Source of the DNA: Leucosporidium creatinivorum
Taxonomy: Eukaryota > Basidiomycota > Microbotryomycetes > Leucosporidiales > Leucosporidiaceae
Direction: 5' to 3'
DNA: 64,000 bases
Assembly (NCBI GenBank): GCA_001600635.1
Contig: BCKL01000041.1
Location: 3,637 to 67,636 of the forward strand
The translations under genes and the position numbers were made by a program. Positions within the stretch are counted from its first letter, which is position 1, and the number at the start of each line of letters is the position of its first letter. Positions 1 to 64,000 of this stretch are shown in pieces. Under the pieces are notes generated by a model, which worked only from the letters and a program-made list of their open reading frames with translations, searched no databases and was not told the origin of the DNA.

Positions 1-205
1 TCGAGGTCCACAAAAGTCGTCGCTACTACTCCAATGGAGCTCGGGTTCGCGTCACAAGCGCTCGAGCTTTCAGTCATGCAGCTCTGGCCCGTCAGAAGCC
101 ACTCGTTCAAGAACCGACCTTGCCCTGCGCCGAGCCGGCTCAACGTCTCGATGCGAGACCATTCTCTTCGCTAACGGTCAAGTCAAGGTCTACATGACGG
201 TTCCA

Positions 206-2096
206 TTACTCTTTCATGATCCTCTTGAGCGCAAACCACTGGCCCCAAACAACGTCCTTCTTCTGCAAATACTCCCACAACTCGTCCACGTCCTCCGAAC
301 CACCAACGGCGAACGTCTCGACAAGGGCATCGAAGTCCAAGTCGCAGGCTACCAGAGTTGCCACCAAGGAGGAGCCGTTGCCACCTACCTTCGAGATCAT
401 CGCGAAGGCGCTCCGCTTAGACTGCCCGGCTCGAGTCTCAAGGGCAGTTGCAAGCTTCTCCTCTGCCGAGTCGGGAGAGTCTCGGGCGATGGCAACAGGG
501 GGGGAAAGGGCACGAGGAGGGGGTGGAGGAGGGGTGGGGTTGAGCTCCAGAACTTCGAAGTCCTCCTCCTTGACGGCATCAATGTCCGCATTCGGCTCGG
601 GGGAGAGGTGAGGGGTTGAGGCGGAAGAGCTGGTGGTGCGAGAGGGTACAGGGGTGTTGAGTGAGCGGATGGGGAGAAGAGGAGTGGGGGGAGGGCTGTG
701 TTGCTCCTCTGGACCGTCCTGAGCGAGTGCGGGAGCTTCGAGCTGGAGGGGAGGCGGAGAGCCGAGGGGGGTGGTTGAGGGAGGAGGGGTAGGGAGGAGA
801 GGGGGAGAGGCGGAAGCGGCAAACTCAAGCTCCTCCTGCTCCTTCTTGAGCCAAGGGCGCGGCATATGAGCTTGAGCTAGAGGGCTCGAGGCTCGGCGCT
901 TGAGCTTGAGGGGGAGAGGAGGGGAGGGGGTTTGCGCGCGCTTTTGCCGAGCCTGCAGAGCTTCCGAGAGGTTAGGGAGGTCCAGGCCACGACGAGGAGA
1001 GATATAGGAAAGCTCACCTCAATCTGCTCAGGCGTCGCTTGCCGCTCCTTCGAGTCCTCCGAGTCCGCCTCAACCTTCGGACAGTACTGCAAGGCAAGGG
1101 AAGAGTAAGAACACTTCACTAGTCAAGACGGCGCAACTGGCGTACCTCTTCAGCCTCGAAATCGCCCCCGTCACTCGAGCTCGACAAGTCCAAATACTCA
1201 ATCTCTTCTTCCACGACGTACTGTGAACGAGCAGCATTTAGCTAGGGAGCGCGAGTCGATAAGAGGTAGTATGAGCTCACTACTTCAGGCTCCTCGAACC
1301 CACTTTCCCTCGCATTGCTCGACTGCAAGTGAACTAGAGGGGGCTGCGAGACGAAAGTCAGCGAGAGAAGAGATTTGGTGGAACGCGCTCCCACTCACAA
1401 AGAATGACATAGCTCTAGCAAGCGCGGCAGGGATCGGCTTGGGCTTTAGGCCGCAGCTGTGCTCAAGGCGTACCTCCAAAACGATCCCATACTCCTCCTC
1501 CGCCGAGTCCCGAGGCGCAACTTTGAGGACCACCTTGAAGGTGCACCCTCCCCCGGTGGTCAAGCACAGGTAGCGGAACTTGTTGACCCTATGGTCGTGC
1601 TTGCTCTGAAGATGCCCTCCAGCTCGCCGGACGTGGGCTCGGAGGGCCCCCTCCAGCTCGTTGACGCCTGCAACACTGAAGCGCATTCCAATGGACAGGA
1701 CGAGGGCCGCCTTGAGCTGCACGTGCAATGTGTTGAATGTCAGCAATATTGTGAGCCAGAGACCGAACAAGATCTACGTACAGGACGGGCTACGGCCGAG
1801 CACCTAATCTCTCCCTCCATCTTCTCCCGATCGAACCTCTTCTTATACACCGTTGCCACCTCCCACTGGTCCCCCTCCTCCTCCATCAGCTTCATATCTA
1901 TCAAGTAGACACGTCGCTGTGAATGCTTGGCGTATGCCCGAAGCGTGAGCGGTTGGTGCGAGAGCGCGAGCTGAGTGCCGATGCCGACAGCCAAAGCGCC
2001 GAGTTGACCGGTCAACAGCCCATCCTTGTAGCCCACAAAGGTCGTTCCAATTTCCGGTAGTACATCATCCACAGCGGCGGGTTCGGCGGTCGACAT
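206..2096 (-). CDS. Uncharacterised protein with FAR1/WRKY-GCM1-like zinc finger
   Basis: Function is unknown. The start at 2096 (MSTAEPAAVDDV) opens a reading frame to about 1804, joined to an exon over about 1675-1390 and smaller exons near 1215-1146, 1089-1020 and 960-206. The second exon has a C-x6-C, about 23 residues, then H-x-C (YLCLTTGGGC ... LEHSC). That spacing is known from the WRKY/GCM1 fold of FAR1 and MULE-derived DNA-binding proteins. The exon before it has an aromatic and basic stretch (LRAYAKHSQRRVYLIDMK) like the start of such domains. The middle is acidic and Ser-rich; the C-terminal exon is Pro/Ser-rich and ends in a helical, charged segment (DVDELWEYLQKKDVVWGQWF). The exon 1/2 junction is unresolved: the best branch-point acceptor (1717) breaks frame and an acceptor at 1676 keeps it. 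DNA binding is inference. No transposase core is present. Confidence 0.6.
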
Positions 2097-2509
2097 CGAG
2101 AGACGAGGAGGAATTGTAAGGGAAAGAAGCGAGAGCAGCTTTTTCGAGGGACAAAGGAGCGGTGAGGAGGCTTGCAGGGGATCGCGACGAGCCATCACTT
2201 GAGACCGGTACATCACATCGAGCGCTCTTCGATGTACGAAATCATTAGAAAATATTTAATGCGCGCTTACAGCAATTCCTCGGCCGCCTAGGCTTTCGAA
2301 AGCGAAGTTAAGAGGCCCCTTAGAAACGCAGCGAAAGGTCATTTCGCGACTCGCGACTCGCAGACTCGCTGCAGCTCGTACAGGGAAGCACAAGGGATCA
2401 AAGAGCATCTTTACAACATACAGTATTAGCAAGCAACTCCTTCCGGACCAGCGTCCATCGCTCGCTCTCCCCATCCCCTCCCAAATCCATCCCGCCCTGC
2501 ACCAACCCC
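2097..2509. other. Intergenic region between two minus-strand genes
   Basis: This stretch holds the upstream region of the zinc-finger gene (start 2096) and the 3' region of the JHD1-like gene (stop 2510). I see no ORF with family support, RNA gene or repeat in it. Confidence 0.6.
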
Positions 2510-5500
2510 TCAAACCTGACCGTTGGGAAGCGTAGGCGGATGCAGCGGATACGGATTCCCGTTGGCGTAAGGCATCGGCGCAGGAGCAGTTGCAGGTCGA
2601 GGGCGAGGGGAGCCGGCCGAAGCTCCTTGCTGCTGCTGCTGAGGTGGCGGAGGGGCGTAGTGACCGGTCTGGGGAGGCGGGTAGGCGTAAGGAGTGTATC
2701 CCTGTGGCGTCGGAGCAGGGTAGGCGGCGTAGGATGCCGAGGAGGAGGAGAGACGGCGCTCGCCAACGCTGTGAGACTGAGGTGCCGGAGGGGGAGGAGC
2801 GGGGTAGGGGTGGTGGTAGCCGGGCGGAGGAGGAGGGTAGGTGTATCTGTTGGCGTGCGGAGGAGGAGGAGGGTAGCCATTCGAGTAGCCGTTCGAGTAG
2901 CCGAGAGGAGGGGGAGGGTAGGCGAAGCCTTGCTGGAAAGGCGCGAATTGAAGAGGGCGAGGCGGAGCGTGTTGACCGAACGTCGGCCTGTGCTCCTGGT
3001 GCTGCTGCAGGACAGGCGCTCCAGCGCTACCCTTGGACGAGGGCATCACCAAGCGAATCTTGGTGCTCGGTGCGCCTTGCTCCGCCGGTCCCGGCCACCT
3101 CACTCGCTCTACCTGAGTGATGACACTCCTCGTCTCTAGCACAACCGCTCCTCCCTCCTCCTCGATACGACGAACGACCGTGGTGGTTGTCTCGGAAGTG
3201 CGAACGTCGGCGGAAGAGGCGCCGAGATTCGGACGCGAGGGATCGAAGCGCGACTCTCGACGGTCGGTGGTGGAGAGGGGGGTGGTGACGCGGGAGAGGA
3301 TGTGACCGTCGGAGAGGTTGAAGGAGGAGGAAGGAGGGTGGGAGCGAGTGTTGTGCTGAGGAGTCGAGAGCGCCGAGTGAGAAGAGGGTTGTCCGTTCGA
3401 ACGTCCTCCATCCCAGTTCTTGAACCTGATCGTCTGCCCCTCCTGCGAAGGGCTCTCCGCCTTCCTCTTCGCTCCGACCGACGAAGGGTCGACATCCTCG
3501 ACCTTGACGGCGAGAGCGAAGCATGCCTCGTCCGGCTTCTCGCCCCTCGCCTGCATCACCAGCACCCTCAATCTCCTCGCCAGCCCGGCCGGGTCCTTGA
3601 CCATCTCCCACGGTACGTTCTCCCTCGCGATCCTTCTCCTCTCCGCCGAGACGGGCGCATCCTTTGGCATCCTCGTCGACTGCTCGAGGAGGAAGGTCGA
3701 GAGCTCCTTCAGTCCTTCGAGCACGCGGAGGTTTATGTCGAGCGGGAGGGAGGTTGGAGGAGGCGGAGGAGCATCGGCGGCAGAAGCGGTGGAGAAGGGG
3801 AGGATGGAGGCGAGGCGGTAGGAGTAGTGGTTGGCGACGAACCAGAGGAGCTTGACGAAATGGGGGAAGCGGAACTTGCGAGGGACCTTAGTGGCGAGCT
3901 CGATGGCGTAGACGCGGAGCTGGGTGGGGATGTTGAGCGAGTGGAGGAAATTGCCGCCGAAGACGAGGGTGTCGCAGGGAGTGTACTGGAGACGACGAGG
4001 GGGTGTCAGTCGGCGACGGAGAGGCGAGAGGAGATCAGCAGGACCCACCACCGCATGCGGCCAGCCCGTCGGAATGATCATGGTGTTGCCAGCGGTGAGC
4101 TCGACCTGCGAAAAGGGAAAAGAAAGGACCGAGTCAACCTCCGCGCCTCTCTCATCGCCTCTTGGGTCGCTTCAGACGTACCTTGTAGACGCAGTCGACA
4201 TCGTCTCCCAACCAAGTCGTCTCCTGCAGCTCGGCGTTCCCGCTCCATCGCTCGTAGGCGGCGAGGTTGGCGGGCGTCGGGCGGATGAAGTAGAAGACCT
4301 TCTGGCCGCGCAGGATATGGTAGAAGACGGATGAGCCGGCGAAGTCGACGTGCCAGTCCTGCAGGGGCGAGCGAGGACGAGGTCAGCGAGACCGTCGAGC
4401 GAGGTAGAGGAAAAGCGAAGCTCACCGTCCAGCACCTCGCCACGCTCATCAAGCAGTACTTCTGCACCCTCGGATACTCGCCTGGCCTCTTCATAGTCTC
4501 TGGCCAAATGTTGTCGACCCAGTCAAGTTTTCTGTGCAGAGAAGGAGGTTCGGTCAGCTCTTGGTTCGCGACGATCGAGTCTCCAGCTCCTTCCCTCGGC
4601 ATAACAGCAGACCATCGCTCGAGTAGAGGAGGCGAGGAGGGCAAGCAAGAGCAGTAGACATCATCGAAACTCACCTGACAATCTCGGGCGCGACGACCTG
4701 AGGGCTCAACGGGCTCTCGCTCACTTCCAACGAGATGACGTTGCGGACCTTGTCGCGGTTGGGATCGGTGTAGTAGTCAGCCCATTGTTGGAGTGTCCAG
4801 TGCGAGAGGGAGGATTGCGAAGCGACATCTGAGAGGGAAGGCAGGCGTCAGCTCGGCGTCGGGCGGTCGAGCACAAGGGAAGACCGAGAGCGCACCGATG
4901 ACTTCGAGAGGTGTCTTGGGACCTGCAGAGGAGTCGTGAGGTCAGCTTTTGCTCCTGTAGTATCGCAGAGAGGGTGGGTAGCGACTCACCGACGACCTTG
5001 GCGATCTGATGAATGCTGATGTCGCTCGGCGGCATAGTCATCCCCAAGCCCTCCGGCTGCTCCACCAAGAACGGCTCCAAGAAGCTCTGCTCGCTATAGA
5101 TCCACTCGTCGGTAATCTCCTCCACCTTCATCGTCTTGAAGGCCCCCGACACCGTCTCCCTCGTCGCGAGCACTTTGAGCCATCGTTCGGCGTCGGCCGG
5201 CATGTGCGAATCGAGGTTGGCGTAGTCGATTTTGGAAGAGGCGCGGGCGGACTTGCGAGGTGGTGGTCTGAAGGTGGTGATGAGGGGAGTGGGAGTCGAT
5301 TCGGAGGCGGTGATGCAGGGCGGGCAGTACCACTGCGGAGCAGCGTGGGTCAGCGAGAAGCTCGGCGGGAGTAGCTGCATACTAGGCGCACCTTGTCGAT
5401 GAGGTCGGGAGCTATAGGAAGATCTGGTCGGTCAGTGGGAGACGCTTCTCGGCGCGCGACGGGCTCACAATCGGTCTTGGACGCAGCGACGCAGGTCCAA

Positions 5501-6116
5501 TGGCTGTAGGAAAGCAGTGTTAGCTTGTTTCGAGGATCGAAGTAGAGCTAGAGAGCACTCACTACCAAGCCTGGCACCTGTGAGCGAGAACGCAGCGAGA
5601 GGTCAGCGACTGGCGTCGAGGTCGGCTTAAAAGGCTCGGAGACGGTATGCTGCAGCCGCCCCGCGCCCCGTTCGAACATGCTGTAACCTGATGGCCATGC
5701 TGCTGCTCTGCCATGTGTCCTCGCTGCAGTCTTCGCAGCCCTTCGAAGCAGGTGTGCGCCTGAGCAGGTGTGCGCCTGAGCCCCGCCGTGCAGCCTGCAG
5801 CCACCTTCTCGGCGAAACGAGATACAGCACTGAAGCATGCACAACGAACAGACCGCCCGCTGCTACTCGGCTGCAGATCCCGCCCACTCCTGCAGCTCAA
5901 AGGTGCCCAAAAGACTCACGATTCACAGCCTATCCATTCCTCCTTCTTCTTCTTGATGCGCTGTACTCCGACAGCACAGGCAGGGCAATGCTCCGGTTCC
6001 TCTCCTGCTGCCGGCTTGGTCCTCTTGGGTCCCGAACGCCGAGGTCGAGTGAGCGAAAGGGGGAGAGAAGCGGGGGGCGAGGAGGCGCTTGCTGAGGCGG
6101 AGCGAGTCGGCGCCAT
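2510..6116 (-). CDS. JHD1: JmjC histone H3 lysine demethylase with PHD finger (JHD1/KDM2-like)
   Basis: A nuclear Fe(II)/2-oxoglutarate dioxygenase predicted to remove methyl groups from histone H3 lysine (H3K36 in the JHD1/KDM2 family). Exon 1 starts at 6116 ([12 protein letters not shown]) and carries the first PHD cysteines (EEPEHCPAC ... WIGCES). After a long intron the finger continues as CQAWYHWTC and KWYCPPC. The middle exons carry the family signature ([21 protein letters not shown]). The JmjC core reads [14 protein letters not shown], giving the H-x-D metal pair, and then GWPHAV, giving the second His, followed after a 63-nt intron (3986-4048) by [18 protein letters not shown]. The C-terminal third, below about 3400, is low-complexity Pro/Tyr/Gln. 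Length is roughly 900 residues with eight or more exons. Domain order matches fungal JHD1; substrate choice is inferred from family. Confidence 0.9.
5748..5779. repeat. Tandem duplication of a 16-nt unit in the first JHD1 intron
   Basis: The unit gcaggtgtgcgcctga occurs twice head to tail (5748-5763 and 5764-5779). It lies inside the unusually long first intron of the JHD1-like gene (about 5599-5922). Confidence 0.85.
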
Positions 6117-7557
6117 GGCTGTAAGTGAACAGGTACGAGTAGCGGTGATGCAGTCCAGTCGTGTAGTCGATCAAGCTGCCGCTGCCGACATGTACGAGAA
6201 GCGAGAATGAGGCGAGACGAAGAGAGGCGAAACAGGCGCGTGAGCACAAGTGAAGCGGCGAGAGTAACCTGTACAGCTCTAACGGCAGTACAGCAGAGGC
6301 GAGGGGTGAGTAGATTATCGCTGGTACAGCTCATGCTACTACTTCTGCTGACCCTGTAGCCCGAGAGCGAACCTCGCCGCGGAGCACGATCGCGGTGAGC
6401 AAGACTGGAAGCTTGATGCGATACAGCAACTCGATAGGATCCCTGAAAGATCAGATCACCAGGTGCACTCCCCCTCGCCCACCGACCGACTTCTCTCACT
6501 CGCTTTTGCAGCTCACGACTGATCGCCGAACCTGGCCTTTCTCGTTCGCAGGAGCAGCCGTCACCGCTGAGGTGGTGCATGACTATCTGCTCATGCACTT
6601 GTAGCATGTCAGCTCCTTTTAGACTTGGTGTTCGCGCCCCAGAAGCCCTCCACTATCCGCTCAAATTGACTCTCGGCGCGTGGCTTCATCGCCGAGCAGC
6701 TTTTGCAAGGCCATGCATGGCCCGCGGTAGGGTCCCGATGAGATCTGATGCTGTTCGCGCAGCTCTACAGACGCCTTTGTGCTGCACTGGAGAGACGCCC
6801 GACGAGATCAGGAAAGACCGTTCCGACAAGGCCAAGCGAGGTGAGCCCTTTCTCGGCCGCTTCTTTCGCACTTTCAGAGCTGATTCCCGCTCTTTCTCAC
6901 CTTTTTCACCGTCATTCTCACTTTCTCATTAGTCGTACTATCACTACTGCCTCCTCATCAGTCCGTCGGTCGACTCAGCCTTCCAAGAAGAACCCGAATG
7001 GCAAGGGAGGCAAGCCCCAAGGCGGCGGCGGCAAGCCTCAGGGTGGTCGCAAGTAGGGAGGGTAGGCAGTGTGCTTCACTGCAATCCTTGCTGTTCATCC
7101 ATAGAGCTGCTGTTGAAGCTTCGAGAGATTAGAGAGGAAAGCTGCTTGAGCTCGGCGATTGCTCGAAGGCGGCTGCTCGGCGAAGAACTGAGCTGTTGAG
7201 CTGCGCTCGACGGCTGCAGTAAGGCGTGGAAAATCTTGAGTAGTCACTTTCCAGTATTTATCTGTACCGAGGAGCGTTCTGCACGACATTAAGAGCGGGA
7301 TCGTGGCGTTTCTAATCGGGGTAAGTAACTGTCAAAATCGACTTGTATTCTAATTCACCCGCCTTTCGACTTCCAGCGCGAGCTCTCTCTTGCCTTCTTC
7401 CTCCTCGTCACTACTCCTCGTGAGCTCTTTTACTCGCTCTGTAGCTGACTGTTCGCGCCCTGCTGACAAACTTCGCTCTCTCCCACTCCCCTACAACCTC
7501 TTTCCAACGCGACTCGAATGGCCCGTGCTCTCCGCTCGCCAGAAGCAGCTCGCAATC
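6117..7557. other. 1.4-kb intergenic region with a displaced DBP10 fragment
   Basis: Divergent region between the JHD1-like gene (-) and the mevalonate diphosphate decarboxylase gene (+), so it should contain both promoters. It also contains the copy of the DBP10 3' end described separately (6799-7192). Apart from an open frame at 6579-6840 leading into that copy, I see nothing I can name. Confidence 0.6.
6799..7192 (+). pseudogene. Displaced copy of the 3' end of DBP10, possibly part of a chimeric gene
   Basis: About 394 nt closely match 54459-54852, the last part of the DBP10 helicase gene 47.6 kb away in the same orientation. The copy holds the last 42 nt of the penultimate exon (6799-6840, identical), the whole 121-nt intron (6841-6961; GT and AG kept; 9 differences by eye), the whole last exon with its stop (6962-7056; one difference, a silent CGC/CGT Arg change), and about 136 nt of 3' flank with more differences. 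The helicase core is absent, so the copy cannot encode Dbp10. The intron shows it arose from DNA, not a spliced mRNA. The DBP10 frame stays open upstream to an ATG at 6579 (next Met 6606), so a small basic chimeric protein is possible. I call it a gene fragment by default. Confidence 0.85.
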
Positions 7558-9172
7558 ATGGCCGAAGCTACCTGCACCGCTCCTGTACGTTCTTAGCTCC
7601 ATCCGCTGCACGCCAAGCTCACTCTCTGCTCTCCTACAGGTCAACATCGCCGTCGTCAAGTAGTACGCTACCGCTCCCTTTCTTTCTCGTCGCGCCCAGC
7701 TAGAAGCTGACCGAGCTCTGATCCTGCGCAGCTGGGGCAAGCGCGACACTTCGCTCATCCTCCCCACCAACTCGTCGCTCTCGGTCACGCTCTCGCAGGA
7801 TCACCTCCGCTCCCTCACTTCTGCCAAAGTCGTCGAGCAGTCGCAGGGTTCGGACCGGCTCTGGTTGAATGGCGAGGAGGAGGAGATCAAGGCTGGTGGA
7901 AGGACTGAGAGGTGCTTGTCCGAGATGAGGAGCATCAGGAAGGCTATTGAGGTGAGTCGAAAGCGCGACGACGCGTTGTGCTGAAGAGGCGGAGCAAGGG
8001 CTGTAAGAGAGCCTGCGGGCGGAAGCATAAAGTCATCTCATGAGCTTCATGCAGCTTTACTGCTGTGTGTTAAGGCGGGAAGCTGCGCGTGCTTGGTCGG
8101 CGTGGTCTGGCCGCGCCGAGCAGCTCGAGCGCCAGCAGTGGGTGGTTTAACGCGACGATTCGCAGCCTTCACGACATGAACCAGGACCTGCATCGCTGAC
8201 CTTTCCTCTGCGCCCCCACAGGACAAGGACTCGTCCCTTGCCAAGCTCTCCGCCTCGCCCGTCCACATCGCTTCCGAGAACAACTTCCCCACCGCCGCTG
8301 GACTCGCCTCATCCGCTTCGGGTCTCTCGGCTCTCATCGCCACCCTCTCCACCCTTTACGACCTCCCCGCCCACGGCGTCTCCTCGTCGGACCTCTCTCG
8401 CATCGCTCGTCAAGGATCTGGATCCGCCTGCCGCTCCATGTTCGGCGGCTTCGTCAGTTGGGAGATGGGACAGAAGGAGGACGGATCCGACTCTGTAGCC
8501 TACCAGGTCGCCGAGAGGAGTCACTGGCCCGAGATGCAGGCGCTAATCCTCGTCGTCTCGGACCACAAGAAGGGCACCTCCTCCACCGCCGGCATGCAGC
8601 GCACCGTCGCTACCTCGGATCTCCTCCAGCACCGCATCAAGAACGTCGTCCCCGCGCGGATGGCCGCCATGGAGTCTGCCATCAAGGCTCGCGACTTTGA
8701 CTCGTTCGCTCGCCACACCATGGCCGACTCGAACCAGTTCCACGCCGTTTGCCTCGACACGGAACCTCCCATCTTCTACCTCAACGACGTTTCACGGTCG
8801 ATCATTGCCCTCGTCACCGAGTACAACCGCGTCGCCCTCGCCAACGATGGCCGACTCAAGGCCGCCTACACCTTCGACGCCGGACCTAACGCCGTCATCT
8901 ACGCTCAAAAGGAGGACGTCAAGCCCATCCTCGAACTCGCTCTCCGCTACTTCCCCCAGTCAGCCGCCCCCCCCTTCCCCGACCCCTTCGGCCTCCAACC
9001 CAATGCCGCCTCCCCTCTCCCCGCTGGCTTCAACGAGAAGGTCATTCCGGTCTTCCCTGAGGCGAGCGTCTCGAGGATCATCCACACCGAGGTCGGCGAT
9101 GGACCTCGCGTTCTCAGCAAGGAGGAGAGTCTGCTGGGCGAGGACAACCTGCCGAAGTCGGTCAAGGCGTAG
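7558..9172 (+). CDS. MVD1: Diphosphomevalonate decarboxylase
   Basis: Catalyses the ATP-dependent decarboxylation of mevalonate 5-diphosphate to isopentenyl diphosphate, the last step of the mevalonate route to ergosterol, carotenoids and other isoprenoids; cytosolic. Four exons were worked out: 7558-7584, 7640-7662, 7732-7951 and 8222-9172, giving 406 residues, close to the family norm. Motifs visible are the N-terminal VNIAVVKYWGKRD, the GHMP-kinase-type loop [14 protein letters not shown], and [11 protein letters not shown] followed by GGFV. The first coding exon is only nine codons (MAEATCTAP), a layout known for this gene in fungi. The gene converges on the RNase Z gene with 124 nt between stops. 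Confidence 0.97.
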
Positions 9173-9296
9173 AGTAATGCAGAGGTTGTATTGGTGATAG
9201 ATTAGGGATGATGCAAAGTATCAAGGTATTAATGCGTTCGCTTTCGCTGACGTGTCGAGTCGAGGCTTCGAGAACTGCGAGAAGACGGCTCTATTG

Positions 9297-10999
9297 CTAC
9301 TGCTCGGCGCTGGCTTCCCTCCGCCGCGGTATCTCTACCTCCATAAAGTCCCTCGCCACCCTTGCCTCTCCGCCACCCCAAGCATCACTGGCCAACCGCT
9401 CAATCTCCTTGATCATCTTCCTAACATTTCTCGTTCCCTCGCCATCATCCTCTCGCTCCTCTTCGCCGAAGTCGGGATACTTGACGCTGAGATGGTTCAT
9501 GACCAGCGCCTTGGCTCGTACCGCTCGAGCAAACTCGCCGGCGACCTCCGGTGTCGAATGGCCATGCTCCTTAGCTGTAGCGCGCACCGACTCGCGAGTG
9601 ATCAACGTTCCGTCCCGCTTCTTTCCCTCCGCTTGGCTGTCGTCCAGCGTCGGCAGATAGGCGTTCGTCGCCTCGTGCACGACCAAGTCGGCTCCCTGCG
9701 ACAGCTCGATACATCCACTCGCGTCGTAGGTATCTCCCAGCACAACGACCTTTCGTCCTGCTCCTCCCATCGGCGGAGGCTCGAGCACGGTCCCGTCAGC
9801 GAGAGTAATTGGTTGTCGGGTGCGAGTGAGCTGGGAGAGGAGTGATAGAGGGTTCTTGATGCCTTGCGCGAGGAGGGCGGCGGCGTTGATAGGGATTTGG
9901 AGGTGGGGGATGAGAAGGTTGGGCTGAAGAGGGAGCGGCCGAGGAAGCTCGTTGAAGATGTAGCCGATGCAATTGACTGCCGGAGATTAGCATCAGTGGC
10001 CACTCTTCTCGACGAGGACCGAGGATAGCAGCGGCACACCTGTATGCAGGATCGGGCCTGCGCTGATGTCGACGCCAGCCTCGCTCGTAAAGTCCTTCCA
10101 TACTCCCTGTTCCTGCCGAATGTTGCGTCCTTCCCGCTCACTCGGATGCAGCTTCCCATTATCCTCCTCTTCTCCGTCGAACAGCAGCTCGTGCACGACG
10201 TACGGCCGCGTGAGGACCGACTGGGTGAGGCGAAGGTTGAGGCGGACAAACTCGCGCAGGCCGGAGGGTCCGTAGAGCTCGGTAGGTCTCTGTTGATGGG
10301 GTGGACGTTGGAAGAGATAGTTCGAGGTCGTGGGGTTTAAATCAGAGTCGTCAGCTCGGCCGGAAGCGAGTTGAGAGTCATCGAGACTCACGGCCGAGGG
10401 AGCCTGTGAAGCCTTGATCCGTGGGTCAGTCTGACCGGGTAGAACGCTTCCCTCGCCCGCACTAATGGTACACAGTAGTCCGACGAGTCCATTGACGTGG
10501 TCCGCTGTATGTGAGAGGCTGTGAGCCCAAGGCCGAGGGGAGGAAGGACCGAAGCTCGCTCACCGTGCATGTGGGTGATGAAGATCTGCGAGACGGCGCT
10601 CATCTTGAGCTTGCTCTTCATGAACTGATGTTGAGTCCCTTCTCCAGCGTCGACGACCCATCTGCAGTGCACTGATCAGCTTGAGAAGTCCGCAGGGAGG
10701 GGGAGCGAGCGAGCTTACAGCTGCTTGTCGACCTTGAGGGCCAGGGAAGAGACGTTGCGAGTACCGCATGGACGTCCAGCAGCTGTACCGAGGAACGTCA
10801 AGCTCATCGCATCCGGCATAACGACTTTGGGGGGAAGAGAAGCGGGTGCGGTCGAGTGGAAGCGCAAGAGTGAGGGCGGAGGCTTCTGTAGGGTGATGGG
10901 CGAGCACAGGTAGGCGGTAGTGGTGTTTCTGATGTTGCCGAGAGGGCTGTAGGCTGATAGGCGAGCCGTTGAGAAGCGCGAGAAGCTCGAACACAGCAT
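9297..10999 (-). CDS. Short-form tRNase Z (ELAC1/TRZ1-like)
   Basis: A zinc endoribonuclease of the metallo-beta-lactamase superfamily that cleaves the 3' trailer from pre-tRNAs. The metal motif THMHADHVNG (HxHxDH) is assembled across an intron near 10559 and lies in the N-terminal part, typical of the short form. Later motifs are GDTYDASG, VVHEATNAYL, GHSTPEVAGEFA and LVMNHLSVKY. The start at 10999 adds about 60 residues before the conserved LTFLGTAAGRP. That leader (MLCSSFSRFSTARLSAY ...) is rich in Ser, Arg and hydrophobic residues and lacks acids, like a mitochondrial presequence. A later Met (MPDAMSLTFLG) could give a cytosolic or nuclear form. Length is roughly 430 residues over about five exons. 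Confidence 0.92.
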
Positions 11000-11759
11000 G
11001 CACCTCGAGCGAGCGAGGCGTTGCTGTACGAGAGCCGAGGGAGCTGTAGCGGATCCGTCTGTGAAGCCGGTACGATGCCGAGTAGAGAGCGTGACGAGCT
11101 ACAGAATAAGGCGAGAGCCAACCTCGACGCCGGTTCGCATCGTTCCTCTTCCTCCTGCCATTACCTCGTCTGGCGCTTGTCGACCGCTTCGAGGGGGACT
11201 GAAAGAATACAGAGGAGTCTAGCTGTTGCTGCACCCGCAAACTCGCCTACAACTTCCGCCGCCTCTCGCCCTCGCCTCTTCGCTAGCTCGTTTCGGAGGC
11301 CTTCGCTCTTTGCACAGCTAAAGTTGCTGTAGCAGTCCAAGGTGGGTGCCCGCTTATCTCACATAACATAAGAGGCTGCTGGGCTGCACTTTGAAGGGTA
11401 GAGGAGCTGCCAGCGATGCAGGAAGGAGCTCGGAGGAGGGACGGCACGAAGAGGGACGGCACGAAGAGGACGGCGGGAACGCTACAGAAACGCTGGAGCG
11501 GCGGAATATGCACGTAAAAGAACTCTTCCAGTAACTAGGGTACTGACCGACTGTTTTGTTCGTCTTCCAGCTGCCCTCGGTCGACGCTCGGCGCAGAGCT
11601 CTTGCCGCCTTCGAATTGTTTGACGCTGCTGCTAGTGAGTATCAGTCTTCTCGATCTCAAAGCTAAGGAGTTTCACTAACTCTCAGCGCATCGTCAGTAT
11701 CGGCCTCTCCTTCATTGCCCCCTCCTTGGCCCTCACGCCCTCCTTTCCTCCTCTCCAAC
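11000..11759. other. Divergent promoter region between RNase Z and the F-box gene
   Basis: 760 nt between two divergent starts. A likely 5'-UTR intron for the F-box gene is visible at 11635-11686 (GTGAGT donor, CACTAAC branch-like word, TCTCAG acceptor). A short tandem repeat lies at 11436-11465. No other gene is supported. Confidence 0.5.
11436..11465. repeat. 15-nt unit in two tandem copies
   Basis: gagggacggcacgaa occurs at 11436-11450 and 11451-11465, followed by a partial third copy. It is in the promoter region of the F-box gene. Confidence 0.85.
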
Positions 11760-13160
11760 ATGCCCAATCTCCCCCCCGAGCTCGTCGCGCACATCCTCAG
11801 TTTCGTTATGCTACCCGAGGAGGATGACGATCTGGACCAACAGGACAGGGAGGAGCGAGTCGGCCGCGACGCCCTCGCCGCCTGCTGCCTCGCCTCCAAG
11901 TCTTTCCACGCTCTCGGGCAGGAGAAGCTTTATCAGAGTCTCTCCTTCACCTTCGTTGACGTAGACAAGAGCGAAGAGGAAGAGGAAGAGGATGAGCAGG
12001 AGCTATCTGTCACCACCACGGTTGACGCCGCAGCCGCTGGAGGAGGAGAGTTCGCACTCGGCCTATCGGGGCCCTCGGCGCACGATACGCTGAACGCTGG
12101 CGTGGGAGGGCAACACACTAAGACGCTGGCGCTTCAAGTGGACATCACCAATTCGCTCATCTCCCCAACAATCCTCCAGCAAGCATACGTCCTCGCCATC
12201 GGCCGACTTTTCGACCTCTGCCCAAACCTTTCGGCGTTGGTGGTGTCCCAGGGCTACGATTGGCAGCTCGGCGGTATCTTGGGCGCAGATCTCAGCTCTT
12301 TCGAGCAATTCCGAGAGTTCACACTCTGTGACACCGAGTACATGCCCTCGAGGAAGCCCGCCGCCCTGCGGCGGTTGATCCGAGTGCTTCGGGCCATGCC
12401 TCGCCTGAAGCACCTTCGCTTCAGCACATGGGGAATCGTTTTTGTACTTTCTGGGCCTGGCGGTCTACCTTCCCAACTCAGGACGCTCGCGATGGGAGAG
12501 GCCACCCAGACGATGCTCGACTATGTCGCTTTCTCCTCCCATTCGACCCTCACTTCCCTCGCCATCACACTCCCTCTTGAGGAGGTGCTCAACCTCTCCA
12601 TGTTCCACAACCTCACCGAGGTCACCATCACGTCAAGCCCACCGCGGAGCGACCCTCCAGCTGTAGACCGATCCTTCAGATCCCTCCCCGCGCCTTGCTG
12701 GACTCCTCCCAGCCCTTCTCACATCCGTCACCTCACCCTCAGCAATGTCTCCATCTTCTACGCCCTTCCCTGCATTCCTACCACCCTTCAGCGTCTCTCC
12801 CTCTCGCTCACTTCCGACACGCTCAGCGCCCCCTTCCAACCTCGCGCCTACCCTCCTCCTCACTTCTTCGAATGCCTCATCACCCTCGTGCGAGACAGCA
12901 CCTACCTTCAGTCCTTCGATATGGAACTTGTGGACTCTGGCGAGGATTTCGAGGAAAACGTCCTGGAGGAACATACCTACCCCGCGGCGCTGAGAGCAAG
13001 GGTCAAGGCCGCTTGTGAGGAGAAGGGTGTTATATTGGAGGACAAGATAGCGGCGCTGATGGACGAGCCTGATGCGGCGAGCGCGTCGGCGGAAGGCTCA
13101 GACGGTGGTGTACAAGTTGCAGGTTCGACCGTCGACGGTCTGACCGAGGCTTCGGCGTAG
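11760..13160 (+). CDS. F-box domain protein
   Basis: A probable substrate-recognition subunit of an SCF ubiquitin ligase. The N-terminus [18 protein letters not shown], followed by [21 protein letters not shown], matches the F-box consensus (L-P-x-E-L-x-x-x-I-L; later C-L-x-S-K-x-F). The remaining 400 or so residues have no repeat I can name with certainty; several regularly spaced Leu/Thr-rich strands ([38 protein letters not shown]) suggest a leucine-rich-repeat-like solenoid. The coding part is a single exon. I chose the Met at 11760 because it abuts the F-box; an in-frame Met at 11715 would add 15 residues. An acidic insert ([10 protein letters not shown]) follows the F-box. The target is unknown. 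Confidence 0.85.
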
Positions 13161-13374
13161 CGGCGCTTGGACGAGGGCGCTTGATTTCGAGTAGAGTGGA
13201 CGTTGAGACCAGTCTTTGTATGCAGCCCGATTACAGCTCCGACTTTCTCGTGACAGATGAGAGCCGATTTGAAAGATGGAGGTCTTCTCGTCGCTCGTTC
13301 GCACTCGACTACCGCTCTCGCTCCTTCGACAGCTGATAGACAACAAGACTGTTTGCGCATCTATCTCTACACAT

Positions 13375-15964
13375 CTACTCCTCCTCGTCATCCTGATCCA
13401 GGAAGTCCTTGTACACCTGGTTCTCGGTCTCCTCGACGAAGGGGTAGGCCAGCGACTGCAGCCACGCCTCGAACGCCTCGGTCTCGGCGGGAGGCACTTG
13501 GATGCCGGCGAGGATCTTGCCGACGTCTGTGTGTGATGAGGAGAGCGGGTTGATGTGAGGGAGGGAGGTGAGCAGAAGCGAGCCGAGGCGAAACAGAGTA
13601 GAGGAAGGTGGCGAGACAGGCGGAGGCGACCAACGAGGGCGGTGAGAAGGGAGGGAATAAGAAGAGCGTCAGCAACATTTCGATAGCAGAGAGAAGCGAG
13701 CGACGCACCTCCTCCGTGATTCCGGTAGTGGAAGAGAGAGATGTTGAACTCCATCGCCTCCAAGAACTTCCTCAACGCTCCCGGCCGCTCGGGGAACTCG
13801 AACCTAAACACTCGCTCGTTGACAACCTTACTCCTTCCACCAACGAGATACCTCGCGTGACTCTTGGCCATCTCGTTCTCGGACAAGTCGAGCGCCTTCA
13901 TGCCGCCGCTCTTGAGCTGCGTGAGGATCGAGCCGAGCTCCTCTTGCCGGGCTTGTTGAGGTGTGAGGAGAGGTGTGGAGGCGCCTGTTGGGGTAGCGAT
14001 GCCGGTGGCGGCGGGACGAGAAGAGGAAGAGGAGAGGTAGAAGGAGAGGTAGATGAAGGCGCGGGCGGAGGACGAGTAGCGGTAGACGAATTCGGTGACG
14101 GCGCGGGGGTGGATGATGGTGTGCAGTGCGAGGAAGCTTTTAGAGGAATTGGCGAGGAGAAGAGAGGGTCAGCTGTGGCTGGAGCTCGGCGCGACCAAGC
14201 TCGGCGGAACTCGACAGGCACAACAAGACTCACGCTCCAGGTTGCTCCGGAATGATGACCCTCAAGCTTGCCTCCTTGCCTTCTCCCAGCTCTGCCCTCT
14301 CAGCGATGAACCTCAGCCGCGAGAAGTTGATGTTGGCGCCCGAGACGACCGAGACGAAGCGCTTGTTGCGGCCAAGAAGGTTGTTCTGGTGAATATACTT
14401 CTTCATGCCGGCGACGGAGAGCGCTCCCGAGGGTTCGGGGACGGAGCGGGTGTCTGTTGCGCGAGAAAGAGGAAGACGGTCAGCGAGCGCGAGAGAGCCG
14501 AGGCGAGGCGTCGAACCTCACCTTCAAAGACATCCTTGATAGCAGCACACAGCTCGTCGTTAGATACGAGGATGATCTCGTCCACCAAGTTGGCGCACAC
14601 GCGCGCCGACTCCTCGCCCATCTGCCTGACGGCCGTTCCATCGGCGAACAATCCCACCTCGCTCAATGTCATCCTCTGTCCACACTTGAGCGTCTGCGCC
14701 AGGCAGTCGGCATCGTGCGTCTCGACTCCAATGACCTTGACGTGCGGTGGGGCGATGGCCTTGACGTAGGCGAGGATCCCGGCGAGCAATCCTCCTCCGC
14801 CAACGGGGACAAAGATGGCGTCAAGCTTGGAGGCGTCCGTCTGGCGCAGGATCTCGACACCAGCGGTACCTTGCCCGGCGATGACATAGGGGTCGTCGAA
14901 GGGAGGGATGATGGTGAGGCCGTGGGCCTTGGCTAACCGAGCGCACTCCTTCTTGGCTTCGTCAAAGTCGGCACCGTGCAGGACGACCTTGGCACCGAGG
15001 CGGTCGACGTTCATGTACTTGATCGAAGGGGTGTTGAGGGGCATGACGATGGTGCAGGCGACGCCGAGCTCGCGACCGGACATGGCGACTCCTTGGGCGT
15101 GGTTGCCTGTTGGTTAGGAGGGCGAATCGTTAGCGGGATGTATCGGAGAAAGATTCCCCCAAGTTGTGGGCGAGGTCTCGGAGGTGTGGAGAGGCTGCAA
15201 GAGTCTCTCTCATACTATCGCCGACCGCGGCCTGCGAAGGGAGGAGGCGAGCCGCAGAGGCTTCCCTGCCATCCGACATCGCTCAAGGGAGCACAGTAGT
15301 CTCCACACACTTGAAACACACCGTTCAGTCACGTCGCAGAGGGAGCAAGACTAACCGGCCGAGCAAGCGACGACTCCCCTCCATCGCTCCTCCTCCGAGA
15401 GCTGCTTCATCAGGTTGTAGGCGCCTCGAAGCTTGAACGAAAAGACTGGGGTAAGATCTTCACGCTTGAAGAGGACCTGAGCGCCCAACCGAGCCGAGAG
15501 CTGTTGTACCAGAAGAGCGATTAGCGGGACTGGAGCCGACGAGTCAAAGCGCAAAAGGGAGCGGTTCTCTGTAGTCGAGCAAAAGACGTACGCTGACAGC
15601 GGGGGTCAAGGGTGTTCCTGTAGGTGGTAGGATCGAGTATACGGCGGAAGTGAGGAGCATTGGGAGGTAATTCGGCGTGCCATCGGGCAGGAGTAGATGC
15701 GCTGGCAGCGGACGTCAGAGCGGTCAGTTTGGGATGTAACAAGCTACAGAGCGAGCACGTACGGGGCAGCCTCTTGTACAGCTCCTTGTTGGCTTCAAAA
15801 TGAGGCCGAGCGATCCTCGTCCCGTCCGGCAACAGAATCGAATCTTTGGAGTCGGAGGAGAGGGCCACCTGACGAGGTACAGGTTTGGGCGACAAGCCAG
15901 AGTCGACGGGGGGTACAGTCTGCTCCGTCTCGCTGAGTAGTCCAGACACGGAAGGCGACGACAT
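13375..15964 (-). CDS. ILV1: Threonine deaminase (threonine ammonia-lyase)
   Basis: A PLP enzyme converting L-threonine to 2-oxobutanoate, the first step of isoleucine synthesis, in the mitochondrial matrix. The PLP lysine lies in [11 protein letters not shown], just after [19 protein letters not shown] crosses an intron, and the phosphate-binding loop is [10 protein letters not shown]. The C-terminal half carries the regulatory ACT-like region typical of the isoleucine-inhibited biosynthetic enzyme: [19 protein letters not shown], then FHYRNHGG. The protein ends [10 protein letters not shown] with the stop at 13375-13377. The Met at 15964 ([10 protein letters not shown]) is used here. An in-frame Met at 16057 would add 31 Arg/Ser-rich residues that could serve as a presequence, but lies only 11 nt from the NSE3 ATG. 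About eight exons. Confidence 0.95.
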
Positions 15965-16068
15965 GCTGAGCTGCAGAGTCGAGTCGAAGCGAGAGCTGTG
16001 TCGCGCCCAAGTCCTCGAGACTTCTTGAGCTCCGACCTCAGCTTTGTACCGCTTCAACTCGCTTCAGA
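15965..16068. promoter_or_regulatory. 104-nt bidirectional promoter between ILV1 and NSE3
   Basis: The two start codons are divergent and only 104 nt apart, so both upstream elements must lie here or inside the neighbouring genes. No TATA box is evident. Confidence 0.5.
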
Positions 16069-17687
16069 ATGCCGCCTAAAGCTTCCAGCTCTGTAGGTCG
16101 ATATACCTCTGCTCTGCCTATCGTCCCACACGCTCACTACGGCTCCATTGCAGCGCAAGAACAAGCAGCGCGTCGCCGACTCGGACGACGGCGACGAGGA
16201 GCAGCAGGGTACAGACTACGACTCGGACGCGCCTCCCGCTACCAAGAAGCAGAAGGGCAAGGTCAAAGCCAAAGCTTCTACCCAACAGCAGAAGAAGGGC
16301 AAGGGCAAGAAGAAGCAGCAGGACTCGAGCGACGAGGAAGAGGACAGCGACGACGATGCTGGGCCTACGCAGAAGAAGGGAGCACTTCGAGAAGAGGTGC
16401 GTGTTTCATACGCTACAGCTGAGCCTGTCGGCGAGCCAACTGATCCTCTACAACTCGAGCTAACGCGTATCTCATCCTCCCCTCGACGCGTCTGGTTCGG
16501 CTCGGGTTTCGCAGGAGCGCAAGGAGCTCGTCGCCGCCATGACTCGCCATATCCTCTTCACCGAGTATACTCGCAAGCTGCACCCTCGCAAAGCTCTCAC
16601 CGATGCTGGTCAGTCTGCCCCGAGGAGACGCGTCTCTCGTCTTCCCGCTGACCCATTTGGCTCTCGGGAACAGTGCTTACCGAGGCGCACACCAAGAAGC
16701 GGTTCAACGACATCATCCCTGGAGTGCAGAAGACCCTCCGCGAGCTGCTCGGCATGGAACTCGTCAAGATGCGCCCCAAGGAATCGTCGACCGCCAAGAG
16801 TGAGCATACGCTTTCGAACCGCCTTCTCGCTCTCGCTGACATCTAGAGACCTACAGACCCCGCCGCCGTCTACGTCCTTCGCTCGACCCTGCCGATCGAG
16901 CTGCAACGCGCCGCCAACTTCACCTCCCACTCGGACCTCACCTCGACGCCCGACGAGGACTTGTCCCGCTCGAGCAAGCTGGCTCGCGAATTGGCGAGGT
17001 GGGAGGAGGATTCCGAGGCTATACCTGGACTGCAAGAGGAAGGAGGAGCGCCGATGAGGGACGTCAAGCGCGAGGAAGGAGGAGCCTACGGTCTGCTCGG
17101 AGTTATCCTCGGTCTTATCCTCGTCAACGGCAAGGTGCTGGGAGATGGTGCGTTCGCTATGAGTCTTGCTGCTTTCTCACCGCTTACGCTCTTCGTCCAC
17201 AGACCAACTCATCACCTACCTTCGCCGTCTCTCCCTCACCCCCTCGACCATCCTCCCCCTCTCTCTCACCGCCGCCCATCCCGACACCCTCACTCTCGCC
17301 AAGTACATCGACCTCCTCGTCATACAAGGCTACATCGAACGTGGACCCTCCGCCGCCGCTCCCGCCGCCAAGGGAGGCCGACCAGCCGCTACTCAGCGTA
17401 CCCAGCGCGGCTCGGGCGACAACAGGGTCGAGGGAGGAGATCCGGCGATCGAGTACCACTGGGGAGCGCGTGCGGAGATTGAGATTGGCGAGATGGGGAT
17501 TGCGAGGTTCATGCAGCAGGTGTGGGAGTGGAAGGCGGGTGGAGGCGACGATGAGGACGAGGAGGGGGATGCGGCGGCGGCGGCGGCGAGGAAGGGCAAG
17601 ACGGGCGAGAAGTTCCTCTCCGAGATTGCTAGGGCGGCGGGAACGGCCGAGTTGGAGGATGCGGCCAAATTGAAGGTCACCCTGTAG
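16069..17687 (+). CDS. NSE3: MAGE-domain protein, SMC5/6 complex subunit NSE3
   Basis: Predicted subunit of the SMC5/6 complex, pairing with the Nse1 RING protein and Nse4 in DNA repair and chromosome stability. The first exon is eight codons (MPPKASSS), followed by a Lys/acidic-rich disordered tail (DSSDEEEDSDDD). The MAGE homology region begins with ELVAAMTRHILFTEY and RFNDIIPGVQKTLRELLGMELV. It continues with YGLLGVILGLILVNGK, LITYLRRLSLTP, LAKYIDLLVIQGYIER and YHWGARAEIEIG. This order of winged-helix blocks is the MAGE pattern, and most fungi have a single MAGE gene, Nse3. A Gly/Ala/acidic insert follows. Six or so exons; stop at 17687. It converges on the nuclease-like gene at 17782 with 94 nt between. 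Confidence 0.88.
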
Positions 17688-17781
17688 GCTTGGTGAGCAC
17701 TGTAATCGTTCCAAGTTCGTTCCGCTTCCTCCTCTCGCGCTCGGAGAGCTGTCGCTCTGCTCATGTTCTGCTTTGCCGAAG

Positions 17782-18814
17782 CTAACAAGACCTAGCTACT
17801 CTGGTGATTATCAACTCGAACCCAAGGCTTCTCGTCCTCTTCGCCGCTCCAGCTCGGCCGACCAGCTTCGCAGCCCCTCCCGCCTTCTTCAACGGGCCGC
17901 TCGTCTCCACCACCCGCTTCACCTTCGCCTCCGCCTTACTCATCACGGCCTGCGTTGCCGCCCTCGCCCTCTGCCATTCCGCCACCCCTCCCGTCACAGT
18001 CCGCTCTTTCACCATTTTAATCACAGTCGTCGGGAGGATGCAGCTCGGCGCTCCCGTCTTCCGATTGCCGTGAACGCAGGCGTGGTTATAGTCGCCTTTG
18101 GAGCCGGACTGAATGTAGGTGTTGATCCTGTTCCGACAGCTGTTGCGAGCGATGTTGGTGTCCCGAGGCTCGAGGATGATGTGGTGAGGAGAGAAGCATG
18201 AGGGGTTGTGGCAGAGATGGGAGGCTTGTAGGCGACGTGTGGAAGAGGGATAGGACGGCTTGACGAGTGTAGTATCGCGGCTTCGGGCGGCGAGAGCTTG
18301 GAGGCGAATTGGGACACTTGGGTCGTTGAGATTGCGCCAAGTCGAAGGCTTGCTCGACGCCGAGAGCAGGAGGTCCTGAATCTTGCGAGCCGTAAGACCC
18401 TCTAGAAATCCGGCTTGTCTCGTGAGGTCTTGCTGCTCTATGAGATGGCAGCCGATGTTGACCTTGGGTCGAACTCGCCTCCCCTTCTTCAGCCAACTGC
18501 GAAAGGATCGGGGTCGGGTCAGCTTTCGGCGCTTGAACCGGGAGTTCGAGGGGGCGAGCTTACTGTCCATCACGGAGACCGACCCAGTGTTTGATACTGG
18601 AGACTTCTCGGGTGCAGAACCTCTCCGAGAGGACGTTGATGATGCTGCTGTTGGGTAGCTTAAGCCGGCGGATTTGTCGGATCAAGTCACGCTCATCGGC
18701 TTCCTCCTCGGCATAGGGCGATACCAACCGACCAGCGTTGCGTGTACGAGTTGTCAAAGCGATGGAACTTGTCGAGCGAGGAGAGCAAGCTCGGGAAGGG
18801 TTCGAGCGAGCCAT
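17782..18814 (-). CDS. I-PpoI-like His-Me finger (zf-His_Me_endon) nuclease-like protein A
   Basis: Two coding exons, 18814-18564 and 18496-17782 (phase 2), give 321 residues. Residues 175-236 align with the rDNA-intron homing endonuclease I-PpoI. ASHLCHNPSC supplies the general-base His (H177, counterpart of I-PpoI H98), and N198 in RDTNIARNSC is the counterpart of metal ligand N119. C179, C184 and H189 match zinc site 1. C204, C224, H226 and C236 match zinc site 2. The catalytic residues therefore appear intact. Residues 40-83 form a charged helical leader shared with the divergent neighbour. The C-terminus is Lys/Arg/Ala-rich. Possible roles are nuclease, domesticated DNA-binding protein or selfish remnant; the sequence does not decide. 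A 5'-UTR intron ending near 18841 is likely. Confidence 0.8.
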
Positions 18815-19541
18815 GAGAGGGGGGAAGGGAGAGGGCAGGAGGCTGCAGGGAGAAGGAAGGAGCGAGATCGTCAGCAGATTGCTCTGGAATGGTTGATGTA
18901 GAGCTACAGGAGCACACCGCCGCGGAGACCCGAGCGAGGTCCAATGACTACTCACGGTCGTCGCCGAGCACGAGCAAGTCGAAGGATTCGGAGCTGGCGC
19001 AACGAGCAGCTCAGGGGAACAGAAAGGAGTAAGACGAGGAGGGAGAAGGAGGAGAGAGAGACTCGAGTGCTAGCAACCAGCTCAATGCCAACAATCAATA
19101 GCGAGCAGAAAGACAAGCCGAATCGAGACGGAGAACGGGCAAGAAAGGGGAAAGCGGTCGGCTTGCCCTTCTACAACGTCTCAGCTATATCTCTTTTCGC
19201 TTCTTTATGCTGCCACAAAGGAAGGCGTGGGAATCTAAGCGCTCAGTCCTGCTGTTGGCCTTCCGAATCCGACTTGCAATTCTTGCTCAATTCGGCGATG
19301 GCAGTCAGGTCCAATAAAAGTGTCTCCGCGCTCGTTCCCCTCTTTCTCCCGTTGTTGTACTGCTTGCTCTCTTGCTGCCTCTTCAGTTTCTCTCTCACTT
19401 CTCCTGCTGCTCAGCCGTCTGCACCAACCCTCAAGGTGAGTTTCGAGCCTTGCGCCGAGCGCCGAGACGGGCTCCCAGCATTCAGCAGCAAGGAGCGTCC
19501 GCTGACTTTCCCTCACTGCCCCTCTCGCAGAACCATCCAGC
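18815..19541. promoter_or_regulatory. Shared upstream region of the two His-Me finger genes
   Basis: 727 nt between two divergent starts. It contains a probable 5'-UTR intron of gene A (CTGCTGAC branch and CTGCAG acceptor near 18841-18870 on the minus strand). A similar intron is likely upstream of gene B, with a donor near 19436 and an acceptor near 19530 (CTCGCAG). I see no inverted repeats marking a mobile-element end. Confidence 0.45.
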
Positions 19542-20445
19542 ATGGCCAAAAACAAGCGCACCTTGCCCTCTCTCATCACCACCAAAAGACCCTCGACACA
19601 CGCCGCCACGAAGCGAGTCGACGAGCGCTCGGCCGACCTCTCAGCGCTGGTGGAGCTCTACATGCCGCCTGATGCACGTGTATTGAGCATGATGACCAGA
19701 AATTGGCTTGAGGCACGGCTTGAGAGTGCCGGACATTTCACTACAGAGCTAGAGTGAGCTCGTCTCGGTGATTGCTCGGCGTGGCCTCCTGCTAACTTCT
19801 GACAACCCCAGGTGCTGGCAGCGCTTCCCCGAGCCATTAGAGGGAGCCAGAGTATGTTTGGCTGCTCCGAAAGAGCCCCGTCGGCCTACCAAGAACCTCG
19901 GGAACCATCGCCTCCGCGCCGACGACCTTCTCCCACCCTTCAAAATCTTCGCCGGTTACCTCTGGAGGGACGTCCACGTCGCCTTGAACGCCTCGCCCAC
20001 CATAAACTCCCAGTTTATCACGCTCGATGCTACGAGCGCGGCCGCCAAAAGGTCGAAGTCGGGCAGCGTCTACCTCTACCAAATCGCCGCCTGGACCCAC
20101 ACCGAGCCCAAGGATCGTCTCGAGGCTCGCCGGAACGACTACCAGTGCTCCCACCTCTGCAACAACCCGCACTGCTTCAACCCGGACCACATCTTCCTCG
20201 AGTCGGCGCTGCACAACCAGTCGCGGGAGTCGTGCAGGAGCGCCGAGTTGACGGGAACCCCCGAGCAGGACGCTCATGGTTGCACTCATGGAGGGGTAGA
20301 TCGACCGTATTGTATCAGATTGAAGAGTATGTTCAGGCCGCTGTTGGAGCACAGAGGGCTAGAGGGGGAAGTGGGAAGCTCGGAGGATTCAGAGGTCAAG
20401 GAGGTGGAGCCGAAGGTGCTCAAGAGGAAGAAGACGTCCAGGTAG
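19542..20445 (+). CDS. I-PpoI-like His-Me finger (zf-His_Me_endon) nuclease-like protein B
   Basis: Two coding exons, 19542-19753 and 19812-20445, joined in phase 2, give 281 residues. The core is residues 182-238. QCSHLCNNPHC holds H185 (general base) with C187 and C192, H197 completes zinc site 1 in NPDHIFLES, and N206 in ALHNQSRESC is the expected metal ligand. C212, C228, H230 and C238 form zinc site 2. An aromatic beta-rich region (SGSVYLYQIAAWTH) precedes it, as in the family. The leader (residues 27-71, DERSADLSALVELYMPP ...) resembles that of protein A. The C-terminus is acidic and then basic (KVLKRKKTSR), a plausible nuclear signal. Both paralogues keep all metal ligands but differ widely elsewhere, so the duplication is old. 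Confidence 0.85.
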
Positions 20446-20724
20446 ATTAGTAGCGCATTCCAATATCTCGTATCATCTCTCAGCTGAGCAGCGAAGCGAG
20501 AGCAAGGGCTTCGAAAAGCTCGGCGAACTTGACCCTCGACGAACGCCGAACTTCTTTTGTCACGCAACTTGAAGCTGCACCGAGTACTCTGAGTAGCTTG
20601 TCTGGACCAGATATGCGCCCCAAACGAGCTACTGCACCTTACTACGGAGAGGGGTCTTGGACTTCAGTGAGCTCATGCCGCCCTCAGCTCTCTCGCTCCT
20701 TCTTCACCACTTCAACAGCCCGAA

Positions 20725-22466
20725 ATGCTGCTCGTACCGCTCGCGCTCAGCGCGTTACTTCCTCTGACGCTAGCAGCAGCCCCTCCCGCGCAACTGCGAC
20801 TGTACCCTTCCCCAGAGACCCACTCTACTTCGCCCATCTCGCTCAGCGCGCCACAAGCCAACGCCGTCCTCGCGCACCACCTGGGCGTAGCACAGTACGA
20901 GAAGCTGCCTCTCACCAACAGCGACAGGCGCTGGGAGGAGGCGCTCGGCAGCTCGGGCGGCTGGGAGCAGGGCCAGAAGGTCGTCGTGTTGCTCGAGTGT
21001 GGGAAGGAGGGGTGCGATGGTGCGTAACTTGACAGGGAGCTTGCGCGCTAGGCTAGAAAACTATCGCTGATCGGCTACAACTGTACAGATTTTATCCCCG
21101 AGACGTTCGCCGCTTCGCAAGCATACGAGCTGCCTTCGCTGCCCGTGCACTCGTGGACTGCCGCCATCACCCTTCACCTGCATCGTCTCGCTACGTCGCT
21201 TGGCTTGGATCCCAACTCGCGCGTCGTCGTCGGCCTTGACTCGTTCGTCCAGGGCTTGAAGAGCCTCGACGGCTGGAGCGGATGGGTCGGCGAGGAGCTG
21301 GGGGCGCGCATCGGCTGGGACAAGATCAAGGTGCGTGCGCTGCACCTCGCAGACGACGAGCAGAAGCTGACTGCATTGCTTCACTCTACAGGAGACCGTC
21401 AAGGCCGCTGTCGAGCCCGTGCGCCAGAACCTCGGTCTTCTCACCGACGTCGACTTCCTCGATGAGGTGCGTCCTGCGCGAATCTTTAGCAGGTCCGAGC
21501 TGACGAGCCGGCTTGCTTCTGCAGTCCGCCAACACTCTGGTTACCGAGATGGAGTCTCTCGTCACCCTCGTCGACACCTACGCCGCTTCGAGCCATTCGG
21601 ATGACGGACCTCAAGGGGAGACGCCTCAGATTGTCGCCGTGCACATCAAGGGCATGAAGGTGAGCTGCCGGGTTAGCAGTGACTATGTATGCATCTTATT
21701 GACCTTCCCCGACCTAAACAGGCCATCTGCGACGCTCACTCGCGCACTTCGGAGACCTACCAGCGCGCCGCCTCGCTCCTCCGCCAGACTCTTACCGCCA
21801 CGCTCGCCTCCCTCAGCTCCGAACAAGAGTCGGAGCAGCCCACTTTCGTCCTCCTCACCCTCCCTCCCTACTCCCCTCCCTTCTTCCGCAAGCGCGCCGC
21901 CTGGCTCTCTCCCTTCTCCTCGGGCCTCAACCGCTACCCTACGACTCAGCGCACTCGCTCGGTCGCTGCCCCTGCCGGCCACGCCAAGCGCGATACCATC
22001 TTCTCTCCCTCGGCCGACGCGGGAAGGAAGGCCCGTCGCGCGGCGTCGACCCCTCAACCCATCGTTCCCTCGAGCAAGACCTGCTTCGAGTCCGAGGCGC
22101 AATTGAAGAATTTGACGGCCAACTGCCTGGATCGGGGAGTCGGAGTCAAGGGATTGAGCACGAGGAAGGGAGATTGCTGGGTCTGCTCGTGCGGCAAGAC
22201 GACCGAGGGAGGAAAGACGAAGAGCTGGGCTGGCGAGGGTTGCGAGAAGGAGGATCTGAGCGGGTGAGTTCGATGTCTTCTCTCGAAGATTCTTTCGCTA
22301 ATGCTGTCTCTCCAACAGCGACTTCGTCCTCCTCTTCTTCTCCGCCCTCGGCCTTCTCGTCGTCCTCTTCGTTTCGGTCCTCCTGCTCTACAACGTCGGA
22401 ACCACCGAGCTTCCCGGTACCCTCTCCTCCGTCAGCGGTGCCGGAGCTGGAAGTAAGAGGGATTGA
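20725..22466 (+). CDS. Vps3844-like (DUF3844) endomembrane protein
   Basis: A type I membrane protein of the secretory pathway, with function poorly known in the family. The start at 20725 opens a signal peptide (MLLVPLALSALLPLTLAAA). A large luminal region follows over six exons. The C-terminal domain is the Cys-rich DUF3844 pattern: TCFESEAQLKNLTANC, then GDCWVCSCGKT, then TKSWAGEGCEKEDLS. It leads directly into one transmembrane helix (FVLLFFSALGLLVVLFVSVL) and a short tail ending GAGAGSKRD, stop at 22464-22466. The order of Cys motif, K-x-W-x-G-x-x-C-x-K-x-D-x-S, then helix is the basis for the call. Neighbours give no functional clue. Confidence 0.85.
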
Positions 22467-22971
22467 TAGGCGTCGAGGAAGGTGAGCTCCCTTGCTGCCT
22501 TCGAGTACAGTACGAGCTCGCGCTGATTCGTTCTCCGGCGTGGCAGAGATGTGAATGACGTATTGATGCTGTCGAGTATGGACAAATGCAACGAGAGCGT
22601 GTGATACTGTATTTTGGAGGCTCGTCTGGGCAGGTCGAGCAGCTCGTCTTGTTCGCTGGCTCGGCGTTGCTCGAGAAGGATCAGGCGGCGTGGGACTCTG
22701 CTCGCCTACTACTCTCCAGAAAGCGTCCTTATCATAAAGGAGCGAGCGTTGCTATTGCGAAGGGCAAGGCCCCCCGAACCTCGCCGAACTTCCGAGGCTC
22801 GCTCAACCCCTCTCTCGCCGCCGAGAGCTACGTAAAATAGGTCCGATTGGACATTGCATTGGCACATACGATTAGGCAGATAAGTTAATGAATCGGGTGA
22901 AAAGATGCTGCCTCCTTCACGATACTGAGCCTCCTCCCCGTCCCCGTCCCCGAAAGACAATCCATCACCAC
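22467..22971. other. Convergent intergenic region
   Basis: 505 nt between two stop codons facing each other (Vps3844-like and the acetate-transporter-like gene). It should hold both 3' UTRs. No supported ORF, RNA gene or repeat. Confidence 0.6.
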
Positions 22972-24056
22972 TCAAACCCTACGCTTCTTGGTCAAGTCGA
23001 GGAGGACCGGGAGACGGAAGAGAGAGTCGTTGTCGAGGAGGGAAGCGAGAGTGGCGTACCAGGCGACGCTGTGGGCCATCGGAGGAAGAGTCAGAACACC
23101 GCCGAGACGGGAGAGGCGCTGAGGCGAATGAGTAACTCACAAGGATGCGACGATACCGAAGGCTCCACTAGTCTTGAGGAGAGCAGTTTTTCCAGGGTAT
23201 TTGTATGCTGCGAGGAGAAGTAGCAGCTCAAGGTCAGCATGAGGTCGAGACCCTCGCCGAGCTTCAACCACGCACCGAGACCGAGGAAAAGCAGAGTCAG
23301 GTCTACGAGCGAGAGGAAGATGACGAGACCTCCTGACGACCTGTGGGCCGCCACGATGAAGACGAAGATGGTGATGAACCAGCAAAACATGTACTGAGAG
23401 ACGGCGGTGGGGAACTCGGCGGCGTTGGTGTAGCCGCTGTCGCGCAAGGTAGTCAGCGGGTGCTTCGGTGTGCGGCGTGCTTCTGACATGCAACTAACGT
23501 TGAGACGTCAGACCAGGGAGAAAGGAGAAGAGCGAGCGAGAAGAGGAAGCCGGAGAGCGTGGTGTAAAGGGCGGCGCCGAAGGGGTTGCCCGAAGGGAAC
23601 TCCCCTGCAATGATTGCGGTCGACGGTCAGCAATGTACTCGCTCATCTATGGAAATGGGCCATGGGATGCTACGTACAGATCCCCTGTGGCGCAAGAAGA
23701 GAATAAGGGCGAGGTCAGTCCCGCTTCCCCCGAGTGTTCGTGGTTCGACTCCGAGCGCCAAAAGAGGAACTCACAGCAACCAGAAGAGCTACAGCAGAGT
23801 AGCCCAAGGCAACAGTTACCACAATCGACAGCGACGAGAGCTCGTCCGTTCCCAACGCGACTTGCGAGACGAGGAACAGCGAAACAGCCACCGCCGAGAA
23901 GGCGAGAGGCGAAGGGTTGGCGATCTTGCTGCCGTGATAGACGGGGAGGAAAGCCTGCTCAGTAGATCGGTGCATGGGAGGTGCGGGATGGTGATGGTCG
24001 TTGCCGTTGTCGCCGACGCGAGTGGTCTCTTTGTCGAGGGTGTCGGACTGGGACAT
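22972..24056 (-). CDS. GPR1/FUN34/YaaH (AceTr) family acetate or ammonium transporter
   Basis: Six-helix plasma-membrane protein of the Ato/Gpr1 family, linked in other fungi to acetate or other monocarboxylate uptake and ammonium export. The family signature NPSPLAFSAVAV (from N-P-[AS]-P-L-G-L) follows a hydrophilic N-terminus with KIAN. Later helices include EFPSGNPFGAALYTTLSGF, QYMFCWFITIFVFIVAA, VIFLSLVDLTLLFLGLGAW and SGAFGIVASVAWYATLA. The start is at 24056 (MSQSDTLDKETTRVG). The stop is at 22972-22974 after LTKKRRV. The GA-rich stretch at 24158-24181 would read as a pyrimidine tract in the 5' leader. Substrate is inferred from family only. Confidence 0.88.
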
Positions 24057-24782
24057 GATGAGGTGAGGCGCGACTAAGTTGACGAGCGACGATTCGGCGT
24101 GGAGAAAGTGCGTGAGATGTAGAGAGGTAGATGTGGATTACTGAAAGGGGGATGAAGAAGGAGAGAGAGAGGGAGAGAGAGCAAGCGCCTACCGGCGAGA
24201 GCAAGCCCTCGGCGCGTGACTTTCGGCATGATGATGAGACTCATCTCGAGCTTGATAGACCTGCTGAGCTCCAAGTACGCTTATGTAGCCTCTTGCGTTG
24301 GTAGCTGGCTGCTCCCCCGCATTCTTGCAGAGTCAAGAGCAGCTCTCAAGTGCACGAAGGCTTCGCAAGCAGTCGAAAAATCCACGATCTCATCACTCAA
24401 CCGGCTCGAGGAATCTTAAATCGAAAGGATCTCGACGCGGAAGCACTCGCTGATTTGCACTCAGAGTGCTCCTGAAGCCAAGCCCCACTTTTCAGACTCG
24501 TAGAGCCAACGCCGAGGGAGCACCTGACCTGGCTGAGGTGCTCGTCGAGCCCGCCGAGAAACCAAGCAGGCTACTCGCTGGAGTTCCCAAGACTTGTAGA
24601 GCTAGCTCCGAGAAGGCGTTGTCCTTCCCTCGCCCTCCCCTTGCCTGCAGCTCGCCAGGACCCCCACCCCACCGACCCTCGGTCGAAGCGAAGATAAGCG
24701 TGTTGCTGACCTGTCAAGGAGTGGGAGCGAAGGAGGTACCTTTACATCGTATATGGCAATGTTACACGATTCCTCAGCAAGT
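24057..24782. other. Intergenic region upstream of the AceTr gene
   Basis: 726 nt between a minus-strand start (24056) and the stop of the next minus-strand gene (24783). It contains a GA-rich tract (24158-24181 on the plus strand) that would be a CT-rich leader in the AceTr transcript, with a possible CTTTCAG acceptor beside it. Nothing else is supported. Confidence 0.5.
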
Positions 24783-27086
24783 CTATACCCTCGTGAAGAC
24801 CACCTCCGGCTCGCCCCACTTCCCCTCGCCACGACGCTTCCTCTCCCGCTTCGCTACCTCCGGTCCAGCGCCCCATGCCCCCCATAGCTTGACCCTTTTC
24901 CCATCAACAATATCCACCCTGATCTCCTCGTCTCCATCATACATCAGCAAGCCCTGCTCGCGGCCCTCAACACCGCCGAACACGCTCGCCGCGACCGCCT
25001 TCCAACTTTCGCCCTCGTCGTGCTCGAGGACGAGGTGGGACATGCCAAAGAAGCCGGGAGCAGCGAGTAGGAGCGCACTACGGGATGGACCTGGCGTGTC
25101 GTCGGTCGAAAGGATGCCCTCGAGCCTTTGGTAGAGATCGGCGCAGGCCGAGGGGAGGTTCGATGTCGACGAGGCATGGTCGGAGGAAGGAGAGGCGCAA
25201 ATGCTAACGTCGCCATACGCGGAGTCATGGTAGGTACCAATGTAGCCCTTATGAAGCACCGAGGGACCGTCCTTGAGTCCTGAAGCTGCGAAGACCGATG
25301 CGATGCGAGCGGCTTGCTGGGCGTGGTTGGCGGCAAATTTCTGGCGATAGCTATGGGAGACGGCGGATCAATTTGCCTGCTCGGACAAACATGAGACCGA
25401 AGCGACTGAGCCTCACCGAGCGTTCCAGTCGATCTTGTTGAGGCCGAGCAGCTCGTCGAAAGCGCGCTGGACGGCGACATCGGCGACGGCGTTTCCTGTG
25501 CTGAGGAGCGATGCGAGATCAGCAAACTCCTTTCAAAGCAAACGAGAGACCACCCACCCAGCAGCATTGCAAAGGGCGACGACACCGATGCCTCGGTCGG
25601 CGCTCCAAAGCAGCTGGGATCCGAATCCCGGGATGTCGCCTGTGCATAGAGGATGATCAGCCGCTGTTACCACAAGTCGAGATTGATCATGCTCACCACC
25701 ATGTCTGTATGCCTGTACGCCTTGATACGAGAAGCTCATCAAACCCAGGCTGTACTGAGCCGCCGAGGTTTCGGGCCAGTCACTCGCCAACTCCTGCACC
25801 ATATGGCCGTCGGTCATGCGTTTGACGCTAGCTGGAGATAAGACAGCATCGAGGGTGGTCTCGCTGCTGGCATTGCGCTGTGGATTGACAGTCGTCGTCA
25901 GCAATCGGATTCGGCTCTCGAGTCCGAGCGGACTCGCGAGAAGCGAGCAGATCGCACCTGCTTGATGAGAAGAGCAAGCCACTTGACAAGGTCTCGAGCT
26001 GAACTGACGACTCCTCCAGCCCCGGCGAGTAACTGAAGCTCTTCGAACGTGGCGTTAAAGTTGTAGGGGATCTCGGCGCTGGTCCAGTTCTTGAGCGGCA
26101 CGTACGAGGACGAGAGACGTTCCATGGCGTCAGAATCGTCGAGAAGAGGCGTGTAGGTGGTGGAGGACATGTTGAGCGGCTCGAAGAAGGTGGAGGAGAC
26201 GAAGTCGGTGAAGGGCTGGTCCGAGAGCTCCGAGACGAGGTAGGCCGCCACGATGAACATTTGGCTGGTGGAAGGGAAAGTTCAGCAGCTGAAGTTGCCG
26301 GTGAGACTGCTCGGCGTACTTGTTGTACCTGTGAAGGAGAAGGTCAGCCAACCCGACAAGATATGGCCGAGAGGTCGTCAAGAGCTCACTGCCACTCGGA
26401 GCGGAACTCGGCGGAAGGCCTCAAGCCTGAGATACGCTCAACAAACTCTCGAGGGGTCTCCCCGGGCTGATAGCTATGCTCGTGCCTGTAGAAGCGAGTC
26501 GGTGAATGGTTCGGCGACAGCAGCCAGCCCGAACTCACCTCGGCAGTCCCGTTCTGTGGCTCAGAAGGTCGATGAGCGTCGCCTGCTCGTTTGCAAAAGG
26601 ATCGCTGAACTTGAGCTCCGACAGCAGCGTCGTCACTTTGTCTTCCCACGAGAGCTTGCCGTCGTCAACGAGACGGGCGACAGCAGCAGCGGTGATGGCC
26701 TGTAGAGCTGGAGGTGAGCTCCTGGGAGCAGGACATTAACTTTGACCAGCTTGCCTTGCTGTTACTGGCGATGCCGAAGAGCGTCTGCAGCGGAAAACGT
26801 CAGCTCGGGGCGGCAAGAGGAAGCCGAACAGACGCACATCCTCGTCCACCTTTCTCCCCTTGCCAGCAGTTCCGTAGCCGCGGAAATCGGTCTGTAGGCT
26901 TCCATCTTCTGCTACCTTGACAACACCGAACGACAGGCCCGGAACAGCCCACTCCTCGAGCAGCTGGGCAGCGAATGCGTCGAATTCGGTGCTGAGGAGA
27001 GAGGAAGAAGGTGGAGCAGCGAAAGGGATCTGGTGGGAAGCAGCTGCCAGTCCGGCGAGTCCGACGGCGAAGGCGAGCGAGCGCAT
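24783..27086 (-). CDS. Secreted serine beta-lactamase/penicillin-binding-protein-like hydrolase
   Basis: A predicted extracellular serine hydrolase of the class C beta-lactamase fold (PF00144-type), in fungi usually an esterase, peptidase or lactonase of unknown substrate. The Met at 27086 begins a signal peptide (MRSLAFAVGLAGLAAAS). Three active-site motifs are visible: S90-N-S-K93 in TLFGIASNSK (S-x-x-K), Y-N-N in WQYNNQMFIVAAYL (Y-x-N) and H-G-G before DIPGFGS. SSARDLVKWLALL and EPLNMSSTTYTP are also typical. A C-terminal beta-rich domain (KGYIGTYHDSAYGDVSI) follows, giving about 600 residues. There are about ten exons. The intron directly after the S-x-x-K motif (26700-26754) seems to use a GC donor. 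Dense introns argue against recent bacterial transfer. Confidence 0.9.
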
Positions 27087-27222
27087 GTCGACGAGCAGGG
27101 AACGAGCGGAGGGAAAGAAGCGACCGCGCGGTCGAGCTCGCAAGTGGGGCCGGCGGCGAGTCCAGCAACAAGGTTGAGTTACAAGTAGGAAATTCAACAG
27201 GTCTATGATACATAAGACTGTA

Positions 27223-29793
27223 TCACAACAAGGCATCCAACACTGCGAGGGCCTCCTTTGCACTCGGCCGATCTGCCTCCCTCGGCCTTGTCATGGCCTG
27301 AAGCAACGAACGAATCTCGAGAGGAACTACATCCTCGCCGTTGAGGAAGTACTGGTGAGGCGTCCCATTCGAATAGATCGCGTTGGCGTAGATGGTGAAG
27401 TCCTCCTCGTCGGCCGTATGTTCATCATCGTCGTCCTCGTCGGAGAGGGCAGCTGTTTCGTCGTCGAGGGGAGGCGATGGAGGAGGAAGGAGAAGGAACG
27501 GAACGGTAGAGGCATGATGGGCGAAAGAGGCAGCGGAGGAAGGTGTCCCCGGGCTTGTCGACGGCGCCTCCTCGAGCTCAGCGGACTCGTCGGCGAGCAG
27601 GCGGTTGGCGCTGACCGCCAACGTCCAGCTCGAGCGTCCTCTCCCGCTCGCCACACTCCTATCACTCTCCACACTCCCGCTCCTCCTCCCTTGCCTGCTG
27701 CCTCCCAGCACGCTCAATCCCGCCGCGCTCCCCGTCCTGCTCGCTCCACTCCCAGCCCTACTCCTCCCACTCCTGACGCTCCCCTGCCTACTCAGACTAG
27801 CGCTCTCGAACCCTCCTTCCCTCCTCCTCTCTTCCCACTCCCAATACCCTCCTCGGCTCGCCCACAGCGTTCGCTCGACAGTCCGCATGCCTTCGTAGGG
27901 CTCGTGACCGGTGATGAGGACCGAGAGGGTGACGCCGAGGGAAAAGATGTCGGAGGGTCGACCAAAGGGAGAAGGTGGAGGGCGAAAGAACTCGGGGGGA
28001 GAGTAGGGAGCTGTGCCGAGGCCGAGAGGGTCGGATGGCGGTGGGAGCAACGAGGAGGGAGAGGGGAGGAAGGACGACATCCCAAAGTCGGAGAGACGTA
28101 GAGTGAGATCCGATGCGACCTGTAGAGTAGCGAAAAGGTCAGCCGACGAGCTCTTCGAGCGAGGCCAAAACGAGAAATTCACAAGGACATTCTGAGGCTT
28201 GATGTCGGCGTGCAAGACGCCGCGCTCGTGCGCCCAAGCTACAGCAGAAACGAGCTGCCTAGCCCATTCGAGCCATCGTCGCTTGCCTATCCGCTCGGGA
28301 TACATTTTGGCGAAGCTGAGCGTGTGGCCGAATGGGCAGTACTCGAGGAGGAGGATCAGGCGAGGCGAGTCGGCGGGGATGGAAGGAGTGGCTCTTATGG
28401 ATGTGACGGGGAGAGCTGCCGATGAGAGGTTGCTCGGGTTGCTCGTTGTGGAGAGACGATGGCCCTCGACTGCGAGAAAGTCGGGGCGAGGAGGAGCGGG
28501 GCAGGGGTCCGAGTGCCGAGGTCCCTTCTTGCGCGAGGACTGCTGTAGCTCAACAAGCTGTTGAGGCTGAGGATGCGGTGCAGGGGCCTGGTCCAGATCG
28601 CCGAGTGGGAACGAGGCAAAGAACTCGCCGCCGCTCTCGATGGAGGGTGAGCCGATGAGAGGGGAGAGGTCGCTGGGAGTGAACGAGTGCTGACGACGAA
28701 GGGAGCGGCGGTGGGGGATCTTGGCGGCTGCTGAGGTGGCGGCCATGTCGGAGACCGCGCGCAAGTCGGTCGAGGAGGCCCAATTGGTAGGGCGGCCGAA
28801 TCCTCCCGCTGCGCTCGCATCCTCCCAAGCCTTCTTCCTCCTACTAGCATGATCCTCCTCTCCGACCATCTCTACTCCATCTTGCTCATCCTTGACTCCG
28901 TAGAGACCCAGGATGAATCGGCTGCCCCGGTCGGCGAGCGAGCCGGGAGGGAACGGCGGCATCTGCGCTGCAAGCTTGGAGAGGATGAAAGCCTCGCCAA
29001 GCCCAGCGAGCTGCGACTCGCGATCCGCAAAGATTCGTTTGGCGGCGCAGAGGGTCCATGTCGGTGGGAGAGAGGAGGAAGGTCGAGGGAGGAAGGAGGC
29101 GAGGTAGACGTTGGCGTGGCGGCCTTCGCCGAGTAAGTACTCTCGGGCGGGGACGAGGCGAAGTCGAGGAGATTGTCGAAGGTCGAGGACGGGGTTGTCG
29201 CTGATGCCGGGGCCGTGAGTCGAGGCTGCTGCTCCTCCGCTGCGAGCTTCTACTCGGCCGTTCTGTCCGTGGAAGAACTCTGGCGAGGTAGGCGTGTGCG
29301 GTAGCTCCTCCCTGGTAGCTTTGGCTGGCAGTGCGATGCCACCCAGCCCCGGCGGTGGGCCGTTGGCTGAGAGGTGGGCTGAGAGGTGCTTTGAGGTTGA
29401 GGATGCGAGTTTCGGCGATGGTGGAGTGAAGGCAAGATGGTCGTTGTCGAGTGATGTCCGCCTAGCTTGTTGTAACTCCCTCTCACGCTCCTGTGCCCTC
29501 CAGCTCGGTCGTGGTGCAGGGATGTCGAGCGGCGTTGAGGGAGTGGGCGGAGTTGAGCTTCGGCTGGGGACGTTGGGGGTGACGGGCGACCAGTCAAAGG
29601 AGAAGAGCGAGTTTCGGGAGGTCTTCTTGGGCTCCGGCGTGCGAGGTGTAGGTGAAGGAGTGGACGAGGTGGCCAGACCGAGAGCGGCTTGTTCTGAGGG
29701 CAGGAGGAGCGTCGGCGAAACGGGCGGTAGCTCGAGTTGAGGTGCTGCTGATGGTGATGTAGATATCGGCGGTGGTGGTGGTGCTCGTAGCAT
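27223..29793 (-). CDS. Serine/threonine protein kinase with long N-terminal tail
   Basis: A protein kinase of about 835 residues; group not identified. The first 200 or so residues are Pro/Ser/Thr-rich and disordered. Kinase motifs in order: glycine loop LGEGRHANVYLASF, catalytic lysine in CAAKRIF, catalytic loop LHADIKPQNVL (HAD replaces HRD, Asp kept), DFG in LSDFGMS, and TAPYSPPEFF (P-P-E for A-P-E). IFSLGVTLSVLITGHEPYEG and RPREADRPSAKEAL end the C-lobe. Long inserts (Ser-rich near 28400-28800 and 27550-27750) interrupt both lobes. One 63-nt intron (28120-28182, GTGAAT donor, GCTGACC branch, CTACAG acceptor) lies between the catalytic loop and DFG; it has no stop and keeps frame. An acceptor-like CGCTACAG just before the ATG suggests a 5'-UTR intron. 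Confidence 0.85.
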   Translation of the reverse strand: MLRAPPPPPISTSPSAAPQLELPPVSPTLLLPSEQAALGLATSSTPSPTPRTPEPKKTSRNSLFSFDWSPVTPNVPSRSSTPPTPSTPLDIPAPRPSWRAQERERELQQARRTSLDNDHLAFTPPSPKLASSTSKHLSAHLSANGPPPGLGGIALPAKATREELPHTPTSPEFFHGQNGRVEARSGGAAASTHGPGISDNPVLDLRQSPRLRLVPAREYLLGEGRHANVYLASFLPRPSSSLPPTWTLCAAKRIFADRESQLAGLGEAFILSKLAAQMPPFPPGSLADRGSRFILGLYGVKDEQDGVEMVGEEDHASRRKKAWEDASAAGGFGRPTNWASSTDLRAVSDMAATSAAAKIPHRRSLRRQHSFTPSDLSPLIGSPSIESGGEFFASFPLGDLDQAPAPHPQPQQLVELQQSSRKKGPRHSDPCPAPPRPDFLAVEGHRLSTTSNPSNLSSAALPVTSIRATPSIPADSPRLILLLEYCPFGHTLSFAKMYPERIGKRRWLEWARQLVSAVAWAHERGVLHADIKPQNVLVNFSFWPRSKSSSADLFATLQVASDLTLRLSDFGMSSFLPSPSSLLPPPSDPLGLGTAPYSPPEFFRPPPSPFGRPSDIFSLGVTLSVLITGHEPYEGMRTVERTLWASRGGYWEWEERRREGGFESASLSRQGSVRSGRSRAGSGASRTGSAAGLSVLGGSRQGRRSGSVESDRSVASGRGRSSWTLAVSANRLLADESAELEEAPSTSPGTPSSAASFAHHASTVPFLLLPPPSPPLDDETAALSDEDDDDEHTADEEDFTIYANAIYSNGTPHQYFLNGEDVVPLEIRSLLQAMTRPREADRPSAKEALAVLDALL

Positions 29794-30467
29794 GGAGGTA
29801 GGACCTGTAGCGAGAATGAGAGCGAGGAGCGAAGCGAGTCAGTGCTTCCGGTTAGCGACGACGTTACGTCAAGTGGGTTTGAGGAGCTGCACGAGCAGGA
29901 TAGGAGAGCTGTAGTACTGAGCTACAGCTGGAGTTCCCTGCTCAGCTCTGAAAGCCCCCTCATCCGCTGCCTCGCCGACCCACGGGAGCGGCTCGTCTCG
30001 CCTCGTTCGATCGACTCACCGGCAGGCTGACCTACACGCTAGACCTTGGGTCAGAGAAGCCGCTCTTGAATGCAAGCAACCTCGAAGTCGCTCCTGCTGC
30101 TGCTGCTGATCCTTAGCGGCTTGTTAGCGGTCGACTGCTGCAGCGGGGATTGGCGATGGCAACCTGGACGAGCTCGACGGCCGTGCTTGTGTAGGTCGGT
30201 AGCCTCTAAAGGCCGAGGGACGAGTCCCCGTGAGGCGGCGAGGTACGAGCACCTGAAGAGGAGAAGATGGGAGGAAGGAGAAGAGCGACTTGGGCTTCGA
30301 GCCGGCTTCTGCTTCGCAAAGGCCTACAGGAGTATCTCGAATTCGGGCGTGCTTCCTGAATAGAGAGCACCAGTGTTGAACTGCACTCTTAAAAATGATA
30401 CTAAGCTACTAATGATCCATTGAAACCCATCTCCTTTCCCATCTCGGCCGAGCCGCTTGACACCATC
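29794..30467. other. Intergenic region upstream of the kinase gene
   Basis: 674 nt holding the kinase promoter and probable 5'-UTR exon (acceptor next to 29793), plus the 3' region of the permease gene (stop 30468). No other feature is supported. Confidence 0.5.
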
Positions 30468-33105
30468 CTACTCCACCTTGGCCGCCGTCGTAGTGCCATC
30501 CATCGTCTTCTCATGCATTGTGAGGTCGTCGTCCGATCCCACTTGAATGCCTGCACGAGCCTGAGCGACGAACTCTCGCGAGAGCCACTTCGACTCGGGG
30601 ACGATCCACCACGAGACGACTCCGATGATGGTGACGAAAGCGAAGATGACGCAGGAGAAGTTGAACGTCTCGGGCGTGACGGGCCAGACGTAGGGGGAGA
30701 ACATGACCGCGCAGATAAAAACTGGAAGAGAAGCGAAAGGTCAGCGCCGAGCCCCGACGAGGGAAGTGAGGGAGTTGCTTACGGTTCCACACAGCCGAGA
30801 TCACACAGAAGAGGGTAGACCAGCGACCGGTTGACCACTTGCCGTTGGTGAACTGGCCACGGGTGAAGATGAGCCTGTCGCAGTCGGAGGGGGTCAGCTC
30901 GGCTCGGCGGGAGAGGCAGAATGACGACCGTACCGGAGAATAGGGATAAGCGCGTATGAGGCTAGCGTAGGGACGCCTGAGATGGAAATAAGTGATGTGA
31001 AGGCGACGTTGGAAGGGAGGATGGTGCAGAGAAGGACAGCGGCGACCTGCGAGGGAGGCGGGAGTCAGTTTACGCCTTTCGACTGGCCTCGAGACAGCCG
31101 ACCACTCACCATCCAGATGAAGAGCACTGCGTTCTTGGGCATACCGTTCTTGTCGACTTTGCCGATCCACGCGGAGCCTGGAATGATCCCGTCGCGGGCG
31201 ATGGAGGAAACGAGACGAGAGGCGGCGACGATGCAGACGGACATGTTCTGTTGCAGCGAGGACCGGGAGTCAGCTCTACAATTTCGAGACGATCCGAGAC
31301 GACTTACAATGAGGAGTCCAATGATGGAGACGACCGAGACGAAAACCTGGCCTCCAGAGCCGAGGGCGAGCTCGAAGAGAAGGACAAGAGGCTGAGGAGC
31401 TCCGAGCTCGTACAGCGTCTCGATGGGAGGCGAACAGAAGAGGAGGAGGAGGAGTAGAGCTGCGCCGAGATCGACAGAGTTAGCGTCGGGCTTCGAGCTA
31501 GAGAGACCGGCTCCGACTTACGGAATCCCATGATGCCGGTGACGGCAGCGGACCAGAACACACCTCGTGCAGCAGCGAGAGATGGGTCCTTAACCTCCTC
31601 GGCGACATGAGCTGCGAGGGAGAGGTAGGTCAGCCGAGGCTCGAGGGAGTCGATCGCCGGAAGCTATGGAGACTCACCGGCAGCGTCAAATCCAGTAATG
31701 ACATAGGCGCAGCTGAGGTATGAGAGACACCAGTTCCATCCCGTGCTGGCTCCCGTGCCGTTGAACGATTCGGTGAAGACGAACTTGGCCGAGCGAAGTC
31801 CGTAGGTCCTGCTGGCTCCGACGGGCAGAGCGATGAAGAGGATGATGTAGAGGGCAACCATGAGGACGAGAGACGCTTTGAAGATCCACTTGAACTTGCG
31901 CGCTGAAGGGGGGGAACGAGGGTCAGCGCCGGTCGGGCTCTCAAGGGTTCGGCGATGGCTTACGAGCAAGGAAGTTGGTGTAGATGGTGAAGGCGAGGAG
32001 GACTTGCGAGATACCGAACGTGAGGGCTCGGAAATTGATGTTGCTGTAGTCGACTCCTCCGGGGAAATCGACGTTGAAGGCGACGAATTGCGAGGTGATG
32101 AAATTCGACGTTGCCTGCGCGGTCGAGGCGACGAACGAAGTCCAGGCGGCGGTCGTCCAGCATCCTACAACGAATCCAGCAAGGCGACCGTACTTGGGTC
32201 CAGCGGCGGCGGCGGCCCAGAGGTAGATCGAGCCGGAGAGGGGAATCGCCGAGCAGATTTCGGCGAGGGAGGCGGCTGTGATGGTGGTCCCGATGACTGT
32301 CACGATCCAAGAGCTCCACAAAGCGGCCGGTCCGCCTGAATAGATTCCCGTAGAGTATGCTGTAGAGGGTGAAGTAGTAAGCGACTGCTGCTCGGCGCGA
32401 ATTTACGAAGCAGGCGGCTGTGGCGGATACTTTAGACCTCACCTATCTGGAGACCTCCGACGAAATACATCCCTCCGAATGCCGCCATGAAGCTTTGGAA
32501 GAGCCGGCGAATCAGCTATCGCTCCTCGGCGCTCGGGGCTGGTTCGACTTACGATTCGAATGTGCTCCAGGTCCGATGAAGGGTCTACAATGGTAGAATG
32601 CGGTTAGTATTATTCTCCAGGTCGCAAGAAGGCTCAACTTACCTGCTTGTAGCCCAGCTCCGCCTTGATACGGGTCAGAGGGTCAGTTCTCGCTCGGCGT
32701 AACGAAAGGCGAAAAAGGGGGGAGGGTCTAGCACTTCGTTGCGCACGCATTATCGTGATCACGTTCAACGGTGTAATCTCAGCCGCTCTACTCGACTACA
32801 CAATCTCTACCCCCAGCGGCGAAGCGCCAAGGGCTTCAAAAGCTCGTCTTTCAAGACAGCACCCGCGTGCTACAGCGCAGAGGAGCTTTGGGTAAAGCTC
32901 ATGCGAGTGGTTATCGTTCAAGGACGTTACCTGTAGTGTGTTGCGCGATCGAGGTACATGAGGCCGTTGGCAGCGATTTCGACGATGTTTGCGGGCGAGC
33001 GAGAGACGAGACCTCCTCCGCTTAAGGTCTTACGAGGTGTTGCTCGTCCTTGGTGAGGTGGTGTGTCGGGTTGACTTGAGCGGGTGTCGTAGCTGCTGCT
33101 GCCAT
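30468..33105 (-). CDS. APC-superfamily amino acid / GABA / choline-type permease
   Basis: A 12-helix membrane transporter of the amino acid-polyamine-organocation family, closest in look to the fungal UGA4/BAT1/HNM1 group. The start at 33105 gives exon 1 of exactly 24 codons (33105-33034) ending DEQHL. A 369-nt first intron joins it to AELGYKQTLHRTWSTFESF, restoring the family block DEQxLAELGYKQxLxR. Later blocks include FGGMYFVGGLQIG, GGPAALWSSWIVTVIGT, LAEICSAIPLSGSIYLW, FTESFNGTGASTGWNW, YVITGFDAAGHVAEEV and SRLVSSIARDGIIPGS. The protein ends with a hydrophilic tail (TMDGTTTAAKVE). About 13 exons. Substrate cannot be read from sequence. A frame opening at 33139 reads through the exon 1 donor and is rejected. 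Confidence 0.88.
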
Positions 33106-33418
33106 GTTGATAGACGAGACGAGGTGGGCGTAGGAGCAAGAGCGGCGAGATGTCTCGGAGTTCGTCGGTTGGCGAAAGTCGGGAAGGGTCGAATATTGCA
33201 AAGAGGTTCTGTGGTGCAGCCTGAGTGGAGAACGATGTGACTGGTCACTTGGTAGAGCCTTACTGAGCCTTGAGACGCTCATTTGGGCCGACTTTAGCTT
33301 GCGCCTCATCGCCGAGCAGCCCCATAAAGGCTGAGAGCTCCAGGACTTCGCAGCACCAGCGAGAAACAGCACAACACATCACCAATCAGTACAAAAACAC
33401 CCCCAACAAGCTACAACC

Positions 33419-34211
33419 TCAAGCATCCACCTGCATCGCCTCTGGCTCCTTCACTCCCTCGGCGCCGTCTTCGTCCTCCGTCGTTGGCGCCACCACCTTC
33501 TTCTTCCTACTCTTCTTCACTGTACTGGCACCGGGAGCGAGTCCCGTGTTGCCGGCCGAGGACATGAGCGCGTCGCCTGCATCTACAGCTCCATTTTTGG
33601 TGGCCTTGAGGGCTTTGTCGCGCTCGGCGATGGCTTCTCCGGCGAGCATCGTCCGCGGTAAGACGTCTACAGGACGAGTGGCGAGTGTGGTGAACGATTG
33701 AAGGGGGCAGGGGCGACGAGGAGAGCGAGCAAGAAGGTCAGCGCCTGCGCCGAGCACCGAGCACCGAGCTCCAGATCAGCCAAGTGAAGCCTCACTGCCT
33801 TGGAGGTAGAACCATTCTGGCCGCGCGACAGCTTGGGCTGTATGGCGGCATGTGTAGCTCAGTCAGCTCCCAATCTGCAGCACACGACGCGTCCTCCCCC
33901 CACCTTCCGGCGCTCCCAGCAACTTACAGAGATCATTATACTTGACAAGCTTCTCCCTCTTCTGCATACGAGCATTGATCTGTGCTGCATGCGAAAGCTT
34001 GCCGATGACGAGCTCCTACAAGAGCTACAGATTAGCTTTCAGCTCGACGCGTCGGAGCTAAATCACTTACGGTCGTCTTGGAGATGAGGAAGATGGCTTC
34101 CTTGGAAGCGAGTGTGACATCCTTGTCCAGCTTCATGATCTTGTGTACTCTCGACACTGGGAACGCGCTCACTCCCGGCGGCACCTCCTTCTCTTCCTTG
34201 TCTGCGGGCAT
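33419..34211 (-). CDS. Histone-fold protein, DPB3/DLS1 (CHRAC/DNA polymerase epsilon) family
   Basis: A small nuclear NF-YC/H2A-type histone-fold protein predicted to pair with a Dpb4-like partner in DNA polymerase epsilon or an ISWI/CHRAC remodeller. The start at 34211 (MPADKEEKEVPPG) leads into FPVSRVHKIMKLDKDVTLAS, KEAIFLISKTTELVIGKL and KREKLVKYNDLS, which match the three helices of the CBF/histone-like domain. QAVARPEWFYLQGN and LPRTMLAGEAIAERDKAL follow. The C-terminus has a basic patch (KKSRKKKVV) then an acidic tail. About 170 residues, four exons. It shares a 173-nt divergent upstream region with the WDR6-like gene. Dpb3 and Dls1 cannot be told apart here. Confidence 0.85.
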
Positions 34212-34384
34212 CTCGAGAGCTGTTCTTGCGGCGAGGAGGCTTGGGAGTTGTAGGTGGGTACGAGGCGGTCGGGTCCAAGCTTCGAACGAGGTAGAAAGGT
34301 GCAGAACGAGACGAGCGAGGGATTGGCAAGAGCAGAAGAGAAGAGCCGGCGGGTGGTTGTCCTCCGTCTACATTTCGCTGCGGG
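34212..34384. promoter_or_regulatory. 173-nt bidirectional promoter region
   Basis: Lies between the divergent starts of the histone-fold gene (34211) and the WDR6-like gene (34385). No TATA box is evident. Overlap of control elements is inferred from spacing alone. Confidence 0.45.
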
Positions 34385-37300
34385 ATGGTTCAACTCGCTT
34401 CACTGAGCAGCACAGCTCCAATTACTTCACTACACGTCCTTTCCTGCCCTCCATCTTCGCCCACTCGCCCAGCGCTGCTCGCCGCCGGCCGGGCTTCAGA
34501 GCTCGTCGTTGCGTCGCTGGACAGGAGCAGCAGCTTGGGCAGCTCGGTACAGAATTACACGTGGAAATGGAAGGTGTTGGAACGTGAACGAGTCCATCGC
34601 ATCATCTCTAGGCCGCTGAACGACGGAGCAGGATGGGAATTGCTCCTTAGCGGAGGCAAGGAGGCGGCGCTCGTCTCGTTGAGCTACAGGTGAGCTTTTC
34701 AGCGGTCGATTACCTCGTTCGAGCTAGTGTCTGATCTCTCTGCTGCTCTCAGGTCCAACACCGAGCCCAATGGCCTGTCGCTCGACCTCCGAATCGTCCT
34801 TCGCTTCGCTCTTAGCGACTGGGTGCAGGATGCAGCTTTCCTCAGGGTGAGCAGCGCTGCAGAAAGCGGGATCCGCGACTCTGCGGCTGCTCCTCGAGTG
34901 CCTTCGTCGCTTCTCGCGCTGACCATGTTCTCGGCGTTCGCTTCTCCCCCATCGCCGAGCAGACATCATCCTACCTCTTCCTCACCTCCCACAACACTCT
35001 CCTCCACTACTCACCCCTCAGCGTCCCCTCAACCTCGACCAACACCTCGCTACCGACAATTCGCCTCGTCAAGACGATCCACTGCCCCCTTCGGCCTTTA
35101 CTCTGGTGCGGCGCCTTCTCGAGGTCGAGCTATTCGGCAGACGACGTAGCAAAGGGAGAGATCAAGTTGGCGGGTGGGAGCATGCTGGGCGATGTTCTGA
35201 GCTGGAGGGTTAGCGGCGAGCAGCTGGGAGGCGAGGGGGAGGTGACCCTCGGCGCCGAGTGTGTGCAAAAGCTGCAGGGACACCATGTAAGCTCTCGTTT
35301 GCGTATCTCACAAGCTCTCCTAACCCCTCGACGCCCCTCTTTGCGCCGCGATATCTCCCAAGCCGTTGACGCTTCTGGCTTGGTGCAGCTCGCTAAGCCC
35401 TTCTGAACGCTGCTAACTCGCCTTGCCTCGATTCTCAGGGGGCCATCTTTTCCGTCTCATTCTCATCAAGCTCTCGCTTCCTCCTCTCCGGCTCCGACGA
35501 CCGAACAGTGCGCGTTTGGGATCTGCAAGGCTCGGCGAAGACTGGGGACGAGCTGCTGCCATTGACGATGTGGGGACACGAGGGAAGGGTTTGGAGGGTG
35601 CGCTGGTTGGACGAGGATGCTGACAACGGGACGGCGAGAGTCGTTAGTGTTGCTGAGGTGAGCGCTAAAGTCTCTTCCCTTCCTTTCCCCGAGGCTGCGC
35701 TCGCCTCGTTGGCGCCTTCGCCTCGCTGATGACGGGTTCCTGACCTCGTACTTTGAGATCACAGGACTCCAGCTGCAACATCTGGTCTCTCGCCCTTCCT
35801 ATCACCTCCTCCATCGTTTCCTCATCAAACTCGCCCGCCGAACCCACCTACTCCCTCCTCAAGTCCCACCAAAACGGCCACGACGGCAAGAGTATGTGGA
35901 GTGTTACTTCCGGTACCTTTTTGTGTGCTGGAGATGGCGTGACGCAGAAGGTCGTCTTCACTGGTGGAGCGGATGGCGGAGTGAGGAGCTGGCTGGCGCC
36001 GAGGCTGAGCAAGGTGGGTGATGAAGAGGGTGACAAGGATGCTGAGGGTTCAGAATGTGAGTCGAACCCCTTGCGATACTACGAAGAACGATGAGCCGAC
36101 CTCCCTTCCTCTCCGTCGCGTTTTCTCTCGTTGCCGAGCAGTCCTCGCTTTCCTCGAGCCGCTGGGCGTCATCAAAAGTTTCGCCGTCAAGCTGGATTCT
36201 CGCACAGGAAAGCGGGAGGCTGTACTACTTAACGCGGAAGGGTAAGCTTTCACGGCCTTCGCCCCTCAGCTTCGGCGTAGCTGACTCTTGGGCCTCTCGC
36301 AGAGAGCTCTACCAGACCTCGTTCACATCACCCTCGCGCTCAACGCCTCCTCGACTACTCTTCTCTTCACCCTCTCTCCGCAACCCTTCCCTCCTCCACC
36401 TTTACTTTCCTCCCGCCGTCGACTCCTCGGAGCTGAGCGCCGAAGCTTGGACCTTCACGAATCGAGGAAAGGCCGTTCGGGTCAAATTCTTGCTGTCGGA
36501 GGAAGAGGAGAAGAGTGTAGAGGTGCAGGAGAAGGAGATTGGGGTGGCAGTCGTCAGCTTGCGCGTCGAGGAAAGCGGCAGGAGAGTTGCGCTGACGGAG
36601 AGGCGGGACGGCGGGAGGGCAGTATTGGTGGACATGAGCAGCGACGAAGGGGTGAGTGCCGTGTGCTCGCTTGTTCGGCCTCCGCAACCTAGCTGACACT
36701 CGCATCGTCTGCAGGTCAAGCCTGGCGCCTCCTTCGCCTTCGACGGGCCCTCCTTCGCCACCCCTCGAGAACGACTCGTCACCGCCACCAGCTTCCTCCC
36801 CAATCCGCCATGCTTCACCTCTACATCTCTGCTCCTCCTCGGCACCTCCCTGGGTTCTCTGGTCGTCGTCTCGCTTCCCTCAGCCTCGCCCGAGCCTTCG
36901 CAAGCTCTCGCCTCCACGAGGAAGGTACTCGGTGACGGCGTAACGGATCTTGCGATTCTTTCTGAGTGGCTAGAGACGGATGGCGGCTTGAAATGTGAGG
37001 TGGAATGCGTTGGGAGGGACGGAGTACGAGCGGTTGTGAAGGTGAGCTGTTCGGCGGAGGGACAACAGTGGTCGATGAAGGTAGTGGGTCAGCAGAAAGT
37101 CTCAAAGGGCATTCTGGACCAGGTGAGCCCTTTCTCGCTTCTTATTCGGACTGCAGAAGCTGATTCAATGTTCATCGACCGAGCAGATCTTACCGCCGTC
37201 ACCATCACCTCCGCCATCTCGCGCTGCTGAGAGCCATCAGCGCCGCTACCTCGCACTCCAAGACGCCAACGCCGTTGTCTACGACGAGAGCGGTATCAAG

Positions 37301-39162
37301 GTTCGCCGCTTCGTCTACTCGGCGAGCGCCGACCGAGCTGACCTCCGTTCTAATTGACAGCTCCTCTCTTTCACTTCTCCCGGCAACTCTGTCCCTCGCG
37401 CTTTCGTCGAGGACTCGATCGGTACACACTACTACAGGATTGTGCATGGCAAGGTGAGCTTCGGCGCTTTTCTCGCCCGACCGATCTCTTCACCGAGCTC
37501 AGAGCGAAGCTGACCTCCGACTCGCCGTGCAGATCCACCATCAACTTGCACCTTCTTCCTCAGTATCGCTTCCGCCTTCCGTCATCCTCCCTCCGCTGCA
37601 TGGCCGCGAGATCCGCTGCGTCGCTCTGCACCGTGCTCGAGTGGCAGGTAGAGAGGTCACGTTGGTGGCCACTGGTGCCGAGAATAGTCTTTTGAAGATC
37701 TCGCTACGTATGTGCACACTCTCCAGTCCTTGCAGCCGGCGAAGTCTGACCCCTTCCGGCGTTTCCATCCAATCGCAGTCCACCCCTGCTCCCACAGTCT
37801 CATCCCCTTATTTACCGACACTTCTCTCACCTCGGCACTCAAGTCCATCTCGTGGTGCCCGTCACCTTCCGGCCTCTACCTCTTCGCCAGTGGAGCCGGA
37901 GAGATCCTCCTCGTTTCTCGAGTAGACGTCTCCTCCGCGCCCGAGAGCGAGGTGGGCGTGAGGGTGAACGTTCGGCCATGGGCTGAGGCAGAGGCGATCA
38001 CTAGTGCTGAGGAGGGAGAGGAGAAGGGTCAGGTCAGGGTGATGGACATGGTCGTTCGTCCGCTACCTGTGGACGCCGAGCAGGAGGGGCGCCATCTTGT
38101 GCTGACGGGCTCGTCGGATGGGAAAATGAGGGTGAGCTTTTTCTCTCAGCTTCTCAGCTGGATAGTCTCCTCGCTCCTGGCGAACCCAGACTGACCTTTT
38201 CCTCGTTGCCAGATCTACCTTTTTGATCCTCTCGCTCGCTCTCTCCTTCTCGCCGCCGAGTCCGCGGATTATGGGAAGTGTCTATTGACAGTCAAGCTTG
38301 TCGAGATCAAGGGAAGATGGCTAACGGTCAGCGGCGCGAGCGATGGACTGTGAGTACTTTGCTTGCCGGCTCGGCGCTCGAGCGAGGGTTGATAGACGCT
38401 CGAACAGGCTGGCTCTCACCGACATTACGACCCTCGTGACTTCGTGAATCATCCCTTTTCGTTTTCCTCTACGCTTCTAAGCTCACCGCAGTTTGCTTCG
38501 CACAACAGACTCACCTCGGCGCCCGCTACCGTCGCGCTCCTTCCTCCACCCCCTCTCTCCTACCACCCTCATCAATCCGGCATTAACGGCTTGGACGTCT
38601 ACTACTCTTGTGCGTACTCTCTGCGTTTGACCTCCCTCTCCCAGGCCTGCTAACACCCTCGCTCTCGAGAGCAGCGGCCGACCGAGCTCTCGCCATCGCC
38701 ACAGCAGGAGACGACAACGCCGTCTGCGTGCGCCGAGTCCTCTTCTCTTCCTCTTCGAGCCGAGAGCTTGCATTGGAGGAGCACTATACGACCCTTCCTC
38801 GCGCTCACGGCTCGACGATCCAAGGTGAGTGCTCCTTCTGGGCTTCTTCACTCGCCCCCCCTAGAGACTGACGCTACCATCGACCTCGAGCAGGCCTTCA
38901 CTTCCTTTCATCGACAATACTGTGCTCCGCCTCTGTCGACCAACGACTGAACGTCTACCGCCTCGACTCGGGGGACGGAGGAGCGCCGAAGCTGGCCTTT
39001 GCCGCTGCGACTTGCTTGAGTGTGGCCGACTGCTCGGCTATGGATTTGCTAGAGGACCTTGTAGAGACAGAAGTTTCTCTGGACGCGGATGGGGAAGGCT
39101 GCAGGGCATGGACGGTTGTTTCGGTCGGGATTGGCGCCGAAGTCACGAGGGTGCAGCTATAG
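34385..39162 (+). CDS. RTT10: WD40 protein WDR6/RTT10 (Trm734-like)
   Basis: A multi-WD40 protein whose yeast and human relatives (Rtt10/Trm734, WDR6) partner the Trm7/FTSJ1 methyltransferase in 2'-O-methylation of the tRNA wobble base. The N-terminus is MVQLASLSSTAPITSLHVLS. Repeats are visible at HHGAIFSVSFSSSSRFLLSG followed by SDDRTVRVWDLQ, at WGHEGRVWRVRWL followed by VVSVAEDSSCNIWSL, at VVFTGGADGGVRSW, and at the end (HGSTIQGLHFLSSTILCSAS, then VDQRLNVYRL). The HEGRVWRV block early in the chain is typical of WDR6. The protein is over 1000 residues with about 14 exons. The last exon ends EVTRVQL with the stop at 39160-39162. DPL1 begins 170 nt downstream on the same strand. Confidence 0.85.
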
Positions 39163-39332
39163 TAGATAGTCACCTGAGCAACGCTATTTTATTCTCGCAT
39201 CGTCAGAGACGGTTTCTCGACTGCCCGCTCCGCCAGCTATCAAGGTACATTTCAGATACCGCTCCGCTTCGCGCCCGTGTCGAGCTTGCGCCTCACTCGG
39301 TTTCTCTCTCCCGCTTCTCACCTCGTCTCACG

Positions 39333-42300
39333 ATGGCAACCACAAGAAGCAAGAAAAAAACGACTCTCGTACAATCCGTCGTTGCTCAGCTGACGGTCGA
39401 GCACGCCAAGACGGTGAGCTACAGCTAGTTGCCGCTCAGCTCGGGCTCGCTGACCTCGACTTCGCCGTCTTTGCAGCTCGTCTTCTGGTGCGCTACACGC
39501 TCAAAGATATACAGGGGTTTCGGGCTGACGTCTCGTGCTCTACAGGTACATTGTCTACTATCAAGCACTCCGCGTCGTTCGTCATGTGCGGGCTCGCGGC
39601 ATCTCGTCTTCGGTCTCTGGCCTGTACCTCTCATTAGTCAAGGTGAGTAGTAGTACATTGACGAGCTACTATGCTCGACCCCTCGACGCCCGCCGAGAGC
39701 TGACCATTACATCCTCAACAGCGTGCGTTCAGCCTCGTCCTTCTCGTGCCGTCCGCGAGGCGCAAGGTGCAGGCCGAGCTCGATAAGGTGACGCTCGACT
39801 TGGAAGCCAAGGTGAGTCCGAGCTCCCTCTGCTTTCGCTCTTGTAGCTGATCAGCTCCGGTCTCAGCTCGCTCCTCCGCACCCGACCCTCCCTCGCGCTC
39901 TCACTCTCCCCGCCGAAGGACTATCCTCCGAGGCTCTTTCAGAGGCACTCACCGCGCTCAGTGCAATGCCCAACACTCAATGGGAGGACGGAAGGGTCAG
40001 CGGTGCCGTGTACCACGGAGGCGAGGAGATGGGCAAGGTGTGGACCGAGGCGATGAGCAAGTTCATCGTATCGTAAGTCGTCAGGTCGCTTCGTGCTCGG
40101 CGTGACGTACCAAGCTGACCACCTTCCCTTACCCAACAGCAACCCGCTGCACTGCGACGTCTTCCCCGGTTCGTCGCTCTTCGCCACCCTCGGCGCTCGT
40201 TCGCAGCTTCAGCTGACTCGTCCTGCCACTACCACAGGCGTTCGCAAGATGGACTCGGAAGTCGTATCCATGTGTCTCTCTCTCTTCAATTCGCCTCTCC
40301 CTTCTTCCGCCATCGACGAAGCTGGAGGAGCGGGAACGACCACTAGTGGAGGGACCGAGAGTATCTTGATGGCGTGTAAGGCTTACCGGGATAGGGCGAG
40401 GGCAGAGAGAGGGATCACGGAGCCCGAGATGTATGTTGCCACCTCATCTGCTTTCTCCGGGCAAGGCAAGGAAGCCGACAGCTAACGACCGAGTTCCGCA
40501 GGATCGTACCGCTCTCAGCTCATGCAGCGTTCGAGAAGGCCTCGCAGTACTTCAAGATGAAGATCCACTTCATTCCCGTCGATCGGGAGACCAGGAAGGT
40601 CAACTTGAAGCTGGTCAAGCGCGCCGTGAGTCGGCCATTTCCATCAACCCCCCAACCGTGCCCCACTCCTACCTTTACCGCCATTCGCAATACTCTCCAG
40701 ACAATTGCTGATTGCTGATACCTCGCTTGCCTTTCAGATCAACCCCAACACCATCATGCTCGTCGGCTCGGCGCCCAACTTCCCCGACGGCGCCATCGAC
40801 GACATCGCAGGCTTGTCCAAGCTAGCCTTGAAGTACAACGTCGGCCTTCACGTAGGCCTACAGCGCTGCTCCCCTGTTCCGGCTCTGCTCGGTCTTCACT
40901 GCAGAGCGGGCTTCGACGGCCGAGCTGACTTTCCTTTGTGCGCCAAACCAGGTCGACTGCTGCCTCGGATCGTTCCTCGTTCCCTTCCTCGAGAGGGCTG
41001 GATACCCTGCCGATCCCTTTGATTTCCGTGTACCCGTGAGTCCGAGTTCACGAGTTCAGCTCCGGCAATTGGTGAGGAGGGTGAAGGGCAAGGACGGCGT
41101 TGACCTTTTCATCTTCCCCAAACAACAGGGCGTCACCTCCATCTCTTGCGACACACACAAGTGTCCGTCCATTCTTTTTCATCGAGTCGACTCGCTCCGT
41201 TGCTGACACTCACTCCCTTCCTTCTCCTCATGGCGCCGATCATTCGACGACCATTCGCTCACCCAACAGACGGCTTCGCTCCCAAGGGCTCCTCGGTTAT
41301 CATGTACCGCTCAAAGGCGCTGAGGAAGTATCAGTACTCGGTCACGACGACCTGGCCTGGAGGAGTTTGTAAGCCGCTTGAGCTACTTCGTCTCGCCTCG
41401 GCTTCTGCAAGCGAGACGCCTATAACGCGATCGCTGACCGCCGTTTCTACCTACTATAGACGCCACCCCTTCTATGGCCGGATCTCGGTACGTTCTCGTC
41501 CTGAGGATTGACCTCTGTTTCGCTTGCTGAACTTTACCTCTCTCCTCCTTCCTCAGCCCTGGGGCCGTCATCGCTGGCGCGTGGGCCTCCATGCACAAGA
41601 TGGGAGTCGACGGCTACACCGCATCTTGCCGCGACATCGTCGGTGCCGCCAAGCAGATCGTTCTCGGCATCCGCAAGGACTTCCCCGAGCTCAAGGTCCT
41701 TGGAGATCCCCTCGTTAGTGTGGTGGCGTTCGAGAGCGTAGATGAGGAGGTCCCGGTGTATGAGGTCGGCGATAAGATGGGTGGATTGGGATGGCATCGT
41801 GCGTTTGATCTCGTCCGTCGCTGGCTCGCCTCGGCGCTGACTCTTCGCCCGTTCCTTCTCTTCGCTCCTCACTCGGACCGCCTTTCCCTTCCCTCGACTA
41901 CTCTCTCTCTCTTACACAGTGAACGCCCTCCAATCGCCTCCCGCCCTTCACATCGCCTGCACTCGCCTCACCGTTCCCGTCATCTCGGACTTCCTGCGCG
42001 ACCTGCGCACTGCTGTAGATGCCGTCAAGGCTAGCTCCGTTAAAGGAGATGGTAGCATGGTCATGCTTTGTGAGTCGCCTCTCCGCCTATCGAAGGCGCG
42101 TCGAGGGCTGACCAGAGTTCGCCGAACAGACGGGCTCGGCAGTTCAAGCGCCGTGGGTCCGGGACTGGTCGAGCAGTTGGCTTCGAGGTGTGAGTAGAGA
42201 TTGCCCTCGACATTTCGCCGTTCGAGAGCTAATCTAAGCATCTCGTTGAGCAGACATGGACGTCGTAGGTCTTGCTTCTTCGGCGCTCCGTTCCGCATCA

Positions 42301-42344
42301 CACGCTGACCTCGATGCCTGCTCCTTCTCCAGCTCTACGCGTAG
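39333..42344 (+). CDS. DPL1: Sphingosine-1-phosphate lyase
   Basis: An ER-membrane PLP enzyme that splits phosphorylated long-chain bases into a fatty aldehyde and ethanolamine phosphate, the exit step of sphingolipid breakdown. The N-terminus ([11 protein letters not shown]) precedes a membrane segment across two small exons ([18 protein letters not shown]). Enzyme blocks: [71 protein letters not shown], and [17 protein letters not shown] with the PLP lysine in [24 protein letters not shown] follows. The last exon is tiny: RYMDVLYA, stop at 42342-42344, recovered by splicing around an intron at about 42264-42332. About 14 exons. Confidence 0.96.
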
Positions 42345-42608
42345 TCAGTATCTGTGTTGCATTTTTACAGACAGTGTCCAGCTTCGCAGCGCCTGCATGA
42401 GCCTGAACGAGAGCTTGGGAAACGAAAGCCGAGCCGAGGCGCCCCTGGATGCTGTATAATCGCGTCCTGCATGAATACAGCCTACTCATAGCACGCATGT
42501 AGTAGACTGCCACCCCCACGAAACTCCGCTCGCCCTGCTGAGTCGACCTGCATAACCCACTCGACGCGTCTGGCGCTCTCCCTCCTCCCTCATCTTACCT
42601 CGCCTCTC

Positions 42609-43638
42609 ATGTCGCACACCGAATCGTCGCTCAAAGCTCTCAAGGTGCAGGACCTCAAGGTACATCTTGCTACATTGCTACGACCCTACAGCTCGCTGGA
42701 CAGCCGCTCGAATGACGCGCTGATCCGCTTCCCATCTCTCGCCGCTTGCAGGAGCTTCTCTCGGCCGCTGGACTCGCCGTCTCGGGCAAGAAGGAGGAGT
42801 TGATTGCTCGTCTGCTCGCCGCCGAGCCCGCCGCGTCGACCGAAGCCGCTTCCGCCGCTGCTACTGAGGAGCAGCCCGCCGCTGCAACTGAGGAGACCGC
42901 CGAGCCCGCTCCTACTCCCGCCGTCCCCGCCGATGCCACCACTACCACCGAGGAAGCAGCTGAGCCTGCTGCTGCTGCTGTAGCCAAGCCCGAGCTTACG
43001 GCTGAGGAGAAGGCAGAGCGCGCGAGGGTCGAGGAGGAGAAGCGCAAGGCCCGTAGTGAGAGGTTTGGCGTGGCGGCGCCGAGCAACGAGAAGAAGGAGG
43101 AGGGCAAGGGCGATGAGGAGCTCAAGAAGAGGGCCGAGAGGTTCGGCCTGGCTGCTGAGGGTGCTAAGGAGGGTCAGGACAAGGTGCGTTTGACTGTCGA
43201 TCTCGACGAGGCGACAGAGGCTGTAGAGAAATGGATGAAGCTGACTCGGATGTATATGAACAGTCCCTCGATGCTCTGGATCGCGCGTTGGGCGAGAAGA
43301 AGCGTAGGGAGCCCAAGGAGAAGCCCGCCGCCGCCCCTGCTGCCGAGAAGGCCATCTCAGAACCCAAGCCTGTGGACCCCGAGTTGGAGAAGAAGTGTGT
43401 CTTAAACTTCTGGGGCCTACCGCTACTTTTGACGTGCTGCAGAGAGCTGACAGGCCGCCTCGGCCGACGCAGGATCGCTGAAGAGGAGGAGCGGAGGAAG
43501 AAGCGCGCCGCCAGGTTCGGCGCCCCTGCTACCGATGAGGTGAGTTCCTTGATGTGTGCTTTCCGGTTATCGGACCCCCCAGCTCACCCTTCACCACTGC
43601 AACAGCCCGCCGAGAAGAAGGCCAAGGTCGATGCCTAA
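42609..43638 (+). CDS. THO1: SAP-domain RNA/DNA-binding protein, THO1/SARNP-like
   Basis: A small nuclear protein of the Tho1/SARNP (CIP29) type, linked in other organisms to mRNP assembly and export with TREX. The SAP motif is split by the first intron: SLKALKVQDLK then ELLSAAGLAVSGKKEELIAR. An Ala/Glu/Thr/Pro-rich linker follows. Then come three repeats of the family's short motif ending in R-F-G: KARSERFGVAAP, LKKRAERFGLAAE and KKRAARFGAPA. The intron at about 43183-43260 (donor after GQDK) leads into SLDALDRALGEKKRREPKEK. The end is PAEKKAKVDA, stop at 43638. Five exons. Confidence 0.9.
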
Positions 43639-44349
43639 ACTTTCGGCGCTCGACAGAGGAGCGGAGAGGACACCTGTACAGGTCAGCCGACGATGAGCTG
43701 GCGTCCAAAATGATCAATCCTACGCGTCGTTGTCAATTTCGACTCGACTTGTCGCGGCTGGAAGCTGCGAAGCCATACCTCGGCGCCGAGCTCGCTGTTC
43801 GATGGCTTCGACTAGAACGGGAGCGGGAGCTCGTCGTCCACTTCAGTCGAGACTTCCATCCCACCTCTACTCCGCTATCAACAATCAGCCTTCGCATCCT
43901 TGGGGCTCAAGTCTCACCTCGGCGGGCGACTCTCAAGCTCGCCTCGCGCGGCCCCTCTCAACTCCTCGTCACTACAACTCGGTTGAAAAAGTGCCGAAGC
44001 GATGTCCGATTGAAGGACAATACAGTACCCCTTGACACCTCGGCAATTGGAGACCGACCTTCCTACATCGGCGAAAGGCTTGCTGAGGTTCTAGTTCTGG
44101 CCGCCGGCGCGTCTTGCAGAGGCTATTACGACGGCTCGGCGTGCAGCGTGTAGCTCAGCTGCCTCTTTTCCTCCTTCTTTGTCGTCGTCCTTTCGCTTTG
44201 CACACCGCCGAACTCTCACCCTCGGCTTCGACTCGACGATGCTCTTCGCCAGTTTGCGCAAGCTGATGAGGCCGGTGTTGGCGCTCGTGCTTCCGTCGAG
44301 CTACTCGCACCCAGTTCCTCAGTCTCCGATGCTACCAAAGACTTCAAAA
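43639..44349. other. 711-nt region between THO1 and the SGNH gene
   Basis: Holds the THO1 3' UTR and the upstream region of the SGNH-like gene. An open frame runs from 43554 to 44153, but it overlaps THO1, its composition looks random and nothing in it matches a family I know. The block at about 43781 contains the 12-nt palindrome ctcggcgccgag. Confidence 0.5.
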
Positions 44350-45885
44350 ATGCCGCTGCTGTCTAAGGTGAGTCTCTCGCTGCTTCTTTCCTCCGCTGCT
44401 CGCTCGCTCAACCCTGCATCTGTCCGCGCCCACAGCATCGAGACAGCAACGTACCGCTACCAGCTAAGGCAGCGCCTTCGAAACGGCGATGGAGTGAATC
44501 ATACTCGCCTCCACCGCGCATCTCTCCCGCCTTCTACCTCGGCCTCCTTTCCGTCCTCCTCTCCCTCGTCGCCGTCACGCTCTCCCTACGTCCCGACCTC
44601 TACAGCAGCACCTTCCACACCCTCCTCACTACCACACATCCTCATTCACATTCGACCAACTCGCCAGCCCTCACCCCCGCCCGAAGAGCCGCTCTCCATC
44701 TCTCACACCTCATCGTCGGCCCTCGGTCGCTCCCTCCTCAGTACCACAACAGAAACTGCTCGTCCACCGCCCTCCTCCAGGCTCTCAAATCAACTCGCAT
44801 TCGACCTGACGGCGCCTCTCGCAAAGTCAATACCACTCTCCCACCGACTCAGCTCTCCCTCGGCGATGAGTTCGACTTCTCGTTCGAGCTCGACGGCTGC
44901 CCTCCTTTGCACCTTTATACTGCAGCCGAGGCGTGCGATCTGCTACAGGGCTTTGGTGGACTCTTTCTGAGGGGAGACAGCTTTGTGCGGCACGTCGTTA
45001 ACGCGCTGTTCATCGTCTTGAGGGAGAGGAATGACGGGGCAGTGGAGAGCGAGGGGGAGAGGTGCAGAGGAAACGCCATGTTTGACGATAGGCGCGCTAC
45101 TTCTGCTCATGTCTCTTGGGAATCCGCTGACCCCATCCTAACCTACAGGAAAGCGCACTGCCGCGAAAACTCCATTATCGACTCGCAAGCCCTCTCCGAG
45201 CCCATCTGCGGAGGCGACGCCTTTCTCTACTTCGACATGGGCGCCTGGGGCGCTCAGCCACAGCACCTTTCTCTCGCCATCTATGAGCAGTGGCTCAACA
45301 TACGCCCGCCGCAGAAGAAGATGCTCTCGCCGGTCTTCGTCGAGGGATTCGGTCTTCACAATCGATTAGACGCTTCGACTGCTGTCCTCGGTGCGTCCAT
45401 GGTGCACTCGCGTACCCCTTCTTCTGTAACTCTGGCTAACCTCTCGCCCTTCACAGGCTTCATTCGCCCCGTCCTCGCCCTTTCGTCTCGCCTATTCCCC
45501 CGTCCTCTCTCCCTCTGGATGGGCATCCACGCCCCCGCGCCAGGCAAGCCCGCCGAGTGGGCAGAAGCGCAGAACGCCGAACATGTGCTGCACTACAACG
45601 GCGTTGTTGCCGAAGCTCTTGAGGTCCTTGCCCCCGGGGAGGAGGTCGGAGATCGGATGATGAGTGAGATTAGCTGGTTCGGAGCGACTGATGGAGCGGA
45701 GAGCTATGATGGTGAGTGACGCTCTCTTCAGACGGTTTTACTGCCCCAAGCTGACCACCTCGCACCTCGCAGGATCGCACTACTCGCTGCAGGTCAATCT
45801 CGAAAAGGCCATCTTCCTCCTCAACCTCCTCGATGTGGCTTGGGGCGAAGCGAAGGATGCAGGAGGGCTATTGAAGACGTACTAG
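44350..45885 (+). CDS. Membrane-anchored SGNH/PC-esterase-like protein
   Basis: A type II membrane protein with an SGNH-hydrolase-like luminal domain; in fungi and plants such folds often act as O-acetyl-transferases or esterases of cell-wall or capsule sugars. A short first exon (MPLLSK at 44350; in-frame Mets also at 44329, 44239 and 44179) joins HRDSNVPLPAKAAPSKRR. One transmembrane helix follows (AFYLGLLSVLLSLVAVTLSL). The catalytic-type motif GDS with trailing R-H is in LFLRGDSFVRHVVNALFIVL. The C-terminal D-x-x-H is in SYDGSHYSLQVN, formed across an intron. Between them, FLYFDMGAWGAQPQH and FVEGFGLHNRLDAST are conserved-looking. Stop at 45885. Substrate unknown. The exact start is uncertain. 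Confidence 0.7.
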
Positions 45886-46202
45886 AGCTCTGGGTTCTGG
45901 CTAGATCTACCGTGTTGTAATGTTAGCGAGCGATAGCACCCTCCTTGGCTTCGCCGAGTCTGCGCCGAGAAGTGAAAGAGCGACCGATGAGATTACAACG
46001 AAGACGAAAAAGAAGGGTAGCGTGTATGAAAAGAAGCGTGAACAAAAGATAAACAACATGAAAAAGAGAGAGCGTGTGTAGTGTGATTAGCGTAAGGCGT
46101 AAGGTGCTAGAAAGATGAACCGCTCCACCTCTGATCTCCTCTCGTTCCTCCTCGCCTCCCTCAACTCCTTCAACCTTGCTTATCCATTCGCTCAACATCC
46201 CA
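45886..46202. other. Convergent intergenic region
   Basis: 317 nt between the stops of the SGNH gene (+) and the zinc-finger gene (-). AT-richer than its surroundings around 45990-46090, as expected for 3' ends. No gene supported. Confidence 0.55.
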
Positions 46203-48224
46203 TCACCTCCAATCCAACTCGGCTCCCTCGCCCGATCCTGCAGAGTCGTCCCTCTGCACTTCGGCGCCGACCGAACGAGCAGCCTGTCCAAACTCTTTCT
46301 CCTCTCCCTCGGCATCATCCCACTCCAGCATTGGTCCATGTTCGGTCTCGACGCAGTGGATGTGAGGCAGATCGTTGACGGTGACGGAGCGGAAGTCGAC
46401 GGTGGGGTGAACCTATTCGGCGCGGAGGGGAAGTCAGCCGAGCACCAGAGGTCAGCAGGGGAGCGAGACTGAAAGTCAGCATGAACGAGCTGCGACCCAC
46501 GATCATGTGGCGTTTGAGGTTGGAGAAGACGGAGAAGGCACGTTGGCAGGACGAGATGGGGCAGGTGAAGGCTGCACAATGAGAGTACAAGGTCAGCTGG
46601 CGCTCGCCGAAGGGGCTGAGGGATCGCGAGGGAGGGCAAAGCTCACGCTGAATACCATTGTGAGACCGGATATGGGTCTCCCTCGCAGAAGGACGACCGA
46701 CTGTAGGAGGGGGAAGGTGGAGAGGAAAGTCAGCTCGGCGCTCGACTCGAATTGCTGGCGGGATTCACAAATCCTATCACATCCCTCGAAGGGGCAGGTG
46801 TAGACCCTCTTTGCTATATCCTTGGGAGGCCAGCCCCTCTTGGCAATGACTTTCGTCGGCAATCCCGTGATAGGCGAGATTGGGCGACCCGACTTGGCGT
46901 CAATCTCCTTCGGCAACGAGCCTCGCTTGCGACGCTGCACCGGTTTCGAGTTGGCGCTGGGAATCGAACGACTGTTGGCGAGGGAAGAGGTAGAGACACG
47001 GGGAACGAGGTCTGGCGAGTAGCGGTCGTCCTCATCGTCTTCGAGGGAGGGAAGGGGGAGGGGAGGGAGCTCGAGCGGCGAGATGGGCGATTGAGGAGAC
47101 ATCGACATGGGGTGATTGTAGTCCACGAGAGCGGGCGGGTTGGTGACGGAGGTAGAGGTGGGAGAGTGATGCAGCTCGAGCATGGGTGCGAGCAGCGAGC
47201 CTTGCCCGCCGATCGAGCTCGACGTCCAGGCGCGAGGGCGGTTCTGCGGCCTACTCGAGCGGAAAGTGGAGCTGAATTGGTGCTGTTGCTGTTGACCGGG
47301 ACGAGCCTCGTAGAGCACTTGAGCGGCGGCCGTGGTGGTAGGCGAGAACTCGGCGAAGGAGGAGAAGGAAGGGTACGAGCGAGCCTCGGGCGCCGAAAAC
47401 GAAAGCGCTTGAGTCGAGTACTGAGGCGTAAAAGGGGTGTGCTGCTGGATGTACTGGTTGGTGCTAGGGAGTGAGGAAGGGCCGTATCTGGAGGAAGGCT
47501 GAGGAGGAGTGCCATAGGTCGAGGGAAGGGCGGGAAGGGGAGGGAGCTCGGCCGAGGGTTCGTAAGGCGAAGGGTAAGGGTTGTTGAACCTCTGGCGAGT
47601 CGAGTAGGTGTCGTAGGTTTGTCCAGAAGGGTGCTCCGAGGTACTCGGCGCCCATTGCTGCTCTCCTTCATCCACCTCGGCGATGTCCCAGCCTTCCCCC
47701 TGCTCCTCCTCGCCATACTCGCCCCATTCTTGACCTTCATCCTCCTCTTTGACCATGCTATCATCCTCCCATCTCTCAAACACGTGAGATTCCGTATCCC
47801 CGTCGCCGACTGCACCGCCCCCACCTTGACCGTCGGCCTCCCAATCCCTTGTCCTCGACTGGTGCGGAGCAGCGACGGAGGAAGATACAGAAGTGTAGTA
47901 GCTGTTGTAGTCGACTGGAGTACGAGGAGCAACGTCGCCACCGAGCATCAGAGAGGCGAGAGGGTGTGCAGGCTGCTGGTTCTGTTGCTGTGCGCGGGGA
48001 AAGCTGTAGCCTTCGTGCTGCTGCCTGGGCGCCGTGTAGGTGTCTCCGGGCCCGCTCCACGACTGCGAATGACCATGCGTGGCAATGCCTGGTCGGGGCT
48101 GCTCCAGCAGAGCCGAGTGGCGAGCGAACGAGGAGGACGAAGGAGGAAGATAAGGAGCGGAGGAGGGCGATTCGGCGAAGGGGTCGTCGAGCGAGTGTCG
48201 ACGACTGTGAGTGTCCAACGACAT
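46203..48224 (-). CDS. C2H2 zinc-finger transcription factor
   Basis: A nuclear DNA-binding regulator with about 490 disordered residues (Ser/Pro/Gln/Tyr-rich, with an acidic patch EDEGQEWGEYGEEEQGE) before two C2H2 fingers near the C-terminus. Splicing at 46778 (donor GTGAAT) turns the first finger into YTCPFEGCDRIFGRPS followed by ETHIRSH (C-x4-C-x12-H-x3-H). The second finger is FTCPISSCQRAFSVFSNLKR, continuing into H-M-I and, across the next intron, V-H. Just before the fingers is a basic stretch (VQRRKRGSLPKE). An acidic C-terminus ends near GAELDWR with the stop at 46203-46205. The start is at 48224 (MSLDTHSRRHSLDDPF). Paired fingers at the C-terminus resemble stress-type regulators such as Msn2/Com2; orthology is not shown. 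Confidence 0.85.
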
Positions 48225-48690
48225 GCTCGCGCTACTTGGTGTGTGTGGTAGAAAGTCAAGCTGTAGCTCAGCTCTGACTCGGCGAGAAAGGCGCAATCAC
48301 GGGACGCACAGCTGGCTGCCTTCGCAAGCCGAGCACGCCGAGTTCTGCTACGTTAGCCCTCGGAGCAGGCGTCCTGGCTCAGGTTTACTTTCGTACATTC
48401 GCTAGCCTTTCTAATTTGCACCTTGATTCTAATGGTGTACAGCGGTCTCCGGCAAAGAGAGTTTGACCCCGCCTCGGCGCTGACCCCCTCCGAACGGTGG
48501 ACTCCTTTCTCGCCAATTCGACAAGAGAAGTGCAGCTCGACATCGAGTGAGTTGCAGTGGTATATAACGAGATGGTGTACGAGTGCAAGGGCGTATATGA
48601 GGTCTAGATGACCCTCCGAACCGGGGAAAGGAGAATGCGAAGTTCGAGGGCCGAGGATAGCGAATGGAGATGCTGGAGTGTAGCAAAGCC
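48225..48690. other. Intergenic region upstream of the zinc-finger gene
   Basis: 466 nt between the transcription-factor start (48224) and the aspartic-protease stop (48691), both minus strand. No further feature is supported. Confidence 0.55.
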
Positions 48691-50591
48691 TTAAAGAGGC
48701 TTAGCGAAGCCAATGCGCGAGTTGGCCATGTCGAAGATGCTGTACCAGCTCTGCAGAAGATGGGAAGGAGATCAGTGGCTGCTCGGCGATGACCTCGGCA
48801 CGACCTCGTGAGAGGACCGCAAGCGGAAGAGAGAGATGTACCTTGACTGTGATGTACGAGAGAGTGTGGTGAAAGGGAAGAGCGGACATAGGGTCAGCAG
48901 GGAGCCTTGGTGATCGTGTACGAGGACCGGGAACTGACTGAAGGATGCGCCGAGGCTCTGTGGCGAAAGGGCGTGGGTCAGCAGCTGCGTGTACGGGATT
49001 GAGAGAATGTGCTAACGTACCCAAGATGTACCGAGGCCGAGGTCCTGTCCCACGACAGCTCCAACACAGCGGTTCTCCTCGCCCTCCAGGTAGCCGAGGT
49101 TCAAGTCGTCGGGTGAGATCTGGAACTCTTTTTTGGACGTCGAGCTGAATCGGAAGCCAAGAATAGGCTGCGAGTCGCACGGGAAGGTCCAGTGGTTGTC
49201 GTCGAGCTTCGCCGAGCCCTCGATGGCGGCGTAGAACTCGGCGGCACTGGCGAGAGGTGCGATGATGAAGGTAGTGCCCGAGTCGATGATGAAGTTGGTG
49301 CGCTTGGCGAGAGAGGGCTTGGAGTTGAGAAGGGGCATGCCTGTGAAGAGGAACGGAATCAGCCATCGCTCGTTCCCACGAGGCTGGCTCTTTCTTCAGC
49401 TCGGGCGCTCAAACTCACCGTTAGCAGTCTGCCAGTATGTCTTGACTTGTGCCCCGGGAGTAGTTGCGACAGGGAACCAGGTGACGGTTCCAGTGAACTT
49501 GCGGCGATTGTAGGAGCCGACCGAGACCTCGGACATGCCGTCGTCGTCTGAGAGGCGGATCGCGAACGTGCTGCCCTTCTTGGCCGAGTACAGAGTGAAA
49601 GGGAAGGAAGGAGAGCCAGTGGCGGAGAGACCAGACCAGGCCATTCCCATCCTGCAAACGAGCGAGCGAGCGAACGCCGAAGGGTCAGCCGAGCTCGACT
49701 CCCTTTTTATCCCGCTCAATCGCTCCAGGAGTGGTCGCAGAGGACGAAGAGACTCACAAACCATCCGAGTCAAGAGACTTGATGGTAGCCGAAAGCTCGG
49801 TAGCAGCGACGATTGACTGAACCGAAGTCAATCCTCCCGCGGTGACGGTATCCTTGATCCACGCTCCCTTGCTCGCCGAACCATCGGCAAAGTTCGACAC
49901 GACGTCGTGACCTCCGCTGACGGCCGAGGTGGAAGCGTTCACGTTGTAGCGAGCCTTGCCGCCGCAGTTGTCGTCCGAGCAGAGCGCCGAGGGGAGAGTG
50001 AGATCCGACGAGCCGCTGTCAAAGAAGATGGAGAAGGGTTGTGGTGGTGTGCCGACCATGATTTGACCAGACCAGACTGTGTGAGGGTGATCGCGGAGAC
50101 GTCGACGGGGTGAGAAGCGGAGCAGAAATATGAGCTCGGCGCCGAGCAGGAAGGCAGACGTGGCTGAACTGACCGCAGTAGGACTGGATCTCGAGGTCGA
50201 TGAGCCCTCGGCCGCGCAGGATCCGCTCATGCGAAGGCTTGACACCGCGCTTCTCGCGTAGATGCTTGGCGTTCTGCGAGAGGAGGGGGCAAGATCATGA
50301 GCTCGGCGAAGGTCAGGATGCCCAACGTCGACTCGGCTCACGCGGTAGTATTTCCTGTTGGTAGTCAAGTAGGAGCCTCAGTCGCTGTTTCATCTCGCGA
50401 CGCGTCTACCCGTAGCCCACTCACAGCGAAGTGCGGGATGCCTGATCCCGGATCGCCAGCAGCGAAGCACTCCCATCGGCTCTCTTGAGTCCAGGATCTC
50501 GTCGAGTGAGAGGTACATGGATGGTATCCTCTTCAGCGGCTACGAGTATAGCGAGGAGCGAAACGAGAGCAACAAGCGATCCAGTGAGCAT
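48691..50591 (-). CDS. Pepsin-like aspartic protease (family A1)
   Basis: A secreted or vacuolar bilobal aspartic endopeptidase. The Met at 50591 starts a signal peptide (MLTGSLVALVSLLAILVAAEE). A propeptide ends near LREKRGVKPSHERILRGR. The N-lobe begins QIMVGTPPQPFSIFFDSGSS, with the first catalytic Asp in D-S-G. The C-lobe has FIIDSGTTFIIAPLASAAEF with the second Asp. Cys pairs are plausible (ALCSDDNCGG; FPCDSQP with NRCVGA). The C-terminal block SWYSIFDMANSRIGFAKPL is the classic end, with the stop at 48691-48693. About nine exons; no GPI-type hydrophobic tail. Confidence 0.94.
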
Positions 50592-51429
50592 TGTGAGACG
50601 GGGAACGAGGGAGAGGGCCGAGAAGGGCGGGCGGCGAGCGAGGGCGAAGGTGAAGATGAGGGGGGAAACGAAGGTGGGAGAACGAGCGTGTAGGTTGTCG
50701 ACGAGGGCGCGCAACGAGTGAAAGGATCGCAGAGAACAACAAAGGCCTGAGAGTGAGGGAAAGGGAGCTGAGACGGGACTCTCTTCGAGGTCCGAGATGG
50801 CTGGCCGCCGAAAAAGGCAGGTCTCGAGACGAGATTCATGGTCGCCAAGAAGTCTGTAGGTCTTACTCAGTGTGACGAGGGGTATTGTGGTGCTGTGTAG
50901 TGTAGTGTAGGGAGTGCCCGGTGCCGGGGACGAGTAGTAGAGCTGCTGCTGCTGGAACAGAGGAATCGTCGCCGAACCGCTCTACAGCTATGTGGAGATG
51001 GCTGAAGCTTGGTAATCGTCTGCAGTGAAGGAGTCTGATCGGATTCGACCCCTTCGCAGTGAGTGAGAGGGTCGAAGAGATGCAGCGACGAACAGCAGAA
51101 GGCAGAGGAGCGCCGAGCTGCTTCGGCGAGCGTTTCACTTCGCCAGGGAGGTATAAAGAGCGGGATAGTGGCCAAATGTTACAGCCAAAGTAGCTGGCAG
51201 AGCATTCAAGCTCTACCCCTGCTACCTAAGCTGCACCGAACCAAAGCCGAGCCTCCTTAAAAGTCGGTTGTTGTTCTCTCGCTTCTCCTTCGCTTCGACT
51301 GCATCTCGTCTCCGCTTCTACGCGCCTAGCTCAAGGTGCGCTACAGTCCTACAGCTTCAATAAGACCTGCGCAATACACCCCGAATCGTGCAGCTGACTT
51401 CAAACCGCTCGCTCCTCCCACTTCTCCAG
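50592..51429. promoter_or_regulatory. Divergent region between the aspartic protease and DBP10
   Basis: 838 nt between two divergent starts. A TATA-like word (gtataaagag) lies at 51151-51160 on the plus strand, about 270 nt before the DBP10 ATG, which is far for a core promoter unless the 5' UTR is long or spliced. No gene is supported. Confidence 0.4.
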
Positions 51430-54400
51430 ATGGACTCGGACTCTGACAGCGATTTCGACATCACCTCGGCGCTGCTGCCGCCCAGCAAGGCCCAGTCGAG
51501 CAAAGGGAAAGCTTCTGCTACCAGCACCACTGCCGACAAGTCCGTCTTCGGCGCGCCCGCAGAACTTTCCGACAATGAGGAGGACGCTCTTTTCGCCTCG
51601 CTCGCTTCGCTGCAGCGCTCCAAGAATCTCGCCGAGGGTACCGCCGTCGTCAAGGGTCGCAAGGACCTCAAGTCCAACAAGGGCTTGACGGGCGGCGGCT
51701 CGTTCCAAGCTCTCGGACTTCCTGCCGCCCTCCTCAAGGCGCTGCTCCAGCGTGGATTCACCAACCCTACGCCGATCCAACGTCTCGCTCTACCCTCCAT
51801 CCTCGGCTCTTCGGAGACGGTCATCGCCGGCAAGAAGATGGTAGTCGCTCGCGACCATCTGTGCATGGCCAGGACAGGATCGGGAAAGACCCTCTGCTAC
51901 CTCCTCCCCCTCCTCGCCCAGCTCATGACCCATTCGACCGCCTTCGGAGCTCGTGGTCTCATCCTCGTACCTACTCGCGAGCTCGCGCTCCAAGTCCTCA
52001 AGGTCGGCAAGGACCTCGCCAGGAGTTTGAAGTCCGACGGAGAGGTCCTGCGATGGGCCATGGTCGTCGGAGGAGAGGGCATGGAGGAGCAGTTCAACAT
52101 GATGGCAGGCAACCCCGACGTGTGAGTTGTTCTGTCAGCTCTGCAGGCTATCACCGCTGAACCTCTGAGACTCCTCAGCATCATCGCCACGCCCGGACGT
52201 CTCCTCCATCTCATCGTCGAGATGAACCTCGACCTTCGCGCCATCCAATACTGCGTGTTCGACGAGGCTGATCGCCTCTTCGAGCTCGGATTCGAGCAAC
52301 AACTCCACGAGATCCTCCACCGCATGCCCCCGACCCGCCAGACCCTCCTCTTCTCGGCCACCCTCCCCTCCTCCCTCGTCGGCTTCGCCAAGGCCGGTCT
52401 CCAGAGCCCCAAGCTCATCCGTCTTGACGTCGACCAGAAGATCTCGAAAGATCTGCAGATGGCCTACCTCTCGGTCAAGGGCAGCGAGAAGGAGGCGCTC
52501 CTACTCGGTGTCCTGCGCGAGGTCATCGGCGTCCCCCTCATGACGGACGCCCAGCGTGCCGTCAAGGACGAGTACATTGAGGATGAGGAGGACGATGAGG
52601 AGCGCGGGCGTTCGGCCTACAAGGGCAAGGGCAAGGGCAAGGCGGGAGGCAAGAAGCGCAAGCGCAGCGCCGACGACGACCTCAACGCTGAGCACACTAT
52701 CGACCCCGAGGCTCACCAGACACTCGTCTTCGTCTCGACCAAGCATCACGTCGAGTACATCACCGCCCTGCTGCAGCAGTCGGGATACGCCGTCTCGCCC
52801 ATCTACGGATCCATGGACCAAACCGCTCGTCGCCTCTCGCTCGCCCGCTTCCGCGCCGGCCGCACCTCCATCCTCGTCGTTACCGATCTCGCCGCCCGTG
52901 GAATCGACGTTCCCGGAGTCGAGAACGTCATCAACTACGATTTCCCCAACGGCACGAGGGCGTTCGTTCACCGAGTTGGACGTACCGCTCGTGCGGGTCG
53001 CAAGGGATGGGCCTACACCTTCGTCACCGCCTCGGAACTCCCCCATCTCCTCGACCTCGAACTCTTCCTCTCCCGTCCCGTCAAGACGTGCCCCATCACC
53101 CTCGGAGAAGGAGAGGACGAATCCTCCATCGACTTCGCCAACCAGCTCGTCCTCGGCACTGGACCTCGTTCGCTCATGGACCTCGACCTCGAGACCTTCC
53201 GCGCGATGATGTCGCATCACGAGAATATCGACGCACTCGGGCAGGTCTCCCGTCGTGGACAGAAGATGTACGAGCGAGGATTGTCCAAGGCTTCGGCAGA
53301 GTCGTATCGCCGCGCCAAGGAGCTCGAGAGGAAGGCCAACGGACTCGCTTCCACCTCGGGAGAGAACCGAGGGACTCATCCCATCTTCTCGGCCTACCTC
53401 GCCATCGGCGGAACCAGCGTCGAGAAGGAGCAGAGTCGCGCCGACATGATGGCCATCGTCAACTCGTTTACGCCGGCCGAGACGGTGTTTGAGGTGGGCG
53501 CGAGGGGCAGGACGTCGGCGAGTCAGCTGATGAAGGAGAGGAGGAAGGCCATGGTCAAGAGTCATATGGCGCGCGCGTTGGTCGAGGAGGAGGAGGAGGC
53601 CGAGGATGCGATGCCCGAGGTGCCGGACGATGAGGAGGAGAGGCAGGAGCAGGCGGCCCTCAAGAGGCCAAAGGTGGATGTTGATGATGCTGATGCTGAA
53701 GAGTTGGAGGTGAGTGTTTTTCGCCTTCCTGAGTCGAAGCCGAGCTGATCTTTCCTTCGCCCGTTTCATTCGCACAGGCCGTCTTCGGTGCTCCTCGCAA
53801 GCGCAAAAAGGTGGCAGGCAAAGCCGCTAGTTACCGCGATCCCAACTTCTACCTCTCCTACGAGCAAGAAGGCGCCGACACCGAGCGAGGGTGAGTTTCT
53901 CGGTCTCGCCTTCTCGTCCTTCTCTACTCCTTCCGCAGCACTTCCCTCCTCCATCGCGGCGTGTATCTCTTGGCACATGCTGACCGCCCTACTGTCACAG
54001 ATACGCCCTCACTAATGGAGACTCGTTCGTCGCCCAAGCCGCCCAAGCTACCTACGACGTTACCGGCCGAGGCGACACCGAAGGAACCGCCCCCGACCAC
54101 CTCCTCCAACGCGCCTCTGCCCTCCGCTGGGATCGCCGTACCAAGAAGTTCATCAAGGGCGACGGAGTCGGCGCAGATAACAAAAAGATGGTCCGCTCCG
54201 AATCGGGACAGAAGCTTCCGGCGTCGTTCAAGTCGGGCGTGTTCGACGAATGGAGGAAGAACAACCGCATCTCGGTCCCGAAGGTTGGCGAGGCCGAGTT
54301 GAAGGGCAAGACCATTGGCGGATTGAGCGGCGGCGAGAAGAAGTACCGACACAAGGCGGGCGTACCCAAGGCCGAGCGGAGCGCCACCGACAAGCAGAAG

Positions 54401-54716
54401 GGTCGCACAGTGGGCAAGCCTGGTCGTTTGGGTGGAGCTGCCGGCGGGCTTAAGACTGCCGACGAGATCAGGAAAGACCGTTCCGACAAGGCCAAGCGAG
54501 GTGAGCCCTTTCTCGGCCGCTTCTTTCGCAGCTTCAGAGCTGATTCCCGCTCTTTCTCACCTTTTTCACCGTCATGCTCACTTTCTCATCATTCACACTA
54601 TATCTACTGCCTCCTCATCAGTCCGCCGGTCGACTCAGCCTTCCAAGAAGAACCCGAATGGCAAGGGAGGCAAGCCCCAAGGCGGCGGCGGCAAGCCTCA
54701 GGGTGGTCGCAAGTAG
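51430..54716 (+). CDS. DBP10: DEAD-box ATP-dependent RNA helicase, 60S ribosome biogenesis
   Basis: A nucleolar RNA helicase needed for large-subunit rRNA maturation. After an acidic N-terminus (MDSDSDSDFD) come the Q-motif (NPTPIQRLALPSIL), ARTGSGKT, PTRELALQV, TPGR, DEAD in VFDEADRLFELGF, and SAT. The second domain has TLVFVSTKHHVEYI, VVTDLAARGIDVPGVENVIN and HRVGRTARAGR. The C-terminal DBP10 domain is present (FYLSYEQEGAD, RWDRRTKKFI, GEAELKGKTIGG), followed by a Lys/Gly-rich tail ending GGGGKPQGGRK. Introns lie near 52123-52179 and 53709-53779, at about 53891-54000, and at 54501-54621. The segment from the penultimate exon tail onward has a second copy at 6799-7192. Confidence 0.96.
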
Positions 54717-54852
54717 GGATGGTAGGCAGTGTGCTTCACTGCAATCCTTGCTGTTTGTCGATACAGCTGTGGGCGAGGCTTCGAGAGATGAGGGAGGAAA
54801 GCTGCTTGAGCTCGGCGACTGTTCGGCGAAGGCGGCGGCTCGGCGAAGGCTG
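54459..54852 (+). repeat. Source copy of the duplicated DBP10 3' segment
   Basis: This part of DBP10 (last 42 nt of the penultimate exon, 121-nt intron, last exon, about 136 nt of 3' flank) is repeated at 6799-7192 in the same orientation. The helicase gene is whole here, so this is the parental copy. Confidence 0.9.
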
Positions 54853-55558
54853 GGTGCTCTTTGAGGAAAGCTCACTCCGTTGCTGCGCTTGGCTGAGTTG
54901 TCGGGACGTCTTCTAGCGAGATACGACACCCTTCCCAACATATATGACCGAGACCACCTCCTTTCCTCGAGCGAACTCTCCTTCCCCTTTCACTCCAAAT
55001 TCTCGCTTCTTGACCTCGCCTCGCCGCTCAGCAAAGAGTCAGACCTACAGCAAGAGTACCCAGGATCGCGTGGTAGCCTTACGCGCCGTCGCCACTTCTT
55101 TACAGCGCCGCACGCGTGTCTCTCAACGTCGACTCGAGGCGAGTCGGCTGGGCCCGTCGAGTTGACGCGCAGTACAGCAGTACATCGGGTAGCAGAGTCG
55201 CTTCAGTCTGTCAGACTGCAGAACACGTGAGTCCCCCCGCCCGCCTGTATCTCAAGCGCATGAGCCACTCGGAGCCGGCGAGATGTTATCCTCGAGCGCT
55301 CGTGGAGATTGGGGACCAAGGGAAGCCAGCTCAGCAGGGGAAAACAGCTCTATTTGTAGCAGACTAGCTCAGCTCGCTCTAAGTGATGCTACAGAGTCAT
55401 GAGCAGCAGGCGCAAGCGGTCGGTGCACGCGCAAAGCTCCCGCTCGTCTGAGAGCGCTTGAGGTGCAGGAGAGCGGCGCGGGAAGCTAGGAAGGGGCTCA
55501 TCATATTACAGCAAGTTGCGTCAGCTTGCTTACACGCTTTCCGAACCCTACAGCAACC
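54717..55558. other. Intergenic region between DBP10 and the CAP-Gly gene
   Basis: 842 nt; the first 136 or so are the DBP10 3' flank also found near 7057-7192. The rest should hold the promoter of the CLIP-170-like gene. Several gtcgac/ctacag words recur but no gene is supported. Confidence 0.5.
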
Positions 55559-58500
55559 ATGGCGCTTCGACCTCCTTCCACCCCGCGCGCTTCCATTTCC
55601 AGCATCCCTGCACCAGGATCAACCCCTTCATCATCTTCCCTACCAACTCCTCGTCGTAAATCTGGAATCTCTGTCACCCAGCGCCCTCCCGCTCTTCAAT
55701 CTCTCGGCTCCAACGAGCTCGACAGCCTCCGCCAGGCCGTTCGTCGCAACGACCCTACACGATACGACAGTCCCGTCGGCGATGCCTCATCAAACGGAGG
55801 CGCCGACAGTCCGAGTCCGGCCGATGCTCTCGGCACCAGTACACCAGGTCAGCCGCGACGAGCGCCGCTCCGCAAGGCGAGCTCCGTCAACATCCGTCCA
55901 GGAGGACTAGGAGCCAGCATGTCTCGACCAACCACGCCAAGCAATGGTTCATCTACGCCTCGCACACCTACCCACCCTCCTCGATCTCGGACGCCCACCG
56001 CCTTTGGCAGCTCAGTTTCGGGACGGCCGAGCAGTCGTCTGGCCATGAGTCGGGGTCCTTCAGCGAGAGGACTCGAGGTCGGAGATGCGGTCAAGATTGA
56101 GGTGGGAGGGATCGCGATGGAGGGAACGATCCGGTTTCTGGGACCTGTCGAAGGCAAGGACGGTGAATGGGGAGGAGTCGAGCTTGACGCCGAGTGGGAG
56201 GGCAAGGGCAAGAACGATGGCAGTGTCAAGGGGTGAGTCGTTCGACGGAGCCATGCTTGGGGAGGTCGGCTAACCTTTTCTTCTGCAGCACTCAATACTT
56301 TGCCTGCGCCCCCCTCTGCGGTCTCTTCCTTCCTCTCAGCAAGATCACGGCCAAGCCTCCCCCTCCTCCTCCCGTCACCTCTCCCAACACTCCCATCGCC
56401 TCCAAGATCACGGCTGGGTCACGTGCATCCAAATATCTCGGCATCACTGCCGCTCAACTCGCTACCAATCGCCGAGTCAGCAACGTCGGTCCCTCCTCGC
56501 CTACCAAAGCGACCGCTACTCCTCGACGCGTCGCTAGCCCGGAGAAGCCCTCCTCTGCATCGTCGCAGACTACGCCGAAGCCACGAGCGCGCCAGTCGAT
56601 GGGTGGGCCAGGCTTTGGCATCCCCACCCCTCGAAAGTCGATCGGCCCAGGAGCGACCCCGCGTCAATCGCTCGGCGCCTCCATCAAACGACCACCATCC
56701 TCCCTTCGCCAGAACACCCTCCCCGACGTTCCCCCAATTCCCAACTCCTTCTCCCTCGCTCGCTCGGCTACCCCTTCATCCGCTACCGGCCGCGCTACGC
56801 CATCCACCCCCGGAGGAGCTCACACTCGCCGAATGAGCCTAGCGACCACCGAGTCGCGGCCAACCACTCCCAGTGTTCGCTCCCACTCTCGCCAATCGTT
56901 CGCCTCCTCCGTCTCGCGCCAATCTTTCCGCTCGACCGTGGACGACGAAGCTCTCGACGAGCTGAAGCGTACCGCCGAGGAGGCCAAGCAGCGCGAGGAG
57001 GAGGTGCGCGCGCTGCTCGAAGGCAGTGAGCGGATCGGTCGGGAGATGGAGGATCGTCTCGCCGAGAAGGAGCGCAAGCTCAAGGAGGCAGAGGAACGAA
57101 TCGAGGTGTTGGAGCAGGAGCGGAATCGCGAGAAGGAGCGCGAGCTCGCGCGCATGGCTGGTGTTGGGGATGAGGAGAAGGAGCAGGACGCCCGTCGCAT
57201 CCTCGAGCTTGAGGCGAGAGTCGAGGAGGTCGTCAAGATCGAGGCGACCACCAGAGCTTCCACCGACCGCCTCGCGAGGGAGTGGGAGACCAAGTTTGCC
57301 GCTAAGGAAGGCGAGAACGAGTCGCTCAGGGAGAGGATGGCTGCCGCCGCCAAGGAAGCCGAGGAGGAGCGCGCCGACCTCAATCAGCAACTCGAGCAAC
57401 TCCGTGGAGCCGGTCAAGCCCTCTGCGAGACGTACGAGGAGCGGATCGCCGAGATTGAGCTTAGTCGTCTCGAGAGCGTCGAGCTGGCCGAGTCGCTCCA
57501 AGACCAACTCAACAACCTCGGCACCAACGTTGCTCCTCGCGCCGGCTCCCCTTCGTCGCCCGCCTCTCCCACCTCACGCCTTTCCTCTTCGCACAACTCT
57601 CGCACCTCGGCAGCAGACGTCATCAACGCGGAGAGTGCTCAGGCCGAGCTCGAGCATCTGCAGAGCAAGGTTGGCGGATTGGAGGAGCAACTCGAGGAGA
57701 CGAGGATGCACCTGGAGGCCGAGATCGCCGACTCGAAGCGGAGGAGGACCAAGCATAGCGAGACGGAGCAGGCGCTGAAGAAGGAGATCAAGACTCTGCG
57801 CGAGTCCATCGGTAAGCTCTTCTTTCGTCGTGCGGTGTCGACTATAGCTGAATGTGACTTCGACCGCAGAACGCTCGACCAAGGCCGAAGCTCGGACTAC
57901 GGCTCGCATCGAAGAGCTCGAGGACGCCCTCGTCGAGTCGCAGACCGCCCTGGAGGAGGAGCGCTCAGAGCTCGAAGGCCTCCGCCACGATGCCAGCGAC
58001 GGCGCTTCAGCTGGTCTCGCCGAGGAGGTCAAGCGCGCCACCAAGCAGATCGCCGCCCTCAAGGCTGAGCAGCAGGCGGCTGTCCGCGACGCCGCGGAAG
58101 CTCGTCGCGATGGATCGCAGAACGTCGAGCTTGTTCAGCAGCTTCGAGAGGACCTCCGTAACGCTGAGAAGGAGCTCGAGCGCCTTCAAGTGGCCCACCC
58201 TGGCCTACAGATGCGCAGCGACTCCTTCTCGTCCGAGCGCTCCAGAACGCCACCCCAGCAGCCCACCCAGGATACCTCCCCCAGCAGCCTTCAACCCTCG
58301 CCTTCGCGCAAGCGCGATTCCTTGGCCAGCATCGGCAGCCGCAAGAGTCTCGGCGGCAAGGACGAGGCGACCGTCACCAAAGAGCAGATCGTCGGCCTCA
58401 AAGTCATCATCAAGGGATTGGAGGAGGAGAACGGCGAGATGATGGAGCGTAACAAGCAACTCATGTCCGAGACGCAGGAGCTCAAGTGAGTCGTTCTGCT

Positions 58501-59376
58501 TCCGCCTTCGCGAGGACGTCGCGCTCACCTTGTATCTGCTCCCAGGGATGCTCATCGTGCACTCGAAGCGACTGTCGAGAAGTGGGTCCTACTGCATCCC
58601 ACTCGCCACTCGACTCCGCTAATCTACGCCTTCGCAGCCTCATGACCGAGATGAGCAAGGGCGGCAACGCTGCTCCTACTTCGCCAGCCGTCGACCGCCG
58701 CGAGTCCCTAGCAGATCCTTCTCTCCGTCGCGAGCTGGATGAGCTCAGGACCCAACTCAAAGAGGCCGAGAAGCGCAGCGAGCGCGAGATCAAGGCGCTC
58801 AATCAAGAGGTGAGATTTGTGGTTGTATCTCGGCGCGGATTCGCTTGCTGATGCCTTCTCTTTCCTCAGGTATCGGAGCTCGAAAGTCTGGTCGAGAGCA
58901 AGATCTACGCCGAGGACGAGCTCGTCACCGAGCTGGAGAAGTACAAGTCGCTCGCCGCCGAGGCTACCGGACCCGCTTCGTCCGCCTCGGCAAGGCCCAA
59001 GGAGAACGGTAACTCAAGTGTTCACGATGACGAGGAAAGTGGATGCGAGATGTGTGGACAGCTTGGCCACGAGTTGGACGACTGCCCCATCTGTGAGTTG
59101 CTCTCTTCGCGCCGAGCGTGTAGACTTTGCTGACGCGTCCTCCCTCGACAGTCGCCGGCTCGGCTGCTTCTCCCACCAAGTCCATTCGTCGCAACGAGTC
59201 GCCCACCCCTTCAGGTCACAGTCGTTCCGCCTCCGGCACCGAGCGCGAGTTCTGCGATGACTGCGAGGTAGGTCGAGCTCGCTCCGTCTTCCCTGCCTCC
59301 GCTGACCCCCCTTATCGACTCACAGGAGTACGGACACTCGCTGGAGAACTGCACGCTCTCCTCTGAGATCTTTTAA
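55559..59376 (+). CDS. CLIP-170-like CAP-Gly microtubule plus-end protein
   Basis: A cytoplasmic linker protein predicted to track microtubule plus ends. The start at 55559 (MALRPPSTPRAS) leads a Ser/Pro/Arg-rich region. The CAP-Gly domain spans about residues 168-240: GLEVGDAVKIEVGG, EWGGVELDAEWEGKGKNDGS and, across an intron at 56234-56289, KGTQYFACAPLCGLFL. GKNDG is the EB1-tail-binding loop. A second Ser/Pro-rich basic stretch follows. Then a long coiled coil runs with short breaks from about 56940 to 58980 (for example ELKRTAEEAKQREEEVRALL). The end has two CCHC zinc knuckles, C-x2-C-x4-H-x4-C, in CEMCGQLGHELDDC and CDDCEEYGHSLENC, as in CLIP-170 (a partner site for dynactin p150). Stop at 59374-59376. 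Confidence 0.93.
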
Positions 59377-59645
59377 GCCCGTCGGCCCCATTCTCCTTCG
59401 CCTTTCGCCCTTCTTCCTAGTTCTCTCCCTTCTTTATTGCTCGCGATTCTCGGGTTGTAGGACCCTCATGTGCAGTGCTAGATTGATAAGCAGTATCATG
59501 TCTCAGTACAGCTCAGCCAGTCGCAGCAGAAGAGCTTCGCGAGCCCTTCGCCAAGCCTCGACACAAGCTGACGAACGAAGGGGTAGTTACACAGAGCAAA
59601 GCTAACAACATGCACAGCAGAGAAAGCGAGACAAAGAAGACCTCA

Positions 59646-62619
59646 TCACTCGTCGTCATCATCATTAGCGAAGACCTTCTTCTTCTTTTTGGGCTTGGCC
59701 TCCACTTCGCTCTCGTCGCCATCCGAGTCCCACTTGCCCCTCTTCTTCAAACCCTCGATCACCCTCTCGTACAGCTCGTCCTTCTTGCCCGACACCTTCT
59801 CGCCCATGGCCCTGCAAGCCTGCTTGAGCGCCTCGACGGTGACCTTCTTCCCCTTCGACTTGAGCTCGGCGATGAAGTCCGAGAGGTCGACTTGTAGGTC
59901 GGGAGTCTGCGAGTGCGAGCGTTTGGTGTTGACCTTGTTCGAGGTGGGAATGACAGCCATGTCGTCCTGGACGATGAGGGCCTTGAGCTCGGCGAGGTGA
60001 GCGCCGCCGTTCTATAATCGACGGCAAGGTTAGCGACGAGCGGTATGTACGAGCTTCCGCGATATGCCTACCTTATGGAGAAGGCCGTACGATGGCAGGG
60101 TCTTGTCCTGAGGATCGGGAACCTCCTCGTCGAGCGCAATAGCTGCCATCGCCTGCGGGGAGAACAGTAGCCGACGTCAATAGGCGAGCGAAGTGGATCA
60201 ACTGTCGAACAAGGCGCGCACCTCGTAGTGGTAGTTGAGAGCTGAGCGCGAGAGAGCGGAGTCAGCGAGGGAGCAGCGGCGGCGCTCGGCGACCGAAAGA
60301 GCTCACCAGGATTGGGGAAGTTGTCGGGATTGTAAGGATTGTGCAGACGCTTGACGACCCTCTTGGCGACTCCTACCGCGGGCTGATCACGATCAGGGTC
60401 ATCCTCAGCTGTAGAAAGATGAAGTCAGCTTCCATCTCGTCCAGGCGATCTTGCAAGACATTTACTCGGCGGCTCGATGATGCTGAGCGTGCTGGTGAGT
60501 CCGTGGTCGCGAACATCGTCGGCGTAGGGAAGCTGGCACAGGTGAATGCCGGCCGAAGCGATGCGCACGCCGTTGATGACCTCTTCCTCCTGCTCGGCGA
60601 GGCGAGGCGGTCAGCCGAAGGCTCGCATCTGCAGGCCGAGTCGGCGCACCTGAGGAATCAAGATAACGATCTGAGGCTTCGAGATGGAACGAGCGATGAG
60701 GACGCCGTAGCCGATGACCTGCTTCTTGATCATCGAAGTCCAGAGAGCGGCGAAAGTGCGAGTGCTGCCCGAGTGCGTTTCCTCGTTAGGGACGATGAAG
60801 TGGGCGTGCTTGACGTGCTCCCCAAAATTAGGCATGTTCATCGAACGAGGCTTGAAGCCGAGCAGATTGAGACCGGTGGGGAGACCGAGAGCCTGCGAAG
60901 GCGGATGATCAGCAGTGGCTCGCCTAAGAAGCCGAGGAGGACATACCTTGAGCTTCTTCAGTTCGTTGTCGTCAAAGAAGATCTGGCTCGCCTTCTTGCC
61001 CTTCTCGGGGTTGGCCCTGCCGATTTGGAAGCACTTCTTGATGCTCTCCTTAGGGAGCGGCTCCTTGTCATCCTGCGCGGCGAGACCGCGGGTCAGCTTT
61101 AAACTCATGGTAGAGAGACACACGAACGAACCCCGGTCTTGGCAGAGGTAGTCATGACGACCTCTCGGCCTTCGCGCGACTCGAGGTTGACCTTGGTTGC
61201 CACACGCTTCTTCTCTTCGCCGACGAGGTTGTAGCTGCGAAGAGGGAAGTCGAGGCATCAGTGATCGCTCGAGCAAGGACTGGAGCGATCATCGCGTACC
61301 CAGCGACACCGATGGTGAGCTTGTCGCCGAGGGTGAAGGGGATCTTGAAAGCGGTTCGTTTAGTCGCCTCTTTAGCTCGGAGAGCAGTGATGAAGGCGAT
61401 GAGGGTAGCGTTGAGGCTGGTAGGCGCTTCGGGCCACGGAGCGTCGTCGTTTTCGCCGGTGATGAGCTCCTGCAAGTCACAAGTGTGTGAGCAACGACTT
61501 CGGCACACGGCGCGGCGATCAACTCACTCCGTATATCTTGTCCAGATCAAAGGCGACGTCGGGCTTGGGTGGAATGAAGATGTGGTGAAGCTCGTGCTGC
61601 GCGTCTCGGAAGTCCTGTGAAGGGAGCGGCGAGGGTCAACGACAGCTCTCGCGCCCGGCTAAGCGAGACCTACCGTGATCTTCCTCGCCGCGGGTGAGGC
61701 TTTCGACATCATGCCGTCGTAGGGATCGTCGTTATCGGTGATGAGCATGACACGCTTCGACATGCGCTTGTTGGGTGCCCTGCGTGGTAAGAACGTCAGC
61801 TTGAGCTTCGCCGAGCATCTCAATCGCACTCACTTGTCGTTGAACCGAGACATCGCAAGACCAAGGGCGCCGGCGAGGACGTTGTCGTCCTCTTCGTTTG
61901 GCTTAAACATGTCGTAGATGGAGTTGGGGTCGTCCTCGATCTCTGGCAAGCGAAATTGTCAGCTCAGGAAGGAGTGCCGAGCCGGAGAGACTCACCTTCC
62001 AGCTTGGTTCTGAGGTCCCTGATACTACCGGCGGTGATCTTCTGCAAGTCGAGCACCTGCGTGCAGTGCTTCATGTCGGTGGTCTCGTCGCTGGAGTACT
62101 CCTGGAAGCGCGAACGGACCATCAGCTCGACTTCCCGAGCGCCGACGGCCTCTCCAGCTCACCGTATTAAAGACGAAGATGCCGACGAGGTCTTTGGGAT
62201 TGCTGATAACCTTGCGCTTCATCATGGCGAGCGCCGCCCTCAGCGCCAGCTCCATCTTGCTCTGAGCGTTCTTGGGCGGCTCGTCGCCCCTCCCTTTCCA
62301 TCCGAGCTGGGCCGACTGGCTCAAAGCACCTGTAGAAGATTTAAGGCTATCACGTTGCGAGGTGTCGAGCATGTTGGGAGTCGCCTCGATGAGAAAGAGG
62401 AACGCCTCCGTCGTGTGTTGGTACTGTTTAACGTCAGGCGCTCAGCTCGTGCTGTAGCGGACAGGTACAAAGATACAGCAGGGGACTCACGTAGTCGGCG
62501 AGATCATCCTCGTCGTCGTCTTGCTGACCTGGCCTCCATTCGTCTGCAAGCAAGGCGAGGCTGTGAGCTCGACGCGTACGTTGTTGGGCAGCAGGATAAA
62601 GCTTACCGAAACCGCTCAT
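59646..62619 (-). CDS. KU70: Ku70, DNA double-strand-break end-binding subunit
   Basis: The 70-kDa subunit of the Ku heterodimer, which binds broken DNA ends for non-homologous end joining and caps telomeres. The first exon is MSGF (62619-62607), followed by DEWRPGQQDDDEDDLADY. The von Willebrand-like domain has AFLFLIEATPNML, DLVGIFVFNT and RVMLITDNDDP. The beta-barrel core has FKIPFTLGDKLTIGVAGYA, KKCFQIGRANPEKG, FDDNELKKLKALGLPTGLNL, LGFKPRSMNMPNFGEHVKH and SRTFAALW-like text. The arm has RVVKRLHNPYNPDNFPNPAL and HYEAMAAIALDEEVPDPQDK. A C-terminal SAP motif follows (LSDFIAELKSKGKKVTVEAL, then CRAMGEKVSGKKDELYERVI), the hallmark of Ku70 against Ku80. Stop at 59646-59648. About 13 exons. Confidence 0.95.
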
Positions 62620-63100
62620 AGCTTCTATAGCTTGCTGTAGTGCTTTCGGAGCTGCAGGCGAGTTGCGGAGACCGAGATGTGAGCAGTCGCTGGGAGAGAG
62701 GTGAGCGAGCGCACCGAGCGCGGTTGACCTTCTGCTGAGAGTGTAAGTCAGGCTGTTGCCATCGCTGGTCGACTGTTCGCTGCTTTCTACTAGCGGGCGC
62801 TGATTGTCCTTTCGCCGTCTCGCTTCATTGGGCAGGCGACCAAGGGCCCGGCTGCTCGGCGTTGACGAGTCGCTTCGCCAGCCTGAGCTTCGTTCAGCGT
62901 TGCACGACCGACGAGAGCACGAGCGCAGCTCAAAAAATGACAAACAGGCTTTGTAGGAGTCTGCTGCACGCGACGAAACGGCGGATAACGCAGACGAGCG
63001 GGACTTCGGCGCTCACTTTCACCTCGCAGGCCCCGAGATCTGCACTGATGACTGCTTTTGACTCCGTTAAGACTCCTCCGGCTCTTCTGTACTACTACTA
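62620..63100. other. Intergenic region upstream of KU70
   Basis: 481 nt holding the KU70 promoter and the 3' region of the formate dehydrogenase gene. A short TAC run sits next to the FDH stop (about 63090-63104). No gene is supported. Confidence 0.5.
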
Positions 63101-64000
63101 CTACCTCTTACCGTAAGACTTGGTAGCGTACTCTCCATCGGCGACGATGATGTCGCTCGGGGTTTGCGCCGAGCCGGTGCGCCAGTTGTCGAGGATCTTC
63201 CTGGTGCCGGCGGCGTAGCGCTGTTGGGCGTCGAGCGTGGTTCCGGAGTAGTGAGCGACCCTGGAGAGCGGTGAGAAGTCGAGCCAAGGCGAGAGAGGGG
63301 GAGGAAGGAAGCAAGGAGAGGCGAGGTCAGCTAGAAGCTCAGAGCACGAGGAGAGATGAGATAGCTCACATTCCGTTCCCGTTGCCGTGGGGACCGCGCA
63401 TCGAGCGCCAAGGGTGGTCACCCGGCGCAGGCTGCTGGGCCCAGACATCTCCGGCGCTGGTGAGCAAGGCAGAAGGTCAGCTTCGGCGAGGCGAAGAGAG
63501 GCAGAGGAAGGCTCACTATCCAGCAATGTGACCCGACTCGAGAGCAGCAGCAATATCCTCGGCAACACAGAGAGCACCACGAGCCTGCGGAACGAGTGGG
63601 GAAGGTCAGCGAGTATGCTTCGGCGAAGGCAAGGAGCTGAAGACGAACAGTGTTTACGATCCAGGCTCCCTTCTTGAGGTAGCTCAGAGTCTCCTTGTTG
63701 ATGATACCGCGAGTAGACTCGTGCAGCGGGCAGTTGATGGTGAGGACGTCGAGTTGACCGAGGAACTCCTTGAGGTCCTCGACTCGGCGAGCGCTCACGG
63801 CCTTCTCGGCCTCGGCGGGGAGGGACTGGTAGTCATCTATGTGCGGAGGTCGATTCAGTGAGGCTCGGTGATCTTTCCTGATCGAAGACAAACAGTAGAG
63901 GAGCTCCTTGGGCTCGAACGGGAGGAGACGTTGAAGAACTCGGTAGCCGATGCGACCAGCGCCGAGGGTTCCGATGACCTTGGCCTCGAGGTCGTACGCG
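63101..64000 (-). CDS. FDH1: NAD-dependent formate dehydrogenase (C-terminal part; runs off the window)
   Basis: Oxidises formate to CO2 with NAD, a detoxifying and C1 step in fungi. Only the C-terminal part is inside the window, since this minus-strand gene continues beyond 64000. The Rossmann loop [18 protein letters not shown] is near the edge, then [40 protein letters not shown] and [20 protein letters not shown] follow; the conserved Arg is in [24 protein letters not shown], then the GNGNGM block with [18 protein letters not shown], carries the catalytic His region typical of FDH. The end is ATKSYGKR, stop at 63101-63103, slightly shorter than many relatives. The donor at about 63893 reads GTTTGT, which is unusual but still GT. 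Confidence 0.95.

Follow-up and report, generated by a model that had tools for sequence, protein, structure and literature searches.

Two free-standing genes of the I-PpoI family, arranged head to head between NSE3-like and Vps3844-like genes in Leucosporidium creatinivorum

I-PpoI, the enzyme of an rDNA group I intron of Physarum polycephalum (PDB 1a73, 1evw), gives its name to a family in which nuclear homing endonucleases are found, these being His-Cys enzymes (PMC3679873). The locus described here raises the question of what two genes of this kind are doing in a fungal genome outside any recognisable intron of that type, flanked by ordinary protein genes. The stretch analysed, referred to as the window, comprises 64,000 nucleotides of the Leucosporidium creatinivorum assembly (27.7 Mb in 63 contigs), with a G+C content of about 60% within the window. 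The two genes, A and B, are each modelled with one intron in the coding sequence (CDS), and their parts are the following.

18814-17782, minus strand: gene A, two-exon model, 321 amino acids
18843-18955, minus strand: putative 5'UTR intron of gene A (GTGAGT...CTGCAG), placed by eye
18564-18814, minus strand: exon 1 of gene A, N-terminal region, no Pfam match
18497-18563, minus strand: CDS intron of gene A, phase 2 (GTAAGC...TCGCAG), modelled from the sequence
17782-18496, minus strand: exon 2 of gene A, carrying the PF05551 core
18815-19541, no strand: interval of 727 bp between the start codons of A and B, the pair lying head to head
19542-20445, plus strand: gene B, two-exon model, 281 amino acids
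19436-19530, plus strand: putative 5'UTR intron of gene B (GTGAGT...CTCGCAG), placed by eye
19542-19753, plus strand: exon 1 of gene B, N-terminal region, no Pfam match
19754-19811, plus strand: CDS intron of gene B, phase 2 (GTGAGC...CCCCAG), modelled from the sequence
19812-20445, plus strand: exon 2 of gene B, with PF05551 at residues 130-240 and a basic KRKK at residues 275-278

Both splice models derive from the sequence, and alternative in-frame splice choices are possible in each gene. A preliminary description of this DNA had presented the pair as spliced genes at these coordinates, arranged head to head between NSE3 and a Vps3844-like gene and away from any host intron or rDNA, and the present analysis agrees with it on each of these points. 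The upstream neighbour carries a MAGE domain (Pfam, 6.7e-24) and represents a MAGE/NSE3 gene, the stop codon of which lies 94 bp from that of gene A, while the downstream neighbour contains a Vps3844_C domain (Pfam, 2e-11). The exon 1 pieces of A and B have no Pfam match at E <= 5, and the NCBIfam search returned no match. Elsewhere in the window, Pfam identifies ordinary genes for a mevalonate diphosphate decarboxylase (8180-9169, plus strand), a PLP-dependent enzyme (PALP; 14403-15113, minus strand), a protein kinase (27226-29838, minus strand) and a DEAD-box helicase with a DBP10CT domain (52126-54913, plus strand). In addition, three long open frames have no Pfam match, at 56188-58065 (plus strand, 626 aa), 46596-48296 (minus strand, 567 aa) and 44367-45716 (plus strand, 450 aa).

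Both proteins belong to the I-PpoI / His-Cys box family, as had been proposed from the letters of the sequence. The profile of the I-PpoI-type His-Cys box domain, PF05551, matches A at 56.1 bits (5.7e-15) and B at 63.0 bits (4.3e-17), against a curated family cut-off of 27 bits. The match begins at profile position 8 in B and spans positions 60-127 only in A. Similarly, the best matches in a PDB sequence search are I-PpoI entries (0.0012 for A and 0.01 for B), and a profile built from the exon 2 sequences of both genes finds I-PpoI among PDB sequences at 5.5e-6. These PDB matches are limited to a motif of 32-35 residues, the stretch SHLC...N...C, with the phmmer alignment covering I-PpoI residues 92-126 only; the non-I-PpoI chains among the matches listed have E-values of 0.59 or worse. 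AlphaFold2 models, computed from two-sequence alignments, reached mean pLDDT values of 31.8 and 31.0, with values below 50 throughout both.

The residues that would support catalysis were compared by aligning A and B to I-PpoI in three MAFFT modes, using an I-PpoI sequence and a zinc-ligand numbering that we take to be the accepted ones. In all three alignments the general base H98 of I-PpoI falls opposite H177 of A and H185 of B, and the metal ligand N119 opposite N198 and N206, so that the residue numbers given in the preliminary description are correct. Likewise, C100, C105, H110, C125, C132, H134 and C138 are opposite identical residues of A and B in 3/3 alignments. By this alignment to I-PpoI, the zinc sets of A are assigned as C179/C184/H189 and C204/C224/H226/C236, and those of B as C187/C192/H197 and C212/C228/H230/C238. 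Nine catalytic and zinc positions are thus identical across A, B and I-PpoI. Two further I-PpoI residues, S97 and E114, which are named as conserved in the group (PMC9587614), also lie on identical residues of A and B in the three alignments. The group has zinc ligands in two sites, eight His/Cys residues in number (PMC9587614), seven of which align in both proteins. The eighth, C41 of I-PpoI, is opposite C86 of B in two of the alignments and a Ser in the third, and it never meets a Cys in A. R61 of I-PpoI lies in a region that aligns differently in each mode, where A/B read T/Q, T/Q and L/V, never Arg. The earlier statement that both proteins keep every catalytic and zinc residue is therefore true for the alignable core, with its nine positions, but not beyond it, as R61 is without an Arg counterpart and C41 is matched by B alone, in two of the three alignments.

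The two copies are strongly diverged, as the preliminary description had it, with an identity of about 30% overall. Identity amounts to 29/60 in the core (A residues 173-238), 24/82 in the linker preceding it and 8/40 at the C-terminus. Within the core, A and B agree at 9/9 functional positions versus 20/51 of the other aligned positions (Fisher p = 7e-4, a value that is indicative only because the alignment is partly anchored on the functional residues themselves). The observed alignment score was reached by 0/1000 shuffles for the core, 13/1000 for the linker, 27/1000 for exon 1 and 524/1000 for the C-terminus. Homology of A and B is certain in the core and marginal in the linker and exon 1, and the C-termini are unrelated. 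A chance motif is ruled out by the PF05551 E-values together with the core alignment, which stands 17.8 s.d. above its shuffles.

The CDS introns of both genes are in phase 2, at codon 84 in A and codon 71 in B, and in the alignment they lie one to two codons apart, directly before an aligned Trp. An alignment of the 32 residues upstream scores -43 if both introns are placed at one and the same codon, and 17 if they are offset by two codons. The shared phase and nearly shared position suggest that the pair probably arose when an ancestral gene, already spliced, was duplicated locally in inverted orientation. A single ancestral intron is proposed with moderate confidence, as the two positions are not precisely the same. 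Upstream of the core, A has a gap of 10 columns where B reads YLYQIAAWTH. This gap, together with a Pfam match that begins only at position 60, raises the possibility that DNA binding by A is changed or gone, and A may represent a partner or an altered enzyme. Of the two, B, with its fuller region upstream of the core, would be more likely to cut at a specific sequence.

A six-frame PF05551 search of the 27.7-Mb assembly, which works exon by exon and yields counts that are lower bounds, found at least two matches, both at this locus. A tblastn search of the assembly with B recovered A plus one weak match at C1:1528415 (E 0.24, 14 bits), which was taken as noise. The 2.9-kb DNA of the pair matches only itself in the assembly and is therefore single copy, and no repeat within 17400-20900 exceeds 24 nt. 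The confinement of the PF05551 matches to this locus, the tblastn result and the single-copy DNA together rule out that the pair belongs to a repeat family.

With regard to an intron or rDNA setting, no Rfam family reaches its gathering score in the window, which rules out rDNA or a group I intron within it; the flanks are protein genes, and neither A nor B is enclosed by a recognisable group I intron or by rDNA. At the level of the whole assembly, no group I intron was detected at E <= 1 among the 27 of 80 first-look candidates that were scored, by a search that was positive in 7/14 control genomes. The 15-mer of I-PpoI has no match in the assembly. Short conserved 18S and 25S rDNA patterns gave 0 matches there as well, which suggests that the rDNA was probably left out of the assembly; the absence of an rDNA-intron relative thus covers the assembled contigs.

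Somewhat better than even, in our view, is the account in which the pair consists of paralogous, free-standing nucleases of the I-PpoI family that would be kept by the host, that is, domesticated, and would cut DNA as dimers. The retained biochemical role that the preliminary description read from the intact active sites is, on this account, a hypothesis. It has been proposed that His98 of I-PpoI deprotonates the attacking water, and the H98A change sharply lowers activity; the metal bound by a conserved asparagine is located on the side of the leaving group (PMC11325842). The presence of both the base histidine and the metal asparagine makes the same chemistry the simplest reading of A and B, which probably have DNA-nuclease activity. 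Under this model each protein would fold as a zinc-stabilised beta-beta-alpha-metal nuclease, in which H177 of A or H185 of B would activate a water and N198 or N206 would hold one divalent metal ion. As homo- or heterodimers the proteins would then make double-strand cuts in DNA, with the diverged upstream region determining the target site. The KRKK near the C-terminal end of B is compatible with nuclear import.

A first alternative is that A and B are free-standing selfish homing endonuclease genes, for which the NSE3-Vps3844 interval is or was the target and which spread by cutting empty alleles. Nuclear homing endonucleases are the best-known members of the family (PMC3679873), the alignable active site is intact in both copies, and the position is compactly intergenic, with the short distance between the NSE3 and A stop codons. 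The CDS introns are also compatible with a selfish history, given that the rDNA-intron enzyme I-DirI requires spliceosomal intron removal, according to a reference title in PMC3679873. Nevertheless, two diverged copies that share a same-phase, similarly placed intron speak for long residence, and the assembly search gave no further copy beyond these two. A host-kept nuclease is favoured over a still-homing gene, which we regard as doubtful.

It is unlikely that A and B have lost the ability to cut DNA and serve, with their zinc fold retained, in DNA binding or in a structural role, or that the genes are in decay. The missing counterparts of R61 and, in A, of C41 would fit such a loss, as would the gap upstream of the core in A and its lower codon adaptation, but the general base and the metal asparagine are retained in both copies, the frames are open under the splice models, and codon use exceeds the random level in both. 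Codon adaptation is 0.558 in A, versus 0.457 +/- 0.019 with random synonymous codons (5.4 s.d.), and 0.599 in B, versus 0.466 +/- 0.018 (7.3 s.d.). The value of A is below all 8 listed of 9 reference ORFs (0.598-0.794), and that of B is at their low end, the reference ORFs being the training set itself.

A more specific version of the host-kept nuclease reading would have A and B form a co-regulated pair of tamed nucleases acting as a heterodimer, in which B would supply the fuller DNA-binding region and A a second active site of a host DNA-cutting machine. Such a machine, which we consider improbable in this exact form, may for example attack foreign DNA or make programmed DNA breaks, and may do so in the nucleus or, given the acid-free basic N-termini, in mitochondria.

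That A and B are relics of a transposon accessory nuclease is very improbable: an I-PpoI-like nuclease does accompany a DDD/E transposase in KolobokP (PMC9587614), but the repeats around the pair are short, its DNA is single copy, no transposase match came from the 13 proteins or protein pieces scanned nearby in the window, and KolobokP is reported from 7 animal phyla (PMC9587614).

Comparison with known systems places the pair within a family that has already been seen outside introns. As set out above, the likeness to I-PpoI consists of the His, the Asn and the 7 zinc ligands that align identically. The differences are that A and B lie outside any recognisable group I intron or rDNA, are longer, with an N-terminal extension, and form two paralogues. 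Free-standing fungal PF05551 proteins are probably present in sequence databases. The KolobokP His-Me finger nuclease, described in a paper that is cited by PMC10989895, resembles A and B in being I-PpoI-type and in residing in the nuclear genome outside introns, but it belongs to a transposon that is present in many copies and carries a DDD/E transposase as well as long terminal direct repeats with TIRs (PMC9587614); none of these features is seen at the A/B locus. The same domain, PF05551, occurs in ORFs of Naegleria (PMC12482156); these are carried by extrachromosomal rDNA plasmids, whereas A and B are on a 144-kb contig among ordinary protein genes. One homing gene that landed in a fungal nuclear genome has been described; it is of the GIY-YIG type, and its active site is mutated (PMC7593156). 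Of such enzymes, PMC4469406 mentions only mitochondrial ones, of the LAGLIDADG and GIY-YIG types.

The preliminary description had also suggested that no role for such genes has been described. This holds insofar as the literature searched, which leaves most subscription journals outside, contained, among the matches listed, no work on the function of free-standing I-PpoI-like genes in fungi, but I-PpoI-type nucleases outside introns are known from KolobokP, PF05551 ORFs are known from the Naegleria plasmids, and A and B add a further pair to an established family. That homing enzymes can become host genes is familiar from the LAGLIDADG type, with yeast HO as the classic example. If A and B are kept by the host, the His-Cys box family would be another source, besides the LAGLIDADG one, from which a selfish nuclease has been turned to cellular use. 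If they are still homing, they would represent a free-standing nuclear His-Cys homing gene, of which there was none among the literature matches listed. The conservation of the residues makes the host-gene idea directly testable.

Relatives were sought in other genomes as well. Three scans of viral contigs gave 64, 7 and 30 stretches that fit a pattern, and a scan of prokaryote genomes gave 42; in neither case was a relative confirmed. Among 50,697 phage records searched by tblastn with B, 42 matched at E <= 1, the best listed having an E-value of 0.6 and 26.7% identity. Weak likeness over the catalytic motif is found to phage HNH models (phrog_1872 at 2.8e-5 for B, phrog_6254 at 0.0022 for A) and to the PADLOC HEase model (2.3e-5 for A, 5.8e-4 for B). 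HNH_3 (PF13392) differs, B being below its cut-off (12.2 vs 24.8 bits).

As regards the N-termini, both are basic and acid-free, residue 36 of A and residue 27 of B being the first acidic ones, and viewed by eye they may represent mitochondrial presequences. In A, the acid-free N-terminal stretch is followed by a possible helix-turn-helix, likewise recognised by eye.
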